Below, piece by piece: positions 1-64,000 of a stretch of 64,000 nucleotides of DNA. Both the position numbers and the translations under genes were made by a program. Within the stretch, counting starts at the first letter, position 1; each line of letters begins with the position of its first letter. The stretch is from Steroidobacter gossypii (lineage in GTDB: Bacteria; Pseudomonadota; Gammaproteobacteria; Steroidobacterales; Steroidobacteraceae): the NCBI RefSeq assembly GCF_016801985.1, contig NZ_JAEVLS010000003.1, positions 434,001 through 498,000 of the forward strand, in the 5' to 3' direction. The notes below the pieces were generated by a model. The model was given only the letters and a program-made list of their open reading frames with translations. It made no database searches and was not told the DNA's origin.

Positions 1-220
1 TCCGTATCGAGAAGGCATGCGAGTTCTCGATGTGATTCTGGCGGCGGGCGGGCTCACCGAATTCGCTGCCGGCAATCGCGGCAAGATTGTCCGTAAAGTC
101 GATGGCAAGGACACGGAGCTGCGTGTCAAGGTCGACGATCTGGTCAACAAAGGCGCCATGAAGTACAACCTCGAGCTTCGGCCGGGCGACGTCGTGGTGG
201 TGCCGCAGTCGTTCTTCTAG
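1..220 (+). CDS. Polysaccharide export protein (OPX/Wza-type), C-terminal fragment
   Basis: The reading frame is open from the window edge (first full codon at base 2), so only about 73 C-terminal residues are present and the true start lies upstream. The segment reads as an SLBB-type domain: an early DVILAAGGL motif, a charged middle and a final LRPGDVVVVPQS motif, the usual ending of outer-membrane polysaccharide export proteins. Such proteins form the outer-membrane channel for EPS and work with the inner-membrane chain-length protein encoded 6 bases downstream. Gene order (exporter, Wzz-like, tyrosine kinase, barrel, deacetylase) matches XrtA/PEP-CTERM EPS operons. The family call is firm; the subtype rests on context. 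Confidence 0.85.
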   Translation, partial: PYREGMRVLDVILAAGGLTEFAAGNRGKIVRKVDGKDTELRVKVDDLVNKGAMKYNLELRPGDVVVVPQSFF

Positions 221-226
221 GCAGTC

Positions 227-1843
227 ATGCAGGCACTGATCGAAAAGATTCTGAACGAAGGGCGGGGCGCGTGGCGCTTCCGCCGCTATGCGCTGCTGAT
301 CGCGTGGGCGGTGTGTCTGATCGGCTGGTTCGTGGTCTACACCATCCCGGATACCTATCAATCCAGCGCCCGCGTCAACGTCGATACGCGCACCGCGCTG
401 AGCATCGTGGTCGACGGTCTGGTGGTTCGGCCGGACGTCGAGGCGCAGTTGAACCTGGTGCGCCAGACGCTGCTGGGTCGCGCCAATCTCGAGAAGGTGG
501 CGCAGCAGGTCGGTCTGGATGTCACGGCGCGCACCGCCGCGGAGCGCCAGGCGCTGCTCAATAGCATCATCTCTCGAATCGAGATCGCGCTCGAGCCGCC
601 GATGGTCCGCGATCCGCGCATTCCGAATACGCTGTTCAAGATCAGCTTCTCCGACAGCAATCGCGAGACCGCGCTGAAAGTGGTCGACGTGCTGTTGAAT
701 TCATTTGTCGAGGACACGATCGGCTCGGATCGCACCGGCACCGCCTCGGCGGAGCGCTTCCTGCGTGACCAGCTGGCCGATTACGGCCGGCGACTGGCCG
801 AGTCCGAAAATCGACTGGCCGAGTTCAAGAAAAAGAACATGGGCCTGGTGCCGGGCGATGAGGGCGGTTATTTCCAGCGCCTGACCACCGAGATCCAGGA
901 AGTGAAGCGTTTGCAGGCTTCGCTGTCCGTCGCCAACAGCCGCCGCGCCGAGCTGCAGCGTCAGCTGCGCGGTGAAGCGCCGTTTGTGCCGCCGACCGAT
1001 GGCATGCCGGGCGCACGCCCCAGCACAGGAAACAATGGCAGTGCGCCGCGAGACACGGCGACGCGCATCCAGGAAACGCAGTCGCGGCTCGACGATCTGT
1101 TGCTGCGCTATACGGAGAAACATCCCGAAGTCATCGCCACTCGCGAGACGCTGGACGAGCTCAAAGCGCGTCAACAGCAGGAACTGGCGGCGCTGCGTCG
1201 GGGCGATCCGGGCGCGGCGGCGCTCGCCAATGCGACCAGCAATCCCATCTATCAAAATATCCAGACGCAGTTGAATCAGATCGACGTGGAGATCGCGGCG
1301 CTGCGCAGCCAGCTCAGCGATCGTCAACGCAACGAGGCGGAACTGCGCCGCCTGGTCGACACCGCACCCGAGGTCGAAGCCGAATACGCGCGCCTGACCC
1401 GCGATTACGATGTCACCAAGACCCAATACAACACGCTGTTGGAACGTCTGGAGAAGGCGCGCCTGTCGGGCGATGCGGAACAGACCGGCGTGGTGAAGTT
1501 CAACATCGTCGATCCGCCGAGCGCCGGTTTCAGTCCGGTGTTTCCGAATCGGCCGCTGTTCCTGTTCGCGGTGCTGGTGCTCGGCGTCGGCCTGGGCGGC
1601 GGCGTGGCTTACCTCATGCACATGCTACGTCCGGTGTTCGCCACCAGCCGTACGCTCGGCGAAGTGACGGGTCTGCCGGTGCTCGGCACCGTGACTCGCA
1701 GCTGGGTTGAAAAGTATCGCGCTCAATTGCGTCGCGGGCTGCTGCGTTACGCGGCCGCCTCGGCGCTGCTGTTCGTCGTGTTCATCGTGGCCGTGGTCGC
1801 GCAGCAGCCTGCTTCGCGAATGCTGCGCCAGTTGCTGAGCTGA
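227..1843 (+). CDS. XrtA-type polysaccharide chain-length determinant (Wzz-like)
   Basis: This 538-residue inner-membrane co-polymerase sets EPS chain length and couples polymerisation to export. It has an N-terminal Wzz-type membrane segment at about residues 20-40, a long coiled-coil-rich periplasmic region (many ERxxAEFKKKN and ELRRLVDTAPEVEAEY type stretches), and two C-terminal hydrophobic segments at about 443-467 and 505-527. The second C-terminal segment is unlike short Wzz proteins and fits the PEP-CTERM-associated long form. It has no kinase domain; that is encoded separately just downstream (11-base gap). The ATG follows the exporter stop by 6 bases, so it is in the same operon. 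Confidence 0.9.
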   Translation: MQALIEKILNEGRGAWRFRRYALLIAWAVCLIGWFVVYTIPDTYQSSARVNVDTRTALSIVVDGLVVRPDVEAQLNLVRQTLLGRANLEKVAQQVGLDVTARTAAERQALLNSIISRIEIALEPPMVRDPRIPNTLFKISFSDSNRETALKVVDVLLNSFVEDTIGSDRTGTASAERFLRDQLADYGRRLAESENRLAEFKKKNMGLVPGDEGGYFQRLTTEIQEVKRLQASLSVANSRRAELQRQLRGEAPFVPPTDGMPGARPSTGNNGSAPRDTATRIQETQSRLDDLLLRYTEKHPEVIATRETLDELKARQQQELAALRRGDPGAAALANATSNPIYQNIQTQLNQIDVEIAALRSQLSDRQRNEAELRRLVDTAPEVEAEYARLTRDYDVTKTQYNTLLERLEKARLSGDAEQTGVVKFNIVDPPSAGFSPVFPNRPLFLFAVLVLGVGLGGGVAYLMHMLRPVFATSRTLGEVTGLPVLGTVTRSWVEKYRAQLRRGLLRYAAASALLFVVFIVAVVAQQPASRMLRQLLS

Positions 1844-1854
1844 CCGAGGTTACG

Positions 1855-2838
1855 ATGAGTCTCGTCGAACGAGCATTGAAGAAGATCCAGGAGTCCCGGG
1901 GCCAGACTCCGACTTCTGTTCCGCATGCCGGTGCGAGCACCATCACGCTCGACCTCACGCCACGCGCCGTGCCGCCGCCGGTGGTCACGCAGGCGGTGAA
2001 CGTGGCGCGAGTGGCGCCGCGGCCGGAACCGGCGCGTCCTTCGCAAGTCGTGCACATCGACCGCGAAGCCTTGCGTCATGCCGAGTTGTTGCCGCCGCTG
2101 AGTCAGGAACGTCAGCTGGCAGGCGAATATCGTCACATCAAACGTCCGCTGATCGCCAACGCCTTGGGCCGCGGCGTGCCGAAGCTGCCGCAGGGCCATC
2201 GCATCATGATCGCGAGCGCCATGCCCGGCGACGGCAAGACGTTCACCAGCATCAATCTGGCGCTGTCGTTCGCGCTGGAGAAGGATCTGTCGGTGGTGCT
2301 GGTCGACGCCGACGTCGCCAAGGCGCATCTGAGCCGAACGTTCCGCGTCCACAACAACCCGGGCTTGATGGATCTGTTGCGCGACGAAAGCATGGACGCC
2401 GAATCGGTGATCCTGCCGACCGACGTGCCCGGCCTGAGTCTGCTGCCCGCCGGCAAGTCCAGCGATACCGCGGCCGAGCTGCTCGCCAGCTCACGCATGG
2501 AGCAGATCGCAAGCGAGATCACCGCGCGCGAACCCAATCGCATCGTGCTGTTCGATTCGTCCCCGTTGCTGGTGACCAGCGAAGCCATCTCGCTGTCCGG
2601 CATGGTGGGGCAGATCGTGCTGGTGGTGCGCGCCGGCATGACCGCACAGAGCGCGGTGCTCGACGCCATTGACCTCTTGGGCGAAGGCAAATCGATCGGA
2701 TTGGTGTTGAATCAGACGGATGAACCCGTCCGTCCCGGCTATTACTATCGGTACAGCTACGAACAGGGCCGTGCCGAAGGCGAGGGCGATCTTACCGACG
2801 ACATTCCGGCCGCCGGCCCACGCGGCGAAGCGGGCTGA
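1855..2838 (+). CDS. XrtA-associated tyrosine autokinase (BY-kinase)
   Basis: This 327-residue cytoplasmic P-loop kinase of the Wzc/CapB family drives cycles of EPS assembly by autophosphorylation. The Walker A motif is MPGDGKT with Lys128; the Walker A-prime motif is VLVDADVAK at about 148-156; a FDSSPLL segment corresponds to Walker B. The tail carries a tyrosine cluster (PGYYYRYSYE, about residue 295), as expected for trans-phosphorylation. The N-terminal 100 residues are Pro/Ala-rich and probably a linker that contacts the membrane partner encoded 11 bases upstream. A low-molecular-weight tyrosine phosphatase at 21678-22229 is the likely counter-enzyme (inference). Confidence 0.92.
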   Translation: MSLVERALKKIQESRGQTPTSVPHAGASTITLDLTPRAVPPPVVTQAVNVARVAPRPEPARPSQVVHIDREALRHAELLPPLSQERQLAGEYRHIKRPLIANALGRGVPKLPQGHRIMIASAMPGDGKTFTSINLALSFALEKDLSVVLVDADVAKAHLSRTFRVHNNPGLMDLLRDESMDAESVILPTDVPGLSLLPAGKSSDTAAELLASSRMEQIASEITAREPNRIVLFDSSPLLVTSEAISLSGMVGQIVLVVRAGMTAQSAVLDAIDLLGEGKSIGLVLNQTDEPVRPGYYYRYSYEQGRAEGEGDLTDDIPAAGPRGEAG

Positions 2839-2863
2839 ACGCAGCAACGAGCAAGAGGCATTC

Positions 2864-4186
2864 ATGGGGAAGCTGGGTCGAACGCGGGCCGTCGGTTCCG
2901 TCGCCGGCGTCATGGCAGTGCTCTTGAGCAGCGCGGCGCACGCCGAACTGCAGGCGATGCTCGAAGCGGGCGTCGGCCATTCCGACAATATCGTCCGCGC
3001 CGAAGTCGACGAGGTCGAAGAGACCATCGGCACGATCGGCTTGCAGCTCGACTGGCTGGAGCGCACGCGTCGCATCGACGGTGAAGCCACCGTCGATCTG
3101 AGTTACTACGAATATCTCGACAACACTTTCGAAAGCGAAGTGGTCGGCACCGCCAACGGCTCGCTCGCCGTCGCCATTCTGCCGGAGCGGCTGCAATGGA
3201 TCTTCGAAGACAGCTTCGGCCAGGCGCAGGACGATCCGTTCGCGCCGGCCACGCCGGAGACCCGTGAAGATCTGAATTATTTTTCTACCGGGCCCGATCT
3301 GACGGTGCGCTTCGGAAGCGCGGGGTTCACCCGCTTGTTCGGCCGCTGGTCCTCGACCACCTACGAGACCAGCCCGCTCGACGCCACGCGAACCACCGGC
3401 GGCATCGCCTTCGGGCGCCGCTCATCTCCGCGCAGCGAACTATCCTTGAACGGCATCGCCGAGAGCATCGACTTCGACTCGGATCTGAACGCGGACTACG
3501 ACCGCAAGAGCGCTTTCATCAGCTGGCGTGTGGACGCCTCACGCACCTTGCTGACCACCGAAGTGGGCTACACCTGGCTCGATCGCGATGGCAGCGACGA
3601 TACGACGGGCAGCGCGCTGGTGAACATCGTCGTCACACGCGATCTTTCCGCTTCCTCCGCGCTGTTGCTGACGTTGGGATCGCAGTTGGGCGATACCGGC
3701 GACTCCCTGCGCAGCGCGCTCACCGGCAACGTGGTCGGTGTGGGCAGTCAGATCACCGCGACCGCCGATCCGTTCGAGAACCGAGTCGTCTCGCTGGAGT
3801 ATCGTTTCCGGCGCAGCCGCACGGGTTTTGCGCTGGGCGCGTCCTATAACGACGACGAATATCAGACCCAGACGCAGTTCGATCGGACTCGCTATGTCTA
3901 CAACGCCGCGTTCTCCCGGCGTTTGACCGGCACGTTGGAGCTGGAGCTGGGCGCGGCGCTCAACAGCGAGGATTTCGTGAACACCGGCATCGAGACCGAT
4001 GAGCTGCGCTTCGATGCGGGGCTCAACTGGCGCGCATTCCGCACCCTCGGCTTTCGTTTCCTGGTGGAGCGCTACGTTCGGGAGACCGCCGATGGCTCCG
4101 GTGAATTCCAGGAGAATCGCGCCTTCCTGACGCTGGCGTATTACTGGGGCGAACGCGACGCGACCGCTTTGGGCGGTTTCCGTTGA
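2864..4186 (+). CDS. PEP-CTERM/XrtA-associated outer-membrane beta-barrel protein
   Basis: A 440-residue secreted protein. I chose the ATG at 2864 because it has an AGAGG ribosome site 5 bases upstream and opens a clear signal peptide (GSVAGVMAVLLSSAAHA). An earlier in-frame ATG at 2720 lies inside the kinase gene. The mature part is rich in alternating hydrophobic/polar strands with aromatic girdle residues and ends FLTLAYYWGERDATALGGFR, as expected of an outer-membrane barrel. In XrtA EPS operons a barrel of this size (PEP-CTERM system TIGR03016-like family) sits between the kinase and the deacetylase, as here. A role in EPS passage through the outer membrane is inferred from position. Confidence 0.82.
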   Translation: MGKLGRTRAVGSVAGVMAVLLSSAAHAELQAMLEAGVGHSDNIVRAEVDEVEETIGTIGLQLDWLERTRRIDGEATVDLSYYEYLDNTFESEVVGTANGSLAVAILPERLQWIFEDSFGQAQDDPFAPATPETREDLNYFSTGPDLTVRFGSAGFTRLFGRWSSTTYETSPLDATRTTGGIAFGRRSSPRSELSLNGIAESIDFDSDLNADYDRKSAFISWRVDASRTLLTTEVGYTWLDRDGSDDTTGSALVNIVVTRDLSASSALLLTLGSQLGDTGDSLRSALTGNVVGVGSQITATADPFENRVVSLEYRFRRSRTGFALGASYNDDEYQTQTQFDRTRYVYNAAFSRRLTGTLELELGAALNSEDFVNTGIETDELRFDAGLNWRAFRTLGFRFLVERYVRETADGSGEFQENRAFLTLAYYWGERDATALGGFR

Positions 4187-4191
4187 GCGCC

Positions 4192-5079
4192 ATGAGCCAA
4201 TCTCACTGCAATGCGATGACGGTGGACGTGGAGGACTATTTCCACGTCTCGGCGCTGGCCGAAGTGATCCGTCGCGATGACTGGAATCGCATGGAATATC
4301 GCGCCGAGCAGAGCACCAACCGGCTGCTCGAGCTGTTCGGCAGGCATGGCTTGCGAGCCACCTTTTTCGTGCTCGGCTGGGTCGCCAGGCGCTCGCCGGA
4401 GCTGATCAAACGTATTCACGCCGCCGGCCATGAGGTCGCCTGTCACGGCCTCACTCACGAGCTGGTCTATCGGCAAACTCCGGAAGTATTTCGCCAGGAG
4501 ACGAGCGAGTCCAAGGCGTTGCTGGAGGATCTGATCGGCGCCCCGGTGCTCGGCTATCGAGCGGCGAGCTACTCGATCACGGCGCGCTCGCTGTGGGCCA
4601 TCGACATCCTGTGCGAACTGGGCTTTCGCTACGACTCGAGCATCTTTCCCATCGCGCACGATCGCTATGGCATTCCTGGCGCGTCGACGCGCCCGGGTCT
4701 GATGCATGCCAAGAACGGAACCTCGATCGTCGAGTTTCCACTCTCCACCGCGGAGCTTTTCGGGCGCCGTGTGCCGGTGGCCGGCGGCGGCTATTTCCGC
4801 CTGCTGCCGTACTGGTTCACGCGTTGGGGCCTGCGCTCGATCAACGAAAGTCAGGATCAGCCGTTCATCTTCTATTTACATCCGTGGGAAATCGACGCTG
4901 AGCAGCCGCGCTTCAAGGCGAGCTTGCTGTCGCGCTTCCGCCATTACACCAACCTGCATGTGTGCGAGGCGCGTCTTACGCGTCTCATTGGCGAGTTCAA
5001 ATTCACCACGGTCAAAGACGTACTGCGTTCACATCTGGAAGCCTCGCAAGTCGGCGGTGTAGCGGCTGCAACCGTGTGA
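4192..5079 (+). CDS. XrtA-associated polysaccharide deacetylase
   Basis: This 295-residue NodB-fold carbohydrate esterase probably removes N- or O-acetyl groups from the EPS. Visible motifs: the metal/catalytic MTVDVEDYFHV near residue 8, the RATFFVLGWVA core strand, the His pair in GHEVACHGLTHELVY, and a late FIFYLHPWEID motif carrying the conserved His. The N-terminal VDVEDYFHV form is characteristic of the exosortase A-associated subgroup (TIGR03006-like). A TTG at 4183 overlapping the upstream stop would add three residues; the ATG at 4192 is preferred. It has no signal peptide, so cytoplasmic or membrane-peripheral action on the growing repeat unit is possible. Confidence 0.9.
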   Translation: MSQSHCNAMTVDVEDYFHVSALAEVIRRDDWNRMEYRAEQSTNRLLELFGRHGLRATFFVLGWVARRSPELIKRIHAAGHEVACHGLTHELVYRQTPEVFRQETSESKALLEDLIGAPVLGYRAASYSITARSLWAIDILCELGFRYDSSIFPIAHDRYGIPGASTRPGLMHAKNGTSIVEFPLSTAELFGRRVPVAGGGYFRLLPYWFTRWGLRSINESQDQPFIFYLHPWEIDAEQPRFKASLLSRFRHYTNLHVCEARLTRLIGEFKFTTVKDVLRSHLEASQVGGVAAATV

Positions 5080-5116
5080 CGCAGTGGGCAGTCGCCCGAG
5101 AGTCCTCGCTGTAACC

Positions 5117-5122
5117 TATACT
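5117..5122 (+). promoter_or_regulatory. Possible sigma-70 -10 box before the acyltransferase gene
   Basis: TATACT lies 35 bases before the ATG at 5157, in the only sizeable gap (77 bases) of this stretch. No convincing -35 hexamer is found 16-18 bases upstream, so an internal promoter here is only a suggestion. Confidence 0.25.
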
Positions 5123-5156
5123 GGACAGCAGAGGAATCGTCGGCTCGATTGGCACC

Positions 5157-6380
5157 ATGCGTGCGCGCGCGTTTCTCCATCCGGCAACCCAGGCCCCGGC
5201 GGATTCATCGGCGGCGACGGGAACTGTCGTAGCGCGCGACGCCGATAACAGCAGCGCCACCGGCCGCATCTCGATCCAGCTCATCGAACGTCGCGCGGAC
5301 ATCCCTCTGACCGCCGCAGCATGGAACGCCGTGGTCGCTCGCAACGAAACCAATTCCATTTTCCAGACGTACGAATGGTTCGATGCCTGGTGGCAAACAT
5401 TCGGCGCCGCGCATCAGCTGTTCTTTCTGCTGCTGCGAGCCGACAATCGAATCATCGGCTTCGCCGCGCTGATGTTGCGAAGGCGCTTGCTCGGCGGGAC
5501 TCGGCTCGAGTTCGTCGGCACGGGCAATGCGGACTATCAGGATGTCGTGGTGCTTCCCGGGCACAAGGGCGCGGCCATGATCGCGATCTGCGATTTCCTG
5601 CATGCGCACGCCGGTCGCTGGCGCTCGGCGTGGCTGTGCAACGTGCCGACTCAGTCCAGCACATTGAATTATCTGCGCAGTCTCGGCGCCGGGCACGAGT
5701 TGTATCTGGTCGATGAGGCGGTGCTGCGCTGTCCTTCGTTGCAGTTGCAGTCCGAGCAGCACGAGGCCGAGCGTCTGCTGAAGAAATACAGCATGAAGCG
5801 GCCGCTGAACTGGTTCGCAGCGCGCGGGGAGGTGCAGTTCCGCCACCTGTCCTCGCCGGCCGAGATTCAGCGGCAGCTGCCGGTGTTCTTCGATCAACAC
5901 GCAAGACGCTATCGCGCCGCAGGCCGGGCGAGCCTGTTCGAATCCGCCAGTCAGCGAGCGTTCTACACGAAGCTGGCCAGTACGATGCAAACCTCCGGGT
6001 GGTTGTTATTTTCCGTAGTGGAGTTCAACGGCCAACCCATTGCGTTTCATTTCGGCTTCGATTATTCCGGCAGCATCACCTGGTACAAACCTTCGTTCGA
6101 GGTGCGGTACGCAGAACATTCGCCGGGGCTGCTGCTGACGCGTAAGCTGATCGAGGACGGCATAGCGCGCGCGCGGCGTGAGGTCGATTTCACGATCGGG
6201 GATGAGCCGTTCAAAGACCGCTTCGCCAACATGTCGCGCTTCAACGAAACACTGCGCGTGTATCACAGTCGACCGAACGCATGGCGCGCACGCGTCTGGC
6301 GCTGGCTGCGGCGAACCATGAGCCGTGCACGTCGCGGCGTGCGGGGGCTGAGCTCCCTGACGGTGAGTACGGCGCGATGA
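5157..6380 (+). CDS. GNAT/CelD-BcsL-type acyltransferase
   Basis: A 407-residue protein of the double-GNAT acetyltransferase_6 (CelD/BcsL) type, associated with EPS and cellulose modification. The N-terminal half has the characteristic FQTYEWFDAWW motif followed by a GTRLEFVGTGNADYQDV strand. The C-terminal half has the acyl-CoA-fold signature IAFHFGFDYSG, then SPGLLLTRKLIEDG and the end-of-fold DFTIGDEPFKDRF. It likely transfers an acyl or aminoacyl group to a sugar precursor in the cytoplasm; donor and acceptor cannot be read from sequence. The first 40 residues are low-complexity Ala/Ser, so a later start is possible. Its stop overlaps the next ATG (ATGA at 6377-6380). Confidence 0.8.
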   Translation: MRARAFLHPATQAPADSSAATGTVVARDADNSSATGRISIQLIERRADIPLTAAAWNAVVARNETNSIFQTYEWFDAWWQTFGAAHQLFFLLLRADNRIIGFAALMLRRRLLGGTRLEFVGTGNADYQDVVVLPGHKGAAMIAICDFLHAHAGRWRSAWLCNVPTQSSTLNYLRSLGAGHELYLVDEAVLRCPSLQLQSEQHEAERLLKKYSMKRPLNWFAARGEVQFRHLSSPAEIQRQLPVFFDQHARRYRAAGRASLFESASQRAFYTKLASTMQTSGWLLFSVVEFNGQPIAFHFGFDYSGSITWYKPSFEVRYAEHSPGLLLTRKLIEDGIARARREVDFTIGDEPFKDRFANMSRFNETLRVYHSRPNAWRARVWRWLRRTMSRARRGVRGLSSLTVSTAR

Positions 6381-7444
6381 GCAATCCCCTGGTCAGCGTC
6401 ATCATTCCTACCTACAACCGCGCGGCCCTGGTGCGTGAGGCGGTTGAAAGCGTCTTGAAGCAGACGTATCGCGAGATCGAGATCATCGTCATCGACGATG
6501 GCTCGACCGACGATACGGCCGCGGCGATGCAGGCATATGGCAATCGCATTCGCTATTCGCGCCGACCGCACGCGGGCGAGAACGCCGCTCGCAACGTCGG
6601 GTTCAAGCAAGCCAAGGGCCAGTACCTGGCGCTGCTCGACAGTGACGATTTGTGGGAGCCGTACAAGATCGAGTTGCAGGTGGCGCTACTGAAGAAGTTC
6701 AGTGACGTGGGCTTCACGTTTTCGAACTTCGCCATCTTCAGGGGCGCATCGCCCGAGTCTGGCGCGTGCCATGGCGACGGCATCGCCACCTGGTTCGAGC
6801 ATGAGCAAGCCAGGCGCGATCCGTATCGCTGGCGCCAGCAGTTTGCCTCGCTCGGGCTGTCCGTCGGCGCGCCGCTGCCCCGGGATTTCACAGTCAGTGG
6901 TGGCGATATTTACGGCGCATCGCTGTTCTGTCCTCATGTTCTGCCCAGCACCACCCTGATCCGTGCGTCGGCGCTGGGCACCCTGCGTCTGCAGGAGTTC
7001 GATCTGACCTGCGGCGATTGGGAGTTTTTCGCGCGCTTGTCCAAGGAGCGCGGCTGCGTCTACGCCGATCTGGAAACGACGTTCAATCGCAGTCACGAGG
7101 ACGCGGTACGCCTGACTCGCGTGGACGCGAGTACTCAACTCGGCCGGCGTATCGCGATGATCGATCGCGTCTGGCGCGCGGATCGTCCGTTCTATTCTCA
7201 TCACCGCGACGAGGTCGACGAAGTTCAGCATCGATTGCTGCTCCAGGCGGCGAAGCAGCAGTTGCTGACCGGCCGGGGGGCACAGGCGCGAGCGAGCTTG
7301 AAACGGGCCAAGGCGCTTCGCACCGATGCGTCGATGGAAGAATCCATGTTGCGCGCCCTTGCCGGGATTCCCGGCAGCGGTTTGCTGCTGATGGCGCTGC
7401 GAGCCAGCGTGCATGGCATGCGACGGCTGGCCGTACGCGAGTGA
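6377..7444 (+). CDS. Family 2 glycosyltransferase
   Basis: A 355-residue GT-A fold inverting glycosyltransferase. It has the opening VSVIIPTYNRAALV, the nucleotide-sugar motif VIDDGSTDDT, a GENAARNVG turn and the metal-binding LDSDDLW (DxD). The start is the ATG at 6377, which overlaps the preceding stop (ATGA). The longer frame upstream encodes an unlikely Arg-rich extension inside the previous gene. There is no membrane span, so it acts on a lipid-linked EPS precursor at the cytoplasmic face. The C-terminal 80 residues are helical with an Arg-rich tail. The sugar donor is unknown. Confidence 0.88.
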   Translation: MSNPLVSVIIPTYNRAALVREAVESVLKQTYREIEIIVIDDGSTDDTAAAMQAYGNRIRYSRRPHAGENAARNVGFKQAKGQYLALLDSDDLWEPYKIELQVALLKKFSDVGFTFSNFAIFRGASPESGACHGDGIATWFEHEQARRDPYRWRQQFASLGLSVGAPLPRDFTVSGGDIYGASLFCPHVLPSTTLIRASALGTLRLQEFDLTCGDWEFFARLSKERGCVYADLETTFNRSHEDAVRLTRVDASTQLGRRIAMIDRVWRADRPFYSHHRDEVDEVQHRLLLQAAKQQLLTGRGAQARASLKRAKALRTDASMEESMLRALAGIPGSGLLLMALRASVHGMRRLAVRE

Positions 7445-7449
7445 CCTCG

Positions 7450-8580
7450 ATGATCTCGACGCGCCAGACCGTCGAGATCCTGCGACGGGTCGAGTCGCTT
7501 CAATCGTTGCTCTCGGGCTGGACCCATTTGCCGCAACCGGCTCAGCAATTGTGCCTTTCGCCGCAATGGCTCGCGACCGCCGCCGAAACGCTCCATGAGC
7601 CGGGCTCGCTGCGATGGATCCAGCTGTTGCGCGATGGTGAGGTCGCTGCTTCCGCGCCGCTCGTGCTTGCTCGAAGCGCCCAGGCGGAGCGCATCGAAAT
7701 CGCCGGGGCGGCGGTGCTGTTCGAGCCGTGCGGGTTTGTCTATCGGGATTCCGCCGCGCTCAGCGAGCTTTGCCGTGCTGTCATCGAAGCCGGTCGCCCG
7801 GTTGTTCTCCAACGCATTGCCCTCGACGATCCGCTGCTCCCCGCCTTCAAAGCGGCGGCGCGAGGGCGAGGGCAGCTGCTGCAATTCAGTGCAGCCGGCG
7901 CGCCGTTCGTCTCGATCGACGGAACCTGGGAGCAGTACCTGCAGTCGCTCTCGTCCCGGCGGCGACAGGATTTCCGCCGCGCCCGGCGGGCCCTGGAAAA
8001 GCTGGGGCGGGTGACGGTCGAGATCCAGACACCGTCCGCCGCGAGCGTGGATGCCGGTTTGTCGGAAGCCATGCAAGTCGAAGCGTCGAGCTGGAAGGCG
8101 CGCAACGGCAGCGCCATGCTGACCCATCCGGCTCTGGGCGGCTTCTACCGTTTGCTGGCGCGGCGGCTTGCGGCAGAAGGCCAGCTGCGGCTGTGTTTTC
8201 TAAGGCTGGACGGTGCGCCGCTGGCGATGCAGATCGCAGCCGTGTACGCGCAGCGCTGGTGGGTGCTCAAAATCGGCTACGACGAGCGCTGGGCCGAGCA
8301 TTCGCCCGGCGTCCAGCTGATGTGGGAGGCGCTGCGCGAGGCCTTCGGTCTGGGCCTTAAGACCTTCGAGATGTTGGGCAGCGCCGAGCCCTGGCTGACA
8401 ATATGGGCGCGTGACCGGCGGGACTATGGCACGCTGGCTTTCTACCCGTACAACCTACGCGGCACGATGGCGCTGGGCGCTGACATAATGGGCGCCCTGG
8501 CCCGACGCTGGCGCGGCCGGCAACAATCGGCGCAATCGCCGGGGAAAAAGCCAGCCACTGTCGCTGGGATTGACAGCTGA
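7450..8580 (+). CDS. Second GNAT/CelD-type acyltransferase
   Basis: A 376-residue relative of the 5157 gene, with the same two-lobed plan: an N-terminal lobe with LSPQWLATAAETL and LFEPCGFVYRDSA, a central basic helix (SSRRRQDFRRARRAL) typical of FemAB/CelD proteins, and a C-terminal lobe with APLAMQIAAVYAQRWWVLKIGYDERWAEHSPGV split over the usual strand-helix pattern. A GTG at 7441 (GTGA overlap with the GT2 stop) would add MTS; the ATG at 7450 is the alternative used here. Neither start has a strong ribosome site, so translational coupling is likely. It probably acylates an EPS sugar; the substrate is unknown. Confidence 0.78.
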   Translation: MISTRQTVEILRRVESLQSLLSGWTHLPQPAQQLCLSPQWLATAAETLHEPGSLRWIQLLRDGEVAASAPLVLARSAQAERIEIAGAAVLFEPCGFVYRDSAALSELCRAVIEAGRPVVLQRIALDDPLLPAFKAAARGRGQLLQFSAAGAPFVSIDGTWEQYLQSLSSRRRQDFRRARRALEKLGRVTVEIQTPSAASVDAGLSEAMQVEASSWKARNGSAMLTHPALGGFYRLLARRLAAEGQLRLCFLRLDGAPLAMQIAAVYAQRWWVLKIGYDERWAEHSPGVQLMWEALREAFGLGLKTFEMLGSAEPWLTIWARDRRDYGTLAFYPYNLRGTMALGADIMGALARRWRGRQQSAQSPGKKPATVAGIDS

Positions 8581-8678
8581 GGGCGCTTGCTCGTGACTCC
8601 GGTCACGCGCTGCAATGGCAAAATCCCGGACAATTGCCGCGGCATCGGGCCAGCGGTTTTCACCTCGATTTTCTGAGC

Positions 8679-10607
8679 ATGTGTGGCATAGCAGGCACCC
8701 TTTATTTCGATGCGCAACGGCTGCCTGAGCAATCCCGGCTCGAGCGCATGGTGCAGGCGATCGCCCATCGCGGGCCGGACGGCGACGGCTATCACATCGA
8801 GCCGGGCGTCGGTCTCGGACATGCGCGTCTGAGCATCATCGATCTGGGCGGCGGCGCGCAGCCCATCCACAATGGCCGACGCACGGTGTGGATCACCTAC
8901 AACGGTGAGATCTTCAATTACATCGAGCTGCGCCAGTTCCTCGAAGCGCGCGGTCATCGTTTCTACACCCACACCGACACCGAAGTGATCGTGCATCTCT
9001 ACGAGGAGCTTGGTGATCGCTTCGTCGATGAGCTGAACGGACAGTTCTCGTTCGCGATCTGGGATCAGCCCAAGCGTCGCATGCTGCTGGTCCGCGACCG
9101 CGCCGGCATCCTGCCGCTGTATTACGCGAAGACCAAAGACGAATTGGTGTTCGCCTCGGAAGTGAAATCCATCCTCGCCAGCGGCGCCGTATCTGCCGCG
9201 CTGGATCCGGACGGCCTCGATGAGCTCATGACATTCTGGGCGCCCCAGGCGCCGCGAACCATGTTCCGGGGCATCAGCCAGCTCGGTCCCGGCGAGATGC
9301 TGATCGTCGAGAACGGCGCGATGGTCCACAAGAAATATTGGGAGTGGAGTTTCCCTGAACCGGGCGAGCATCGCCGCGCCGCCCAGGGCGATCTCGAACA
9401 CGAGCTGCGCGAGATTCTCGCCGACGCCACCCGATTGCGTCTGCGTGCGGACGTTCCGGTCGGCGCCTATCTGTCGGGCGGCCTGGACTCCTCGACGCTC
9501 GTCGCGCTGTTACAGGAGCGCGTGCCCCAGACGCTGCGCACGTTCTCGATCGGGTTCGACGATGCCGGGCTGGATGAGTCCGTGCACCAACGTACAGTCG
9601 TGGATTATCTACGCACCTCGCACAATCACGTGCAGTGCTCGACCGCCGATATCGCCCGTGCGTTCCCCAGAACCATCTATCACAGCGAGATGCCCGTGCT
9701 GCGCACGGCGCCCGCGCCGATGCAGATGTTGTCAGGCCTGGTGCGTCGTTCGGATGTGAAGGTGGTGCTGACCGGCGAGGGCGCCGACGAGGTGCTCGGC
9801 GGCTACGATATTTTTAAGGAAGCCAAGGTGCGGCACTTCTGGGCGCAGCAGCCCGAATCGAGCTGGCGGCCGGGCCTGCTGAAGCGGCTGTATCCGTATC
9901 TGAATCTCACGTCCGCGCAGAGCGCGGCGTATCTGAAGGAATTCTTCGGCGTCGGGCTGCAGAATCCGGACGATCCATGTTTCTCGCATCTACCGCGCTG
10001 GGCCACCACGGCCCAATGCAAGTTGTTCTGGTCCGATGATCTGCGCAGCCGTGTGCAAGGCTCGGCGGTGGAGCGACTGCGCGACTCGCTGCCGGCGCAG
10101 ATGCGCGGTTGGCACCGCTTCAATCGCGGCGAATATCTCGAAGCCAAGACGCTGTTGCCGAGCTATCTGCTCTCGGCGCAGGGCGATCGCATGCTGATGG
10201 CGAGTTCGGTGGAGGGGCGCTTTCCGTTCCTGGACCATCGCCTGATCGAGTTCGCGAACCGCTTGCATCCGCGCTACAAAATGCGCGTGCTGAAGGAGAA
10301 GCACCTGTTGAAGCAGGCGATGCGTGAGCGCTTGCCTGGCGCCATTCTGCAGCGGCATAAGCAGCCGTACCGGGCGCCGGACGCGGCGGCCTTCGTCGGC
10401 TCACAGCCGCCCGAATATGTGACAGAATTGCTGAGTCCGCAGGAAATCGCGCGTTACGGCTATTTCGACCCCGACAAGGTCGCGCGTCTGGTCGCCAAGC
10501 TACAGCGGGCCAAAGTCCCGGCGGCTCGCGACAACATGGCCTTGGTCGGCATCCTGTCCACCCAGTTGTGGCACGCGCAGTTCGTCGCGGGCCGGAAGTT
10601 CGAGTAG
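8679..10607 (+). CDS. AsnB-like amidotransferase of the EPS cluster
   Basis: A 642-residue two-domain class II amidotransferase. The N-terminal Ntn-glutaminase domain starts MCGIAGTLYF with Cys2 as nucleophile after Met removal, which fixes the ATG at 8679. HRGPDGDGYH and YNGEIFNY follow. The C-terminal synthetase domain has the PP-loop LSGGLDSS at residue 265 and the VVLTGEGADEVLGGY motif. In XrtA EPS loci such AsnB relatives are thought to amidate an acidic sugar or acyl substituent rather than aspartate. The next genes encode an ACP, an acyl-AMP ligase and a NadE-like PP-loop enzyme, so the substrate may be carrier-bound (inference). A second AsnB is at 32418-34265. Confidence 0.88.
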   Translation: MCGIAGTLYFDAQRLPEQSRLERMVQAIAHRGPDGDGYHIEPGVGLGHARLSIIDLGGGAQPIHNGRRTVWITYNGEIFNYIELRQFLEARGHRFYTHTDTEVIVHLYEELGDRFVDELNGQFSFAIWDQPKRRMLLVRDRAGILPLYYAKTKDELVFASEVKSILASGAVSAALDPDGLDELMTFWAPQAPRTMFRGISQLGPGEMLIVENGAMVHKKYWEWSFPEPGEHRRAAQGDLEHELREILADATRLRLRADVPVGAYLSGGLDSSTLVALLQERVPQTLRTFSIGFDDAGLDESVHQRTVVDYLRTSHNHVQCSTADIARAFPRTIYHSEMPVLRTAPAPMQMLSGLVRRSDVKVVLTGEGADEVLGGYDIFKEAKVRHFWAQQPESSWRPGLLKRLYPYLNLTSAQSAAYLKEFFGVGLQNPDDPCFSHLPRWATTAQCKLFWSDDLRSRVQGSAVERLRDSLPAQMRGWHRFNRGEYLEAKTLLPSYLLSAQGDRMLMASSVEGRFPFLDHRLIEFANRLHPRYKMRVLKEKHLLKQAMRERLPGAILQRHKQPYRAPDAAAFVGSQPPEYVTELLSPQEIARYGYFDPDKVARLVAKLQRAKVPAARDNMALVGILSTQLWHAQFVAGRKFE

Positions 10608-10616
10608 CAATTTCGT

Positions 10617-10638
10617 ACGCGAGCAGCGACGCTCGCGT
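10617..10638 (+). repeat. 8-bp inverted repeat (hairpin) between amidotransferase and ACP genes
   Basis: ACGCGAGC at 10617-10624 and GCTCGCGT at 10631-10638 are perfect complements around a 6-base loop. No T-run follows, so it is not a standard intrinsic terminator. It may tune message stability or partial termination within the operon. Confidence 0.55.
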
Positions 10639-10683
10639 CAGCCGCCTTCAGATCATCGATCGATAGATAACCGAGGAAACCTC

Positions 10684-10941
10684 ATGACCGACGCGCTGCG
10701 TGAACAAGTTCGCGCCTTCATCCTGGAAAACTACCTGTTCACCGACGACAAGTCGGCGCTCGGCCTGGACGATTCGCTGCTCGAGCGCGGCATCGTCGAT
10801 TCCACCGGCATGCTGGAGATCATCTTTTTCATCGAAGAGCAGCTGGGCGTGAAGGTGAAGGACGAGGAGATGATCCCGGACAACCTGGACGGCGTGAACA
10901 AGATCGCCGCGTTCGTGCACTCCAAGCGTCAGGCCGCCTGA
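10684..10941 (+). CDS. Acyl carrier protein, EPS-associated
   Basis: An 85-residue acidic four-helix carrier protein. Ser40 in GIVDSTGMLEI is the predicted 4-phosphopantetheine attachment site; the usual DSL is DST here, which marks it as a specialised ACP rather than fatty-acid AcpP. The start is supported by GAGGAAACC just upstream of the ATG. It lies between an AsnB-like amidotransferase and an acyl-AMP ligase (19 bases downstream), so the ligase probably loads it with a carboxylic or amino acid that is then transferred to sugar. Standalone ACPs of this kind are known in exosortase A loci, but their cargo is unassigned. Confidence 0.88.
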   Translation: MTDALREQVRAFILENYLFTDDKSALGLDDSLLERGIVDSTGMLEIIFFIEEQLGVKVKDEEMIPDNLDGVNKIAAFVHSKRQAA

Positions 10942-10960
10942 CGAGCCGTTGTTTGCGGAC

Positions 10961-12466
10961 ATGAGCGGCTCGCTGATTCATGATTTCGACCAGTGCGCCC
11001 GGCAGACGCCGGACGCGCCGGCGTTGTCGTGGCATGGCGATGTATGGACGTATGGGCAGCTGCGTCGTGCGGTCGGTTGCGCGCAGGGCATCCTCGTTCG
11101 CAACGGCATCGCGCCGGGCTCGCGTGTTGCGCTCTTCGTTCGCAATTCACCTCAGTATGTCGCGAGCTATTTCGGGGTCATGGCTGCGGGCTGCGTCGCC
11201 GTGCCGCTCAACGTGCAGGAGCGCGCCAGCGTTCTTTCGCGACAGATCGAGCATGCGGACTGCCGGGTCGTGATTGCCGATGCTGGACATCCCGAGTGGG
11301 CGGCATTGTCCGTCGCTCTCTCTGCCGTGGCGCCGCTGACCGTGACCGTCGACCTGCAGCCGGGCAGCGCGGGATGCGATCAGTTCTGTGCGGCGCTCGG
11401 CGCGGCTGAGCCGGAGCTGCGAGATCTTCCGGCCAATGCACCGGCCATGATGATCTACACCTCGGGCACGACCTCGCGTCCCAAGGGTGTCGTGTTGAGC
11501 AACGGCAATCTGCTCGCCAATGCTCGCGCCATCGCCGCCTATCTGAAGATCCAGCCTTCGGACAAGGTGCTGTGCGGGCTGCCATTCCATTTCTCTTATG
11601 GCAGCTCGGTGTTGAACAGCAATGTGATCGCCGGCGCGCAGCTGCTGCTGGAAGATAACTTTGCGTTTCCTCAGCAGACGCTCCGACGCATGCAGGACGA
11701 GCGCGTCACCGGTTTCCCCGGCGTGCCGTCGACGTTTGCGCTGTTGCTGGGCCGTTGCCAATTGAGCGACTTCGATCTTTCTCAGCTGCGTTACATCACT
11801 CAGGCCGGCGGCTCCATGCCGCGCGCGCAGATCGAGAAGCTGCGGGAGCAGTTGCCGCATACACAGGTGTTCATCATGTACGGCCAGACCGAGGCAACGG
11901 CGCGTCTGAGCTATCTCGATCCGACCGAGCTCGAGCGCAAGTTGGGTTCGGTAGGCAAGCCGCTGCCGGGCATCGACATCGAAATTCGTGCCGAGGGGCG
12001 CGTGCTGCCGGCAGGCGAGGTGGGCGAGATCTGCGCGCGTGGCCCGAATGTCATGCTCGGCTACTGGCGGCAGCCGGAGTTGAGCGCCCAGGTGTTGCAA
12101 GACGGCTGGCTGCACACCGGCGATCTCGGTCACTTCGACGAAGAAGGTTTTCTATACATCGACGGCCGTGCCGTCGACATGATCAAAGTCGGCGCGTTCC
12201 GCGTCAGCCCGCAGGAAGTCGAGGAAGTGCTGGCCACGTTCCCCGGCGTGCAGGAAGTCGCGGTGACCGGCATCGCCGATCCGGTGCTGGGTCAGGCGAT
12301 CAAGGCCGTCATCGTGCTGCGTGAAGGCGTGGCCGCCGATCTCATGGGCGTGAAGGCGCATTGCCGCCAGAACCTGGCCAATTACAAAGTGCCGAAGGTC
12401 GTCGAGTTCGCCGCCTCGCTGCCGCGCACCTCCTCCGGCAAAGTTCAACGTTTCAAACTCGCTTGA
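10961..12466 (+). CDS. Acyl-AMP ligase (ANL superfamily), likely ACP-loading
   Basis: A 501-residue adenylate-forming enzyme. Core motifs in order: the P-loop MIYTSGTTSRPKGVV (about residue 165), the aromatic MYGQTEATARLSYL (A5), LHTGDLGHFDEEGFLYIDGR (A7/A8) and the late PRTSSGKVQR with the catalytic Lys. It activates a carboxylate as acyl-AMP and passes it to CoA or, more likely here, to the ACP encoded just upstream. The ATG at 10961 is chosen over the in-frame TTG at 10949. The substrate cannot be read from sequence. Two other adenylating enzymes occur in the locus (18965-20566 and 34268-35674, both on the minus strand). Confidence 0.88.
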   Translation: MSGSLIHDFDQCARQTPDAPALSWHGDVWTYGQLRRAVGCAQGILVRNGIAPGSRVALFVRNSPQYVASYFGVMAAGCVAVPLNVQERASVLSRQIEHADCRVVIADAGHPEWAALSVALSAVAPLTVTVDLQPGSAGCDQFCAALGAAEPELRDLPANAPAMMIYTSGTTSRPKGVVLSNGNLLANARAIAAYLKIQPSDKVLCGLPFHFSYGSSVLNSNVIAGAQLLLEDNFAFPQQTLRRMQDERVTGFPGVPSTFALLLGRCQLSDFDLSQLRYITQAGGSMPRAQIEKLREQLPHTQVFIMYGQTEATARLSYLDPTELERKLGSVGKPLPGIDIEIRAEGRVLPAGEVGEICARGPNVMLGYWRQPELSAQVLQDGWLHTGDLGHFDEEGFLYIDGRAVDMIKVGAFRVSPQEVEEVLATFPGVQEVAVTGIADPVLGQAIKAVIVLREGVAADLMGVKAHCRQNLANYKVPKVVEFAASLPRTSSGKVQRFKLA

Positions 12467-12497
12467 ATCGCAACCCATAAAGTCTTTAGAGGTATTC

Positions 12498-13490
12498 ATG
12501 GCCGCACGCAAGCCGCTCGATGCATCGGTGCTGGAGATGGACAACGATCGTGTCATCGAGACGATCACCACGCGCTTGCGCTCGATTCTCGCCAAGGATG
12601 TGGGCCGTCGCGGTTTCGTATGCGCCATGTCTGGCGGCATCGACAGCTCGGTGAGCTCCGCGCTGTGCGTGAAGGCACTCGGCAAGGACAAAGTGTACGG
12701 CCTGATGTTGCCCGAGCGCGATTCCTCCGGCTTCAGCACCGCCCGAGGTCGCCAGCTCGCCGAACATCTGGGCATTCGCTACGAAGTGTTCGATATCGCG
12801 CCGGCGCTGGAAGGCATCGGTTGTTACCAGTGGCGCGACGAGGCCATTCGCAAAGTGTTTCCTGAATACGGCGAGGGCTGGAAGAACAAGATCGTCATCA
12901 GCGGCGGGCTGGAAGGCCAGATCAATCATTTTCAGCTGGTGGTGCAATCGCCGCAGGGCGAAACCAGGCAGGCGCGCCTGCCGTTGCCGGAATATCTGCA
13001 GATCGTCGCGGCGACCAATCACAAGCAGCGCATTCGTAAGACGGTCGAGTATTTCCATGCCGATCGGCTGAACTACGCGGTCATCGGCACGCCCAACCGG
13101 CTCGAATACGATCAGGGCTTTTTTGTGAAGAACGGCGATGGCAGCGCCGATGTGAAGCCCATCGCGCACCTGTACAAGACGCAGGTGTATGCGCTCGCCC
13201 GGCACATGCAGCTGCCGAAAGAAATCTGCGAGGCCATTCCGACCACCGACACCTACAGCCTTGCGCAGGGTCAGGACGAGTTCTATTTCGCGTTGCCTTA
13301 CCAGCAGATGGACATCGCGCTGTACGCACTCAACCACGGCTACTCCTCGGAGGAGCTGGCGGCCGCCATCAACATCACGCCACAGCAGGCCGCCAATGTG
13401 TATCGTGACATCGAAGCCAAGCGACGCGCGACGCGCTACATGCACCTGAGGCCGCAGCTGGTCGAGCCGGTGAACGAGATCAAGGTCTGA
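12498..13490 (+). CDS. NadE-like ammonia-dependent PP-loop amide ligase
   Basis: A 330-residue protein of the NAD synthetase family without the glutaminase domain. The ATP PP-loop is MSGGIDSS (Ser45 to Ser51). Downstream it keeps the family block GFFVKNGDGSADVKPI and a PTTDTY segment. Where NAD synthetases have GTDHAAE it reads GTPNRLE, so the catalytic Glu is kept but the nicotinate-pocket side differs. The start has AGAGG at 12488-12492. Because it sits inside an ACP/ligase/amidotransferase operon, a recruited amide-forming role on a sugar or acyl group is more likely than NAD synthesis. That is inference; housekeeping NadE activity is not excluded. Confidence 0.75.
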   Translation: MAARKPLDASVLEMDNDRVIETITTRLRSILAKDVGRRGFVCAMSGGIDSSVSSALCVKALGKDKVYGLMLPERDSSGFSTARGRQLAEHLGIRYEVFDIAPALEGIGCYQWRDEAIRKVFPEYGEGWKNKIVISGGLEGQINHFQLVVQSPQGETRQARLPLPEYLQIVAATNHKQRIRKTVEYFHADRLNYAVIGTPNRLEYDQGFFVKNGDGSADVKPIAHLYKTQVYALARHMQLPKEICEAIPTTDTYSLAQGQDEFYFALPYQQMDIALYALNHGYSSEELAAAINITPQQAANVYRDIEAKRRATRYMHLRPQLVEPVNEIKV

Positions 13491-13515
13491 CGGCAGGGCG
13501 GACGCTGACGAGACC

Positions 13516-14646
13516 ATGCAAGTGGAGACGTTCTTCTGGGTGTGCCTGGTGGCGATCGCGTATCCGTACGCGATCTATCCTGCGCTGCTGGTGGCCATCA
13601 ACCGGCTCGCGGGCCGCAAGACTCATGCGGGGGCCGAGCGCTACGAGCCGACCGTCACGGTGATCCTGCCCGTGCACAACGAGGCGCGACGCATCGAGGC
13701 GCGGCTGCGCAATCTGGCGGAGCTGGACTACCCCAAGGACAAAATGCAGATCCTGGTGATTGGCGATGCGTGCACCGACGACACGCTGGCGCGGGCGGCG
13801 CGCTTCGAATCGGTCACCACGCTCAACTTGCCGACTCGCGCTGGCAAAGCCGCCGGGCTCAACGCCGGGCTGGAGCGGGCCACCGGCGAGATCGTCGTGT
13901 TCACCGACGCCGGCATCATTCTGGAGCGGCAGTCGCTGCGCGCGCTGCTCGCGCACTTCACCGACCCCGCAATTGGTTGTGTGTCTGGCGAAGACTATAT
14001 CGAGGGCACGCAGACCGAAGGTCTGTATGGCCGGCTCGAGCTGCTGCTGCGGCGAGAGGAGGCGAAGCTGCACTCGATCGCCGGCGCGAGCGGATGTTTC
14101 TATGCGCAGCGTCGCGAGCTGTGCAAGCCGTTCATCGCCGGCATGGCGCCCGACTTCCTCTCCGTGCTGGTCACGGTCAAGGCTGGCAAGCGAGCGCTGG
14201 CCGAGCCGCTGGCGCGCGGCTCGATGACCGCGACGTCGAGTCAGAGCGCCGAGTTCACTCGCAAGGTGCGGACCTTTCAACGCGGACTCACAGCGCTGTT
14301 CGGCAACGCCAGTCTGCTCAATCCTTTCGGCTACCCGGCTTTCAGCTTCATCCTCTGGTCGCACAAGCTGATGCGATGGCTTGCGCCTTTGCCGATGATC
14401 GGCTGCTTGCTGGCGGCGTGGACGCTGCGCTCGCAGCCGCTGTATCTGCTGATGTTTGTCGGTCAGGCCGTGTTGTACGTCGCGGCCGTCGCCGGTCTGA
14501 AGTGGCCCACGCTGGCCGCGAAAGTGTCGCTGGTCCGGCTCGGCGCCTTTTTCCTCCTGGTGAATGTCGCGGCGCTCAAAGCGCTGGCGCTGTGGCTGTC
14601 GGGCTCTCGGGTGGAAATCTGGGAGCCGACGAGGAGGCCGGGATGA
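13516..14646 (+). CDS. Membrane-bound family 2 glycosyltransferase
   Basis: A 376-residue processive-type GT2. It has an N-terminal hydrophobic anchor (FFWVCLVAIAYPYAIYPALL), then the GT-A core with VTVILPVHNEARRIEARL, a nucleotide motif GDACTDDTL and the DxD-like VFTDAGIIL. An ED pair in CVSGEDYIEG may be catalytic. Three hydrophobic segments follow near the C-terminus (about 285-365). This plan matches inner-membrane EPS/cellulose-like transferases that act on a lipid carrier. A 25-base gap separates it from the NadE-like gene, and its stop overlaps the next start (ATGA at 14643). Confidence 0.85.
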   Translation: MQVETFFWVCLVAIAYPYAIYPALLVAINRLAGRKTHAGAERYEPTVTVILPVHNEARRIEARLRNLAELDYPKDKMQILVIGDACTDDTLARAARFESVTTLNLPTRAGKAAGLNAGLERATGEIVVFTDAGIILERQSLRALLAHFTDPAIGCVSGEDYIEGTQTEGLYGRLELLLRREEAKLHSIAGASGCFYAQRRELCKPFIAGMAPDFLSVLVTVKAGKRALAEPLARGSMTATSSQSAEFTRKVRTFQRGLTALFGNASLLNPFGYPAFSFILWSHKLMRWLAPLPMIGCLLAAWTLRSQPLYLLMFVGQAVLYVAAVAGLKWPTLAAKVSLVRLGAFFLLVNVAALKALALWLSGSRVEIWEPTRRPG

Positions 14647-15482
14647 GCGCCGCGCGGCCTTTGATCGAAGAGCCGGTATTTCTGGGCTCGGGCGACGAGC
14701 GGCTGTTCGCGTTTCTGCACCCGGCGGCGCAGGCCGCGCGTGGCACGATCGTGATGTGCCACGCCTTCGCCGAGGAGAAGCTGTGGTCGCATCGCGTGTA
14801 TGTGACTTTCGCGCGTGAGGCGGCGCAGGCAGGTTTCAACGTGCTGCGCTTCGATATGCGCGGCGAAGGCGATAGCGCGCTGGATTTCGAGCAGTCGACC
14901 ATCGAGACGCGCATCGAAGATACCTTGCGGGCGATAGCCGCCGCGAAGAATCGATGGTCGACCCACGACGTCGTACTAGTTGGTCATCGCCTGGGAGGCT
15001 CGATCGCGGCTGTTGCTCAGACACGTGCGGCGAGCGACGTACGCGCCGTGGCCATTTGGGATCCCATCCTGGATGGCGAAGATTATTTCGGTCAGCTGCT
15101 GCGCTCGAACATGACGACGCAGATGGCCACGCAGGGCAAAGTCACCCGCATGCGAGATGCGCTGATCAAGGCCATCCTGGATGGTGAGGTCGTGGTGGTC
15201 GACGGCTACGGCCTGACCGCGGATCTGTATCGAGGCATCGCGGCGCTGCGTCTGGCGCAGCGGGAGGAGCTGTTCCAGGGACCGGCGCTGCTCATCGAAG
15301 TACCCAAGGGCGAGCAGAATGCGCCGTCCGAGCCGCTCAGGGTCCTCGCCTCGACGCGTCCGCGGTTGCAGCTCGCGTTGGAAGCCGAGCCGCCGTTCTG
15401 GCGCGAAACCAAGCAATTTCACAAGCGGGCCGGCGGGTTCACCGCCGACACGCTCGAATGGCTCAACGGATTGACGACATGA
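14643..15482 (+). CDS. Alpha/beta-hydrolase-fold protein, exosortase A-associated type, Arg at nucleophile position
   Basis: A 279-residue alpha/beta-hydrolase-fold protein with the CHAFAEEKLWSHRVY oxyanion strand region and LRFDMRGEGDS. The nucleophile elbow reads VLVGHRLGGS: Arg116 replaces the usual Ser, so classical serine-hydrolase chemistry is not expected. Paired noncanonical hydrolases are a known feature of exosortase A EPS loci (hydrolase 1/2 families), and this looks like the hydrolase 2 type. It may bind an acyl-ACP or act as a non-hydrolytic partner (inference). The start at 14643 overlaps the GT2 stop (ATGA); the longer frame upstream is an artefact over the GT2 gene. Confidence 0.8.
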   Translation: MSAARPLIEEPVFLGSGDERLFAFLHPAAQAARGTIVMCHAFAEEKLWSHRVYVTFAREAAQAGFNVLRFDMRGEGDSALDFEQSTIETRIEDTLRAIAAAKNRWSTHDVVLVGHRLGGSIAAVAQTRAASDVRAVAIWDPILDGEDYFGQLLRSNMTTQMATQGKVTRMRDALIKAILDGEVVVVDGYGLTADLYRGIAALRLAQREELFQGPALLIEVPKGEQNAPSEPLRVLASTRPRLQLALEAEPPFWRETKQFHKRAGGFTADTLEWLNGLTT

Positions 15483-16426
15483 GCGAACAGATCGTTTCGC
15501 TAAGAAACAGCGCGGGGCATGCGCTGCACTGCATGTTCGAGCTGCCGCCGCCCGGCGCTCCCAAGACCGATCTCGGCTGTGTGCTGTTGTCGCCGGGCGT
15601 TAAAATGCGGGTCGCTCCGCATCGGCTGTATCGCAAGCTTGCTGCCGAGTTTCTCGAGCGCGGTATCGCGGTGATGCGCGTGGATTTCCACGGGCTCGGC
15701 GATTCCGAAGGCGATCTGCCCGAGCAGCAGCTCGATCAGTTGTACCGCCAGGTGCAGCTTGGCCGCCATGTGGACGATGCGCGCACGGCCTTGCGCTGGT
15801 TGCAGCGGGAGCACGGTTTGAAACGTTTCGTGATCGGCGGCCTGTGCGGTGGCGCGTTGACGGGATTGTTGGCCTCGGAGGTCGACGAGTCAGTCGTCGC
15901 CTTGTACGCCATCGGCATTCCCGTGGTGCTGGATGCGTCAGGTCAGCACGAGTCACAGAACATGACCCAGGGTCAGCTGCGTGACATGCGTGGAACGTAT
16001 CTTTCCAAGCTGATGAACCCGTCCGCGTGGCTCCGGCTGCTGAGTTTCAAGAGCGACTTCCGCTCCATTCTGCGCTCGCTGTTTCCGAAGCTCGGCGCGG
16101 GCGCGAAGGGCAAAACGGTCAGCGATACGCGGGTGCCGCCGCCGGAAAGCGCGACGGCCGCAAATCTCAATCCGAAATATGCTCCGGCAATGTTCGGCTT
16201 GTTGCAACGGAACCGTTCGGCGCTGCTCATTTTCAGCGGTGCGGATCGATTGCAGTTCGAATATCAGGAGAAGTTCGTCGCGCCCTGGCGCGCCGCGCTG
16301 GAGAAGTTCGCATCGCTGTTGACCGTCGAGGTCATTCCGCAGGCAAATCACGTGTTGGGCGATCCCGCCTGGATGGCGCAGGCGCGGGTGTTGACGGGCC
16401 GCTGGCTGGATGAGCGATTCAAGTGA
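15479..16426 (+). CDS. Alpha/beta hydrolase, exosortase A-associated type, Cys at nucleophile position
   Basis: A 315-residue alpha/beta-hydrolase-fold protein. VLLSPGVKMRVAPHRLYRK and MRVDFHGLGDSEGD form the N-terminal strands. The elbow is VIGGLCGGAL, with Cys123 where Ser is expected. A late FSGADRLQFEYQEKF could supply the Asp and QANHVLGD the His of a Cys-His-Asp triad. A Cys nucleophile suits acyl transfer or thioester chemistry, which fits the ACP upstream (inference). This resembles the exosortase A hydrolase 1 family. The start is the ATG at 15479, in a 4-base overlap with the previous stop; the stop overlaps the following GTG start. Confidence 0.8.
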   Translation: MSEQIVSLRNSAGHALHCMFELPPPGAPKTDLGCVLLSPGVKMRVAPHRLYRKLAAEFLERGIAVMRVDFHGLGDSEGDLPEQQLDQLYRQVQLGRHVDDARTALRWLQREHGLKRFVIGGLCGGALTGLLASEVDESVVALYAIGIPVVLDASGQHESQNMTQGQLRDMRGTYLSKLMNPSAWLRLLSFKSDFRSILRSLFPKLGAGAKGKTVSDTRVPPPESATAANLNPKYAPAMFGLLQRNRSALLIFSGADRLQFEYQEKFVAPWRAALEKFASLLTVEVIPQANHVLGDPAWMAQARVLTGRWLDERFK

Positions 16427-17571
16427 ACGCCGCTGCCAACATGATGCCGGCGAGGCGTCCACTGCGGGTGCTGCATCTTCGCGATTCGCCGTGGGTGGAC
16501 GGGCCCGGACGCACGATTCTCGAGACCGGTAGTCACATCGACGCCCAGCGCGTCGAATATCACATCGGCGCGTTCGCCTCGGGCGGCAAGCATGCGCTGG
16601 TGGAAGGCGCGCAAGCGCGTGGCCTCAACGTGCACGTGATACAGGATCGGCGGGGCATTGCTGCCGAGCTGGTCGACCGTATCGTCGAGCTCATCGATCG
16701 GCTGCAGATCGATGTCTTGCACACCAGTGAGTTCCGCTCCAACGTGCTTGCGTTGCTGGTGCGTCGCCGCCGCCCGATCAAACTTGCCTGCACGGCGCAT
16801 GGTTGGATCGCGAACGATCTGCGCGGACGCGTGTTTCGCGCAGTCGACAAGTTCGTTCTGCCTCGCTTCGATGTGGTGTTTCTGGTATCGCAGGCGACGC
16901 GCAATCTGGTGCCGCGCTGGTGGCTGCCGGATCGTCGCGTGCAGGTGTTGCCGAACGCGCTGGTGCTCGGCGTTTATGGTCGTGAGATCGTGGAGACGCC
17001 CAGGCCCAAGCGCGACACCAGCGCCGGCGCGACCGTGCTCAATGTCGGCCGTCTATCGCCGGAGAAGGGACAGGACTTGCTGTTGCGGGCCATCGCCGCA
17101 CTTGCGCCACGCTATCCCAGGTTGAAACTTCAGTTCGCCGGCATCGGGCCACTGGAGCAGGAACTGCGCGCCCTGGCGGCCTCGCTGGGCATCGCCGATC
17201 GGGTCGAGTTTCTGGGCTACATCGACAACATGCCCAAGCTGTATGCCGATATCGACCTGGTGGTACAAAGCTCGTTCACCGAAGGCATGCCCAACGTCAT
17301 CCTGGAGGCGGCCTACCTGCGGGTGCCCATCGTGGCGACCGCGGTCGGCGGCACGGCGGAAGTGGTCGAGCATGGCAAGGGCGCGTGGCTGATTCCGCCG
17401 CATTCGCTCGAGGCGCTCACCGCCGGCATCGAGCGCTACTTGCGCGATCCGGACGGGTTCGCCAGGATGGGGGACGCCGCGCACGCCCGTGTGTGTGCGG
17501 AGTTCTCCTTCGATGTCCGGACCCGCAAGCTCATGGACGTCTACGAAAGACTCTGCAGCGTGAGCGCATGA
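16423..17571 (+). CDS. Family 4 glycosyltransferase
   Basis: A 382-residue GT-B fold retaining glycosyltransferase. The N-terminal domain begins with LRVLHLRDSPWVDGPGRTI. The C-terminal domain has VLNVGRLSPEKGQDLLLRAI and the GT4 EX7E signature in SFTEGMPNVILEAAYLRVP, followed by VATAVGGTAEVVEHG. The GTG at 16423 overlaps the previous stop (GTGA); ATGs at 16441/16444 are alternative starts. It is cytoplasmic and likely adds an internal EPS sugar to the lipid carrier. It sits directly before the O-antigen-ligase-like gene. Confidence 0.88.
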   Translation: MNAAANMMPARRPLRVLHLRDSPWVDGPGRTILETGSHIDAQRVEYHIGAFASGGKHALVEGAQARGLNVHVIQDRRGIAAELVDRIVELIDRLQIDVLHTSEFRSNVLALLVRRRRPIKLACTAHGWIANDLRGRVFRAVDKFVLPRFDVVFLVSQATRNLVPRWWLPDRRVQVLPNALVLGVYGREIVETPRPKRDTSAGATVLNVGRLSPEKGQDLLLRAIAALAPRYPRLKLQFAGIGPLEQELRALAASLGIADRVEFLGYIDNMPKLYADIDLVVQSSFTEGMPNVILEAAYLRVPIVATAVGGTAEVVEHGKGAWLIPPHSLEALTAGIERYLRDPDGFARMGDAAHARVCAEFSFDVRTRKLMDVYERLCSVSA

Positions 17572-18974
17572 ACCGGCGCCGCCAAGCGCAGGTCACGCCC
17601 GAACAAGTCGAGCGCAGTACTCGCATCTACTACTATTGGCTGCTGCTCGCGCTGTTCCTGGAATACGCGCGCCCGGCCAGCTACTTCGCTTTTCTGCGAG
17701 TGCCGTTCCTTTACAGCGCCATTCCTTTGTCGCTGTTCGTCGCCACGTGCTTTGCGCCCGGCATGCGGTCGATGCGCGAGATCCTGGCGGATCCGCTCAC
17801 CAAATGGATCCCGATCTTCGTCGCCCTGATCGCGTTCTCGTTTGCTCACGCCGACGTGAGCCTCTATGTGTACAACATCTTCAAGCTGGTGTTGGGCTAC
17901 GCGATCATGTTCATCATGATCGCGCGCATCGTCACCAGCGAGGCGCGGTTTCGGGGCGTGATCGCGACGTTGCTGCTCGCCCATTTGTTCCTGCTCGCGA
18001 TGAATCCCGCCGTCGTGATGAACCCCAACGAGCGCAACTACATCATCGGCGCGACCTTCCTCGGCGACGGCAACGATTTCTCCATGTCGCTGTGCATCCT
18101 GATCCCGTTCGCCATCTCGATGGCGCTCGGCGCGACCACGCGCTGGGGCCGCTGGTTTGCCTGGGCAGGCGTGGGCATCGGGTTGCTGGCGATCATCGCC
18201 TCTCAGTCCCGAGGTGCGGCGCTGGGCTTGGGCGCGGTGCTGATCTATCTGTGGCTCATCAGCCCGCGCAAGATGGCGGTGCTGGCCGGTGTGGCCGTGG
18301 TCGGCCTGGTGGTGCTGGTCTACGCGCCGCCAGTCTATTTCCAGCGACTCGGGACCATCGCCAACTACGAGACGGAAGGCTCCGCCATGGGCCGCATCAC
18401 CGCCTGGAAAGCCGGCCTTCGCATGGCTGCCGATCATCCGATCACCGGCGTCGGCGCGGGTCATTATGCGATTTCATTCGGCACAAAATATCGGCCGCCC
18501 GAAGCGCAGGGCATGCCCTGGCTCACGGCGCACTCCAGCTACTTCCTGGTGCTGGGCGAGCTGGGCCTGCCGGGCATCATCACTTTCCTGGTGCTCACGT
18601 GGGGCAACATCCGTGCGAACGGCAAGATGCGGCGCTTCGTGCGCAAGCGCGCCGGACCCGATGTGGATCCGGCCAAGCTCGCCTTTGCGAATCGAGTGCT
18701 CGTGCTCAGCAGTGGCGCGGTGCTGGGCTTCGCGACGGCCGGCGCGTTCCTGTCCGCGGCTTACTATCCGCACGTGTTCGTGTTCACCGGCTTGTTGCTT
18801 TCGCTTCGAAACATGGTCGCGACATCGCTGAACGTGAGCGTTGCGGAGGCGCTGGGACGCAATCCGGCGGTTCGCAAGCCGCGTCGGGGCATCGCGGTGC
18901 CGCCGGCGACCGATGATCCGAAGGGCGGCGGCCAGGTCGCGACGCCCTCGCTCGGGCGCCGACCTCAGGCCTGA
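17568..18974 (+). CDS. O-antigen ligase/polymerase-like membrane protein, exosortase A-associated type
   Basis: A 468-residue polytopic protein of the WaaL/Wzy family, with about ten hydrophobic segments. The large periplasmic loop near the C-terminal half holds the RITAWKAGLRMAADHPITGV and AHSSYFLVLGELG signatures of the O-antigen ligase domain. It polymerises or ligates EPS repeat units in the periplasm. Exosortase A loci typically include a related putative O-glycosylation ligase. The ATG at 17568 overlaps the GT4 stop (ATGA). An upstream in-frame extension to 17385 lies over the GT4 gene and is rejected. The gene end overlaps the convergent acyl-ligase gene by 10 bases. Confidence 0.88.
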   Translation: MNRRRQAQVTPEQVERSTRIYYYWLLLALFLEYARPASYFAFLRVPFLYSAIPLSLFVATCFAPGMRSMREILADPLTKWIPIFVALIAFSFAHADVSLYVYNIFKLVLGYAIMFIMIARIVTSEARFRGVIATLLLAHLFLLAMNPAVVMNPNERNYIIGATFLGDGNDFSMSLCILIPFAISMALGATTRWGRWFAWAGVGIGLLAIIASQSRGAALGLGAVLIYLWLISPRKMAVLAGVAVVGLVVLVYAPPVYFQRLGTIANYETEGSAMGRITAWKAGLRMAADHPITGVGAGHYAISFGTKYRPPEAQGMPWLTAHSSYFLVLGELGLPGIITFLVLTWGNIRANGKMRRFVRKRAGPDVDPAKLAFANRVLVLSSGAVLGFATAGAFLSAAYYPHVFVFTGLLLSLRNMVATSLNVSVAEALGRNPAVRKPRRGIAVPPATDDPKGGGQVATPSLGRRPQA

Positions 18975-20566
18975 CGACTCACATAATCCGTTCGGGAGCT
19001 CTCGATCCATTTCGCGAGAGCGGGCCGATCGGGCTTGCCGTTGGCGTTTCTGGGCAACGCTTCGAGCACATGGATGTCGGCGGGCGCCATGTACGGCGGC
19101 AGATGCAGCCGGCAATGGCGGCGGATCCGCTCGATCAGCGCTTCTGCGTCGCCGACGCTGCCAGCCACCGCCACCACGATCTTCTGACCGAGCAGCTCAT
19201 CGGCGATGCCCAACGCCACGTTTTCGATCACGCCGTCGACTTCGCTCACGATGTCCTCTATCTCGGTCGAGCTGACTCGATAGCCGGATGTTTTGATCAG
19301 CTGGTCGGCGCGCGCCACGAAATACAGATATCCGTCGGCATCGGTGCGCGCCAGATCGCCCGACCATACCGCCATCTCGCCGGCAGTCGCCGTGGACACC
19401 CAGGCGGGCACGGAGCGAAAGCGCCTGGCCGTGGCCTCGGGGTTGTTCCAATAGCCTTGCGCGACCAATGAGCCGCGGTGAACCAGCTCGCCGGTCTCGC
19501 CCGGCTCGCAGCGGCTCCCGTCGGATCGCACCAGCAGGATTTCCTGATTGGGAATGGCCTTGCCGATCGAGCCGCGTCGCTCATCGATCCGGTCGGGATC
19601 GAGATAGGTCGAGCGGAACGCTTCGGTGAGCCCATACATGCAGAACAGGCGCGCCGAGGGCAGACGCGCGCGCAGCGAGCGAATCAGAGTTTGAGTCAGC
19701 GCGCCGCCCGAATTGGTGATGTATCGCAGTCTGTCCCGTGCAGCGGCGGGCCATTCGGCCGCGGCCAGATACGCCCACATGGTCGGCACACCAGCGAGAC
19801 CGGTGATCTTTTCGGCCGCTGCCTCCTGCACGATGGCGGCGGGCATGGAATAGTTGGTGAGCGTCGCGCAGGCGCCGACGTGAAAGGCGGTCGTGATCTG
19901 ACTCAGTCCGTAATCGAAGCTCAGCGGCAGGGCGGCGAGCAGGCGATCGTCCGAAGTGTTCTCGAGGTACTGAGCGACACACACCGCCCCGGAGACCAGG
20001 TTGTGATGCGAGATCATCACGCCCTTGGCGGGGCCGGTGCTGCCGGAGGTATACAGAATGGCCGCGAGGTCCCGATCGATCGCCACGGCGTTCGCGCCGA
20101 TCGGCTCGTATGAGCGCAGCTCCTCGATGCGCAGCTGACGCACCTCGCGGCGAATCTGCTTCAGCGATTGTTTGGCCTCGACCAGCACGACGTTGCGCAC
20201 GGCGCCGCTGTCTTCGATGCTCGATAAGGCGTAGGGCAGCAGCGAGTCGGAGAGCACCAGCGTCGTGGCGCCGCTGTCGCGCAGGATATGAGTGAGCTGA
20301 CGGCTGCGAAGCATCGGGCTCACCGGGATGAATATCGCGCCCATGCGGCTGCAAGCCAGCGCGATTTCGACGGCCTCGGGGCGGTTCGGCAGGAAGATCA
20401 CCACTCGATCGCCGCGCGCCACGCCCAGCGCTTGGAGGCCGCTCGCCGTGCGCATGCTGATGTCCTGCAGCTGCGCATAGGAAGTCCCCTCACCCCGATA
20501 ACGCACGGCGTCTTTGCCGGGCGTCAGGCGGGTGGATCGATCCAGAAGGTGGTGCAGTAACGTCAT
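18965..20566 (-). CDS. Acyl-CoA/acyl-AMP ligase, exosortase A-associated type
   Basis: A 533-residue ANL-superfamily enzyme. The P-loop is ILYTSGSTGPAKGVMISH; MYGLTEAFRSTYL is the A5 motif; the SGDLARTDADGYLYFVARAD region is A7; PRNANGKPDR near the end carries the catalytic Lys. It resembles the AMP-forming ligases catalogued with exosortase A systems (TIGR03098-like). In other genomes that family is often next to a PLP decarboxylase and an ACP; here the ACP is at 10684 and no decarboxylase is seen. It is the second acyl-adenylating enzyme of the locus, on the opposite strand, so it may serve a different carboxylate. Confidence 0.88.
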   Translation of the reverse strand: MTLLHHLLDRSTRLTPGKDAVRYRGEGTSYAQLQDISMRTASGLQALGVARGDRVVIFLPNRPEAVEIALACSRMGAIFIPVSPMLRSRQLTHILRDSGATTLVLSDSLLPYALSSIEDSGAVRNVVLVEAKQSLKQIRREVRQLRIEELRSYEPIGANAVAIDRDLAAILYTSGSTGPAKGVMISHHNLVSGAVCVAQYLENTSDDRLLAALPLSFDYGLSQITTAFHVGACATLTNYSMPAAIVQEAAAEKITGLAGVPTMWAYLAAAEWPAAARDRLRYITNSGGALTQTLIRSLRARLPSARLFCMYGLTEAFRSTYLDPDRIDERRGSIGKAIPNQEILLVRSDGSRCEPGETGELVHRGSLVAQGYWNNPEATARRFRSVPAWVSTATAGEMAVWSGDLARTDADGYLYFVARADQLIKTSGYRVSSTEIEDIVSEVDGVIENVALGIADELLGQKIVVAVAGSVGDAEALIERIRRHCRLHLPPYMAPADIHVLEALPRNANGKPDRPALAKWIESSRTDYVSRQA

Positions 20567-20662
20567 CCCGGCGCCGCTGAATTCGTCGGCTGTCAGACCG
20601 GGAACGATACAGACTCTCGAGGCGCAATACAGCGAATGCGTCGCAAACTCTTCGGGCCGCGC

Positions 20663-21490
20663 TCAGAGGCTCGGCGGTCGGCGAAACACCAGCAGATTGC
20701 CGTAGGCGGGCCCACCCCAGGGCATGACACGGAACCAGGTGTTGTTGAACGCGTGCACCAGCTGCCGGGCGAACTTCCACGGCAGCAACATGAAGATCTC
20801 GGAGAACTGGCCCGCCTGGCGCCGTTCCAGTCGCAGGCCGTGCCGCTGGAATTCGCGAATCAGCCACGGAATATCCGCCTGTCGCGTCATGAAACGACCG
20901 GACGATGTTTGTTCCCAATGTTCCAGGCCGGCCGGCGTGTCGACGAACTCGCCACGCTGGCGCCCGAGCAGGCGTTTCAAGGTCCGCAAGCCGACCGACT
21001 GCAGCGAGCGCCGGTTGCCTTCGCTGATCACGAGCGTGCCGCCGGGCGCGACGATGCGGGCGAGCTCCGCTACCGCCTTGTCGATGGCGGGCACATGCAT
21101 CAGCACGCCCCAGCAAATGACGCGCCGGGCGCTCTGGGTGGGCAGGTCGGTGTTGGTCAGGTCGGCGCGTCGCAGCTCGATCTGCGAAGCCAGGCCCGCC
21201 TGCGTCGCGGCCTTGCGAGCCTCCTCGAGGATGGATTCGGAAATATCCAGGCCGATGACCCGATAGCCGCGCCGGGCCAGATGCAGCGACTTGGTGCCCG
21301 AGCCGCAGCCCGCGTCGATCACCGGATCGGCGGTGTCGGGCGGTCCGAACTGGCGGGCGATGAAGTCGAAGGCGAGGTCATAGAAGGGCTCGTTCTCCTT
21401 GCCACGGAAGTGGTCCACCCACTTGCTGTGCACCTCCATCTGCTGGAGCACTCGTTTGGGTTCTTCGCGAGTTCGCACATCGACTGACAT
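20663..21490 (-). CDS. Class I SAM-dependent methyltransferase
   Basis: A 275-residue Rossmann-fold methyltransferase. Motif I is VIDAGCGSGTKSLHLA, followed by GYRVIGLDISESIL (acidic ribose-binding residue) and ICWGVLMHVPAI (post-motif). The C-terminal 80 residues hold a lipophilic PWKFARQLVHAFNNTWFRV helix, suggesting a membrane-near substrate. The start is the ATG at 21490 (MSVDVRTREE); the frame upstream reads into the divergent phosphatase gene and is not credible. It may O-methylate an EPS sugar, or quinone-type substrates cannot be excluded. It follows the acyl ligase by 96 bases on the same strand. Confidence 0.8.
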   Translation of the reverse strand: MSVDVRTREEPKRVLQQMEVHSKWVDHFRGKENEPFYDLAFDFIARQFGPPDTADPVIDAGCGSGTKSLHLARRGYRVIGLDISESILEEARKAATQAGLASQIELRRADLTNTDLPTQSARRVICWGVLMHVPAIDKAVAELARIVAPGGTLVISEGNRRSLQSVGLRTLKRLLGRQRGEFVDTPAGLEHWEQTSSGRFMTRQADIPWLIREFQRHGLRLERRQAGQFSEIFMLLPWKFARQLVHAFNNTWFRVMPWGGPAYGNLLVFRRPPSL

Positions 21491-21677
21491 AACGTACGCC
21501 CACTCGTTGCCAAGGGTCGGATCGGAATAAAGTCGAGATCGGCAGGCGTGAGTTTTTCGCCTCGGCGACACAATGTCCAGGGTATCGAGGGGAAGTGCGG
21601 ATGCGTCACGAGAGCCATGGCCGGAGCGCAACCCGCCACGCATAATAGTGGGCCGACAATGGGCCTCGGTACTGAAT

Positions 21678-22229
21678 GTGTTTACTTCGTTGCGGACGAT
21701 CTGTAACAAAATTCGACGGCGCTTCGCGGCGCTCCGCGCGGTTCGGCGCGCTCGCGCCGATACACACGCGCGCCTTGCGGGCGGGCCCGTCCATCGCATC
21801 CTTGTCATCTGTTACGGCAATATCTATCGAAGCGCCTTCCTCGGACGCTATCTGAGCGAGGCTCTGCAGGGCGTCGCTGAAGTGCGCTCGGCTGGCTTTC
21901 ATCCGGTGGGCGGTCGTCCATGTCCTGAGCGTCACGTCGCGGCAGCGGCGCGCCTCGGCGTCGACTTGCAACAGCATCGGTCGGCGGTGCTGCGAAAGGA
22001 AGATCTGGACTGGGCCGACGCCATCCTGCTGATGGATCGCCACAACTGGGCCGCGCTGGAAGAGGCGGGCGCGGACTCGCGCAAATACATCTGGGCCGGC
22101 GCGCTGTGCGACGGACCTGTGGAGGTCGTCGATCCGTATCAGCTCACCGACCAGTCGGCGGCGGCAATCACCGAACGTTTGTTACATGCGGGGCGCGGCT
22201 TCGTCGAGCGCATTCGACAGGGCGGTTGA
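21678..22229 (+). CDS. Low-molecular-weight protein tyrosine phosphatase (Wzb-like)
   Basis: A protein of 183 residues from the GTG at 21678; an ATG at 21573 would lengthen it but runs into the divergent promoter region. The active-site loop is ICYGNIYRS, with Cys45 nucleophile and Arg51 (CX5R). The general acid is the Asp in EVVDPYQLTDQ near the end. It probably dephosphorylates the BY-kinase at 1855-2838, the standard Wzb/Wzc partnership in EPS and capsule loci. The first 35 residues are Arg-rich and precede the fold, which is unusual for the family and may be partly untranslated. It converges with the ATP-grasp gene, with 8 bases between stops. Confidence 0.85.
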   Translation: MFTSLRTICNKIRRRFAALRAVRRARADTHARLAGGPVHRILVICYGNIYRSAFLGRYLSEALQGVAEVRSAGFHPVGGRPCPERHVAAAARLGVDLQQHRSAVLRKEDLDWADAILLMDRHNWAALEEAGADSRKYIWAGALCDGPVEVVDPYQLTDQSAAAITERLLHAGRGFVERIRQGG

Positions 22230-22237
22230 TCAGAGGC

Positions 22238-23431
22238 TCACTTGCCGCCCAGCCATCGACGTGTTTCCAACATCCAGGGTCTCACGTCGTTCCAACGCAG
22301 GATTTCATCGCGCTGTTTTTTGCCGCCGAACTTGAGGAAGTTCCATAGCGTCCGCAGGCGGCCAGGATGATTCGGCGGCAGGTTGAGCGCGGCGCGGCTG
22401 CGTAGCATGACGGTGAGCAGCGAATCCACATCGCCCCAGAACCAGCGGCTGCGCACACCCACATCGTAAGCGGCGATCGGCGCCGGATGCCTGCCCGCCG
22501 CCATCTCGACCAGCAGGGCGGGGAAGTCGACGCCCGCGTCGATGGCCAGTTGCAGCGAGCCCCAGAACCGTCCGTTGATTTCCATCAAGCGCAGCGAGCC
22601 ATCTCGATCGTCGCGTTTGAACTCGACCATCGCGACGCCGTGCCATCCGAGGTGAGTGAGCAGCTTGGTCGCGTGATCGACGGCCGCCGGATCGAGCGGC
22701 GCGCTCTCACGCAGCACGCTGACGCCGCCTGAGGGCGGCTTTTCCCGAATGCGTTTGTGAGTGAACCATGCGACCGGCTGGCCCTGATCGAAACACGCAA
22801 ACACGCCGACGCCCGGTCCCTGGATCCGCTCCTGGATCAGCAGCGGATATTCCTCTGCTCGCAGGCTTTGCACCCTTTGTACATAGATCTCCCGGCTCGC
22901 GGCGTAGCTGACCGCGGTCGAGATCCAACCGTCCGGCGTCTGCACTCGTGAGCGGGCGGGTTTGATCACCGCGGGAAATTCGAGCGTTTCCGCGAGCGCC
23001 AATGCTTCCTTCGAAGAGTTCACGATCCGAGTCGCCGGCGTGGGAACGCCCAGTTCATCGGCCGCCTGCACCACATAGGCTTTGTTGGACGCTCGCGCCA
23101 CACACTCCATCGGCGGGAAGGGCAGGCGGCAATGCTCCGGCAGCAGATGCTGATGCTCGGTCAACAGCAGCGTCGTGATCTCCGTCATCGGCAGCAGCAC
23201 ATCGATGCGCTGGCGCGCGACAATCTGCATGATGGCCGCAACGAATCCCTGCGGATCCGTCGACGCATTCGGACAGCTTTCAACGGCGGATGCGTAACGC
23301 GACACCGACGCCAGGGCCGGATGACGTTCGGCGGCAATGACGACGGCGTGACCGCGAGCGCCCAGAGATCGGGTCGCGGCGAGCGCCGAACGATTGTCGG
23401 CGTCAGTGATCAATACGCGCAGCGTGGTCAT
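22238..23431 (-). CDS. ATP-grasp carboxylate ligase
   Basis: A 397-residue ATP-grasp enzyme with an N-terminal Rossmann-like LRVLITDADNRSALAATRSLG, the ATP-binding block EFPAVIKPARSR followed by LLIQERIQGPGVGVFACF, and the metal site MEINGRFWGSLQLAIDAG. It joins a carboxylate to an amine or thiol using ATP. Carbamoyl-phosphate-synthase-like ATP-grasp proteins of this size recur in EPS loci with deacetylases and FemAB proteins. It could place an amino acid on a sugar amine freed by the deacetylase encoded upstream (inference). The start at 23431 overlaps that gene's stop (ATGA on the minus strand); an ATG seven codons earlier is possible. Confidence 0.82.
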   Translation of the reverse strand: MTTLRVLITDADNRSALAATRSLGARGHAVVIAAERHPALASVSRYASAVESCPNASTDPQGFVAAIMQIVARQRIDVLLPMTEITTLLLTEHQHLLPEHCRLPFPPMECVARASNKAYVVQAADELGVPTPATRIVNSSKEALALAETLEFPAVIKPARSRVQTPDGWISTAVSYAASREIYVQRVQSLRAEEYPLLIQERIQGPGVGVFACFDQGQPVAWFTHKRIREKPPSGGVSVLRESAPLDPAAVDHATKLLTHLGWHGVAMVEFKRDDRDGSLRLMEINGRFWGSLQLAIDAGVDFPALLVEMAAGRHPAPIAAYDVGVRSRWFWGDVDSLLTVMLRSRAALNLPPNHPGRLRTLWNFLKFGGKKQRDEILRWNDVRPWMLETRRWLGGK

Positions 23432-24441
23432 AGCAGACGCAGGATCCGGCACAGGAATTCTGCCGAGGTCGCAGTGCCGCCCTCGTGGATATTCACGCGC
23501 GGGATGAGCAATGGATCCGCGCCGGGCCGCGCGTAGCCCGAATCGGTGGTGAACGCCAGCGAATAGCCGGCTTGCCGTACCGCGCTCACACTTTCCGGGC
23601 TGTAATCGCCATTGGGGTACGCGAAGCTTGCAACAGGCGAGCGTAGCCGACGCATCAGTTCATTGCGTGACTCGGTCAGCTCCTTCTGCAGATCGAGCTG
23701 CGTCAGCCGAGGCAGAGGCGTGTGCGAGTGGGCATGCGAGCCGATCCGCACCATATCGCTGTGCGCGAGTTCTTCAGCCTCCTGCCACGTGAGGAAGCGA
23801 TCGTCGCCGTGATCGGTGGGCAAGGAACACTCTCGCAGCAGCTCGAACGCTCGCGCGGTCAGCGATTCGATCTCTGCCGCCGGCCGCGATTTGATTTGTG
23901 TAACCAGCGAGCGGGTGGCGTCGCGCGCGGAAGCTTCATCGACCTGCGCCAGGTGTTCGCCGCCGATCTCGCGCAGGAACGCTGCAGCCTTGGTCTGCTT
24001 GCGCAAAAGAAACAACGCGCGGGTCAGCCGTTCCTGCCAGAAGCAATGTTCCGTGCCCACGTAGCCCGTCGCCGCGAAGATCACCGCCGGCACGCCGTGC
24101 TCGCGAAGCAGAGGCAACGCGTAAGCGTGATTGTCGAACCAGCCGTCATCGAACGTCACGAGACACGCTTTCGGTGGCAAGGGACGGCGACCATTCACAA
24201 CATCGTCGAACTGTTCCAGCGTCAATGGATTGAAGAACCGACGCAAAAAGCGCATCTGCCGGCTGAAGGTTTCGACGCTCACCACGATGGCGCGGGCCGA
24301 ATGAGAGTCGAGGTTCTTCGGCAGCACGCGGTGATACATGAGCACGACGACGCGCCCGCGCAGATTGCGGGCCGCCAGCAGCCACAGGGCGCCGGAGTAG
24401 TACAGGACGCTCGCGATGAGCCGTCGAACGATCGCTTTCAA
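23428..24441 (-). CDS. Second polysaccharide deacetylase (NodB fold)
   Basis: A 337-residue NodB-domain protein with a hydrophobic N-terminal segment (LIASVLYYSGALWLLAA) that could anchor it in the membrane. Motifs: VVLMYHRVLP, the catalytic CLVTFDDGWFDN, the metal histidines in RIGSHAHSHTPLPRL and the late FTTDSGYARPGADPLLIPR. This is the xylanase/chitin deacetylase form common in XrtA loci, distinct from the 4192 gene. The start appears to be TTG (no ATG upstream of the membrane segment), so the exact N-terminus is uncertain. It is translationally coupled to the ATP-grasp gene. Confidence 0.86.
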   Translation of the reverse strand: MKAIVRRLIASVLYYSGALWLLAARNLRGRVVVLMYHRVLPKNLDSHSARAIVVSVETFSRQMRFLRRFFNPLTLEQFDDVVNGRRPLPPKACLVTFDDGWFDNHAYALPLLREHGVPAVIFAATGYVGTEHCFWQERLTRALFLLRKQTKAAAFLREIGGEHLAQVDEASARDATRSLVTQIKSRPAAEIESLTARAFELLRECSLPTDHGDDRFLTWQEAEELAHSDMVRIGSHAHSHTPLPRLTQLDLQKELTESRNELMRRLRSPVASFAYPNGDYSPESVSAVRQAGYSLAFTTDSGYARPGADPLLIPRVNIHEGGTATSAEFLCRILRLL

Positions 24442-24502
24442 GTGTCTACCCAGACCTTGTCGTTGGAGTGCAGATTGTCCAGGGCAGCAGCGTCGAGGTT
24501 GC

Positions 24503-25750
24503 TCATCGGCCGAGTTGTTCGCTGACCACGCGAGCCGCGCGGGCGGCCAGATCCGGCGGGCAATAGCCGTGCGTGGGCAATGTAACGATGGTGTTGGCCA
24601 CTTCCCTGGCGCCCGGCGTGTTCAAATCCTGCGCGGGCACCATGGCGGCCACTTCCGGAACGTCCGCCAGTGCATTCGGATAAGACGTGGTGGCGCCGAT
24701 GCCGGCGCGATCGAGCGCTTCGACCACGCTGGCGCGTCGTGCGGACTCAGTGACGAACATGGGAAAGCGCGCGTACACCGGCTCCGCGCCGGGCAGTAGC
24801 TGCGCCATTCTCACCCCGCGAGTTGCACTGAGCGCATCGCGCAGACGGCCAGCATTGGCAGTGCGGACCGCGTTGATCGCGTCGAGCCGACGATATTGTC
24901 GCTCCGCCAGGCTCGCCAGTGCGCGACTGTAGCGCGCGATGGGATATCGAGGCTCGTAGGCGGTGCGCCCAAGGCCCAGAAAGGGCAGGCGATGGACCAC
25001 GCCGTACAGCGACGGTCTAAGCAACGTTGCGTACACCAGCATCTTGGCCGACAGCGACAGAGTCTCCACGGTGGAGGCGGCATCGAGCGCCTGCCAGTGC
25101 CGCTCCATGGCGGCGGCCAGCGGTGGTCCGGCAACGATGGCGCCGCCTTGAATGGTGGTGATGTTCTTGCCCTTGTCGAAACTATAAAGGCCGGCGTCGC
25201 CAAAGCCGCCGACTGCCCGGCCGTTGAGCCTGGCGCCGAGCGATTGAGCCGCATCGTCCAGCATGAATACGCCATTCCGCGCGGCCAGGGCTTCGATGTC
25301 GTGCAAGGCGTTCGGGATGCCATACAGGTTGGCGCTGACGATGGCCAGCACGCGGCTGAAATCGAAACGCGCCAGCGCCGCGGGGTCGTAGCTCAAAGTC
25401 GCGGGATCGATATCGCACAGGCGCGGCTTGAGACCGGCGCGGGCGATCGCGGCCGGCACCGAGTAGCACGTGTAGCCAGGCACGATGACTTCGTTGCGAC
25501 CTCGATCCGGGGAGATCTCGTACATCGCTTGCAGAATCGTGGTCATGGCCGCGCGACCGGATGCGACCAGGCGGCACAAAGGCTTTCGCGCGCGAGTTGC
25601 CAGCTCGTCCTGCAGACGATCGAAAGCGTTCGTGGGCGCGATGCCGACGCCGAGTCCCACGAGGACCTCGAGGAGCGAAATGCGCGTGCCGGCAGGTGCT
25701 ATGTAACCCAAGGCGAGATCCGTCGCTATGTCAGGGAATGAGCCGCGCAA
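24503..25750 (-). CDS. DegT/DnrJ/EryC1/StrS family PLP aminotransferase
   Basis: A 415-residue sugar-aminotransferase-like protein. Features: the IAPAGTRISLLEVLVGL N-terminus, VIVPGYTCYSVPAAIARAG (cofactor-binding region), the Asp-containing FMLDDAAQSLGA, and the PLP-lysine motif YSFDKGKNITTIQGG. Such enzymes aminate a keto-sugar nucleotide. The N-terminal 60 residues are longer than in minimal DegT proteins and fit the subgroup seen in PEP-CTERM EPS loci. The first in-frame start is TTG at 25750, overlapping the FemAB gene end by 20 bases; TTG 25711 is an alternative. An aminosugar made here would be a logical acceptor for the FemAB and acyltransferase genes around it. Confidence 0.82.
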   Translation of the reverse strand: MRGSFPDIATDLALGYIAPAGTRISLLEVLVGLGVGIAPTNAFDRLQDELATRARKPLCRLVASGRAAMTTILQAMYEISPDRGRNEVIVPGYTCYSVPAAIARAGLKPRLCDIDPATLSYDPAALARFDFSRVLAIVSANLYGIPNALHDIEALAARNGVFMLDDAAQSLGARLNGRAVGGFGDAGLYSFDKGKNITTIQGGAIVAGPPLAAAMERHWQALDAASTVETLSLSAKMLVYATLLRPSLYGVVHRLPFLGLGRTAYEPRYPIARYSRALASLAERQYRRLDAINAVRTANAGRLRDALSATRGVRMAQLLPGAEPVYARFPMFVTESARRASVVEALDRAGIGATTSYPNALADVPEVAAMVPAQDLNTPGAREVANTIVTLPTHGYCPPDLAARAARVVSEQLGR

Positions 25751-26822
25751 TCGGCGGGCCCAGTTGCCGCGTCACTGCCAGTGGCAGGCGTTGCCAGGCC
25801 GCTATCGCCAGTCGATATTTTGGATTGCTCACGTTGAGCGCCGGCAGCGCGGCGGAGGCGGGCTGACCTGGCCGATGGTAGTACCAGTGAAGCTGCTGGG
25901 ATTCCGAATTCCAGCGCCGCTTGAAGTCCTCGGCGCCGGAGGCCGCCGTGGAGCGGCCCAGATGGAAGCTGTGACAGCCTCGCAGGCACGCGTCACGGAT
26001 CATCTCCCAGTACAGCACGAAGTTGGCGTCGAGTTGCCGCGCCAGCGCGCCGCCACCGGCCCACATCCCTTCGACCGTGCCGTTGAAATAGCCGTTGAAG
26101 GTCACCGCCACAGGCTCGTCGTTGCGATGACAAAGAAAGATCGCGGTGTGCTCGGGAAACGTGCGCAGGATTCGTTCGAAGTAGTCGCGCCGGTAGAGCG
26201 GCGTGCCGAGGTTGCGCCAGGATTGCTCCATCATCTCATAGAACACCGGCAGCAGATCCTGCCCGCCCTTGCGAACTGCCAGGCCATGCTTGTACGCGCG
26301 CTTGATGTTGTTGCGATGTTTGCTGGTGAAGGCGTTCCACAGTACGTCCGGATCGGCGTTCAGGCCGATGGTCATGCTGATCTTGTGCAGCGAGACGGGC
26401 AGATCGACCGGCAGCGTCTGGGGACTGCGCAGCTCCAGATAGTCGACTCGCAGCTCGTCGGCCTTGGCGATCGCGGCATGGAGCAGCGCGCGGTGACTGT
26501 CGATGTCGTCGGCGCAAGGGCCGCCGAAGTTGACGAAGGGCAGGGAGCAAAGGATTCGTCCGAACAGAAGGCTGCTCACCAGGGTCAGCGGCAACACGCC
26601 GGTGACGACCTCGCCACGACGAGCGACCAGGTAGAACGAGCGATGCCCGAGCGCCGCCGAGTTCACTTCCTTCCAGTCGTACAGGTGATAGAAGGACGCG
26701 CTCGGGCAGCGGGCCAGATAGCCATCCCATTCGGCGCGCTCCGATGCAGCGACGGCCTCGCTTACCACGGGCGCGGCCAGGTGCGACACGGGGGACTCAG
26801 TTTCGGTCAACGCTGAGGACAT
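25731..26822 (-). CDS. FemAB-family XrtA/PEP-CTERM-associated protein
   Basis: A 363-residue FemAB-like double-GNAT protein, matching the PEP-CTERM system-associated FemAB type (TIGR03019-like). Motifs: SFYHLYDWKEVNSAALGH near residue 43, FVNFGGPCADD, the basic KHRNNIKRAYKHGL helix, and the family-typical FHLGRSTAASGAEDFKRRW near residue 308. FemAB relatives transfer aminoacyl groups from aminoacyl-tRNA; in EPS loci a role in aminoacyl or acyl decoration is assumed, not shown. It is the first gene of a minus-strand run with the aminotransferase, deacetylase and ATP-grasp ligase. Confidence 0.88.
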   Translation of the reverse strand: MSSALTETESPVSHLAAPVVSEAVAASERAEWDGYLARCPSASFYHLYDWKEVNSAALGHRSFYLVARRGEVVTGVLPLTLVSSLLFGRILCSLPFVNFGGPCADDIDSHRALLHAAIAKADELRVDYLELRSPQTLPVDLPVSLHKISMTIGLNADPDVLWNAFTSKHRNNIKRAYKHGLAVRKGGQDLLPVFYEMMEQSWRNLGTPLYRRDYFERILRTFPEHTAIFLCHRNDEPVAVTFNGYFNGTVEGMWAGGGALARQLDANFVLYWEMIRDACLRGCHSFHLGRSTAASGAEDFKRRWNSESQQLHWYYHRPGQPASAALPALNVSNPKYRLAIAAWQRLPLAVTRQLGPPIARLIP

Positions 26823-26882
26823 AAGGCTCGCAGGGGCTGCTCGGGTGGGACTCGGGTGAGGCTTGGATGAGGGCTGGGCGGC

Positions 26883-27623
26883 TCAGGACACCGGGGTTCG
26901 CAACGATTCGAGGAATTGGACAAAAGCGCGCGCAACGATTTTACGGCCACGTGCGTTCAAGTGGCCACCGTCGTTAGTCCAATCGCCACGCAGCGCGCGG
27001 CCGGCGGCGGCGGTCTGTCCGGCCGGCGAGCCGGATTCGAGGGCTGCGAGGTCGAACAGCGTTGCTGCCGGCACCGCGTCGCGCAGCCGCTGGTTGAACG
27101 CCTCGCGAGCGCGGTTGTGCTCGACCTCCGGATCGGAACGGCCGAGCATGCGACCCAACGTGGCGCGCCACACAGGCTGCACGGCGCGCAACGGCACCGT
27201 GCAATGTGCAAATCGGATCTGTGGCAGCGATCGAGCGAGCGCCGTCATGCGAGTCATGTAGGTTTGAAACAAATCCTCGATCGCCGTCTCGATCGTCACA
27301 TCCACATAACAGAACTTCAGGAGCGCCACGTCGACCTCGGACGCGAACTTCTCGCCGATCAGACGCTCGAACTCTTGGAGCTTCGACACTGGCTCGCGGT
27401 TGCGTCCGACCGGACAGTGAAACAACCGCCAGCGACTGTCGGATGACTTGCCATCGAGCGCCATGTGATGGGCATCACAGATTCGAGGTCCGGCGAGCGG
27501 CTGCGTATGTGTCAATTCGGTGAGACCAGTCACGATATTGGCGCCGACCGACTGATGGCCGAACAACACGCCGAAGGGTCGCAGCGGCGCGGCGCTCGAG
27601 TGGGATGGAGCCATGGCAGTCAT
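26883..27623 (-). CDS. SGNH-like hydrolase-fold protein
   Basis: A 246-residue protein with FGVLFGHQSVGANIV near the N-terminus (likely nucleophile Ser block, not the classic GDS), a central DVALLKFCYVDVTIET, and a C-terminal GGHLNARGRKIVARAF that supplies the Asp/His region of SGNH hydrolases. No signal peptide is visible, so it is probably cytoplasmic. Members of this fold remove or add acetyl groups on polysaccharides. The start could be the ATG at 27623 or at 27614. It lies 60 bases before the FemAB gene on the same strand and may lead that operon. Confidence 0.68.
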   Translation of the reverse strand: MTAMAPSHSSAAPLRPFGVLFGHQSVGANIVTGLTELTHTQPLAGPRICDAHHMALDGKSSDSRWRLFHCPVGRNREPVSKLQEFERLIGEKFASEVDVALLKFCYVDVTIETAIEDLFQTYMTRMTALARSLPQIRFAHCTVPLRAVQPVWRATLGRMLGRSDPEVEHNRAREAFNQRLRDAVPAATLFDLAALESGSPAGQTAAAGRALRGDWTNDGGHLNARGRKIVARAFVQFLESLRTPVS

Positions 27624-28052
27624 GCGGCGAAGTCTAGCCGGGCCCGGATTTCGGGATCGTGAGGCGCTCGTTGTTACGAAATATCAAAGCGACGGTCGGC
27701 GACGGCTCAGCAGGGACTTACGACAATGCCGGAATCGCGGCATCGTCACCGCCTGACACAATAGGGTGTGAAGATTGTGAGCTGCATCCGCGACGCTGCC
27801 GACGAACATCGCTCGCGCTCGCGCCATGGCCGCGACGAAACGCGTCAAGGGCCCGTTTTTTACAGTGTTTGCGTCGCTCGCAGAAAACGACCGGTGCGCG
27901 TGCAAGTCGCAAAAATCTTAGGGGCATACCTGATGCAACTTCGTTTCATGTCGGCTATACGAGACATTATCGCCCGCCGTTCAGTCTCTATATTCTTCGC
28001 CTCCAAGAAATGCCGTGGCGTCCGGCGGCATGAGGAATCGGAGTCGACATCT
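27624..28052. other. 429-base intergenic region between divergent genes
   Basis: This gap separates the minus-strand SGNH-like gene from the plus-strand secreted protein gene. It holds a 6-bp inverted repeat, CACAAT at 27757-27762 with ATTGTG at 27774-27779, and a sigma-54-like element at 27922-27937 pointing to the secreted gene. Open frames crossing it (for example 27659-28033) have Arg-rich, unfamily-like translations and are not supported as genes. No tRNA or terminator was recognised. Confidence 0.5.
27922..27937 (+). promoter_or_regulatory. Sigma-54-like -24/-12 promoter element
   Basis: GGGCATACCTGATGCA matches the sigma-54 consensus TGGYRYRN4TTGCW at 14 of 16 positions, with exact GG-N10-GC spacing. 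It is 115 bases before the ATG of the secreted protein gene at 28053. Confidence 0.45.
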
Positions 28053-29021
28053 ATGAATCGAAAGTTTGCATCACTGACCGCTGCTGCCAGCCTGTGGCTC
28101 GGCATCGCCGGCGCCGCGTTCGCGCAGGTGCCGAATCCGCCGACAGACCTCTCGGTCGAAGGTGGCACGAGCGTGCCCTCGCAGCCGACCAATCCGGGTC
28201 GCTCGCTGTTCTTCGACGATTTCGAGTACTCGGTGGGCCGCAGCTCGACCACCGCCGGCTCGACCTTCGTGCAGAACGGTTGGGCCTTCGCCAAGGCGGA
28301 GAATACCTCCGAGCGCAGTGGCGCAGGCTTTCTCTACACCCAGTCCGATAGCACCCGCGGCTCGCGCGTGCTGGTGATGGAGTCGGTGCCGTCCATGTAC
28401 CCGCCGCCGGGCGACTTCCCGTACACCCAGACCGACTACTATCTGCAGTACGGCCGGGAGGGCTCCAGCTCGGTGCCGACCAATCTGTGGATCCAGTTCT
28501 GGACCTACGCCACCCCGGAAAGCCGCTTCGCCACTCGCGACAAGACCATCTATCCGTGCCGTGGCTACTATCCTTGCCATCCCACCTGGCTCTTCATGTG
28601 GGGCCGTGGCGGATTCGAAGGCGTGAACGCCCCGGACGGCGGCCGCTACCTCGCGGTGGAAGCTCAGAGCGCCGACCGCGACACCCGCGTGAACGACGGC
28701 AACGAGGCCAAGCTGTTCCAGAACGTCAGCCGCACGCCGCTGCTGGCGGGCCGCTGGTACCAGGTGCGCCTGCACTTCGACATCTCGGGCTCGCAGGGTG
28801 TGTATGAGGCCTGGATCAAGGAGCGCGGTCAGTCGAGCTTCACCAAGGTGGCCGATTGGCGCGGCGGCGTGACGCCGAACTTCTCCTGGCCGCTGAACTC
28901 GACGGACCGTACGCCGTTCACCATGCTGCGCTCGCCGACCACGGTCAACGGCCCGGGCAGCTCGAAGGTGTACATCGACGATTTCGCGCTCGCGACCTCG
29001 TCGGCGGATCTGCCGCAGTAA
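28053..29021 (+). CDS. Secreted lectin/polysaccharide-lyase-like protein
   Basis: A 322-residue secreted protein with a clean signal peptide (KFASLTAAASLWLGIAGAAFA, split here at the start) cleaved near AFA/QVPNPP. A Pro/Thr linker is followed by FDDFEYSVGRSSTTAGSTF, a typical opening of jelly-roll glycan-binding or lyase domains. Late strands WYQVRLHFDISGS and VYEAWIKERG then SSKVYIDDFALAT complete a concanavalin-like sandwich. A Cys pair in CRGYYPCHPT may form a disulfide. It could bind or cleave the EPS made by the surrounding genes. I do not recognise a named family with certainty. There is no PEP-CTERM tail. Confidence 0.7.
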   Translation: MNRKFASLTAAASLWLGIAGAAFAQVPNPPTDLSVEGGTSVPSQPTNPGRSLFFDDFEYSVGRSSTTAGSTFVQNGWAFAKAENTSERSGAGFLYTQSDSTRGSRVLVMESVPSMYPPPGDFPYTQTDYYLQYGREGSSSVPTNLWIQFWTYATPESRFATRDKTIYPCRGYYPCHPTWLFMWGRGGFEGVNAPDGGRYLAVEAQSADRDTRVNDGNEAKLFQNVSRTPLLAGRWYQVRLHFDISGSQGVYEAWIKERGQSSFTKVADWRGGVTPNFSWPLNSTDRTPFTMLRSPTTVNGPGSSKVYIDDFALATSSADLPQ

Positions 29022-29039
29022 TCTGACCGTGTTGTGATC

Positions 29040-29084
29040 GCGGCGCCGGTCGGTCGTCCCCGACTGCCGGCGCCGCGGCTTTTC
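29040..29084 (+). terminator. Intrinsic-terminator-like hairpin
   Basis: GCGGCGCCGG at 29040-29049 pairs perfectly with CCGGCGCCGC at 29067-29076, followed by GGCTTTT. It lies 18 bases after the stop of the secreted protein gene. Confidence 0.7.
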
Positions 29085-29233
29085 CGGCCCGGCGCGCTCC
29101 CCATGCGCCTATTGGCCATCGGTTCCTCCCCGATTGGCGCTTTTCGTGATTAGATAGACAGCTGCAAGCGGCGTCCTTCGCGTAAAAGGCACACCGCTGG
29201 ATCGAGCGGCCGCATTCCGGCCGTGTGTTTCTT

Positions 29234-29239
29234 GGGGAG
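29234..29239 (+). promoter_or_regulatory. Ribosome binding site deciding a GTG start
   Basis: GGGGAG lies 6 bases before the GTG at 29246 and supports that start over the GTG at 29225. Confidence 0.65.
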
Positions 29240-29245
29240 TGCAAG

Positions 29246-30304
29246 GTGGTCGTGACTTCAGTGCCGCCCGGTCTGTCGCCGGCTGCTGCCGCCGTTTCAG
29301 GCGAGCTTCCGGCTCTTGTCGCCAGGCGCGACACGGCCGGCGCGCGTGTTTCGGTGGTCGCACCTTTCTACAACGAAAGCGAAGGCGTGTGGCTGTACTA
29401 CGAGGCGCTGCGCGCCATGGCCGCCGGCCTGCCCAATATCGAGTTCGAATTCGTGTGCGTCGACGACGGCAGTCGCGACGACACACTGGTGCATCTGGTG
29501 GCGGCCAGCCGCATGGATGCGCGCTTTGTCGTGATCGAATTGTCCCGCAATTTCGGCAAGGAAGCGGCGCTCACCGCCGGCATCGACGCCGCCAGCGGCG
29601 ACGCCATCGTGCCCATCGACGCGGACCTGCAGGATCCGCCCACCCTGATTCCCAAACTGATCGAGGAATGGCGCAAGGGCGCCGAAGTGGTGCTGGCGCG
29701 TCGCATCGATCGCAGCAGCGACTCGTTCCTGAAGCGCAAGACGGCCGAGGCCTTCTATCGCGTTCACAACAAGCTCTCGAGCGTCGAGATTCCCGAGAAC
29801 GTCGGCGACTTCCGGCTCATGGATCGCGCCGCCGTGGATGCCCTGAAACGGCTGCCCGAACGGCAGCGCTTCATGAAGGGATTGTTTGCCTGGGTCGGCT
29901 TCAAGACGGTGACGGTCGACTACGCCCGCCAGCCGCGCGTCGCCGGCAAGACCAAGTTCTCCGGCTGGAAGTTGTGGAACTTCGCGCTCGAGGGCATCAC
30001 CAGCTTCAGCACCGCGCCCTTGAAAATCTGGACCTACGTGGGCGGCATCGGCGCCTTGTTGACCTTCAGTTACGCCGCCTTCATCGTGATTCGCACGCTG
30101 ATCTACGGCATCGACGTGCCGGGCTATGCCTCGGTGCTGGTCGCCATATTGTTCTTTGGCAGTCTGCAGCTCATCAGCGTCGGACTGCTGGGTGAGTACA
30201 TCGGACGCATGTATATCGAGAGCAAGCAGCGGCCCACCTACCTGGTGCGTCGATGCTATCGGCAGGGGCATGGCTCCGAGCGCGTCTCCGAGATGACCGG
30301 TTGA
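29246..30304 (+). CDS. GtrB/DPM1-like family 2 glycosyltransferase
   Basis: A 352-residue polyprenyl-phosphate sugar transferase type GT2. Motifs: VSVVAPFYNESEGV, VCVDDGSRDDT, the DxD in PIDADLQDPP, and the metal-near ELSRNFGKEAAL. Two C-terminal membrane helices (about 270-295 and 305-330) end with GEYIGRMYIESKQRPTYLV, the classic GtrB tail. It makes undecaprenyl-phosphate-linked sugar for use outside the cytoplasm. The next gene is a GtrA-like partner, and a GT-C-like membrane protein follows, so the three may form a flip-and-transfer side-branch unit. GTG start at 29246. Confidence 0.9.
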   Translation: MVVTSVPPGLSPAAAAVSGELPALVARRDTAGARVSVVAPFYNESEGVWLYYEALRAMAAGLPNIEFEFVCVDDGSRDDTLVHLVAASRMDARFVVIELSRNFGKEAALTAGIDAASGDAIVPIDADLQDPPTLIPKLIEEWRKGAEVVLARRIDRSSDSFLKRKTAEAFYRVHNKLSSVEIPENVGDFRLMDRAAVDALKRLPERQRFMKGLFAWVGFKTVTVDYARQPRVAGKTKFSGWKLWNFALEGITSFSTAPLKIWTYVGGIGALLTFSYAAFIVIRTLIYGIDVPGYASVLVAILFFGSLQLISVGLLGEYIGRMYIESKQRPTYLVRRCYRQGHGSERVSEMTG

Positions 30305-30305
30305 C

Positions 30306-30312
30306 GGCGAGG
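30306..30312 (+). promoter_or_regulatory. Ribosome binding site deciding the GtrA start
   Basis: GGCGAGG lies 6 bases before the GTG at 30319, supporting that codon over the TTG at 30301 and the longer upstream frame. Confidence 0.55.
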
Positions 30313-30318
30313 CATTCG

Positions 30319-30702
30319 GTGATTCTGTCAGCCCAGGTGCGCCGGTTCCTGCTCTCCGGCGTGCTCGCCACCGCGGTGCACTTTGTAGTCGCCGCCTCGT
30401 TGATCGAACAGGCGCAAACCGAGCCCGCCATCGCCAACGCAGTAGCATTCACAGTGGCCACTGCGTTCTCGTATGTGATCAATACGCTGTGGAGCTTCAA
30501 CAGCTCCATCGATGGACGGACGCTGATCCGTTTCGTGCTGGTGCAATTGCTGGGCGTAGGGCTTGCCGCGGGCGTGTCGGGCACTGTCGATTGGCTCGGC
30601 TTGCATTACATCATCGGCATCATGTGCGTGCCTGTGTTCGTCACGCCGGTGACATACACCCTGCATAGGTTGTGGACCTATCGCCCGCGCACGGCGAACT
30701 AG
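30319..30702 (+). CDS. GtrA family membrane protein
   Basis: A 127-residue protein with four hydrophobic helices: QVRRFLLSGVLATAVHFVVA, AVAFTVATAFSYVINTLW, the Leu/Val/Gly segment of FVLVQLLGVGLAAGV and IIGIMCVPVFVTPVTYTL. The Arg-Phe start and the YVINTLWSF and LHRLWTYR signatures are typical of GtrA, the proposed flippase for undecaprenyl-phosphate sugars. The GTG start at 30319 gives the normal family length. The gene begins 14 bases after the GtrB-like gene and clearly works with it. Confidence 0.85.
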   Translation: MILSAQVRRFLLSGVLATAVHFVVAASLIEQAQTEPAIANAVAFTVATAFSYVINTLWSFNSSIDGRTLIRFVLVQLLGVGLAAGVSGTVDWLGLHYIIGIMCVPVFVTPVTYTLHRLWTYRPRTAN

Positions 30703-30718
30703 TTGCCTCGGAGAGATG

Positions 30719-32455
30719 ATGTCCACCACGGCGCCTTCCGCCCCCCGGACTGCCGCAGAGCGCATCGCCATCGTCGCGTTCGCGCTGGTGTATCTCATCG
30801 TGTTCAACCGCACCTTGCCGCATGGCGATGCGCAGCGCGTGGTGCGGCAGATCGAGAGCGCCGAGCTGCTCTGGAATCCGAACCATCTGCTGCTCGAACC
30901 CATCGGCTACTACTTTCATGCGCTGCTCACGGCGCTGGGGCTCGCGCTCGATCCACTCGCCAGCTTCGAAATATTGAGCGGCATCGCGACACTGATCTCA
31001 TTGACGATCTTCCATGCGGCGTTGCTACGCGCCGGCATTGCCTCGCCCGCGACGCGCCTGTTGTGTGTCGGAGGGCTGTTCGCTTCGCACACGTTTCTGA
31101 CTTTGACGGTGAATCAGTATTACGTCATCGTGCAGATGCCCATGCTGATGGGTGTCATCTATTACTACGTCGATTTCCTCGCGGCCGCGCGCCGGGGCCA
31201 ATCGAGAGAGCGCAATCTCTATTACATCGGATTGTTGTTGGCCGGCGCGGTCGGCGTGATGTTCAACAATCTGCCGCTTGCCATCGTCGCCGGTGTCGTA
31301 GTGGGTTTCAGTGGAGCAGGGATGCGGCCATGGCAGCCGCGCTACACGCTCAAGTTATGGGCGAGTGCGGCGGCGCTCGGATTTCCGATATTCATCGCGG
31401 GTTATCTGCTGTCTGGCACCGACGCTGCGTTTCACACCTGGCTGACCGCTTATCAGGGTGATGCTTCCAGCCGCTTGAACGAGCTGTATGGTCTGGACCT
31501 GACGGTCACGGGTCTCATCGAGGCCACTGCATTGGTGGGCTTCAATGCGTTGCTCGGTGCGACGCTTGCGACCGCCGGGCTCGGCACGGTGCTGAAAGTG
31601 CTGGCGTTCTCGCAACCGTTCGAATTCATTCCCAACTACGGCACGATCGCCTTGAGCTTGCTGCTGGCGCCTGCCGTGGTCGCCTTCGTCATGGGCGTCG
31701 CGTGGTTCGCGTTCCGGCGCGCGCTGAGCGAGCCGCTGGTTCGTTTCCTGTTGGCATGGGTGCTGGTGTACCTGGCGTTCAACTTCCTGTGGGTCGCTGG
31801 CGACGATATTTTCTGGGGCCAGATTCTCCCCGCGGTGTGGATGCTCGCGATGCTGGGGCAGGGCGTCATGCCGCAAGTCACATTCGCGACCGGCCTCGCG
31901 ACGCCGTCCTGGGGGCGCAGGCAATGGCGCCGATTCGCCTTGATGGCGTTCGTGCCGGCGCTGCTCGTCGTCAACACGGCCACCGCCGTGCAGCCGATGT
32001 CGGATCGCTCGTTCCTGGAGAAACAGCGGCAGCATGCCGAACTGCTGCACCCCGGAGACATGGAGATCATCCCGGGCTGGGATCAGCGCAAGTGGATGCA
32101 GCTCGGCGAAGAAGCAGGCAACGTACGCAAGCTCGTGCTCATGAACATGGCCCTGGCCAAGGAAGGTACGCCCGAGCACATCAGCCGCGCGCCGGAGCAG
32201 ATCGAGGCGCAGTTGAACGCCGGCGGCCGGGTGATCGTCGCGCGGCTGTACGATAAGGATCACGATCTGATGCCGTGGTATGCGCTCGCCGAGATGGGCT
32301 GGCCGCGGCAGAGGATCCAGCAGTTGCTATCGGGCTTCTGCCATCGGCCGGTCGCGACCATCGGCGACGTCGTGTTCCATGAGCTGCACCGCTGCGACTC
32401 GCGGCCGCAGACGTCCACTACACCCGATAAGCCTCTCGCCACAGCGACAGGTTGA
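30719..32455 (+). CDS. Large polytopic membrane protein, possible GT-C glycosyltransferase
   Basis: A 578-residue inner-membrane protein with roughly ten hydrophobic helices and a soluble tail of about 150 residues. The first extracytoplasmic loop has FNRTLPHGDAQRVV, with an acidic residue in the place where GT-C enzymes keep their catalytic Asp/Glu. It could transfer the sugar delivered by the GtrB/GtrA pair just upstream (16-base gap). I do not recognise a named family. ATGs at 30716 and 30719 are adjacent; GGAG at 30710-30713 favours the second. The gene tail overlaps the convergent AsnB gene by 38 bases. Confidence 0.65.
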   Translation: MSTTAPSAPRTAAERIAIVAFALVYLIVFNRTLPHGDAQRVVRQIESAELLWNPNHLLLEPIGYYFHALLTALGLALDPLASFEILSGIATLISLTIFHAALLRAGIASPATRLLCVGGLFASHTFLTLTVNQYYVIVQMPMLMGVIYYYVDFLAAARRGQSRERNLYYIGLLLAGAVGVMFNNLPLAIVAGVVVGFSGAGMRPWQPRYTLKLWASAAALGFPIFIAGYLLSGTDAAFHTWLTAYQGDASSRLNELYGLDLTVTGLIEATALVGFNALLGATLATAGLGTVLKVLAFSQPFEFIPNYGTIALSLLLAPAVVAFVMGVAWFAFRRALSEPLVRFLLAWVLVYLAFNFLWVAGDDIFWGQILPAVWMLAMLGQGVMPQVTFATGLATPSWGRRQWRRFALMAFVPALLVVNTATAVQPMSDRSFLEKQRQHAELLHPGDMEIIPGWDQRKWMQLGEEAGNVRKLVLMNMALAKEGTPEHISRAPEQIEAQLNAGGRVIVARLYDKDHDLMPWYALAEMGWPRQRIQQLLSGFCHRPVATIGDVVFHELHRCDSRPQTSTTPDKPLATATG

Positions 32456-34265
32456 GCACGCCCCACAGCAGCTCGCTATGGTCGGCGGCGCCACTGCGGT
32501 GCTGACTCAGCAGGTCGGTGAGCAGGCGCGCATCGAGCGCTGAAGCGATCGCCGGGCTGCGCAGCGCCTCATCCAGCAATTTGCCCACCGGCCCGTTGCC
32601 GGCGAACCATGGTTGCAGCGGCACGCCGAAGCCCGATTTGCGTCGATGAATGATCGGGCCAGGCAGGTAGCGCAGCGCCACATCCTTCAGCACGCGCTTG
32701 CGATGCTTCAATGTTTGTTTGTAATGCAGCGGCAAGCTGCGCGCGAAGTCGATCATCTCGTTGTCGAGGAACGGCACGCGCGATTCGATGCTGGTGGCCA
32801 TGCTCATCTTGTCCTGACGGTTGAGGATCGAGACCAGATAAGTCTGGAAATCCAGGGTCGCAAGCGACGTGACGACATCGAGCCCACGGGCCTGGGCATC
32901 GGCCAGACGCTCCTCTCTGTATTCGAGCGGCATCGCCCCGTTGGCGCGCGCCACCTGGCGGACCAAAGACGGATCGGTGCCGGTGGTGTTGTAGATCATC
33001 GCGTCGTGCACCGGCCGGCGAGTGAAATCCGCAAGCTTACGCAACCGATGATCCCCGGAGCGGGCCAGCATGGCGAGCGCAGGCGTGCGCAACAGGGCAG
33101 GGACGCGATTGATCGTTTGCAACAGACGCGGGATGTAGTAACGCGGATAGCCGCCGAACAGCTCATCGGCGCCTTCGCCCGTCAGCACCACCGTCACGTG
33201 CTTGCGCGCCAGCTCGCTGATCGCATAGATGTGCACTGAGTTCGCGAAGTTGAGCGGCAGGTCATGGTGCCATACCAGCTTTGGCAGCAGGCTGGCGAAG
33301 TCGCGCTCATCGATGCGCAGCTCGTGGTGATTCGTGCCGCAGGCCTGGGCGGCCATGCGCGCGTACTCGCTTTCGTCGTACGCCGCCTCGTGAAATCCCA
33401 CCGAGAACGTATTGATGGGGCGCCCCGCATGGCGCGCGGCGATGGCGGTGGTGAGACTCGAATCGATGCCACCGCTACAGAAAGTGCCGAGCGGCACATC
33501 GGACATCAGCTGTCGGGCCACCGAGCGGTTCAACACGCGATCGAGCTCGTCGACGGCTTCCTGATAGCTGCCCTGAAAGGGGGCGGGCGACGTGCGGATC
33601 GACCAGTATTCGCGCGGCGGCGAGGCGACGCCGCCGACGATCTCCATCGTGTGCCCGGGCGGCACCACGTGCACATCGGCGAACAGATTCTCCGAGCCCG
33701 CCACTTGCCGGAACAGCAGATATTCCGCCACGCGCTTTTCGTTGAGGCGCGGCGTGACCAGATCCGATTGAAACAGCGTCTTGATCTCGGAGCCGAACAC
33801 CACGCCGCGAAGCGTTGCGCTGTAGTAGAGCGGCTTGATGCCGGCCCGGTCGCGCGCCAGTAGCAAACGTTTCTCGACCTTGTCCCAGAGCGCATAAGCG
33901 AAGATGCCGTTCAACCTGGCGACGGCGGCGTCGCCCAGGCGCGCGTGCAACGCCAGGATCACTTCGGTATCGGAGCTGCTGCGAAACTGCGCCCCATGCG
34001 CTGCGAGCTCCTGCTTGAGTTCGGCGTAGTTGTAGATCTCGCCGTTGTAGACGATCGCGTAACGACCGTCGGCCGTGAACATGGGCTGATGGCCCGCAGG
34101 GCTCAGATCGATGATGCTCAGGCGTCGATGACCGAGGCCGAGTGGGCCGTCGATGAAGTCGCCGGCATCGTCCGGTCCTCGATGCGAGATCACGTCGCGC
34201 ATCGCCATGAGGCGGGCGGGATCGCAAGCCGCATCCCGATAGAACACACCGACGATACCGCACAT
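32418..34265 (-). CDS. Second AsnB-type asparagine synthase/amidotransferase
   Basis: A 615-residue class II amidotransferase. Cys2 of MCGIVGVFY is the glutaminase nucleophile and fixes the start at 34265. HRGPDDAGDF and YNGEIYNYAEL follow; the PP-loop is CSGGIDSSLTTAIA; VVLTGEGADELFGGYPRYY is conserved. It is closer to canonical AsnB than the 8679 protein, yet sits in the EPS locus with a PaaK-like adenylating enzyme (3-base gap) and two GT4 genes. It could be the exosortase A amidotransferase 1 type; true asparagine synthesis is also possible. It is the last gene of a five-gene minus-strand run. Confidence 0.88.
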   Translation of the reverse strand: MCGIVGVFYRDAACDPARLMAMRDVISHRGPDDAGDFIDGPLGLGHRRLSIIDLSPAGHQPMFTADGRYAIVYNGEIYNYAELKQELAAHGAQFRSSSDTEVILALHARLGDAAVARLNGIFAYALWDKVEKRLLLARDRAGIKPLYYSATLRGVVFGSEIKTLFQSDLVTPRLNEKRVAEYLLFRQVAGSENLFADVHVVPPGHTMEIVGGVASPPREYWSIRTSPAPFQGSYQEAVDELDRVLNRSVARQLMSDVPLGTFCSGGIDSSLTTAIAARHAGRPINTFSVGFHEAAYDESEYARMAAQACGTNHHELRIDERDFASLLPKLVWHHDLPLNFANSVHIYAISELARKHVTVVLTGEGADELFGGYPRYYIPRLLQTINRVPALLRTPALAMLARSGDHRLRKLADFTRRPVHDAMIYNTTGTDPSLVRQVARANGAMPLEYREERLADAQARGLDVVTSLATLDFQTYLVSILNRQDKMSMATSIESRVPFLDNEMIDFARSLPLHYKQTLKHRKRVLKDVALRYLPGPIIHRRKSGFGVPLQPWFAGNGPVGKLLDEALRSPAIASALDARLLTDLLSQHRSGAADHSELLWGVLNLSLWREAYRV

Positions 34266-34267
34266 GG

Positions 34268-35674
34268 TTAAAGACCTAGATCCACTTTCGAAATCACCCA
34301 CTTGAACTTGCCGCGCGCGGTGCGCTCGAGCCGCTCGACCTTTTCGATCTCGACGCGCATGTCGGCGCCCAGGCGCGCCTTGAGCTCTCGCACCAGATGG
34401 TCGGAATCGCGCTGACTGTACTCGGGCCGCGGTATCAGGCGCACCACCAGCCGGTCAAGGTCTGTTTGCACCAGCTGCGAAGCCTCGATCGAATCCAGCG
34501 GCTTGAACGGATGCGTGAGCACCGACGGAGGAATCAACCGCCCGTCCTTCAGACGCAGCAGGTCCTCGGCCTTGGTGGTCACGTCCTCCATCAATCGCAG
34601 CGGTCGACCGCAACTGCATTCGTGGGTTTTGAATGCAGTCCTGTCGGTGGTGCGATAACGCAGCATGGGCATGCCGATGTTGTGCAACGACGTGCCGACC
34701 ATGACGCCTTCCTGTCCGGCAGGCAAGGGCTGGCCGTCCTCGTCGCAGATTTCGGTGACGCCGTACTCCTCGCACAGGTGATGGCCCTCGTGCCTGTCGC
34801 ATTCGACCGAGAACACTACGCGCTCGGCGGCGGCGTAGTAATCGAACACGCGACACTGGAACGCAGCTTCGATCGCCTCGCGCTGGAAGTCATATAACGT
34901 TTCGGAGGAGGTGATCACTGCCTTGACCGGCAGGCGCTCGCCGCGATTGAGGAGCACTTTGGCGAGCACGTACAGCGAGGAGGGATAGCCATCCATCACC
35001 GCCGGCTTGAATTCGCGCAGCACCTCGAAGTAGCTGACCAGGTTCTCCGGCGTGAGATGGAAGCTCGACATCAGCAGCTGATTGAGGCTGCGGTTGTGAC
35101 GCCAGAACGGCGGGCGCTTCTGTGATAGAGGCACGATCACGTTGCCTCGAACCACGGCGGTGCGGTCGCCGTCACGCTGCAATCGGGCGCCGGCCCAGCG
35201 ATACTGACGATCCATCACCGCGTAGTTCATGGTGATCATGTCGTCGCTGTAGTAGATCTGCAGCGGCGATCCTGTCGTTCCACTGGTATGGCCCTGGGTC
35301 AGACGGCGATCCTCGGGGCGCCTGGACTTCAGTTCTTCGCTGCGTCGCTGGATGGTTTCACGCGTGAGCACCGGTATGCGGGGCAAATCTTCCTGCCCGC
35401 GGAATTTCTGTGCATCGATGCCGTGATGACGAAACAGCTCGCGATAATACGGGACGTGCTCGGCTGCGTGACGAACGATGGCGCGCAGCCTCTCGTCTTG
35501 CCATTCGCGCATCTTCTGAGCATCCCACCACTGACTTTCCTCGAGCAGCGCGCGGAATTCTTCGAAACGCCCGCCGTAGCGCTGACGCTCCAGTCGCGCG
35601 CTGAACGCGCTGACCAGCGCGCTCTGCACCGAGGCGGGCGCCAGATCGTATAGGCGCTTGAGCACCGGATTCAT
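34268..35674 (-). CDS. PaaK/CapK-like adenylate-forming enzyme
   Basis: A 468-residue phenylacetate-CoA-ligase-like protein. The P-loop is TQGHTSGTTGSPLQIYYS; YYAAAERVVFSVEC and RYRTTDRTAF are later core motifs; a four-Cys/His set is suggested by the CDRHEGHHLCEEYG and HECSCGRPL segments. The C-terminal region ends RTARGKFKWVIS with the catalytic Lys. CapK-type relatives in capsule and EPS loci activate acyl or amino acids. The ATG at 35674 overlaps the upstream GT4 stop (ATGA), so a longer frame over that gene is rejected. This is the third adenylating enzyme in the locus. Confidence 0.83.
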   Translation of the reverse strand: MNPVLKRLYDLAPASVQSALVSAFSARLERQRYGGRFEEFRALLEESQWWDAQKMREWQDERLRAIVRHAAEHVPYYRELFRHHGIDAQKFRGQEDLPRIPVLTRETIQRRSEELKSRRPEDRRLTQGHTSGTTGSPLQIYYSDDMITMNYAVMDRQYRWAGARLQRDGDRTAVVRGNVIVPLSQKRPPFWRHNRSLNQLLMSSFHLTPENLVSYFEVLREFKPAVMDGYPSSLYVLAKVLLNRGERLPVKAVITSSETLYDFQREAIEAAFQCRVFDYYAAAERVVFSVECDRHEGHHLCEEYGVTEICDEDGQPLPAGQEGVMVGTSLHNIGMPMLRYRTTDRTAFKTHECSCGRPLRLMEDVTTKAEDLLRLKDGRLIPPSVLTHPFKPLDSIEASQLVQTDLDRLVVRLIPRPEYSQRDSDHLVRELKARLGADMRVEIEKVERLERTARGKFKWVISKVDLGL

Positions 35675-36897
35675 CGCTTCGCCTCCTCGACGACGCGGGC
35701 GTAGTGACGAGCCAGATCCTCGCTGAGCATGGGCCAGGCGTAACGCTGCTCGGCGCGCTCGCGTGCGGACGCGCCGAGCTGTTGCCGACGATTCGGATCG
35801 CGCAACAGATCGATCACCGTGCGCGCGAAGGACTCGGCGTCGTCCGCGAGCAGGAAATGCTGGCCGTTCTCGCCATCGATGCCTTCGGCGCCGACGGACG
35901 TGGCGACGATAGGCTTGCCTTGCGCCATCGCATCCACCATTTTGAGCCGCGTGCCACCGCCGACGCGTAGCGGGACGACGTAGACGGCGGATTTCGCAAC
36001 CCACGGCCGCACGTCATCGACGAACCCCGGCGCTTCGATGGCAGGATCGCTCGCCGCCGCCGCGAGGATGCGAGGGCTCGGGCGCTGGCCGATGGCAAAG
36101 AAACGAGCCTCGGGCACCGCGGCCTTGACCTTCGGCCAGATCGCGTCGATGAACCACTCGACCGCGTCTCGATTCGCGAACATGTTCATCCCGCCGGTGT
36201 AGATCAGCGCCGGCGTTTCTTCGCCGAGCCGAGGCGCGAAATATTCCGTGTCGACGCCATTGGGGATCACCGCCGTTTTGGCTCCCGGGCAGATCTGTTT
36301 CAGCAGCCGCGCATCGGCCTCCGAGACGGTGATGTTGAGCGCGAACTTGTCGGCCTGCTGCTGCTCGTAGCGAACCAAGCGCTCTGTCTGAGCTCGCACA
36401 TACATTCGAGCCGCCGCGCTCGATTCATGTTCGGCGCGTCGCTTCATCAGCTGCGACTCGATGTTGTGATGAGCGAGCACGGTCGGAACATCGCCGCGGT
36501 ACTGGCGGAAGGGCGCAAGCGCAATCGTGTCCAGATGCAGGACATCCGGCTTGCGCGTCCGGCAAATTTCATCGATCCGCCGGGCGAGCGCAGTGCTCTT
36601 GTGAGCGAGCACGCCGAACGGCTTCGAATACACCGCGCCCGCGGCGAAGGCGACCAGCTTGTGCACTGACGACTGCTTGGGCCACAGCGGAAAATATTCA
36701 AGCTCCGCGCAGAACTCTCCGAGCACCTCTCGACTGCGAGCCAGCGGCTCGCCGTGCGGCAACTCATCGGGATGGTGGAAGGCGAGCAGTTGCACTTCAT
36801 GCTTGCGCCCGAGCTCGCGCAAGAGGTTGAAGCCCCGCTGCAACACGCCTCCGTGGGGTGGATACGGAACGATCTGGGTGACGAAAGTGATGCGCAT
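35671..36897 (-). CDS. Family 4 glycosyltransferase
   Basis: A 408-residue GT-B transferase starting MRITFVTQIVPYPPHGGVLQ, with the acceptor-side VLAHHNIESQLMKRRA and the nucleotide-sugar domain LIYTGGMNMFANRDAVEWF. The donor loop reads VVPLRVGGGTRLKMVDAMAQG, the form found in sugar-transferase PEP-CTERM/EpsH1-like and related EPS GT4s. The EX7E motif is modified (GGTRLKMVDAM), so the leaving-group contacts differ from the other GT4s here. The start at 36897 shares one base with the upstream stop (TGATG), indicating coupling. Confidence 0.86.
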   Translation of the reverse strand: MRITFVTQIVPYPPHGGVLQRGFNLLRELGRKHEVQLLAFHHPDELPHGEPLARSREVLGEFCAELEYFPLWPKQSSVHKLVAFAAGAVYSKPFGVLAHKSTALARRIDEICRTRKPDVLHLDTIALAPFRQYRGDVPTVLAHHNIESQLMKRRAEHESSAAARMYVRAQTERLVRYEQQQADKFALNITVSEADARLLKQICPGAKTAVIPNGVDTEYFAPRLGEETPALIYTGGMNMFANRDAVEWFIDAIWPKVKAAVPEARFFAIGQRPSPRILAAAASDPAIEAPGFVDDVRPWVAKSAVYVVPLRVGGGTRLKMVDAMAQGKPIVATSVGAEGIDGENGQHFLLADDAESFARTVIDLLRDPNRRQQLGASARERAEQRYAWPMLSEDLARHYARVVEEAKR

Positions 36898-38093
36898 CAG
36901 TGAGTGCCGGTCGGCGGATTGCCCAGGATCTCGTCGTAGAGCGCTTGGTAGTCTTCGACCATGTTGCGCACCTGGAAGCGCTCGGCATGGCGCACGCGGG
37001 CCGCGGCGCCCAGACGCCGGGCCCATTCGGGATCCTGCAGCAGGCGATACAAGGCATCGGCCAACGCATCCGAGTCGGCCGAGGGGACGAGCAGGCCGGT
37101 CTTGCCATCCTCGATCACATGTGGATTTTCGCCGACGCGTGTGATCACCATGGGACGCCCGTGCGCCATGGCTTCGAGCACCACCACCGACATGGCTTCC
37201 CACAGCGAAGACTGCACGAAGATATCGCACGCCGGCAGGGCGCAGTCGGACGCCTCCGGGATCCAGCCGAGAAAGCGCACCTGCTGCGGATCGAGCCCGA
37301 GTTGCGCGGCCTGCTCCTGCAGCTGAGTTTGTAACGGACCGCCGCCCACGATCAGCAGCCGGAAGCGGGCGCCCCGGTTTCTCAGTTTCACCGCCGCTTC
37401 CAGCAGATGATGCAGGCCCTTTTGTGGGATGAGCGTGCTGATACTGCCGATGATGGGATCGCTGCAGCCGTCGACCGCCGCCTGCACGACCGGCGAAACG
37501 CGGGGCACGGGCGCGTCCACCCCATTCCACAAGACGCGCATGCGCCGTTCTGGAATGTCGTACAACGTGCGAATCGAATGTGCCTGTGCGTGGCCGACTG
37601 CGACCAGCGCATCCGGAACGCGCCAGAACAGGCGCTCGACCCGCTTGAAATGCGGCTCACGATGCGGGTAGTTGCCGAAATGAAAGGTGTGGATGTGCCG
37701 GACCCTCGGGGTCAGCAGCCGACACGCCGAGCCATCCATGAAGCCGTGCATGTCGTGCGTATGTATCAAGTGGAAATCGCGCTGCTGGATCAGCCGGCGC
37801 AGCTTGATGAAGGTCAGCCGATCCAGCTTGCCATATTCCCGGCCCGGCAACGGCAGCAGCTCCACGCCCTCGCGTTGCATCTCCTCGCCGACCACGCCGT
37901 TCTCTTTCAGGTAACAGACGCTCACGTCGAAGCGCCGGCGATCGATGTTCTTGGCGAGGCACGCCATGACGCGCTCGGCGCCGCCCACGTGCAGCGTCGA
38001 AGCCACGATCAGCACCCGGCGCTTGCGCGCGACGGCGGGCTTCGAACGGCTGGCGGCCTGGGTCCCGCGTACTGGGGGAGCGTCGGTACTCAC
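36897..38093 (-). CDS. Family 4 glycosyltransferase
   Basis: A GT-B transferase, 398 residues from the GTG at 38093. The fold begins RRVLIVASTLHVGGAERVM, with IIGSISTLIPQKGLHHLLEA in the second domain and the GT4 EX7E signature SLWEAMSVVVLEAMAHGRP. An open frame extends to 38267, but that N-terminus is low-complexity and would overlap the divergent esterase gene; no strong ribosome site fixes the exact start. The PHREPHFKRVERLFWRV segment is a basic, membrane-near patch. It is the first gene of the minus-strand GT4-GT4-PaaK-AsnB group. Confidence 0.85.
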   Translation of the reverse strand: MSTDAPPVRGTQAASRSKPAVARKRRVLIVASTLHVGGAERVMACLAKNIDRRRFDVSVCYLKENGVVGEEMQREGVELLPLPGREYGKLDRLTFIKLRRLIQQRDFHLIHTHDMHGFMDGSACRLLTPRVRHIHTFHFGNYPHREPHFKRVERLFWRVPDALVAVGHAQAHSIRTLYDIPERRMRVLWNGVDAPVPRVSPVVQAAVDGCSDPIIGSISTLIPQKGLHHLLEAAVKLRNRGARFRLLIVGGGPLQTQLQEQAAQLGLDPQQVRFLGWIPEASDCALPACDIFVQSSLWEAMSVVVLEAMAHGRPMVITRVGENPHVIEDGKTGLLVPSADSDALADALYRLLQDPEWARRLGAAARVRHAERFQVRNMVEDYQALYDEILGNPPTGTH

Positions 38094-38214
38094 TCGATTG
38101 TCGTGTATTCTTGGCAGCTCGGTCACGCGGGTACCGGTCAGCAGATCTGGAGCCGCGAATGATATCTGCAGAGGGGCGGTGTCCGTGTGACTCAGTTGGC
38201 GGTCGGCGGGGCGC

Positions 38215-38230
38215 AGGTGTTGTCTTTGCC
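38215..38230 (+). promoter_or_regulatory. Weak sigma-54-like -24/-12 element
   Basis: AGGTGTTGTCTTTGCC has the exact GG-N10-GC spacing and 13 of 16 consensus matches. It lies 35 bases before the ATG at 38266. Confidence 0.3.
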
Positions 38231-38265
38231 GACAGCTCGTATCATCGCTCGACGCGGACGAATCC

Positions 38266-38979
38266 ATGTACAGACGACAGTTCTATTGGCTGCTGCCATG
38301 GCTGCTGCTATATGCCGGCGCCGCAAGTTCACAGTCCTCGCAGGACGGAGATGTCCACAAAGTGAATCAGGTCCCATCCACGGCCACTCTGGTGCTGGCC
38401 GGCGCATCGTACGTGGGCGGCTGGAAGGAGCCGTCGCTGCCGGGCTATCGCGTCGTCAATCGGGGCGCAGGCGGCGAGGAGACCCATCAGGTGCTGGCGC
38501 GCTTCGAGCGTGACGTGATCGCCGCCAAACCGCAGGCCGTGCTGATCTGGGGCCACATCAACAACGTGCACCGCGCGCCGCCGGGCGGCATCGAGGCCAC
38601 CAAGGAAAAAGCCAAGGCGGACTACCGCGAGATGGTGCGGCTGGCGCGTGAGAACGGCATCGAGGTGATCCTGGCGACCGAAGTGACGGTCAGCGAGGCG
38701 GTGGGCCTGACCAATCGAGTGGTGGCGTTCATCAACAACCTGCGCGGCAAGCAGAACTACACCGCCTGGGTCAACGAGCACGTGCGCGATGTGAACGCCT
38801 GGTTACGGACGTATGCCCGTGAGCAGGGCCTGCGCCTGTGGGATTTCGAGAAGGTGTTCGACGATGGCGAGGGTTTTCGCAAGCTCGAGTATTCGAGCGA
38901 GGACGGCACCCACATCAGCCCCGCCGGCTATGCCGCCTTGACCGATTATGCCCAGGCGCAGCTGAGGCCAAGGGTTTGA
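38266..38979 (+). CDS. Secreted SGNH/GDSL-type esterase
   Basis: A 237-residue SGNH hydrolase with a hydrophobic leader (FYWLLPWLLLYAGAASSQ), so it is exported. Block I is LVLAGASYVGGW (GAS in place of GDS, Ser as nucleophile). Block II is NRGAGGEETHQVL with its Gly; block III is LIWGHINNVHR with Asn; block V is DGTHISPAGYAAL with Asp and His. All four catalytic positions are therefore present. It likely de-esterifies EPS in the periplasm. It is divergent from the GT4 operon, with a sigma-54-like site in front. The leader may be a membrane anchor rather than cleaved. Confidence 0.82.
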   Translation: MYRRQFYWLLPWLLLYAGAASSQSSQDGDVHKVNQVPSTATLVLAGASYVGGWKEPSLPGYRVVNRGAGGEETHQVLARFERDVIAAKPQAVLIWGHINNVHRAPPGGIEATKEKAKADYREMVRLARENGIEVILATEVTVSEAVGLTNRVVAFINNLRGKQNYTAWVNEHVRDVNAWLRTYAREQGLRLWDFEKVFDDGEGFRKLEYSSEDGTHISPAGYAALTDYAQAQLRPRV

Positions 38980-39003
38980 TGGGCAGGACGCCCGAATGGG
39001 GCG

Positions 39004-39019
39004 GGCGCATGGATGCGCC
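39004..39019. repeat. Short perfect palindrome after the esterase gene
   Basis: GGCGCAT at 39004-39010 pairs with ATGCGCC at 39013-39019 around two bases. No T-run follows on the plus strand, so it is at best a weak terminator for the esterase gene. Confidence 0.4.
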
Positions 39020-39027
39020 GCAGGAAC

Positions 39028-39067
39028 CGTAAAAAAATGCGTCAAACGTCGTAAAAAAATGCGTCAA
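39028..39067. repeat. Two 18-bp perfect direct repeats
   Basis: CGTAAAAAAATGCGTCAA occurs at 39028-39045 and again at 39050-39067, a 22-base period (about two helical turns). A perfect 6-bp inverted repeat, GCAATG at 39069-39074 with CATTGC at 39079-39084, follows directly. This may be a paired regulator site upstream of the oxidoreductase gene at 39232. Confidence 0.85.
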
Positions 39068-39231
39068 CGCAATGTGAGCATTGCATCGCAGACCCGCGCC
39101 GGCGGGCTACGCGATCATGCGCGGATCCTGTCCGTTTGACCTAGTGCCTGAATGCGCCCGGTTGGTGTCCACTAGCGGGCTGCAAAGTCACCGAGAATCG
39201 TGGGGCGCGAAGGGCCCGTTGAGAATCAAGA

Positions 39232-40347
39232 ATGCCTACCTGGCTCATCAACCTGCTCGGCTCGATCTATTCCAAGCTGCCGGTGGCGATCCGCCCGCCG
39301 CTCAAGCGCCTGTTCATGTGGGGTCTGATCCGCATCCAGGGCCTGAGCTCCGGCCGGCGCGTGCAGCATGGCAAGCATGTCGAGTTCCTGGATTTCGAGA
39401 TCGCCCACCTGGAGCCTTATGAGTTCCTGTCGCCCGCGCCGAACGAAGTGCAGGTGCGCGTTGCGCGCACAACGGTGAGCCCGGGCACCGAGCGCGCCGT
39501 GCTGTGCGGTTTGCCGGGCGCGCGTCGACCGTTTCCGTATGTGCCGGGATATTCCGCCGCCGGTGAAGTGGTCGCCGTGGGCAAGAATGTGAAGGGCATT
39601 GCGGTGGGCGACCAAGTCGCGGGCCGAGTGCATCACTCGAGCGATGAGACCGTGCCGGCCGCATTGTTGTTTCGTGTTCCGCCGGGCGTCGCACCGGAGT
39701 CGGCCAGCTTCATCGAACTGGGCATCATCACCTTGCAGGGCATTCGCAAAGCCAAGATCTCCGCAGGCGATCGCGTGGCGGTCGTGGGCCAGGGCTTGAT
39801 CGGCCAGCTCGCCAATCGGCTGGTGCGCGCCGTCGGCGCATCGAGCGTCATTGCGGTGGCGCCGAGCCGCCGTCGCGCCAAGACAGCGCTCGCGGGCGCG
39901 GGCGCCGATGAATTCATTTCGCTCGAGAAGGGCAACCAGGTGCTCGATGACATCCAGGCCGACGTCGTCATCGAGGCGGTGGGCACCCCCGATGCCGTCA
40001 CGACTGCGATGCAATGCGCCCGCGACGGCGGCAAGGTCGTGTTGTTGGGCAGCTCGCGCGGCTTGAGTCGCGACGTGGACATCTGGTCCACCACCCAGCA
40101 GCGCAATCTCACTATCATCGGTGCGCACATCAGCGCCATTCCCGAGCGCGACGCCAGCCTGACGCGCTGGAGCTACCGGCAGGAAGGCAAGCTGTTCCTG
40201 GATCTGCTGCACGCCGGTCGCTTGCAAGTCGCCGATCTGATCACATGGCACGCCGCGCCCAACGAATGCAACGCCGTTTTCGAAGTGCTGGCCAAGGGCG
40301 GCGCCGATCAGGTCGCGATCAGCTTCAACTGGCAGGCCGCGCGCTGA
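39232..40347 (+). CDS. MDR-family oxidoreductase (zinc-ligand-poor)
   Basis: A 371-residue medium-chain dehydrogenase. The N-terminal GroES-like part has TTVSPGTERAVLCGLPG and VPGYSAAGEVVAVG; where zinc enzymes have GHExxG there is GYSAAG, so the catalytic zinc site is probably lost. The nucleotide fold has VAVVGQGLIGQLANRL and ADVVIEAVGTPDAV. The N-terminal 60 residues (LINLLGSIYSKLP) are amphipathic. In many EPS loci an MDR of this type is fused to a Gfo/Idh/MocA domain as a bi-domain oxidoreductase; here the second part is the separate gene at 40416. It likely modifies a nucleotide sugar. Confidence 0.8.
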   Translation: MPTWLINLLGSIYSKLPVAIRPPLKRLFMWGLIRIQGLSSGRRVQHGKHVEFLDFEIAHLEPYEFLSPAPNEVQVRVARTTVSPGTERAVLCGLPGARRPFPYVPGYSAAGEVVAVGKNVKGIAVGDQVAGRVHHSSDETVPAALLFRVPPGVAPESASFIELGIITLQGIRKAKISAGDRVAVVGQGLIGQLANRLVRAVGASSVIAVAPSRRRAKTALAGAGADEFISLEKGNQVLDDIQADVVIEAVGTPDAVTTAMQCARDGGKVVLLGSSRGLSRDVDIWSTTQQRNLTIIGAHISAIPERDASLTRWSYRQEGKLFLDLLHAGRLQVADLITWHAAPNECNAVFEVLAKGGADQVAISFNWQAAR

Positions 40348-40415
40348 TCACGCAGTAATCGAGCCATCAGCGCCGCGGCGCAAATCGAACAAAGTTTCTT
40401 GCAGAGGTGACATCG

Positions 40416-41465
40416 GTGGAACCGTTGAGAATTGGTATTGCAGGCGCCGGCGCCATTGCGCAGCGAAATGCGCGCGAGGCGGCGACGTCCGGCGCGGCGA
40501 AGATCGTCGGCGTCTTCGATGTCAATCAGAAGGTCGCGCGCGACATGGCGAGCGCGCTCAAGGCCCCGTTCTTCTCCACGTACGAAGATCTGCTGCGCAG
40601 CCAGGAAGTCGAAGCGGTGTTGCTCTCGACGCCGCATCATCTGCATCGGCCGCAGACCGTGCAGGCCGCCAACGCCGGCAAGCACGTGCTGGTGGAAAAG
40701 CCGATGGCGAACAATCTCGAGGAAGCGGAAGAGATGATCCGCGCCTGCCGCGAGAACGGCGTGAAGCTCACCGTGAACTACAGCTTTCGCTATCTGCCCA
40801 AGATTCGCAAAGCCAAGGAGCTGATCGACGCCGGTCTGCTCGGCACCATCACCGGCATCCAGATCATTTCGCATCAGTTCAAGGACCCGGGCTACTGGAC
40901 CGGCGCGCGCAGCAACTCGCCGGACAACTGGCGCGCCTCGCGCGAGAAGTGCGGTGGCGGCTATCTGATCATGAATGTCTGCCACATCATCGATTACATC
41001 TATTTCCTCACCGGCCTCAAGGCGTCGCGCATCTATAGCGAATACGGCACCCTCGGCTCGCCGGCGGAAGTCGAAGACATCATTTCGATTTCATATCGGC
41101 TCGACAACGGCGCGATCGGCTCGATCAGCGCCAGCTCGATCATGCGCGGCACGGAGCAGTCCGAAGAGCGCATCTGGGGCACCAACGGCAGCCTGATCCT
41201 GAACGGCGAGGGCATCTCGTTCTATTCGACGCGGCCCATCGATGGCAAACGCCCCGGCCAGCTGTACACCCTGAAGAAATTTCCGGAGTTCAGCTGGACC
41301 GCCGAGTGGGTGCGCCAGTTCGCCGCCGCCGTGCGCAAGGCGGATGGCCAGCCGGAAGTGTCCTCCCGCGAAGGCTGGGAGAACCTGGCTTTCATTCGTA
41401 GCGCCTATGCCTCGCTCGAGCGCGGCGCGCCGCTCGAGATTCCAAAGTTCGAAACGGTCAGGTAG
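40416..41465 (+). CDS. Gfo/Idh/MocA-family oxidoreductase
   Basis: A 349-residue NAD(P)-dependent sugar oxidoreductase. The dinucleotide motif is IGIAGAGAIAQRNA, the catalytic-strand motif VLVEKPMANN carries the conserved Lys, and KCGGGYLIMNVCHIIDYIYF includes the substrate-side Asp/His helix. Two GTG codons compete: 40407 overlaps its own AGAGG site, so 40416 is preferred. Together with the MDR protein upstream it recreates a bi-domain oxidoreductase as two polypeptides. It probably oxidises or epimerises a UDP-sugar precursor of the EPS. Confidence 0.87.
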   Translation: MEPLRIGIAGAGAIAQRNAREAATSGAAKIVGVFDVNQKVARDMASALKAPFFSTYEDLLRSQEVEAVLLSTPHHLHRPQTVQAANAGKHVLVEKPMANNLEEAEEMIRACRENGVKLTVNYSFRYLPKIRKAKELIDAGLLGTITGIQIISHQFKDPGYWTGARSNSPDNWRASREKCGGGYLIMNVCHIIDYIYFLTGLKASRIYSEYGTLGSPAEVEDIISISYRLDNGAIGSISASSIMRGTEQSEERIWGTNGSLILNGEGISFYSTRPIDGKRPGQLYTLKKFPEFSWTAEWVRQFAAAVRKADGQPEVSSREGWENLAFIRSAYASLERGAPLEIPKFETVR

Positions 41466-41479
41466 CAGTCGTGGCCGCA

Positions 41480-42238
41480 ATGATCAATGACACAGCGCAG
41501 TTCAAGCTGACGGTGGAACGCGTGCAGCCGCCGGTTGCCGCACGCGGCACGCCGCAGACCTATGGCGTCGCAAGCGCCGAAGGCGCTGCGACGGGGCGAG
41601 TGCTCGCGCTGCTGCCCGGTCCGGATGTGAGCACGGTCGAGGTCGAGAGCACTCGGTGCATTCCCATCGATGGCCACTTGAGCGCGGAGCATGCGCTGCA
41701 TGTGCCGGCGCTGGCGATCTCGCTGTGGGCGTGGGAGACGATGCAGCTCGAGATCGGCGAGGCTGCGCTCTACACCGCCGAGTCGCCGTTCGAACATTTC
41801 TTGGGCGAGACCGCGTTGCTGCGTGGCGCACTGCCGGTGCTGCAACTTGGCGCGGCGTCGAACTACGCAGCTCCCGAAGGCGTGCAGGTGCTTACCGCCG
41901 GCGAGGCAAGCGAGCTGCTCGCCGATCTGAGGGCTCGTCTTGCGGACAGCGTTGGTTTCGCAGCGGTGGACGCGAGCGGCAAGGCCGAAGTCACCGACGT
42001 GATATTCGAGGCGCTGCCGCGCTGGGGCAGGCTGTTGCTCGCTGCGCATCGGCCCGCGCCGATCAATGTCGACTTTTATAACAATGTGCACAGAAAAGGC
42101 ATCGACATGCGCGGCGGTTCATTGGATCCTTTGCGACTGTTCGACCCCGCGCAGCGAGGGACCTATGACGTGTTCGTCCGCCGCGCCATCGCGCTTTTGA
42201 TGCGACGCCCGGAGGCGGTGCTGCCAAAGCGCGGGTGA
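41480..42238 (+). CDS. Unidentified protein with faint MDR-like pattern
   Basis: A 252-residue protein, no named family recognised. The order of features echoes an MDR enzyme: an IPIDGHLSAEHALHVPALAI segment in the place of the hydrophobic MDR core, LQIGEAAL-like stretch (LEIGEAALYTAE) where the nucleotide fold would start, and a C-terminal INVDFYNNVHRKGIDMRGG like the end of sugar dehydrogenases. No GxGxxG dinucleotide motif or zinc ligand is seen. It may be a non-catalytic partner of the two oxidoreductases just upstream. The start could be the GTG at 41471; the ATG at 41480 is used. Confidence 0.55.
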   Translation: MINDTAQFKLTVERVQPPVAARGTPQTYGVASAEGAATGRVLALLPGPDVSTVEVESTRCIPIDGHLSAEHALHVPALAISLWAWETMQLEIGEAALYTAESPFEHFLGETALLRGALPVLQLGAASNYAAPEGVQVLTAGEASELLADLRARLADSVGFAAVDASGKAEVTDVIFEALPRWGRLLLAAHRPAPINVDFYNNVHRKGIDMRGGSLDPLRLFDPAQRGTYDVFVRRAIALLMRRPEAVLPKRG

Positions 42239-42244
42239 GGCTGC

Positions 42245-43462
42245 ATGATCGCCGACACATCCTCGGTTAGCGTAAGAGACGCGGCCCGACCGGTTCGCGT
42301 CTGCATGTTGAGCTACTACTATGCGCCGCATTACAGCGGCTCGGCCATCCAAGCTCGCAATCTCAGTTTGCATCTGCAGCCGCGTGGCGTGGAGCTGTTC
42401 GTGGTCAGCGCCAACATGACTGGCAGTGCGGAATACGAACTGGTCGACGGCATCCCGGTGTATCGCTTGCCCGTGGTGAAAGACCCATCGCTGCAGGTGC
42501 CGTCGTTCATGCTGAGACTGGCGATGTTTCTGATTCGTCGACGCAACAGCTACGACGTGATCCACGCGCATGGAACGTTGCAGCATGCGATCGCATCCCC
42601 GGTCGCGCGTCTGCTCGGCAAGCGCTCGCTCTTGAAGGTCGCGATGGCCAACAGTGACATCGACTTCGACCGGCAGGGGCGGCTGTGGGGCCGCGCCAAT
42701 CGGTACATGGTGAGTCGCTTCGATCGTTACATCGCCACCAGCCGGATCATCCAGGACGAATTCAGTCGCCACTCGTTCGCCAACGGCCGGGTGTACCTCA
42801 TGCCCAACGGCGTGGACACCGACACCTACCGTCCGTGCGCGACTCGCCAAGAGAAATCCGAGCTGCGCGCGTCCCTGGGGTTGCCGGACAAGCCGACGGT
42901 TTGTTTCGTCGGCATCATCATCTCGCGCAAGAACGTCGATCTCGCCCTGCGCGCCTGGCGTGAGGTGCGCCGGGAGCAGATCGATGCGCAACTCGTGCTC
43001 GTCGGCCCCTTGCCCGACCGTAGCGACGCAGGCGCCTGGCGCTACTACGAGGAGCTGCTCGGCTACATCGAGCGCGAAGGTTTGAAGGATTCGGTGATCT
43101 TCACGGGCTTCAATCTGGCGGTCGCGAGTTACTTGCGCGCGTCCGATATCTTTCTGTTTCCGTCCAAGCAGGAAGGCATGCCGAATGCGTTGCTCGAGGC
43201 GATGAGCTCGGGGCTGCCGAGCGTGGCTTCCAGGATCAGCGGCACCGAGGATTTGATCGAGCAGGGCAGCAATGGCTTCATGTTCGCCCTGGAGGACGAG
43301 CCGGCCTTCGGGCGCACCTTGATCGAGCTGCTGCGCAATCCCGAGCTCACCCAGCGCGTCGGCGATCAGGCGCGTCGGTTCGTCGAACGGTCGTATTCAC
43401 TCCGCGCGCTGTCTGCCAGCTACGAGCAGATCTATCGCGACCTGATAGCCGCCCGCGCCTGA
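42245..43462 (+). CDS. Family 4 glycosyltransferase
   Basis: A 405-residue GT-B transferase with VCMLSYYYAPHYSGSAIQAR at the N-terminal domain. The acceptor region holds YDVIHAHGTLQHAIASP; the donor domain has VCFVGIIISRKNVDLALRAW and the EX7E signature KQEGMPNALLEAMSSGLPSV. It is cytoplasmic and adds an EPS sugar. The stop shares a base with the next ATG (TGATG at 43460-43464), giving tight coupling to the GT-C gene. The ATG at 42245 follows the previous stop by 6 bases. Confidence 0.88.
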   Translation: MIADTSSVSVRDAARPVRVCMLSYYYAPHYSGSAIQARNLSLHLQPRGVELFVVSANMTGSAEYELVDGIPVYRLPVVKDPSLQVPSFMLRLAMFLIRRRNSYDVIHAHGTLQHAIASPVARLLGKRSLLKVAMANSDIDFDRQGRLWGRANRYMVSRFDRYIATSRIIQDEFSRHSFANGRVYLMPNGVDTDTYRPCATRQEKSELRASLGLPDKPTVCFVGIIISRKNVDLALRAWREVRREQIDAQLVLVGPLPDRSDAGAWRYYEELLGYIEREGLKDSVIFTGFNLAVASYLRASDIFLFPSKQEGMPNALLEAMSSGLPSVASRISGTEDLIEQGSNGFMFALEDEPAFGRTLIELLRNPELTQRVGDQARRFVERSYSLRALSASYEQIYRDLIAARA

Positions 43463-44997
43463 TGCTCAACGCCAAATCGCCAGCCCTGTGGATCTCGCTC
43501 GCGGCGCTCACGCTGGTGACGCGCCTGCCGTATCTCTTTGTCGACGTGATCGACTGGGACGAGAGCACTTTCATCCTCATGGGGCACGCGCTGCTCAACG
43601 GCTTTCTGCCCTACGAGCACATCTGGGATCTGAAGCCGCCTGCCATTTTCTTTTTCTTCGCCGGCGTCATCGGCCTCGGTAACGACGTGCTGATGGTGCG
43701 AATCGCCGCGATGCTGCTGGTGCTGGGCACCGCTGCGGTCGTGTATGGGATTGCGCGACGACTGCATTCGCATCGGGCGGGGGTGTTCGGAGCGCTCGTG
43801 TACGTGCTTAGCATGTGCGCGACGGCGTCCGGTCAAGCGCTCACCTCTGAGTTGATCGCCACGCTGCCCGTGCTGACGGCGCTGTGGCTGTTGCTCACGC
43901 GTCGGGGGCTGGGCTGGTACGTGTTGATCGGTGCGCTGCTGTCGTTCGCCACACTGGTTCGTTTGAATCTTGCGTTCGTGGTGATTGCCTTCGCCGTGCT
44001 GATTCCGTTCCACGAGCGCGCCGGCGGCATCAACCGCTGCGTGCAGGCGTTAGTCGCTTACGGGGTGGGCGGCCTCGCCGTGTTGCTGGCCTTCATCGCG
44101 CCCTACGCGCTAAGCGGTCAATTCCCCTTGTTCTGGTATTCGGTGTTCGAAGCGCCGTTTCGATATGCCACCGAGCAGAGCGGCCCGCTCGAGAACTTCC
44201 TGCAACACGCGTTCAACGCGATGGGCATGCGCTGGGGCTTCGACGGCCCGCAGTTCGCCGTCGGCGTGGCCGCGTGGGTGATGGGCGTCATCGGTATCCT
44301 GACGGCGATCAATGCGGCGCGGGCGGACAAGGCGCGCGGCAGTTGGCTGGCTCTGGGGACCGCGACCGTTGTGTTGGTGACCACGGGGCTGTCAATCGTG
44401 GTCAGCGGCGTCGCGCCCATGCATTATCTGATCGGCCTGCTGCCTTTCATGACATTGTTCGCAGGCATCGCTTACGCGTGGCTCGCGGATCGGGGCTGGG
44501 CGTTGGCAGGATGGGCGCTGATCGCGGTCTGCTCGCTTGTGATGCTCGCGCCGCTCGCGGCCGAGTACCGCAGCAGCTGGCAACGGCTCGCCAACGGAGG
44601 CGAGCTGATGCACGGCCCCTCGTTTGGCATCGCTGCGTATCTGCGTCAGCCGTGCGCCGACGGCTGCAGTGTCTATCTGCTGGAAGATCACCTCGCCTAT
44701 GCGCTGCTCAACGTCGATCCGCCCAGGAAGATCGTGACCCATCCCTCGAACATCTCCAAGCCGTCGCTGTTGAATGCCGACATAGGCGCGGAGCCGACGC
44801 CGGACGGCGAGATGCAGGCGCTGCTTGCCACGCATCCGGAATACATCGTGAAGCGCGAGCAGGTCTGGTACCTGTTGCCAAGCCAGGCGCAGATGCTCGA
44901 GCAGACGTTGCAGCGGCATTACCGCGTGGTGCATGAGGTCGACGGACGCCGGATCTACCAGGCGATCGCTCCCGCGCCGAGCGCGGATGGATCATGA
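43462..44997 (+). CDS. ArnT/PMT-like GT-C glycosyltransferase
   Basis: A 511-residue membrane glycosyltransferase of the dolichyl-phosphate-mannose/PMT_2 (GT39/83-like) type. The first extracytoplasmic loop has DVIDWDESTFILM, with the catalytic acidic pair after the first helix. About nine to ten helices follow, then a periplasmic C-terminal domain of about 130 residues. It uses a polyprenyl-phosphate sugar donor, which the GtrB-like enzyme at 29246 could supply, and acts on the outer face of the inner membrane. It is coupled to the flippase gene by ATGA overlap. Confidence 0.82.
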   Translation: MLNAKSPALWISLAALTLVTRLPYLFVDVIDWDESTFILMGHALLNGFLPYEHIWDLKPPAIFFFFAGVIGLGNDVLMVRIAAMLLVLGTAAVVYGIARRLHSHRAGVFGALVYVLSMCATASGQALTSELIATLPVLTALWLLLTRRGLGWYVLIGALLSFATLVRLNLAFVVIAFAVLIPFHERAGGINRCVQALVAYGVGGLAVLLAFIAPYALSGQFPLFWYSVFEAPFRYATEQSGPLENFLQHAFNAMGMRWGFDGPQFAVGVAAWVMGVIGILTAINAARADKARGSWLALGTATVVLVTTGLSIVVSGVAPMHYLIGLLPFMTLFAGIAYAWLADRGWALAGWALIAVCSLVMLAPLAAEYRSSWQRLANGGELMHGPSFGIAAYLRQPCADGCSVYLLEDHLAYALLNVDPPRKIVTHPSNISKPSLLNADIGAEPTPDGEMQALLATHPEYIVKREQVWYLLPSQAQMLEQTLQRHYRVVHEVDGRRIYQAIAPAPSADGS

Positions 44998-46541
44998 GCG
45001 GAGGCCAAAGCATATTACGAGGGATTGCTTCGAACTGGGCGGCGCTCGGCCTGAGCATCGTCATTTCGTTCTTTCTTTCGCCGTTCGTTGTCAACAAGCT
45101 CGGCAGTGTCCATTACGGCATCTGGGCGCTGACGCTGCAGTTCACCGGCTATCTGCACCTGCTGGATTTCGGCGTGCGCGAGTCGGTGGTGCGCTACACC
45201 GCCAAGTACTGCACGCGCGATCAGCCGGGCCAGCTCAATGCGGTGCTCTCGACCGCGGCGCTCACTTATCTGCCCATCATCCTGTTTTGTTTGTTGATCA
45301 CCGGACTGGCGGTGTGGGCCGTGCCCGGTCCGTTCAAGATCGAGCCGCAGTATTACACCGAGACCCGCTGGGCCGTGCTGTTCACCGGGCTCACCATCAC
45401 CCAGTCGTTCTTCTTCAACATCTTTCTCGGCGTGCTGCAGGGCCTGCGTCGCTACGACCTCGCCAACGGCCTGGAGATGGGCATTCAGTTGATTCGCGTG
45501 GCCCTGATCGTGACGCTGTTGTCGATGGGCTTCGGGCTGATCGCGCTGTCGGCCATTCAGTTCGGCACGGCGCTGCTGTTGGGCTTCATCGTCATGGGCG
45601 TGGCCATCCGGCTGCTGAAACAACGCGGCGTGAAGCTGCGCCCGGCATTGCCCAGAGGCAGGCGGCTGCCCGCGATGGTCCGTCGCATCGTCGGCTACGG
45701 CTTCTATTCGTTCGTCCACAGCATCGCCCAGAAGATCGTGTTCTCCTCCGACGTGCTGATCGTCGGCATGACCATGGCGATCCAGTCGGTGACGTTCTAT
45801 TCGATCGCGGCGACCTTGACTCAGTATCTGAAGACGCTGGTCGGCACCAGCGCACGCGTCTTCCTGCCGGTGTCGAGCGAGCTGCACGCGAGCGGCCGCA
45901 CCAGCGAGCTGTCGAAATTGTTTCTAGCCGGCGCCAAGTTGAATGTGCTGATCGCTCTGCCGATCGCTTTGACGCTCGCCATTCTCGGCGCTCAGTTCGT
46001 CGGCTTGTGGATGGGGCCGTCGTTCGCCGAGCCCGTCGCCACGGTGCTGCCGATTCTCGCATTCACGCAGATTTTTTCTTCGCCGCACAACGTCGTCGTG
46101 AACATTCTGTATGGCATCGGGCGACACGCGGCGCTCGCCTGGCTGCGCCTGGGCGAGGCCGTCATCATGGTGATCCTGACGGTGCTGCTGGCGAAGTCCA
46201 TGGGATTGCCGGGCGTGGCGGTGGGGCAGGCCATTCCGCACGTGCTGCTGGTGATGATCGTGCTGCCCTGCCTGCTGCGATCCATCCTCGGGCTGCCCGT
46301 GTCGCGCTACATCGCCGGGGTGTACCTGCGGCCGCTGTTGGCGGGCATTCCCTTCGCTCTGGCGGCGGTGTGGATCCACCGCAGCGTGCACCTGTCCAAT
46401 CTATTCGAATTCGCCGTGGCGGTGGCGCTGCTGCTCGTGATCTATGCGCCGAGCGTGTACGCGATCGGCTTGACGGCGGAGGAGCGTCAGATGGTGCTCC
46501 GAAAGATCGGGCTGCGTCGTTCGGCGCGAGCCATCAGCTGA
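44994..46541 (+). CDS. Wzx-like polysaccharide flippase (MOP superfamily)
   Basis: A 515-residue protein with about twelve to fourteen hydrophobic helices. The N-terminus GIASNWAALGLSIVISFFLS and LLDFGVRESVVRYTAKY resemble Wzx/RfbX-type lipid-linked oligosaccharide flippases. It moves undecaprenyl-pyrophosphate repeat units to the periplasm, where the O-antigen-ligase-like protein at 17568-18974 would use them. It is the last gene of the plus-strand block 39232-46541 and has no close terminator. It starts in ATGA overlap with the GT-C gene. Confidence 0.87.
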   Translation: MSGGQSILRGIASNWAALGLSIVISFFLSPFVVNKLGSVHYGIWALTLQFTGYLHLLDFGVRESVVRYTAKYCTRDQPGQLNAVLSTAALTYLPIILFCLLITGLAVWAVPGPFKIEPQYYTETRWAVLFTGLTITQSFFFNIFLGVLQGLRRYDLANGLEMGIQLIRVALIVTLLSMGFGLIALSAIQFGTALLLGFIVMGVAIRLLKQRGVKLRPALPRGRRLPAMVRRIVGYGFYSFVHSIAQKIVFSSDVLIVGMTMAIQSVTFYSIAATLTQYLKTLVGTSARVFLPVSSELHASGRTSELSKLFLAGAKLNVLIALPIALTLAILGAQFVGLWMGPSFAEPVATVLPILAFTQIFSSPHNVVVNILYGIGRHAALAWLRLGEAVIMVILTVLLAKSMGLPGVAVGQAIPHVLLVMIVLPCLLRSILGLPVSRYIAGVYLRPLLAGIPFALAAVWIHRSVHLSNLFEFAVAVALLLVIYAPSVYAIGLTAEERQMVLRKIGLRRSARAIS

Positions 46542-46657
46542 AGTCCCTGGCCGATCGCGTTCTGCTGTCGGCTTGCTTTACATCTCAGGTTCCCGACCTT
46601 GCCGTTTCTCCCCGGCGATGCCGGCAGAATGCCGGTTTCGACGCCGGCTCGTGCGAA

Positions 46658-46681
46658 TTTTGTGGGTGATATGTCACAAAA
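46658..46681 (+). promoter_or_regulatory. Candidate activator-binding inverted repeat
   Basis: TTTTGTG at 46658-46664 and CACAAAA at 46675-46681 form a perfect 7-bp inverted repeat with a 10-base spacer. It starts 75 bases upstream of the sigma-54 promoter, a plausible enhancer position. Confidence 0.5.
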
Positions 46682-46732
46682 CGGCAGTCAGAAGGGCAGT
46701 TGTAGGTGTTTTGGCGGTGCTGCGTGGGAAGT

Positions 46733-46748
46733 TGGTATGGCGCTTGCT
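46733..46748 (+). promoter_or_regulatory. Sigma-54 (RpoN) promoter of the PEP-CTERM gene
   Basis: TGGTATGGCGCTTGCT matches every position of the consensus TGGYRYRN4TTGCW. It lies 86 bases before the ATG at 46835. RpoN control of PEP-CTERM genes through PrsK/PrsR is established in floc-forming bacteria. Confidence 0.8.
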
Positions 46749-46834
46749 TGATAGTACGCAGCAGCGATCGGGCGAGCTTCACGGGAGGCGCCACGATCGC
46801 CAGAAAATCAAAGATCCCATTATCAGGAGAAGAT

Positions 46835-47500
46835 ATGTTACGGCCCCTGTTTGTCGCCTCGCTGCTCTCGGTTTGCGGGCTGGCCAATGCCGACATCGTG
46901 ACGTTCGATGAGATTCCTGCCCACGAAGCCATTACGACGATGGTGAATTCCGGGGAGTACTCCTTCACCTCGAGCCACATGCACACCTATGGCTGCGGCC
47001 ACTGGGACCTGGTGGCCTCCAACGGCACCACGCACCTGGGCTATGAGTCCGGGCGCGGCTCGCCGATCACCATGACGCGTCAGGACGGCGGCACGTTCTC
47101 GCTGCTGTCGCTGGATGCTTCGGAGTTCTATCCGAACGACGGCGGCGATCGGCCGAACGCGGAGTTCCTCCGTATCATCGGCACGTGGCTCGACGGCACC
47201 ACCGCCAGCCTGGACCTGATGCTCGATGGCATCACCGCGGACGGCGTGGGTGGCGTCATCGACTTCGAGCACTTCACGCTGCCTTCGATCTTCACCAACG
47301 TGGTGTCGGTCGTGTTCGAAGGCCTGCGCTTCACCAGCCGCTCCGGCCTCGGCTTCTCCGGCGGTGTCGCTATCGACAACCTCGAAGTGGTGACCGGTGC
47401 GGGCACGACTCCCGCCAATGTGCCGGAGCCGGCCTCGCTGGCGCTGCTGGGTCTGGGCCTGGTCGGCATGGGCATGGCCCGTCGCCGCCGCAAGGCCTGA
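46835..47500 (+). CDS. PEP-CTERM sorting-signal protein
   Basis: A 221-residue exported protein. The leader is MLRPLFVASLLSVCGLANA. The C-terminus is a textbook PEP-CTERM tail at residues 196-221: VPEPASLALL, a hydrophobic helix, then an Arg-rich end (ARRRRKA). Exosortase A would cleave near PEP and release or transfer the protein to the surface, where these proteins associate with EPS. The mature part has a beta-rich pattern (FDEIPAHEAI, then GYESGRGSPITM, a form frequent in PEP-CTERM proteins). A strong AGGAGA site precedes the ATG. It is the only PEP-CTERM protein in the window, directly behind the flippase gene but with its own promoter. Confidence 0.93.
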   Translation: MLRPLFVASLLSVCGLANADIVTFDEIPAHEAITTMVNSGEYSFTSSHMHTYGCGHWDLVASNGTTHLGYESGRGSPITMTRQDGGTFSLLSLDASEFYPNDGGDRPNAEFLRIIGTWLDGTTASLDLMLDGITADGVGGVIDFEHFTLPSIFTNVVSVVFEGLRFTSRSGLGFSGGVAIDNLEVVTGAGTTPANVPEPASLALLGLGLVGMGMARRRRKA

Positions 47501-47547
47501 GCCTCGATTCGCCTCTGACGCACAACTCTGCTACAGAGGGATGAAGC

Positions 47548-47577
47548 AAAACGCCACCGCAATCGCGGTGGCGTTTT
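47548..47577. terminator. Bidirectional intrinsic terminator
   Basis: AAAACGCCACCGC at 47548-47560 and GCGGTGGCGTTTT at 47565-47577 are a perfect 13-bp inverted repeat with a 4-base loop, and end in T-runs on both strands. It sits between convergent genes. Confidence 0.92.
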
Positions 47578-47600
47578 CGTTTGGGCGGGAGACTCTTCGA

Positions 47601-49649
47601 TCAAGCCGCGCTTTCGGAACGCTCCTCGATCGGCGCCGGCGGCGCGGTGTTGGCCGCGGCGATGACTCGCTGAGCCACGGCCGGGTGATAGTTCTCCGAC
47701 TTGAACGCCGCATACAGATCCAACGCCGGCTTGCCCGGGCGCAGCGCCTTTTGCAGCAGGACCGCAAGTCCGCTCAGCATCTTCAGCACCGGGAAGGGCA
47801 TCCAGAAGAACTTCAGCTCCGGTCGGCTCTTGCGCAGCCGGTTGGCCAGATCGCCACGGGTGGTCGGCGGGACTTCCACCAGATTCACCATCGGCGGGGC
47901 GGCCTCGAACGATTCGGCATACGAGCGGATTACTTTCGCGGCCGTGTGGACGTCGCACACGCTCAGCGGCTTCGACGGTCCGCCCATGCCGACGAACAGG
48001 CGCACCACGTCGCGGCCCAATCGACCCGGCGGAGTGAAGTCCTCGAAGTCCACCAGAGGTCCCAAGCGGATCGTGCGAACGTCAACGACGCCAGTCGCCG
48101 CGTGCTCGATGGCGATGGCTTCGGCTTCGGCCTTGGCCCAAACGTACGGGCCGCGCGCCAGATTGCCGCGATCCACCGGGGAATCTTCCTGCAACACGCT
48201 CGGGCCGGGCTTCAGCACCGCGACGCTGCTGATGTTGATAAGTCGGCGCACGCCGGCGCGCTGCATGGCGTCCAACAGATTTCGAGTGGCCACGATCGAG
48301 TTGCGCTCATGCGCCGCCTGGTTGCCGGCCGTTTCGGCGGCCAGGTGAGCGACGACAGAAACATCCTTGAGCGCCTCGGGCGGCACTTCGCGACCGAGAT
48401 CGCCTTCGACATATTCGACGCCGGGCACCTGCGCCCGGGCCGACGGTTTACGACGCACCAGCGCCCGCACCGGCCAGCCTCTCTGCCGCAGTTCTCGCAG
48501 CGTCGGACGGCCCAGGAAGCCCGATCCGCCCGTGACCAGTACCACGCCACGGGAATGATCCACGCGCGGCAGGCGAGCCGTGCGTTCTTCCAAACTGCGT
48601 CGGGCTTCTTCCTCGGCCCGCGCGTCCACCGCATGCAGGCGTTGTGAGATCTCTTCGCAGATCTGCACGGTGTTCATGATCGTCGCGCGCTCCATCGGCA
48701 GCGGCGCAGAGGGCGAGCGGACGCTGTTGTAGAGGCGCTCGAGCAACTCGCCCAGGCCCGGATAGCTCTTCTGGCGACGGAACAGCAGGCGACCCACGCC
48801 GCCCACGCTGCCCCAGAATTTTTGTGACGACTGGCTGAAGGGCTTGAACACCACCGCCGGGGCGGACGCGCCGGGGCCGAAGGATTTGACGATGTCGCCC
48901 AGAATGAAGTCGGCGGTCACCGAACCGTTGGTGCCGACCACGCGCAGGTAGGACTCCACTGGCCGACCCCGCAGCGTGACGATCAGGGTGGCCAACGTTT
49001 TGCCGCTGCGAATCACGGCGCGCACTTCGCCTTCGTGGGCGACTTCGAAGGAGGCGAGCTGCGGCATGGCGCCAGGCTCATGCTCCAGGGCACTCAACAA
49101 CAGATAAACCGGATGCGGCAGGATGTCGATCAACTGGTCGACCGCCGACAGCGGCGCGCCGCCATCGGGCCGGCGCCGCACCGGCTTGAACGAGAAGTAG
49201 CTCTCGACGTGGATCAAATCGCCGATCATCGGCAGGTACTGCTGATACAGCTGCCCGGCGCGCTGGAACAACACCTGATGGGCGGCGCAGGCGCGCAGAC
49301 CGCGACTTGCGGCGAGATCGAGAATCTCGGCGGCTTCACGCCGGTTCAAAGCAAACGGCTTTTCGACATAGACACTCGCGCCGGCCAGCAGACACTGCTT
49401 GGCGAGCTCGTAGTGGGTGTGCGGCGGAGTGACGATATGCACGATGTCCGGCTTCACCTCCTGCAGCAAGGTGGCCGCATCGGCATAGGCCTGGATGTCG
49501 GCGCCGAAGCGCTCCTTGATCTCCTCGGCCGTCAGAAACGGGTCGCCTACCGCAACGAAGCGCGCCCCCGGCTGCAGCCGGATGGCTGTTCCGTGCTTCT
49601 GGGCCATCTTGCCGCCGCCCAGAATCGCGACCCGAAGTTCCTTGCTCAT
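47601..49649 (-). CDS. Gfo/Idh/MocA-SDR two-domain fusion oxidoreductase
   Basis: A 682-residue fusion. Residues 1 to about 355 are a Gfo/Idh/MocA enzyme (RVAILGGGKMAQKHG, VYVEKPFALNRREA). From about 368 an extended short-chain dehydrogenase/epimerase begins (VVLVTGGSGFLGRPTLRELR), with INISSVAV and the catalytic GPYVWAKAEAEA (YxxxK). Both domains keep their nucleotide and catalytic motifs, so two successive redox or epimerisation steps on one nucleotide sugar are possible. A single start is supported by GGGGTG just upstream. A hairpin at 49654-49679 overlaps this ribosome site. Confidence 0.88.
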   Translation of the reverse strand: MSKELRVAILGGGKMAQKHGTAIRLQPGARFVAVGDPFLTAEEIKERFGADIQAYADAATLLQEVKPDIVHIVTPPHTHYELAKQCLLAGASVYVEKPFALNRREAAEILDLAASRGLRACAAHQVLFQRAGQLYQQYLPMIGDLIHVESYFSFKPVRRRPDGGAPLSAVDQLIDILPHPVYLLLSALEHEPGAMPQLASFEVAHEGEVRAVIRSGKTLATLIVTLRGRPVESYLRVVGTNGSVTADFILGDIVKSFGPGASAPAVVFKPFSQSSQKFWGSVGGVGRLLFRRQKSYPGLGELLERLYNSVRSPSAPLPMERATIMNTVQICEEISQRLHAVDARAEEEARRSLEERTARLPRVDHSRGVVLVTGGSGFLGRPTLRELRQRGWPVRALVRRKPSARAQVPGVEYVEGDLGREVPPEALKDVSVVAHLAAETAGNQAAHERNSIVATRNLLDAMQRAGVRRLINISSVAVLKPGPSVLQEDSPVDRGNLARGPYVWAKAEAEAIAIEHAATGVVDVRTIRLGPLVDFEDFTPPGRLGRDVVRLFVGMGGPSKPLSVCDVHTAAKVIRSYAESFEAAPPMVNLVEVPPTTRGDLANRLRKSRPELKFFWMPFPVLKMLSGLAVLLQKALRPGKPALDLYAAFKSENYHPAVAQRVIAAANTAPPAPIEERSESAA

Positions 49650-49653
49650 GACA

Positions 49654-49679
49654 CCCCGCCGATGCGAAAAACGGCGGGG
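49654..49679 (-). promoter_or_regulatory. Leader hairpin covering the ribosome site
   Basis: CCCCGCCG at 49654-49661 and CGGCGGGG at 49672-49679 form a perfect 8-bp stem. On the minus strand the downstream arm overlaps the GGGGTG ribosome site 5-10 bases before the ATG at 49649. Confidence 0.5.
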
Positions 49680-49779
49680 AGTTTACCCGCCGGGCCGGCC
49701 TCCTGGGTGGGATGTGACCCACACGTTCACAGGTTGGCTCGAAGCCGTGGAAACCGCGCAGCTTAGCGGCAGAACGACT

Positions 49780-50502
49780 TCATGCGCGGCCCCTAAGTCG
49801 GTAGTACAGGCGGCCCAGATACTCGTGCACGGCCAGATCCGAGACCCCGAGAGAGTTGGGCGAGGGCCAGGGCTCGGCGAGCGACCACCGATGCGGCAGC
49901 TGATGATCGGTCGGCGCCGGGACGGCATGCAACTGCTGCCGCTCGACGGCCGCCATGGCGCGCGGCAAATGTCCGGCCGAAGTGACCAGAAAGAATGGCG
50001 CATCGCCCACCAGCGGACGTAGCTGGGCGGCGCTTTCGGCCGTGGTGAGCGAACGGCTTTCGAGCACCAGCTTCTCGCGAGGCACGCCGAGTTTCTCGAG
50101 CACGGCGCCCATGGTCCGCGTCGTCGTCGGGTCGCCGGTGACGACCACGTTGCAATCGGGCCGGTCGTGATACAGCTCCAGCGCCATCAGGATGCGATAG
50201 GCGGCGGACGCGCTGAGCCTGCCGCTCAGCGGCATCTCCGGATCTTCGGCGGCCCAGCCGGTCAGCACGACGATGTGGCGCGCCTCGGGAAACTGGCGCC
50301 CATCGTGCACCGTGGGATAGGCGTATTCGAGCGGGCTCATCAGCGAGGCGGCGGTCATGCCGGAGGAGAACACGAACGTCAGCGTTCCGGACGCCGCGAG
50401 CAACCCCCAGGAGGCGCGTCGCGCCCGGGGCCACGCGTAGGCGAGCAGACCCAGCACAAACAACAGATACGCCGCACCCGACGGCAGGACTATCTCGCTC
50501 AA
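49780..50502 (-). CDS. YdcF/ElyC/SanA-like DUF218 membrane protein
   Basis: A 240-residue protein with two N-terminal helices (YLLFVLGLLAYAW and LLAASGTLTFVFSSG) and a periplasmic DUF218 domain: IVVLTGWAAED, a VVTGDPTTTRTMG nucleotide-like loop, LESRSLTTAESAAQL, and FFLVTSAGHLPRAM. ElyC-type members affect envelope polysaccharides through undecaprenyl-phosphate. An EPS-related role fits the position but is not shown. The start is TTG at 50502, backed by GGGGAG six bases upstream. Confidence 0.8.
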   Translation of the reverse strand: MSEIVLPSGAAYLLFVLGLLAYAWPRARRASWGLLAASGTLTFVFSSGMTAASLMSPLEYAYPTVHDGRQFPEARHIVVLTGWAAEDPEMPLSGRLSASAAYRILMALELYHDRPDCNVVVTGDPTTTRTMGAVLEKLGVPREKLVLESRSLTTAESAAQLRPLVGDAPFFLVTSAGHLPRAMAAVERQQLHAVPAPTDHQLPHRWSLAEPWPSPNSLGVSDLAVHEYLGRLYYRLRGRA

Positions 50503-50508
50503 CGCAGT

Positions 50509-50514
50509 CTCCCC
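50509..50514 (-). promoter_or_regulatory. Ribosome binding site deciding a TTG start
   Basis: On the minus strand GGGGAG lies 6 bases before the TTG at 50502. Confidence 0.6.
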
Positions 50515-50568
50515 TATGCTCCTCGAAGTGATTTTGCCGGGTGTGGCGGAATCGTTGTTGGAGTTTCG

Positions 50569-51726
50569 ATGCTACACAAACGGATCGTGAGCCAGCGCTC
50601 TGGGAGCGCCGCGACGCTTGGATGTTTGCTTGCCCTGTCTGCGCTCGCGACGCACGCGCAGGAGCGACCTGTTTCGAGCGAGCGTTTTGCATTGCGCGTC
50701 GAGACGGTCGCGAGCGGGCTCGAGCATCCGTGGTCCGTCGCCTTCCTGCCCGACGGTCGGATGCTCGTCACCGAGCGGCCGGGTCGGATGCGCATCGTCA
50801 ATGGCGACGGAGAATTATCCGCGCCGCTGCCAGGACTGCCGGCCGTGGCGGCGCGTGGGCAGGGTGGCTTGCTCGATGTGGTCCTCGCGCCAGATTTCGC
50901 CGAATCGCGCCAGGTGTTCTGGTCGTATGCGGAGCGTCGCGCCGAGGGCAGCGGCACGAGCGTGGCGCGCGGCCGGTTGGTGAACGACCGTCTCGAAGAC
51001 GTAAAAGTGATATTCCGCCAGACGCCCGGTGTCGAGAGCCATGGCCACTTTGGCTCACGCCTGGTGTTCGCGCGCGATGGTGCGCTGTTTGTGACATTGG
51101 GCGAGCGGCAGGCGCGTCACTTCGCCGTCCGCGCCCAGGACCTTGAAACTCATTTCGGCAAGATCGTGCGCCTGGATCGTGACGGCAAGGCGCTCCCCGA
51201 CAATCCATTCTGGCGCGTGGCCGGCGCGGCGCCGGAGATCTGGTCCTACGGCCATCGCAATGTGCAGGGCGCGGCGCTGCATCCGCAGACAGGCGAGCTG
51301 TGGGCGGTGGAACACGGGCCCAAGGGCGGCGATGAGCTCAACATCGTGCGAGCCGGTGCGAACTACGGTTGGCCGCTCGTGACTCACGGCATCGCCTATT
51401 CGGGCGAGCCGCTCGGCGTAGCCACCGAGCGCCCCGGCATCGCCAGTGCGGTGAAGGTCTGGGTGCCATCGATTGCGACCACGGGTCTTGCCTTCTACAC
51501 CGGCGATCGGCTGGCGCCCTGGCGAGGAAATGTTTTTGTCGGCGGTCTCTACGGCATGCTGGTCAGGCTCGAGCTCGACGGCGAGCGGGTGGTTCATGAG
51601 GAACGTTTGTTGACCGAGCTCAAGGAGCGCATCCGCGATGTGCGCCAGGGCCCGGATGGCTGTTTGTATGTGCTCACGGACAGCCCGAAAGGTCGCCTTC
51701 TGAAGCTCGATCGCGCCGCGCCCTGA
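50569..51726 (+). CDS. PQQ-dependent aldose sugar dehydrogenase-like protein
   Basis: A 385-residue exported beta-propeller of the glucose/sorbosone dehydrogenase (Asd/YliI-like) family. Leader: [14 protein letters not shown]. Motifs: [52 protein letters not shown] (His near the PQQ site), [20 protein letters not shown] and [12 protein letters not shown]. It oxidises aldoses or other sugars in the periplasm and passes electrons to quinone or cytochrome. No PQQ biosynthesis genes are in the window. The ATG at 50569 is used; the earlier frame to 50167 overlaps the divergent YdcF gene. Confidence 0.86.
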
Positions 51727-51955
51727 GCATTGCAGACGCTGCCAGCAGAGTACTTACGATGGCGCAGTCGCGGCGCTCAGCATCTGCAAGATTTGTCTCA
51801 AGTTAAGAAATGATTCCACGTTGAGGTGCGCTTGGAACGTTTGCAGCGGCGTTCGAGCCGCAATCAGCTACTTTGAAGGAACCGTTTCATCGGCGACAGG
51901 TTTTCCCCTGGTCGGGCGTATGTCGCGCGCCGACGCTTCAGCGGGAAATCAAGTC

Positions 51956-52972
51956 ATGAAACAGTTCACCACCAAACGAGTCCTGGTTACTGGCGGCGCG
52001 GGCTTTCTCGGCTCGCATCTGTGCGACCGCCTGGTGGCGGACGGTCACGACGTGCTGTGCGTCGACAACTTCTTCACCGGCTCCAAGGTCAACATTTCGC
52101 AGCTCATCGATCGGCCCGGCTTCGAGCTGATGCGTCACGATGTGACTTTTCCGCTGTATGTGGAGGTGGACGAGATCTACAACATGGCGTGCCCCGCCTC
52201 GCCGATCCATTACCAGCACGATCCGGTGCAGACCACCAAGACCAGCGTGCACGGCGCGATCAACATGCTGGGCCTCGCCAAACGCGTGGGAGCGAAGATC
52301 CTGCAGGCCTCGACCTCGGAGGTGTATGGCGATCCTTCGGTGCATCCGCAGGTGGAGGAGTACTGGGGCAACGTCAATCCGATCGGGCTGCGCTCTTGTT
52401 ACGACGAGGGCAAGCGCTGCGCCGAAACGTTGTTCTTCGATTACTACCGGCAGCACCGGCTGCGCATCAAGGTCGCGCGCATCTTCAATACCTATGGTCC
52501 GCGCATGCATCCCAACGACGGCCGCGTGGTGTCGAACTTCATCGTGCAGGCGCTGCAGAGCGAGCCCATCACCATCTATGGCGATGGCAGCCAGACGCGC
52601 GCGTTCTGTTACGTCGACGACATGATCGAGGCGTTCTTGTTGCTCATGAAAAGTCCCGATCCGGTCACCGGTCCGATCAACATCGGCAATCCCGGCGAAT
52701 TCACCATGCTGGAGCTGGCCGAGGCGGTGCTGGAGATCACCAACTCGAAATCCAGGATCGTGCGCCAGCCGTTGCCGGTCGACGATCCGAGGCAGCGGCG
52801 GCCGGATATCGAGAAGGCGCAGCAGCTGCTGGGCTGGACGCCCAAGGTGCCGTTGAAGGAGGGGCTGGCGCGGACGGTGGAATATTTCGACAAACTGATC
52901 AGCGCGCCCAAGAAGGCGGTCCGAGTCGCGTCGTTGCCCGGAGGAGACGCCCGCGCGGTGGCGCGGGCGTGA
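51956..52972 (+). CDS. UDP-glucuronate decarboxylase (UXS) family SDR
   Basis: A 338-residue extended [49 protein letters not shown] and the catalytic [11 protein letters not shown] (YxxxK), then [19 protein letters not shown]. This pattern is typical of UDP-glucuronic acid decarboxylases making UDP-xylose, commonly found in EPS loci. The ATG at 51956 starts the Rossmann fold; the in-frame extension to 51821 is not domain-like. It ends 3 bases from the convergent GlrR-like gene. The 229-base upstream gap holds no firm promoter; a poor sigma-54-like match is noted under rejected items. Confidence 0.9.
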
Positions 52973-52975
52973 TGC

Positions 52976-54325
52976 TCAACGCTGCTTGAAGTCTTCCGGC
53001 GTCAGCTGATGACGCGCGAGCAGCTTGTAGAAGTCCGTGCGATTGCGTTTCGCCAGGCGGGCCGCCTGACTCACGTTGCCGCCGGTGATTTGCAGGATCT
53101 GCGACAGATAGTTACGGGTGAACTCATCGCGCGCCTCATCGAAGGAGGGCAGGCGAGTGGGGCCGCCGCCCAGCGCCGCCTGCACCAGCTCCGCGCTGAT
53201 GATGGGGCTGGTGGCGAGCGCCACGTTCTGACGAACCACGTTTTCCAGCTGACGCACATTGCCCGGCCACTCGGCGCTGACCAGCAGCTCGACCGCCTCC
53301 GGCGCATAGATGTGCCGTTGCTCGCCGGTTTCCTGAGCGACCTTCTCCAGGAAGTGCGACACCAACAGCGGCACGTCCTCGCGACGCTTGGCGAGCGAGG
53401 GCATCTCGATGTGCACCACGTTCAAGCGGTAGTACAGATCTTCGCGGAAATGGCCGCCCATGATGAGCTGCTTCAGATCGCGGTGGGTCGCGGAGATGAT
53501 GCGCACGTTGACGGTGGTCGCATCGGTGCTGCCCACCGGGCGCACCTGATTCTCCTGCAACACGCGCAGCAGCTTCACTTGCAGACGCATCGGCATGTCG
53601 CCGATCTCATCGAGCAGCAGGGTGCCGCCGTCAGCCGCCTGGAACAGGCCGCGATGCTCGCGGATGGCGCCGGTGAACGCGCCCTTCACATGTCCGAACA
53701 GCTCGCTCTCCAGCAGGTTCTCCGCCATGGCGCTGCAGTTGATGGCCACGAACGGACGATTGCGACGCGGGCTCGCCTTGTGGATGGCGCGAGCGAGCAG
53801 TTCCTTGCCGGTGCCGCTCTCGCCAGTGATCATGACGCGCGCATCGGTGCCGGCCACCATGTGGGCCTGGGCCATGCGCTCTTCCATCACGGCGCTGCGC
53901 GTGATGATCTCGCTGCGCCAGTCTTCGGTGGTGTCGGCGAAGCCGGAGACCTTGAGCGCCTTCTGCACCTGATCGAGCAGTTCCTGCTTGTCGACCGGCT
54001 TGGTCAGGAAGGCGAACGCGCCGCTCTGGGTCGCCTGCACCGCATCCGGAATGGTGCCGTGGGCGGTCAGGATGATGACCCGCAGGCCGGGGGCCCGGCT
54101 CTGGATCTCTTTCAACAAACCGATGCCGTCCATCTGGTCCATGCGCAGATCGGTGATCACCAGATCCGGGCGCACACGGGCGAGGGCGGCGAGCGCCGCG
54201 GCCGCGCTTTCGACAGCGTCGACCTCGTAGTTCTCGGCACGCAGGCGAATCGTGAGCAGCCGGAGCAGCCCCGGATCGTCGTCAACGACTAGCAGACGGG
54301 CTTTGCGTTTCACTTGGGGCGGCAT
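52976..54325 (-). CDS. GlrR-like sigma-54-dependent response regulator
   Basis: A 449-residue NtrC-type activator. The receiver domain starts KARLLVVDDDPGLLRLL with the acidic pair and DLVITDLRMDQMDG (phospho-Asp). The AAA+ sigma-54 domain has GESGTGKELLARAIH (Walker A), GAFTGAIREHRGLFQAADGG (GAFTGA sigma-54 contact) and LLLDEIGDMP. A C-terminal Fis-type HTH contains GGNVSQAARLAKRNRTDFY. Together with the lipoprotein and kinase encoded upstream it forms a GlrR/QseG/GlrK-like operon. The start at 54325 overlaps the lipoprotein gene by 44 bases. It could act on the sigma-54 promoters found in this window (inference). Confidence 0.92.
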   Translation of the reverse strand: MPPQVKRKARLLVVDDDPGLLRLLTIRLRAENYEVDAVESAAAALAALARVRPDLVITDLRMDQMDGIGLLKEIQSRAPGLRVIILTAHGTIPDAVQATQSGAFAFLTKPVDKQELLDQVQKALKVSGFADTTEDWRSEIITRSAVMEERMAQAHMVAGTDARVMITGESGTGKELLARAIHKASPRRNRPFVAINCSAMAENLLESELFGHVKGAFTGAIREHRGLFQAADGGTLLLDEIGDMPMRLQVKLLRVLQENQVRPVGSTDATTVNVRIISATHRDLKQLIMGGHFREDLYYRLNVVHIEMPSLAKRREDVPLLVSHFLEKVAQETGEQRHIYAPEAVELLVSAEWPGNVRQLENVVRQNVALATSPIISAELVQAALGGGPTRLPSFDEARDEFTRNYLSQILQITGGNVSQAARLAKRNRTDFYKLLARHQLTPEDFKQR

Positions 54326-54965
54326 CGCGATTGCCAGGGGGCGTGGGACTGCGTTCAATGATAGACCTCTCGATTTCTTTGATCGCGTCCAGCTTCTGCT
54401 GGGCTTCGGCGAGGGCACGACGCAGACGTTGGTTCTCTTCGATCTGCGCCTGAATGCGCTTGTCCGAGTTTGCCTGCGTTCGACTGCGGTCGTCGAGTGT
54501 CGCAAGCAACCGACGATTTTCGGCCTCGAGCTTCAATCTAACATCGGTCTCATGCAGCAATACTGCGGCAAGCGTGCGCTCATCCTGCGTGAGCCGCTCC
54601 GGGGTGGCCAGCAGCGTTTCCAGCAAACGTTTGCCCTCTGAGGGACTACTTGCGGGATGGCCAGCTGTGACCAGTGCAACGGCATAACGCAACGTGCTCG
54701 CAGTGGTCGGCGCGCGCGTGTATTCGCGCTCGACCTCATAAAACAAATCGGCCTGGCGCGCCGGATCCGGCGTGCTCAGATTGTTCATGATGTCCAGATA
54801 AGCAGGCGCATTGCCGCTCACCGGCGCGCTCGCCATCGGCGCGTTCTCGGCGGCGGCATTCGCCTGTGCTTCGGTGCGCAGACGCTCGATGAGCGCGCAG
54901 CCTTGCAGGAGCAGCATCGCCACGCAGATCGACAGCAGACGGGAAGTGCGATTGAGCTTCATCAT
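54282..54965 (-). CDS. QseG-like outer-membrane lipoprotein
   Basis: A 227-residue lipoprotein. The lipobox LLLQGC follows a short leader (RTSRLLSICVAM), then an Ala/Pro-rich stretch and a helical domain with coiled-coil at the end (RIQAQIEENQRLRRALAEAQ). In the GlrK-QseG-GlrR system this protein connects the kinase to the envelope. The gene order kinase, lipoprotein, regulator is the same here. The gene end overlaps the regulator start by 44 bases, so expression is tightly linked. There is little sequence identity to go on; the call rests on position, lipobox and coiled-coil. Confidence 0.72.
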   Translation of the reverse strand: MMKLNRTSRLLSICVAMLLLQGCALIERLRTEAQANAAAENAPMASAPVSGNAPAYLDIMNNLSTPDPARQADLFYEVEREYTRAPTTASTLRYAVALVTAGHPASSPSEGKRLLETLLATPERLTQDERTLAAVLLHETDVRLKLEAENRRLLATLDDRSRTQANSDKRIQAQIEENQRLRRALAEAQQKLDAIKEIERSIIERSPTPPGNRDAAPSETQSPSASR

Positions 54966-54971
54966 GGCCCG

Positions 54972-56426
54972 CTATGCCGGCTCGTTTTCGAGTGCGGGCG
55001 CGAGCGGCAGCCGGACGCGGAAATGCGCGCCCGGAAACATGCCGTCCAGGATCTCGATCGAGCCGCCGTGGGCCTGCACGAATTCCGAGACCACCGACAG
55101 GCCGATGCCAGTGCCTTTGAGATGACCGGAGACCGGCGCACGGCCGGAATAGAACGCATCGAAGATCGCAGAGCGCTCATCCTTGGAGATGCCGGGGCCG
55201 GTATCGGCGACATCGAGCACCAGCTGTTCCTTGTCCGCTTTGGCATGAATGAAAATGGTCCCGCCTCGAGGGCTGTATTTGAGCGCGTTCGACAGCAAGT
55301 TATCCAGAATCAGCTTGAGCTTGGCCCGATCGGCGTGCAGCTCGATATCTTGTACTTTCAGATCCAGGTGCACCCGCTGCGCCAGCAAGGTCAGCTGATG
55401 CGTCTCCAGCGCCGATTTGATCAGCGGCCGCAACCGGAACTCGGAAATCTCCAGCCCCGAATGCCGCGCCTGCCAGGCGCTGAATTCCAGCAGGTTCTCG
55501 ATCAGCTGCTGCAGCTTGATGCCATTGTCGCGCAGGATGGTGGTGACCTCGCGCTGCGCGCTGTCCAGCTCACCGACCGCGCCGTCCATCAGCAGTTCCG
55601 TGCCCTCGCGAATACTGGCAAGCGGAGTTTTCAACTCATGCGACATATGTCGCAGGAATCGATTGCGCTCTTGCGCCAATTCCAGCAGCCGCACCCGCAG
55701 CCATTCCAGCTGCCGGCCCAGATTCACCAGGTCGGTCGGGCCGCGCACCGCGATCGGTCGCGAGAACGTGCCTTTGCCGAGCTGGCTGATCGCCAGGTCG
55801 ATCTGGCGGATCGGTCGCATCAGCAGGAACGTAAACACGCCCACCAGCATCGCCGTGAGCAGGATCAGCACCGCCGACTGCCAGAACAGATATTTCTGCG
55901 TGTCCGCGGTCGATTGCTGCAGCCGTGACAATCCGGTCTCGACCTGTTCTCCCGTGACCGCCGACAGCGCGAACGCTGCCTGCCACATCGGCGCGATCGC
56001 CTCGACCGCGTCTCGCACCGTTTCGGGCGAGGCCGGCGCCGGCGAGAGCAGGGCGGCGTCGATCCGTCGCAACGAACTGCGCAGCGCTCGCAGTTGCAGC
56101 CCATGCTCAGGATCGACGGCGACCGTCTCGATGCTCTCCAGCGTGGCCAGCAGCCGCTCGCGACTGTCGTTGTAGACATCGAGGAGACCCGGATCGTTCA
56201 GCACCTGATACAGCTTGGCGCTGCGCTCGATCGGCGCGATCTGCTGAAACAGCTGCTGAGTGTAATGCGTGGTCTGCACGCCGCTGCGAACCAACGTGGC
56301 GCTCTCTTCGGAGAGATTGCGGACCTTGGTCGCGGCGATCACCACCCCGAGCAGCAGCGGGATGGAAACCAGCGCGAAACCGGTCAGCATCAGGCTGTTC
56401 AGAGAGCTGGGGCGGGGCAAACGCAT
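54972..56426 (-). CDS. GlrK-like sensor histidine kinase
   Basis: A 484-residue membrane kinase. The first helix LMLTGFALVSIPLLLGVVI is followed by a periplasmic helical sensor region of about 130 residues. A second helix (AVLILLTAMLVGVFTFLLM) leads to HAMP, the dimerisation box FLRHMSHELKTPLASIREG (phospho-His) and the ATPase motifs N (LILDNLLSNALKYS), G1 (DVADTGPGI) and G2 (KGTGIGLSVV). It probably phosphorylates the sigma-54 activator encoded two genes on. The ATG at 56426 is used; an ATG at 56459 is possible. The ligand is unknown. Confidence 0.9.
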   Translation of the reverse strand: MRLPRPSSLNSLMLTGFALVSIPLLLGVVIAATKVRNLSEESATLVRSGVQTTHYTQQLFQQIAPIERSAKLYQVLNDPGLLDVYNDSRERLLATLESIETVAVDPEHGLQLRALRSSLRRIDAALLSPAPASPETVRDAVEAIAPMWQAAFALSAVTGEQVETGLSRLQQSTADTQKYLFWQSAVLILLTAMLVGVFTFLLMRPIRQIDLAISQLGKGTFSRPIAVRGPTDLVNLGRQLEWLRVRLLELAQERNRFLRHMSHELKTPLASIREGTELLMDGAVGELDSAQREVTTILRDNGIKLQQLIENLLEFSAWQARHSGLEISEFRLRPLIKSALETHQLTLLAQRVHLDLKVQDIELHADRAKLKLILDNLLSNALKYSPRGGTIFIHAKADKEQLVLDVADTGPGISKDERSAIFDAFYSGRAPVSGHLKGTGIGLSVVSEFVQAHGGSIEILDGMFPGAHFRVRLPLAPALENEPA

Positions 56427-56581
56427 GGGGGCGGATTCTAGCGCTCGAAGTGGCTGCATTGCGCATCCGCGCGAGCTAAAGCGCGCTGGCCTGCCGGGGC
56501 AGCCAGGGTCGAGCTCACGCAAGCGCTGCGAGTCGGTCTCATGCCAGATTCAGGGCCGTCCTTGGCGAGCGACAGCGCGAG

Positions 56582-57577
56582 TTAGTTTTTCTGCAATTCC
56601 GGCTGCTGCTGCAGGCGGCGCTCCCAGGCGATCTGCGAGCGGACGATGGCCTCGAGGTCGTCATGCTGCGGAACCCAGCCCAGCAATTGGCGGACGCGTT
56701 GCGCCTTGGCGACGAGCGAGGGCGGGTCGCCGGCGCGGCGGGGCTCTTCGACGGTCTTGATCGGCTGGCCATTCACGCGATTCACCGTCGAAATCACCTC
56801 GCGCACGCTGTAACCATGCCCGTAACCGCAATTGAGCGTGACCGATGCGCCGTTGCCACGGAGGTAATCGAGCGCTTTCAAATGCGCGCTCGCCAGGTCC
56901 TCGACGTGGATGTAATCGCGCACGCCGGTGCCATCGGCGGTCGGATAGTCGGTGCCGAAAATCGACAGCTGCGAGCGTTTGCCGACCGCGACCTCGGCGG
57001 CGACCTTGGTCAGCAGGGTGGCTTTGACGGTCGACTGGCCGATGCGCTGCCCCGGATCGCAACCGGCGACGTTGAAGTAACGAAGCACCACGTAGCGCAG
57101 TGCCGTGGCCGCCGCCAGGTCGCGCAGCATCCACTCGCTCATCAGTTTCGAGGTGCCATACGGATTGATCGGCTGGGTTGGGCTGTCTTCGGCAGCAAGG
57201 CCGCCTTCGGGGATGCCATACACCGCGGCGGTGGAGGAGAAGACGAAATGTTTGACGCCGGCCTCCTGGCAGCCTTGCAGCAGGTTGCGCGTGGAGCAGG
57301 TGTTGTTGCCGTAGTACTTGAGCGGATTCGACACCGATTCGGGAACGATGGTGTTGGCGGCGAAGTGCATCACGGTGTCCACGCGATGCTCGCGCAGGAT
57401 GCGGCCCACCAGCTCGCGATCGCCGGTATCTCCGACCACCAGCTCACCGTGCAGCACTGCCGAGCGGAAGCCGGTGGACAGATTGTCCAGCACCACCAAC
57501 TTTTCCTGGCGCTCGCCGAGCTGCCGAACAACATGACTGCCGATGTAGCCGGCGCCGCCGGTGACGAGGATGGTCAT
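56582..57577 (-). CDS. galE: UDP-glucose 4-epimerase
   Basis: A 331-residue extended SDR with ILVTGGAGYIGSHVVRQLG, FAANTIVPESV, FSSTAAVYGIP and the catalytic PYGTSKLMSEWML (YxxxK). RDYIHVEDLASAH and LNCGYGHGYSVREVI are conserved in bacterial GalE. It interconverts UDP-glucose and UDP-galactose (or the N-acetyl forms) and likely feeds the EPS. The gene is divergent from the SrkA-like kinase, with 196 bases between the two starts. No clear terminator follows it. Confidence 0.92.
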   Translation of the reverse strand: MTILVTGGAGYIGSHVVRQLGERQEKLVVLDNLSTGFRSAVLHGELVVGDTGDRELVGRILREHRVDTVMHFAANTIVPESVSNPLKYYGNNTCSTRNLLQGCQEAGVKHFVFSSTAAVYGIPEGGLAAEDSPTQPINPYGTSKLMSEWMLRDLAAATALRYVVLRYFNVAGCDPGQRIGQSTVKATLLTKVAAEVAVGKRSQLSIFGTDYPTADGTGVRDYIHVEDLASAHLKALDYLRGNGASVTLNCGYGHGYSVREVISTVNRVNGQPIKTVEEPRRAGDPPSLVAKAQRVRQLLGWVPQHDDLEAIVRSQIAWERRLQQQPELQKN

Positions 57578-57773
57578 AGGATGTGATCTGGTCCGTTGAA
57601 AAGATTGCGCAAAGTCGATTCTAGCAGCTGCGGCCCGCAGAGTAGTTCATCCACTGTCACCGCGTCCTCGCGTCGCCGCCATGGGACAGGAGTCCGGGAG
57701 ACAATCAGCGATGGACGCGGATCGTTCCCGCCAGTCACCATTAGCAGCTGCCGATCCGAACTCTTCATCGTCC

Positions 57774-58763
57774 ATGCCCAAACCCGATCCGCATCCGTAC
57801 GAGCGTCTGACCCCCGACGTGATCATCGCCGCCGTGGAATCCCTCGGCCGCGATTCCGATCGCCGCATCCTTGCCTTGAGCAGCTACGAAAACCGTGTGT
57901 ACCAGGTGGGCATGGAGCAGGGCGCGCCGGTGATCGTGAAGTTCTATCGACCTGGCCGCTGGAGCGACGCGTCCATTCACGAAGAGCACGGCTTCGCGCT
58001 CGAGCTGGCTGCGGCCGAAGTGCCCGTGGTGCCGCCGCTGGTGCGCGACGGCCGCACCTTGTTCGAATACGAAGGGTTTCGCTTCGCGCTGTTCGAGCGC
58101 CGCGGCGGTCGCTGGCCGGAGCTCGGCTCGGCCACCGAGCGCGAGTGGATGGGACGTTTTCTCGGGCGCATTCATATGGTCGGCCGCCGCCAGAAGTTTC
58201 GTCATCGCGAGCGCATCGACATCGCGCGCATGGGCGAACAGTCGTGTGAGTTTCTGCTCGCCAACGGTTGGATCCCGGCGCACCTGGAGGACGCTTACGA
58301 CACGTTGACGCGCGATCTGCTCGACGCGATTCATGAGAGCTTCGATAGCGCGAGCGGGGTGGCGCAGCTGCGCCTGCACGGCGATTGTCATCGCGGCAAC
58401 GTGCTGTGGACCGATGAAGGGCCGCACTTCGTCGATCTCGACGACTGCGTGATGGGACCTGCGATTCAGGATCTGTGGATGCTCTTGTCGGGCAACCGGC
58501 GCGACATGGCCGAGCAGTTGTCACAATTGCTCGAGGGCTATACCCAGTTTGCTGATTTCGATCATCGCGAGCTGGTGCTGGTGGAGAGCCTGCGCACGTT
58601 GCGCATGATTCATTATTCGGCGTGGCTTGCGCGTCGCTGGGCAGACCCGGCGTTTCCGGCCGCGTTTCCGTGGTTCGTCGAGCCGCGCTATTGGGAAAAC
58701 CAGGTGCTGTCGCTGCGCGAGCAACTCGGCGCCATCGCCGAAGGCCCGCTCGATCTGCGCTGA
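57774..58763 (+). CDS. srkA: SrkA/YihE-like stress-response kinase
   Basis: A 329-residue phosphotransferase-fold protein kinase, matching the usual length of YihE/SrkA (about 328). Motifs: LSSYENRVYQVGME and the ATP-binding VIVKFYRPGRWSD, the catalytic LRLHGDCHRGNVLW, and the metal motif FVDLDDCVMGPAIQD. YihE-type kinases counter stress-induced cell death in enterobacteria; a similar role is assumed. The start at 57774 is chosen by family length; the frame extends to 57681. Confidence 0.87.
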   Translation: MPKPDPHPYERLTPDVIIAAVESLGRDSDRRILALSSYENRVYQVGMEQGAPVIVKFYRPGRWSDASIHEEHGFALELAAAEVPVVPPLVRDGRTLFEYEGFRFALFERRGGRWPELGSATEREWMGRFLGRIHMVGRRQKFRHRERIDIARMGEQSCEFLLANGWIPAHLEDAYDTLTRDLLDAIHESFDSASGVAQLRLHGDCHRGNVLWTDEGPHFVDLDDCVMGPAIQDLWMLLSGNRRDMAEQLSQLLEGYTQFADFDHRELVLVESLRTLRMIHYSAWLARRWADPAFPAAFPWFVEPRYWENQVLSLREQLGAIAEGPLDLR

Positions 58764-58926
58764 ACGCATGCTGAATAGCGCCGCGTGGCGTCGTCATGTG
58801 CGCTACCGGTGCACCGCGGCGTTATAACAGAATGCGACCGTGTCGACTTTTTGTGAACTGATCGCTGTGATAGCGTGCCGCGCCAATCGGCAGCGCGTGT
58901 GCTTGCAGGGGCACGAAATTGGTCGC

Positions 58927-58942
58927 CGGTATGGATATCGCA
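58927..58942 (+). promoter_or_regulatory. Sigma-54-like -24/-12 element before the lipoprotein gene
   Basis: CGGTATGGATATCGCA has exact GG-N10-GC spacing and 14 of 16 consensus matches. It is 45 bases before the ATG at 58988. A TTTTGTG half-site sits 78 bases upstream (58849-58855). Confidence 0.4.
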
Positions 58943-58987
58943 CAACGCAAACATTCGGCCCGGCTCGGGCGCTCGAGAACTGAACCA

Positions 58988-61234
58988 ATGCCGCAGGAAT
59001 TCTCTCGTCTCGTTCGCTTGTTCATCGCCTTCACCGGCCTTGCGGCGCTTGCCGCCTGCGGCGGCGGTGGCGGCGGCTCGCTCGGCAGCGACGACGGCAA
59101 CAATCCGCCGCCGGGCTCTTCCGGTCCGACGGTAACATTGGATGCGAGTAGCAGGTCCATCGCGACCGGCCAGACGGTCACGCTGACCTGGAGCAGCACC
59201 AACGCGACCTCTTGTACCGCTTCGGGCGGGTGGACTGGCGCCAAGGCGACCTCGGGTTCGGAAGTGACCGCAGCCTTGAGCGCCAACACTAACTTCACCT
59301 TGACGTGTACCGGGGACGGCGGCTCGAGATCGGCCAGCGTGTCCGTGGTCATCGTGCCTGCGCCGACTGTGACATTCAGCGCTGCTCAGTCAGCGCTCAT
59401 TGCAAACTATTCGACCACATTGAGCTGGAATGCGGCGAACGCCACCAGCTGCACGGCTTCCAACGACGGCGGCGGGACTTTCACCGGAGACAGGCCGGCG
59501 GTGGGCGCCGACGCAACGGGCCCGGTATCGGCAACCACCACATACACTTTGACTTGCACAGGCGTGGGTGGCACCACCTCACAGAGCGTGACGGTCACCG
59601 CCAGCGCACCGCCGGCCGGGCAAGTCGTGCTGTTCGGCCGAGTCACATTCGACCGCTTGCCCTTCAGCTCGGTCCTGGAACAGGGCCTGAATGCCTCGCA
59701 ACCGGTGATTTCGCCGGCTCGTGAAGTGGTCGTGCAGGTCACCGGTGGCTTCAGTGCTTCAACCGTCACCGACGCGGGTGGTTACTACGCCGTGACTGTA
59801 CCTGCAGCGACTTCCGTCCAAGTCGCTGTGCGAGCTCAGATGCAAAAGAGCGGCACCGCGCCGACGTGGAACTTCCGCGTTCTGAACAACGCGAACAGCG
59901 ACGCGCTGTACGTGCTCCAAGGCAGCAGCGGCGTGCCCGTCGAAAACACGCCACGCAATCTGCATGCGCCGTCGGGCTGGGGCGGCACTAGCTACACAGC
60001 TCCTCGCGCGGCCGCGCCGTTCGCGATTCTCGACACAGTTTATAACTCCAAGCAGATGATCCTCGGGGCGTCCCCCAATGCTCAGTTTGCGGATCTCAAT
60101 CTGTACTGGAGCACCAGCAATCGGACCACGATCAACAACTTCTGCCCTGACAATGGTGATATCGGCACGTCGTTCTATTTCCGCGATCCAAGCGGCAACA
60201 CCTTCGACGATTGCGGTCAACCCTTGCCCGAGGGCATCTACATCCTCGGCGACTACGCCGGCGGCAGCGGCGACACGGACGAATTCGATGCCCACGTGAT
60301 CGCGCATGAGTTCGGTCACTACTTCGAGGATCGTTTCAGCCGCTCCGACTCGCTCGGTGGCGAGCACGGCAGCGGCGATCAACTGGATATGCGCGTGGCC
60401 TTCGGCGAGGGCTGGGGCAATGCGTTTGGCGCCATGTCGCTGCGCGATCCGCAGTATCGCGACTCCTTCAACGGCATCTCCGATGATTTCGGCTTCAATC
60501 TCGAAGCCGACTCGGGGAACGACGGCTGGTTCTCCGAAGCTTCGGTCGGCGAAATTCTTTGGGACATTTTCGACGACAGCCCGGCCGAGTCGCGTGACGA
60601 TGTGGCGTTGGGCTTCGGGCCCATTTTCGAAGTGATGACCGATGAGCAGGTGAGCACCGAAGCGCTGACCAGCATCTTCTCGTTCGCGTCGGCCTTGCGC
60701 AGCGCCAACGGCAGCGCCTCGGGAGAAATCGCCTCGCTGCTGGATGACGAGAACATCAATGGCGACGGCGCTTTCGGCGCGGGCGAGACCAACGGCGGCG
60801 GCGATACCCGCTTCACCGAGATCTACACCTCGATCGCTGTCGGCGCGCCGGTGACCGGCCTTTGCAGCACGTCCAACGCCAGCGGCAACGTCGATGGCAA
60901 CAAACTCGGCAATCGACGCTTCCTGCGCTTCACCAAGAACACGACGGGGCTGGTCACCATCGTGGCCAACGGCGTCGCCTCCGGCGCCGGCACCCAGGCG
61001 GCGGTCGATCCGGACATCCTGGTTCACTCGCGCGGGCAGGTGCTGTCGTTCGGTACCAATGGCAATGGCGAGCCGATCGGGCAGAGCAGCGCCAATGGTC
61101 AGGAAACGATCTCGCAGGTTCAGCTGCCCGCCGGCACCTATGTGATCGAGGTGTACGCCTACGAGGTCATCGATCCGAATCAGAGCGTAGCCACGCCTCG
61201 TTGCATGTCGGTCAGCATCAGCGGCACCAATTGA
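58988..61234 (+). CDS. Lipoprotein with Ig-like repeats and HExxH metallopeptidase motif
   Basis: A 748-residue lipoprotein with a lipobox at LAALAAC24 followed by a Gly/Ser linker. Two tandem Ig-like repeats (residues about 45-220) share the core TLTWSSTNATSCTAS / TLSWNAANATSCTAS. A carboxypeptidase-regulatory-like segment (VTDAGGYYAVTVPA) follows. The putative protease domain has AHEFGHYFEDRFS with His440, Glu441, His444, and FGEGWGNAFG as the probable third-ligand region. It is likely an outer-membrane-anchored protease or putative peptidase; cell location relative to the outer leaflet is unknown. There is no PEP-CTERM tail. The ATG at 58988 opens the leader; a start at 58919 is unlikely. 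Confidence 0.75.
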   Translation: MPQEFSRLVRLFIAFTGLAALAACGGGGGGSLGSDDGNNPPPGSSGPTVTLDASSRSIATGQTVTLTWSSTNATSCTASGGWTGAKATSGSEVTAALSANTNFTLTCTGDGGSRSASVSVVIVPAPTVTFSAAQSALIANYSTTLSWNAANATSCTASNDGGGTFTGDRPAVGADATGPVSATTTYTLTCTGVGGTTSQSVTVTASAPPAGQVVLFGRVTFDRLPFSSVLEQGLNASQPVISPAREVVVQVTGGFSASTVTDAGGYYAVTVPAATSVQVAVRAQMQKSGTAPTWNFRVLNNANSDALYVLQGSSGVPVENTPRNLHAPSGWGGTSYTAPRAAAPFAILDTVYNSKQMILGASPNAQFADLNLYWSTSNRTTINNFCPDNGDIGTSFYFRDPSGNTFDDCGQPLPEGIYILGDYAGGSGDTDEFDAHVIAHEFGHYFEDRFSRSDSLGGEHGSGDQLDMRVAFGEGWGNAFGAMSLRDPQYRDSFNGISDDFGFNLEADSGNDGWFSEASVGEILWDIFDDSPAESRDDVALGFGPIFEVMTDEQVSTEALTSIFSFASALRSANGSASGEIASLLDDENINGDGAFGAGETNGGGDTRFTEIYTSIAVGAPVTGLCSTSNASGNVDGNKLGNRRFLRFTKNTTGLVTIVANGVASGAGTQAAVDPDILVHSRGQVLSFGTNGNGEPIGQSSANGQETISQVQLPAGTYVIEVYAYEVIDPNQSVATPRCMSVSISGTN

Positions 61235-61282
61235 GCGACGTAGCGCGCCATGCGTAGACCCGAAACGCGTCATAATAGAGGC

Positions 61283-61891
61283 ATGATCAGGATGAACCTT
61301 TCACTCCGGCGGTTGCTGCTTTGTATTCCGACGGCCAGCCTGGTGCTACTGGCGGCCTGCGGTTCCGAGCCCGAGCCCGCCGCGGCGGCTCCGGCCCCCG
61401 CGCCGGCAAAGCCCGTGGTCGCCAAGACGCAGGAAGACGAAACCAGCTCGTTCGCCAAGGCGGTGGGCGACGGCAAGCCGGGCGCGGCGGTGAGCATTCG
61501 TTACGAGTTCAGCGGCAAGCCGACCATCGGCACGCCCACCGAGCTCGACGTGGCGCTGATTCCAAGCGCCGGCGTCGATTCGCTCGAAGCGAAGATGAGC
61601 GGCATGGATGGCATCACCCTGGCGGGCCCGCTGACCGCGAGCTTCAATTCCGTGGAGTCCGGCAAGGCCTATCGCCACAAGATCTCGGTGCTGCCCGATC
61701 GCACCGGCGTGTTCTATGTCACTGTCTCGGTGAACACGGCGATCGCCGGCTCCACCTTGAACCGCACCTTCGCAATCCCGTTTGTGGTCGGCCAGCCCGT
61801 AGCCCAGCAGAAGCCCGCACCCGCGACGGATGCGAAAGGCGAACCCATCGAGCCGATGCAGGCCGAAGAGAGCAGCGAGCCGAAACGATGA
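61283..61891 (+). CDS. Small lipoprotein of unknown function
   Basis: A 202-residue lipoprotein with leader LLLCIPTASLVLLAAC (lipobox LLAAC), an Ala/Pro-rich spacer, and a beta-type domain of about 130 residues (SIRYEFSGKPTIGTPTELDV, then VFYVTVSVNT). I recognise no family. It follows the metallopeptidase-like lipoprotein by 48 bases and may share its message. Alternative ATGs lie at 61250 and 61292; the one at 61283 gives the best leader. The gene converges on alkB, with a terminator between. Confidence 0.72.
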   Translation: MIRMNLSLRRLLLCIPTASLVLLAACGSEPEPAAAAPAPAPAKPVVAKTQEDETSSFAKAVGDGKPGAAVSIRYEFSGKPTIGTPTELDVALIPSAGVDSLEAKMSGMDGITLAGPLTASFNSVESGKAYRHKISVLPDRTGVFYVTVSVNTAIAGSTLNRTFAIPFVVGQPVAQQKPAPATDAKGEPIEPMQAEESSEPKR

Positions 61892-61900
61892 TCCGGACAC

Positions 61901-61936
61901 CGTGGGGTCCGGCGATGCTGGACCCCACGATGTTTT
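61901..61936. terminator. Intrinsic terminator between convergent genes
   Basis: CGTGGGGTCC at 61901-61910 pairs perfectly with GGACCCCACG at 61920-61929, and TTTT follows at 61933-61936. Confidence 0.8.
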
Positions 61937-62556
61937 CAGCGCTCGCGTCGCGCTTGCATCGAACTCTGAAAATTCACACTGATGCGAGCTTCGGCCACCT
62001 CCGGTGCTTTGGGCACCGAGTGCACCCAGTCCTCCTGAGATCGCCCGCCCATCACGATCAAATCTCCGGAGCGGGGCGAGAAGGCGTGCGATGGACCGCC
62101 GGATCGCGGCTTGATGAGGAAGCGACGCGTCGCCCCCAGCGTGAGCACCGGCACGATGCATTCCGGACGGCGACAAGAAAAACGATCGCGGTGCCAGCCG
62201 GTGCTGTCGCGGCCATCGCGATACAAGTTCATCCATAGACTGTCGTAGGTCACCTTGTAGTGATTCGACAGCGCCGCGGCGGCGGCGAGCAGCATCTCGT
62301 GCGGCAGGCGATTCAGGATGCGGTACTCGGCCGTGAGGCGCGGCTCGAGAAATGTTTGCTCGAACAGCTTGCGATAGTGCTGGCTCCAGGGAACGGCTGC
62401 AGCCAACGCCTCGAACAGGACTTCAGGTCCCGACATCCAGCCGGGCACCAGTTCGATCCACGAGGTGGCGTCGAGCGGGATCCGCCGGGCGCTGGCGAAC
62501 GAGGCATCGATGGCGAGCGAGGCCGGGGTAGTGAACAGATCTGCCTGCGCATGCAC
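61936..62556 (-). CDS. alkB: AlkB-like 2-oxoglutarate/Fe(II) dioxygenase
   Basis: A 206-residue DNA/RNA repair dioxygenase of the ALKBH2/3-like bacterial type. The iron ligands are His and Asp of TGWHRDRF and the His of EDWVHSVPK; the 2-oxoglutarate Arg is in ARISVNFQSS. DSLWMNLYRDGRDS is the substrate-side strand. It removes methyl lesions from DNA bases. The start codon is the ATG at 62556; the gene is divergent from typA, with 189 bases between. Confidence 0.87.
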   Translation of the reverse strand: MHAQADLFTTPASLAIDASFASARRIPLDATSWIELVPGWMSGPEVLFEALAAAVPWSQHYRKLFEQTFLEPRLTAEYRILNRLPHEMLLAAAAALSNHYKVTYDSLWMNLYRDGRDSTGWHRDRFSCRRPECIVPVLTLGATRRFLIKPRSGGPSHAFSPRSGDLIVMGGRSQEDWVHSVPKAPEVAEARISVNFQSSMQARRER

Positions 62557-62707
62557 CGATTACAATCTCCGATCCGAATGCAAGTCTATGATGCGTAAAG
62601 ATACGCAGCGTAGGCGGACGCCTTCCGGCAAAGGCGTAGTCACGCCCCAGCAGGGGGCAACGATGTATTTCAGCCCGCGGAGGTGGCCGGAACCCCCGTC
62701 GCCCCTC

Positions 62708-62713
62708 TACAAT
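62708..62713 (+). promoter_or_regulatory. Possible -10 box for typA
   Basis: TACAAT lies 32 bases before the GTG at 62746. The -35 region at the right distance (GGCCGG) is poor, so this is a weak call. Confidence 0.35.
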
Positions 62714-62745
62714 GCGCGACTTTTTTCCTCCCACCGGTCCACTGC

Positions 62746-64000
62746 GTGTCCACTTCCCAGCTTCGTAATATCGCCATCATCGCCCACGTCGATCATGGCA
62801 AGACCACCCTGGTCGATAAGCTCCTGACCCAATCGGGCACGCTCGATGCGCGCAAGGCCGTGCCCGAGCGCGTGATGGATTCCAACGCGCTGGAAAAAGA
62901 ACGCGGCATCACCATTCTCGCCAAGAACACTGCCATCCGCTGGCGTGATTACCGCATCAATATCGTCGACACGCCGGGCCACGCCGACTTCGGCGGTGAA
63001 GTGGAGCGCGTGCTGTCGATGGTCGACTCGGTGCTGCTGCTGGTCGACGCCGTCGACGGTCCGATGCCGCAGACCCGCTTCGTGACCCAGAAGGCGTTTT
63101 CCCACGGCCTGCATCCCATCGTCGTGATCAACAAGATCGACCGCGACGAGGCGCGCCCCAGCTGGGTGCTGGATCAAACATTCGATCTGTTCGACAAGCT
63201 CGGCGCCTCCGAATCGCAGCTCGACTTCCCGGTCGTGTACGCCTCTGCGTTGCGGGGCATCGCCGGCAATGCGCCGGATCAGATGGGCACCGACATGACG
63301 GCGCTGTATGAAGCCATCGTCAAACATGCGCCGCCGCCGGACGTGAACGAGAACGGCCCGTTGCAGCTGCAGATCAGCCAGCTCGATTACTCCAACTACG
63401 TCGGCGCCATCGGCATCGGCCGCATCAAGCGCGGCAAGATCCGGAAGAACAGCCCGGTCGCCGTGGTCGACAAGGACGGCAAGGTGCGCAACGAGCGCAT
63501 CATCCAGGTGCTTGGCTTCCTCGGCCTGGATCGCGTCGAGGTGGAAGAGGCGAGCGCGGGCGACATCGTCGCCTTCGCCGGCATCGAGCATCCGCAGATC
63601 TCCGATACGATCTGCGATCCGGCCAAGCCCGAGGCGCTGCCGGCGCTGGTGGTGGACGAGCCGACCATCAGCATGACGTTCGAAGTGAACACTTCGCCGT
63701 TCTGCGGCCGCGAAGGCAAGTTCGTCACCAGTCGCCAGATTCGCGAGCGCCTGCTGCGCGAGACTCGTCACAACGTGGCGTTGCGCGTGGAGGAGACCGA
63801 CGATCCGGACAAGTTCCGCGTCTATGGCCGAGGCGAATTGCACCTGGGCGTGCTGCTTGAAAACATGCGTCGCGAAGGTTATGAGCTGGCGGTGTCCCGG
63901 CCGCGCGTGGTGACCAAGGAGATCGACGGTCAGCTGTGCGAGCCGTATGAAACGCTCGCGGTCGACCTCGATGAAAGCTCGCAGGGCGCCGTCATGCAGG
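62746..64000 (+). CDS. typA: TypA/BipA translational GTPase, 3'-truncated by the window
   Basis: 418 complete codons of a protein normally near 600 residues; the rest lies beyond the window. It starts GTG ([20 protein letters not shown]), with Walker [11 protein letters not shown], switch [27 protein letters not shown] and [13 protein letters not shown] (NKxD). It is a ribosome-associated translational GTPase that helps cells tolerate cold and other stress. The shorter reverse-strand frame over it is a shadow. Confidence 0.95.

Follow-up and report, generated by a model that had tools for sequence, protein, structure and literature searches.

Gene content of the locus

The window analysed here is the whole stretch of 64,000 nucleotides taken from the genome of Steroidobacter gossypii, and the locus under study carries the following genes (window positions, strand).

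5157-6380, plus: GNAT/FemAB-like acyltransferase A (PF13480), candidate transfer enzyme
7450-8580, plus: GNAT/FemAB-like acyltransferase B (PF13480), candidate transfer enzyme, immediately upstream of asnB
8679-10607, plus: AsnB-like glutamine amidotransferase (core), with Cys2 glutaminase and PP-loop synthetase domains (MCGIAG start, SGGLDSS PP-loop)
10684-10941, plus: carrier protein, ACP (core), DSTG motif with Ser40
10961-12466, plus: AMP-forming ligase 1 (core), non-amino-acid class, with Ser216 (numbered from the TTG at 10949) where amino-acid adenylation domains carry Asp
12498-13490, plus: predicted NadE-like PP-loop amide synthetase (core), SGGIDSS, NF002048 match, extra strand-rich insert
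13516-14646, plus: GT2 glycosyltransferase, local EPS gene
14643-15482, plus: hydrolase-2-like alpha/beta fold protein, Arg116 at the nucleophile elbow (GHRLGG)
15479-16426, plus: hydrolase-1-like alpha/beta hydrolase, Cys123 nucleophile (GLCGG)
16423-17571, plus: GT4 glycosyltransferase
17568-18974, plus: Wzy/O-antigen-ligase-like protein
18965-20566, minus: AMP ligase 2, TIGR03098 member, amino-acid class (FDYG, Asp218)
25731-26822, minus: FemAB-type XrtA-associated acyltransferase (TIGR03019, 300 bits against a cut-off of 260)

All the genes named in the initial annotation were recovered at their place and strand, and the Ser40 that it had assigned to the ACP was confirmed within the DSTG motif. 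The plus-strand genes look like one operon, since the spacing between them ranges, with the starts chosen here, from 76 bases down to 4-base overlaps (ligase 1 has an alternative TTG start at 10949). A scan for promoters and terminators gave nothing exceeding shuffles.

Exosortase A and polysaccharide context

The window locus is an XrtA locus. The exosortase gene xrtA (TIGR03109, 223 bits against 208; G000:C25:429165) lies 4 kb to the left of the window and about 13 kb from the core run, and XrtA-type EPS genes of the chain-length (TIGR03007), deacetylase (TIGR03006) and FemAB (TIGR03019) families score over their cut-offs. Several genes of the locus had been catalogued beforehand with exosortase A, a label that holds for ligase 2 (640 bits against TIGR03098, cut-off 592); it is a matter of resemblance only for ligase 1 (357 bits, same model and cut-off), hydrolase 1 (TIGR03100, 71 bits, cut-off 168), hydrolase 2 (TIGR03101, 109 bits, cut-off 203), the O-ligase (135 bits, XrtA-family cut-off 188) and AsnB (TIGR03108, the XrtA amidotransferase of WbpS type, 438 bits, cut-off 817), all of which score below. 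The set had also been described as lying inside an EPS operon, which is true of the window, but a recognised EPS marker occurs nearby in just 32 of 62 well-flanked relatives. As the other 30 show none, and as three loci read in a different class of the phylum do not look like EPS loci, EPS is not the general product.

A TIGR03099 decarboxylase partner was considered and rejected, the genome of the window holding below-cut-off matches alone, and a search of the same genome for the hydrolase 1 family returned no member above cut-off. Among ten other loci of exosortase-type hydrolases that were examined, all eight ligases found carry the Asp signature, and the NadE-like gene was not found in any of them.

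A conserved core of four genes

The conserved unit consists of four genes, encoding AsnB, the carrier protein, the AMP ligase and the NadE-like PP-loop enzyme, and is smaller than the module first noted. All four fit into a span of 7 kb in 54 of the 62 well-flanked loci, and in 64 of 90 when loci clipped by contig ends are counted too, a set that is skewed toward near relatives of the query (the best 80 matches were retained), in which genes were predicted by codon-scored calls and from which L001-L022 (short) and L103, L106, L107, L109 and L111 (duplicates) were left out beforehand. In a phylum-even sample the NadE-like gene was detected in 13 of 299 genomes and, with the window's own genome set aside, all four core genes in 11 of 12 loci (stretches of 16-20 kb). 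None of the four families was found in 20 control stretches, at positions picked by hand in eight genomes (the window's own and seven relatives). The initially proposed grouping of an ACP with a ligase and two amide formers around it is thus a real and widely conserved unit.

AsnB is absent within 7 kb in 24 of the 90 loci, and the genomes of nine of these were searched: eight encode an AsnB elsewhere at 49-60% identity (one a partial match; that of L169 inside a second cassette), and in the ninth the best AsnB elsewhere has just 33% identity. The distant AsnB of four Thiomonas-type genomes (L164, L166, L167, L168) adjoins a GNAT gene of the cassette type, apart from ligase-ACP-NadE.

The comparison of gene order suggested with the initial annotation returned the four-gene core, but the GT2, the GT4, the O-ligase and the hydrolase pair proved local, and the module boundary drawn around them does not hold. 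A ten-gene module as the unit was rejected, the hydrolases recurring in 5 of the 62 loci. Rejected as well was a cassette specific to XrtA, the XrtA deacetylase cluster occurring in 14 and the kinase cluster in 13 of the 90 loci, some of which are incomplete.

Features of the core proteins

AsnB scores above the cut-off for glutamine-hydrolysing asparagine synthase (TIGR01536, 495 bits against 267) and carries the N-terminal Cys and SGGxDS motifs of that family (MCGIAG, SGGLDSS), the former being kept in 65 of 68 AsnB cluster members longer than 500 aa and the latter in 70 of 70 rows. Its closest solved sequence relative, 7ylz, is titled hydroxyamidotransferase and would be TsnB9-like. The cassette ACP model finds a single carrier protein in the window (10684-10941); the DS phosphopantetheine motif is present in all 85 carrier rows, with Ser40 of DSTG as the predicted site in the window protein, and among solved chains its closest relatives are for the most part carriers of the peptidyl and D-alanyl type.

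The NadE-like protein passes the cut-off of PRK00876/NF002048 'NAD(+) synthase' (495 bits against 313). Its family is sharply set apart, scoring 465-501 bits in 12 of 276 genomes of the class, with one broken copy at 260 and the rest at 92 or less. The distribution is patchy, and the gene is additional to a separate ordinary NadE in its own genome (249 bits); a second NadE-type match (frame of 544-593 aa), called by score and length alone, is present in 8 of 11 other carriers. The predicted structure (pLDDT 92.6) shows an extra strand-rich insert at about residues 129-160, and its top folds are NAD/NMN synthetases. Despite its NAD synthase label the protein is probably another enzyme, and the PRK00876 members examined probably represent a different kind of amide synthetase. 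The PP-loop and GFFxKxGDG-type motifs of NadE are kept, an observation that is compatible with NAD synthetase activity and was counted against the explanation favoured below.

Two ligase classes and a PrmC-like methyltransferase

Cassette ligases fall into two classes, with or without Asp at the amino-acid-binding site. Ligase 1 has Ser at the alpha-amino-binding position, which places it outside the amino-acid-adenylating (Dlt/NRPS-like) enzymes, and ligase 2 has Asp; in the single Asp-class ligase tested, FD aligns with amino-acid adenylation domains. A gene for a PrmC-like glutamine-amide methyltransferase accompanies 25 of 26 Asp-class loci against 0 of 72 others when both sets are pooled (18 of 19 against 0 of 65 in the first set, 7 of 7 against 0 of 7 among loci fetched later). 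The PrmC signature NPPY was read in 12 of 19 first-set members (LPPY in 5) and in all 6 members read from the second set. On the NadE tree the pairing of Asp class and PrmC involves a small number of independent switches (6 changes, of which 3 or more are forced), and a paired test is not significant, with 2 same, 0 opposite and 1 undecided. The window methyltransferase beside ligase 2 (20663-21808) was rejected as PrmC-like, with 24 bits against the PrmC model and NCBIfam matches of UbiG type.

Because the Asp-class ligase travels with this methyltransferase, the carrier-bound group is the probable site of the amide, in the Asp class at any rate. Positions that track ligase class number 13 in the ligase, 2 in NadE and 0 in both ACP and AsnB, with groups set by hand and few AsnB rows in one of them; NadE and AsnB may therefore act on something common to both ligase classes, or not on the acyl group.

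Neighbours and candidate transfer enzymes

The neighbours of the cassette vary by lineage and include GNAT acyltransferases, KAS III or thioesterases. GNAT/FemAB-like neighbours occur in 40 of 62 loci against 0 of 20 controls, a contrast inflated by neighbour models built from clusters of the very loci counted, and the GNAT model matched in just 2 of the 12 phylum loci. Acetyltransf_9 was matched in 10 of the 21 GNAT-cluster members scanned. Acyltransferase B (7450-8580) has a counterpart at the same position in L023, L104 and L105, and a GT2 homologue adjoins nadE in these loci and in L024. KAS III genes are found in 8 of 90 loci. Thioesterase genes are close to the set in 6 of the 12 phylum loci (two called by Pfam, the rest by tblastn), exactly those with an Asp-class ligase and a PrmC-like gene; the thioesterase model had no match in the 90-locus set. 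In L175 a thioesterase shares one frame with an adenylation-like region, matched by the ligase model, and a carrier-like motif read by eye. The carrier chemistry of the initial annotation is likely, and these thioesterases, like the PrmC-like link, point to an amide on the carrier-bound group.

A Cys-type hydrolase had been proposed to move the acyl group to sugar. Such an enzyme is unlikely to be the general route of transfer, since 5 of 62 well-flanked relatives have hydrolases, and the stretches retrieved from the close relatives L023, L024, L104 and L105 showed none. Hydrolase 2 has Arg at the expected nucleophile position.

Proposed function and alternative explanations

According to the best explanation, in which as a whole we place middling confidence, the core cassette loads an acid on the carrier as a thioester and turns a carboxylate into a carboxamide. 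The ligase would charge the phosphopantetheine on Ser40 with a small carboxylic acid, or with an alpha-amino acid in the second ligase class. In the order of steps that we infer, the NadE-like enzyme, lacking a glutaminase domain, would then use ammonia and ATP to convert carboxylate to carboxamide, as the amide former linked to ligase and ACP. AsnB would be a glutamine-dependent amide former that may serve the same group or an acceptor (a uronic acid, for instance). The group with its amide would be handed to a lineage-specific partner; the favoured candidates in the window are the GNAT/FemAB-like proteins at 5157-6380 and 7450-8580, which may place it onto an amino sugar of the XrtA-locus polysaccharide. 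The GT2, GT4, O-ligase and hydrolase pair would, on the same explanation, be part of the local polysaccharide and exosortase-A gene set.

The amide could instead sit on the acceptor, an alternative that is possible but rather unlikely: ligase and ACP would provide an acyl or aminoacyl group, and AsnB and the NadE-like enzyme would amidate sugar carboxylates to a uronamide, perhaps on a nucleotide sugar. The low number of class-tracking positions in AsnB (0) and NadE (2) against the ligase (13) agrees with this division, as do the similarity of AsnB to the XrtA amidotransferase family that includes WbpS and WbqG (438 bits) and its position with a GNAT gene, away from ligase-ACP-NadE, in the four Thiomonas-type genomes; the known substrate of NadE is a nucleotide-linked carboxylate. 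Against it stand the 30 of 62 loci with no recognised EPS marker nearby, the score of AsnB under the TIGR03108 cut-off, and the PrmC-like methyltransferase, whose tracking of ligase class fits an amide on the acyl group. Thioesterases near 6 of the 12 phylum loci, exactly the Asp-class and PrmC-like ones, together with the L175 frame (its carrier-like motif read by eye) and the resemblance of the carrier to PCPs, would suit a free-standing NRPS-like pathway that makes a small metabolite, either an amide or a peptide (such as, in Asp-class loci, an N-methylated derivative of glutamine), with residence among EPS genes incidental. This appears unlikely, given that the thioesterase model matched none of the 90-locus set, that the surroundings of those loci are enriched in genes for N-acyltransferase-like proteins and glycosyltransferases, and that window ligase 1 lies outside the amino-acid class.

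Both ligases might also share the single carrier detected and yield an amidated, amino-acylated sugar, to which exosortase A would join the new C-termini of PEP-CTERM proteins. This decidedly unlikely reading draws on ligase 2, which exceeds the TIGR03098 cut-off and has the Asp signature, as do the eight ligases of the ten hydrolase loci; if true, it would lead towards the compound to which PEP-CTERM proteins are attached and supply genes for the amino-acid-modified sugar on which the authors of PMC7468200 speculated in exosortase systems. It is very improbable that the NadE-like gene encodes a true additional NAD synthetase that has come along with an otherwise ordinary acyl-ACP decoration set. 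The score above the NCBI NAD(+) synthase subfamily cut-off, the kept PP-loop and GFFxKxGDG-type motifs and the NAD/NMN synthetase folds are what such an enzyme would show, but another NadE exists in the own genome and apparently in 8 of 11 other carriers, a wide score gap separates the family, the protein has an extra insert, and ACP and ligase are its near-constant company.

Two amide formers in one cassette are one more than a single amide needs, an observation that counts against the carboxamide explanation.

Relation to known systems

The DltA/DltC pair for D-alanyl and the free-standing pairs of A-domain and PCP (PltF/PltL type) likewise set a stand-alone AMP-forming enzyme beside a stand-alone carrier, and the nearest solved relatives of the window carrier are, by their PDB molecule titles, mostly such carriers; the cassette differs by its two amide-forming ATPases and, in window ligase 1, by the missing amino-acid Asp. 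The NadE-like protein differs from NadE/NMN synthetase in its strand-rich insert, its coexistence with an ordinary NadE and its operon with ACP and ligase. The exosortase-A set (TIGR03098, TIGR03100, TIGR03101) shares ligase, ACP and a Cys/Arg hydrolase pair, with window ligase 2 over the TIGR03098 cut-off, but the ten hydrolase loci gave no NadE-like gene and the window hydrolases score under the cut-offs.

The Wbp/Vim linking-sugar pathway, as covered in two sections of PMC7468200, similarly combines an AsnB-type amidotransferase (WbpS/WbqG) with FemAB/VimA-like acyltransferases in sortase-linked glycan loci, and these sections name no ACP, ligase or NadE-like enzyme. They report that P. gingivalis WbpS is needed for a uronamide, assign WbpS and WbqG to the XrtA amidotransferase family and liken VimA to the TIGR03019 family. 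The TsnB9/SaHAT hydroxyamidotransferase, to which the title of 7ylz, the best solved relative of AsnB, may relate the protein, activates a free carboxylate with ATP in the case of SaHAT, according to passages of PMC13418202, and has a different gene context.

No description of the cassette was found in the literature searched, most subscription papers lying outside the search. The main text of PMC1569441 (Haft 2006) contains none of the terms ligase, acyl carrier, asparagine synth-, hydrolase, amidotransferase or decarboxylase, and the excerpts consulted of PMC9850573 name no relevant gene. Those of PMC11340318 list an exosortase-associated amidotransferase among transposon-hit genes affecting colony morphology, and no ACP.

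If the cassette decorates surface sugars, it would represent an additional carrier-protein route to carboxamide groups, and the tie between ligase class and PrmC-like methyltransferase offers a specific, testable handle on the carrier-bound group. PRK00876 is named NAD(+) synthase, yet most of the members examined belong to a carrier-protein cassette, complete with its four genes in 54 of 62 well-flanked loci.

Locus and Setting

The region that the initial annotation singled out, a ten-gene ACP-centred amide/acyl module (8679..20566) in an EPS operon, is within an XrtA (exosortase A) polysaccharide locus of the 7.1 Mb genome. The xrtA gene (TIGR03109, 223 bits vs. a cut-off of 208) is located 4 kb outside the window's left edge, ~13 kb from asnB, and the XrtA-type chain-length, deacetylase and FemAB proteins each exceed their family cut-off. 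Every gene named in that annotation is present; of those bearing XrtA labels, the minus-strand ligase alone scores above the cut-off of its family.

5157-6380 and 7450-8580, GNAT/FemAB-like proteins
8679-10607, plus, AsnB
10684-10941, plus, ACP
10961-12466, plus, ligase 1
12498-13490, plus, NadE-like PP-loop enzyme
14643-15482, plus, hydrolase 2
15479-16426, plus, hydrolase 1
18965-20566, minus, AMP ligase 2

From asnB to the GT4 gene the intergenic spacing is 76, 19, 31, 25, -4, -4 and -4 bases. AsnB starts with MCGIAG and contains SGGLDSS, the ACP carries DSTG (Ser40) and the NadE-like protein SGGIDSS. The latter is encoded by the sole gene of its kind found in the window, and its closest named match is a Steroidobacter MAG protein (91% identity). 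Also in this locus, a second AsnB homologue (minus strand) stands beside a PaaK-like AMP ligase (32418-36004). A PEP-CTERM-like protein (46706-47500; 76 bits vs. the NF038120 cut-off of 80) is a possible exosortase substrate.

A Conserved Four-Gene Cassette

A search of named genomes with the NadE-like protein gave 540 candidate stretches with some relative (E ≤ 1e-3), ordinary NadE not being separated; the best 80 (62-91% identity) were taken, a sample favouring near relatives. In a separate search of relatives, the gene occurred in 16 of 98 genomes, the window's own counted. Genes were called and clustered in 90 non-duplicate loci, where a ligase (84/90), an ACP (82/90) and AsnB (66/90) were encoded no more than 7 kb from the NadE-like gene. 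All four genes occurred together in 54 of the 62 loci with enough flank, frequently as asnB-ACP-ligase-nadE or asnB-ligase-ACP-nadE, and no member of these families turned up in the 20 control stretches searched. In a second sample, drawn evenly over the phylum to offset the bias toward near relatives, 13 of 299 genomes had the NadE-like gene; the 12 carriers other than the window's own encoded ACP (12), ligase (12) and AsnB (11) in the fetched stretch.

The observation in the initial annotation is correct and its model holds in part, but the module had been drawn too wide: hydrolase 1 or 2 homologues were near the cassette in 5/62 loci (undetected in the fetched stretches of the close relatives L023, L024, L104 and L105), and GT2, GT4 and O-ligase vary from lineage to lineage.

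AsnB was missing within 7 kb in 24/90 loci. The genomes of nine were searched, and eight encode AsnB elsewhere at 49-60% identity (a partial match in G371; part of a second cassette, L169, in G375); in the ninth the best match reaches only 33%. In four of the nine, AsnB adjoins a GNAT of the cassette's type.

In five loci of Thiomonas-type genomes (L061, L099, also L049, L079, L091) ligase-ACP-NadE-PrmC stands alone; glutamine synthetase-like and NtrC-like proteins were read by eye nearby, and no polysaccharide genes were recognised around them. An apparently decayed gene, a partial PRK00876 copy with one in-frame stop, lies at G216:C8:107991-108506. In Steroidobacter agaridevorans a second carrier protein (PP-binding; L076:13444-13689) is encoded ~2.5 kb past the cassette.

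Ligase Classes and a PrmC-Like Methyltransferase

The position corresponding to the Asp of amino-acid adenylation domains (one Asp-class member was aligned with such domains) is Asp in 19 of 84 typed loci and another residue in 65; ligase 1 of the window has Ser. A PrmC/HemK-like glutamine-amide methyltransferase was encoded in 18/19 Asp-class loci vs. 0/65 others (202.6 bits vs. the PrmC cut-off of 199.1 in L045), with LPPY replacing NPPY in 5/19 proteins of this first set. Later-fetched loci gave 7/7 vs. 0/7, L175 being assigned both by tblastn and by model and L171 having no NadE-like gene in view. On the NadE tree the Asp-class/PrmC pair changes six times, and well-supported branches require at least three of these changes; events were too few for the paired test to reach significance. 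The link between ligase class and methyltransferase is strong and, together with the conserved cassette and the probable misannotation of the NadE-like gene, merits bench work.

PrmC-type enzymes methylate a side-chain carboxamide and accompany the Asp-class ligase, which suggests an amide on the carrier-bound group, in this class at least. Against it counts the distribution of class-tracking positions (ligase 13, NadE 2, ACP 0, AsnB 0): the amide formers either recognise a portion that the two classes share, or they act elsewhere.

Partner Enzymes and Proposed Mechanism

GNAT/FemAB-like proteins (40/62 loci vs. 0/20 controls) and EPS markers (32/62 vs. 1/20) were found nearby, contrasts inflated by models derived from the loci's own clusters. 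Single family scans of the GNAT-like clusters yielded no family; among the 21 of 32 GNAT-cluster members scanned, Acetyltransf_9 was found in 10 and Acetyltransf_1 in 7. The GNAT model matched in only 2/12 phylum loci. A thioesterase gene was present in six of these 12 (Pfam being applied to L176 and L183 only), exactly those with an Asp-class ligase and a PrmC-like gene. All six belong to a different class within the phylum, presumably Alphaproteobacteria; the thioesterase model had no match across the 90-locus set. KAS III was encoded in 8/90 loci, mostly adjoining a small protein, by eye a second carrier with no family match. Different lineages seem to pass the carrier's product to different enzymes.

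The initial annotation proposed acyl transfer to sugar by a Cys-type hydrolase. The favoured reading is that loading and amidation would come first, both on the carrier, and that the GNAT-like proteins encoded upstream of asnB would then carry out transfer onto an amino sugar. No description of the ligase-ACP-NadE-AsnB set was found in open-licence PMC literature. The nearest described pathway is the Wbp/Vim linking-sugar pathway (PMC7468200), in which deletion of an AsnB homologue abolished the uronamide and exchange of VimA, a protein similar to the XrtA FemAB family, put glycine in place of serine on the sugar; the authors of that paper speculate that an amino-acid-modified sugar may be used in exosortase systems.

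The Hydrolase Pair

The pair joins a Cys-type enzyme to a second protein whose nucleophile elbow carries Arg, each in 8/8 cases (the window, L041, L070, L064, L040, L088, L117 and L074). Ten further loci, L194-L203, were chosen by TIGR03101, whose cut-off 6/10 exceed; Cys was seen in nine (in L196 it lay outside the stretch read) and Arg in nine (not found in L198). Hydrolase 2 appears to be a conserved partner protein, a pseudo-hydrolase. In the same ten, an ACP immediately precedes hydrolase 2 in seven and the amino-acid Asp signature occurs in 8/8 ligases found, a pattern suggesting that the classic XrtA set uses aminoacyl-ACP chemistry.
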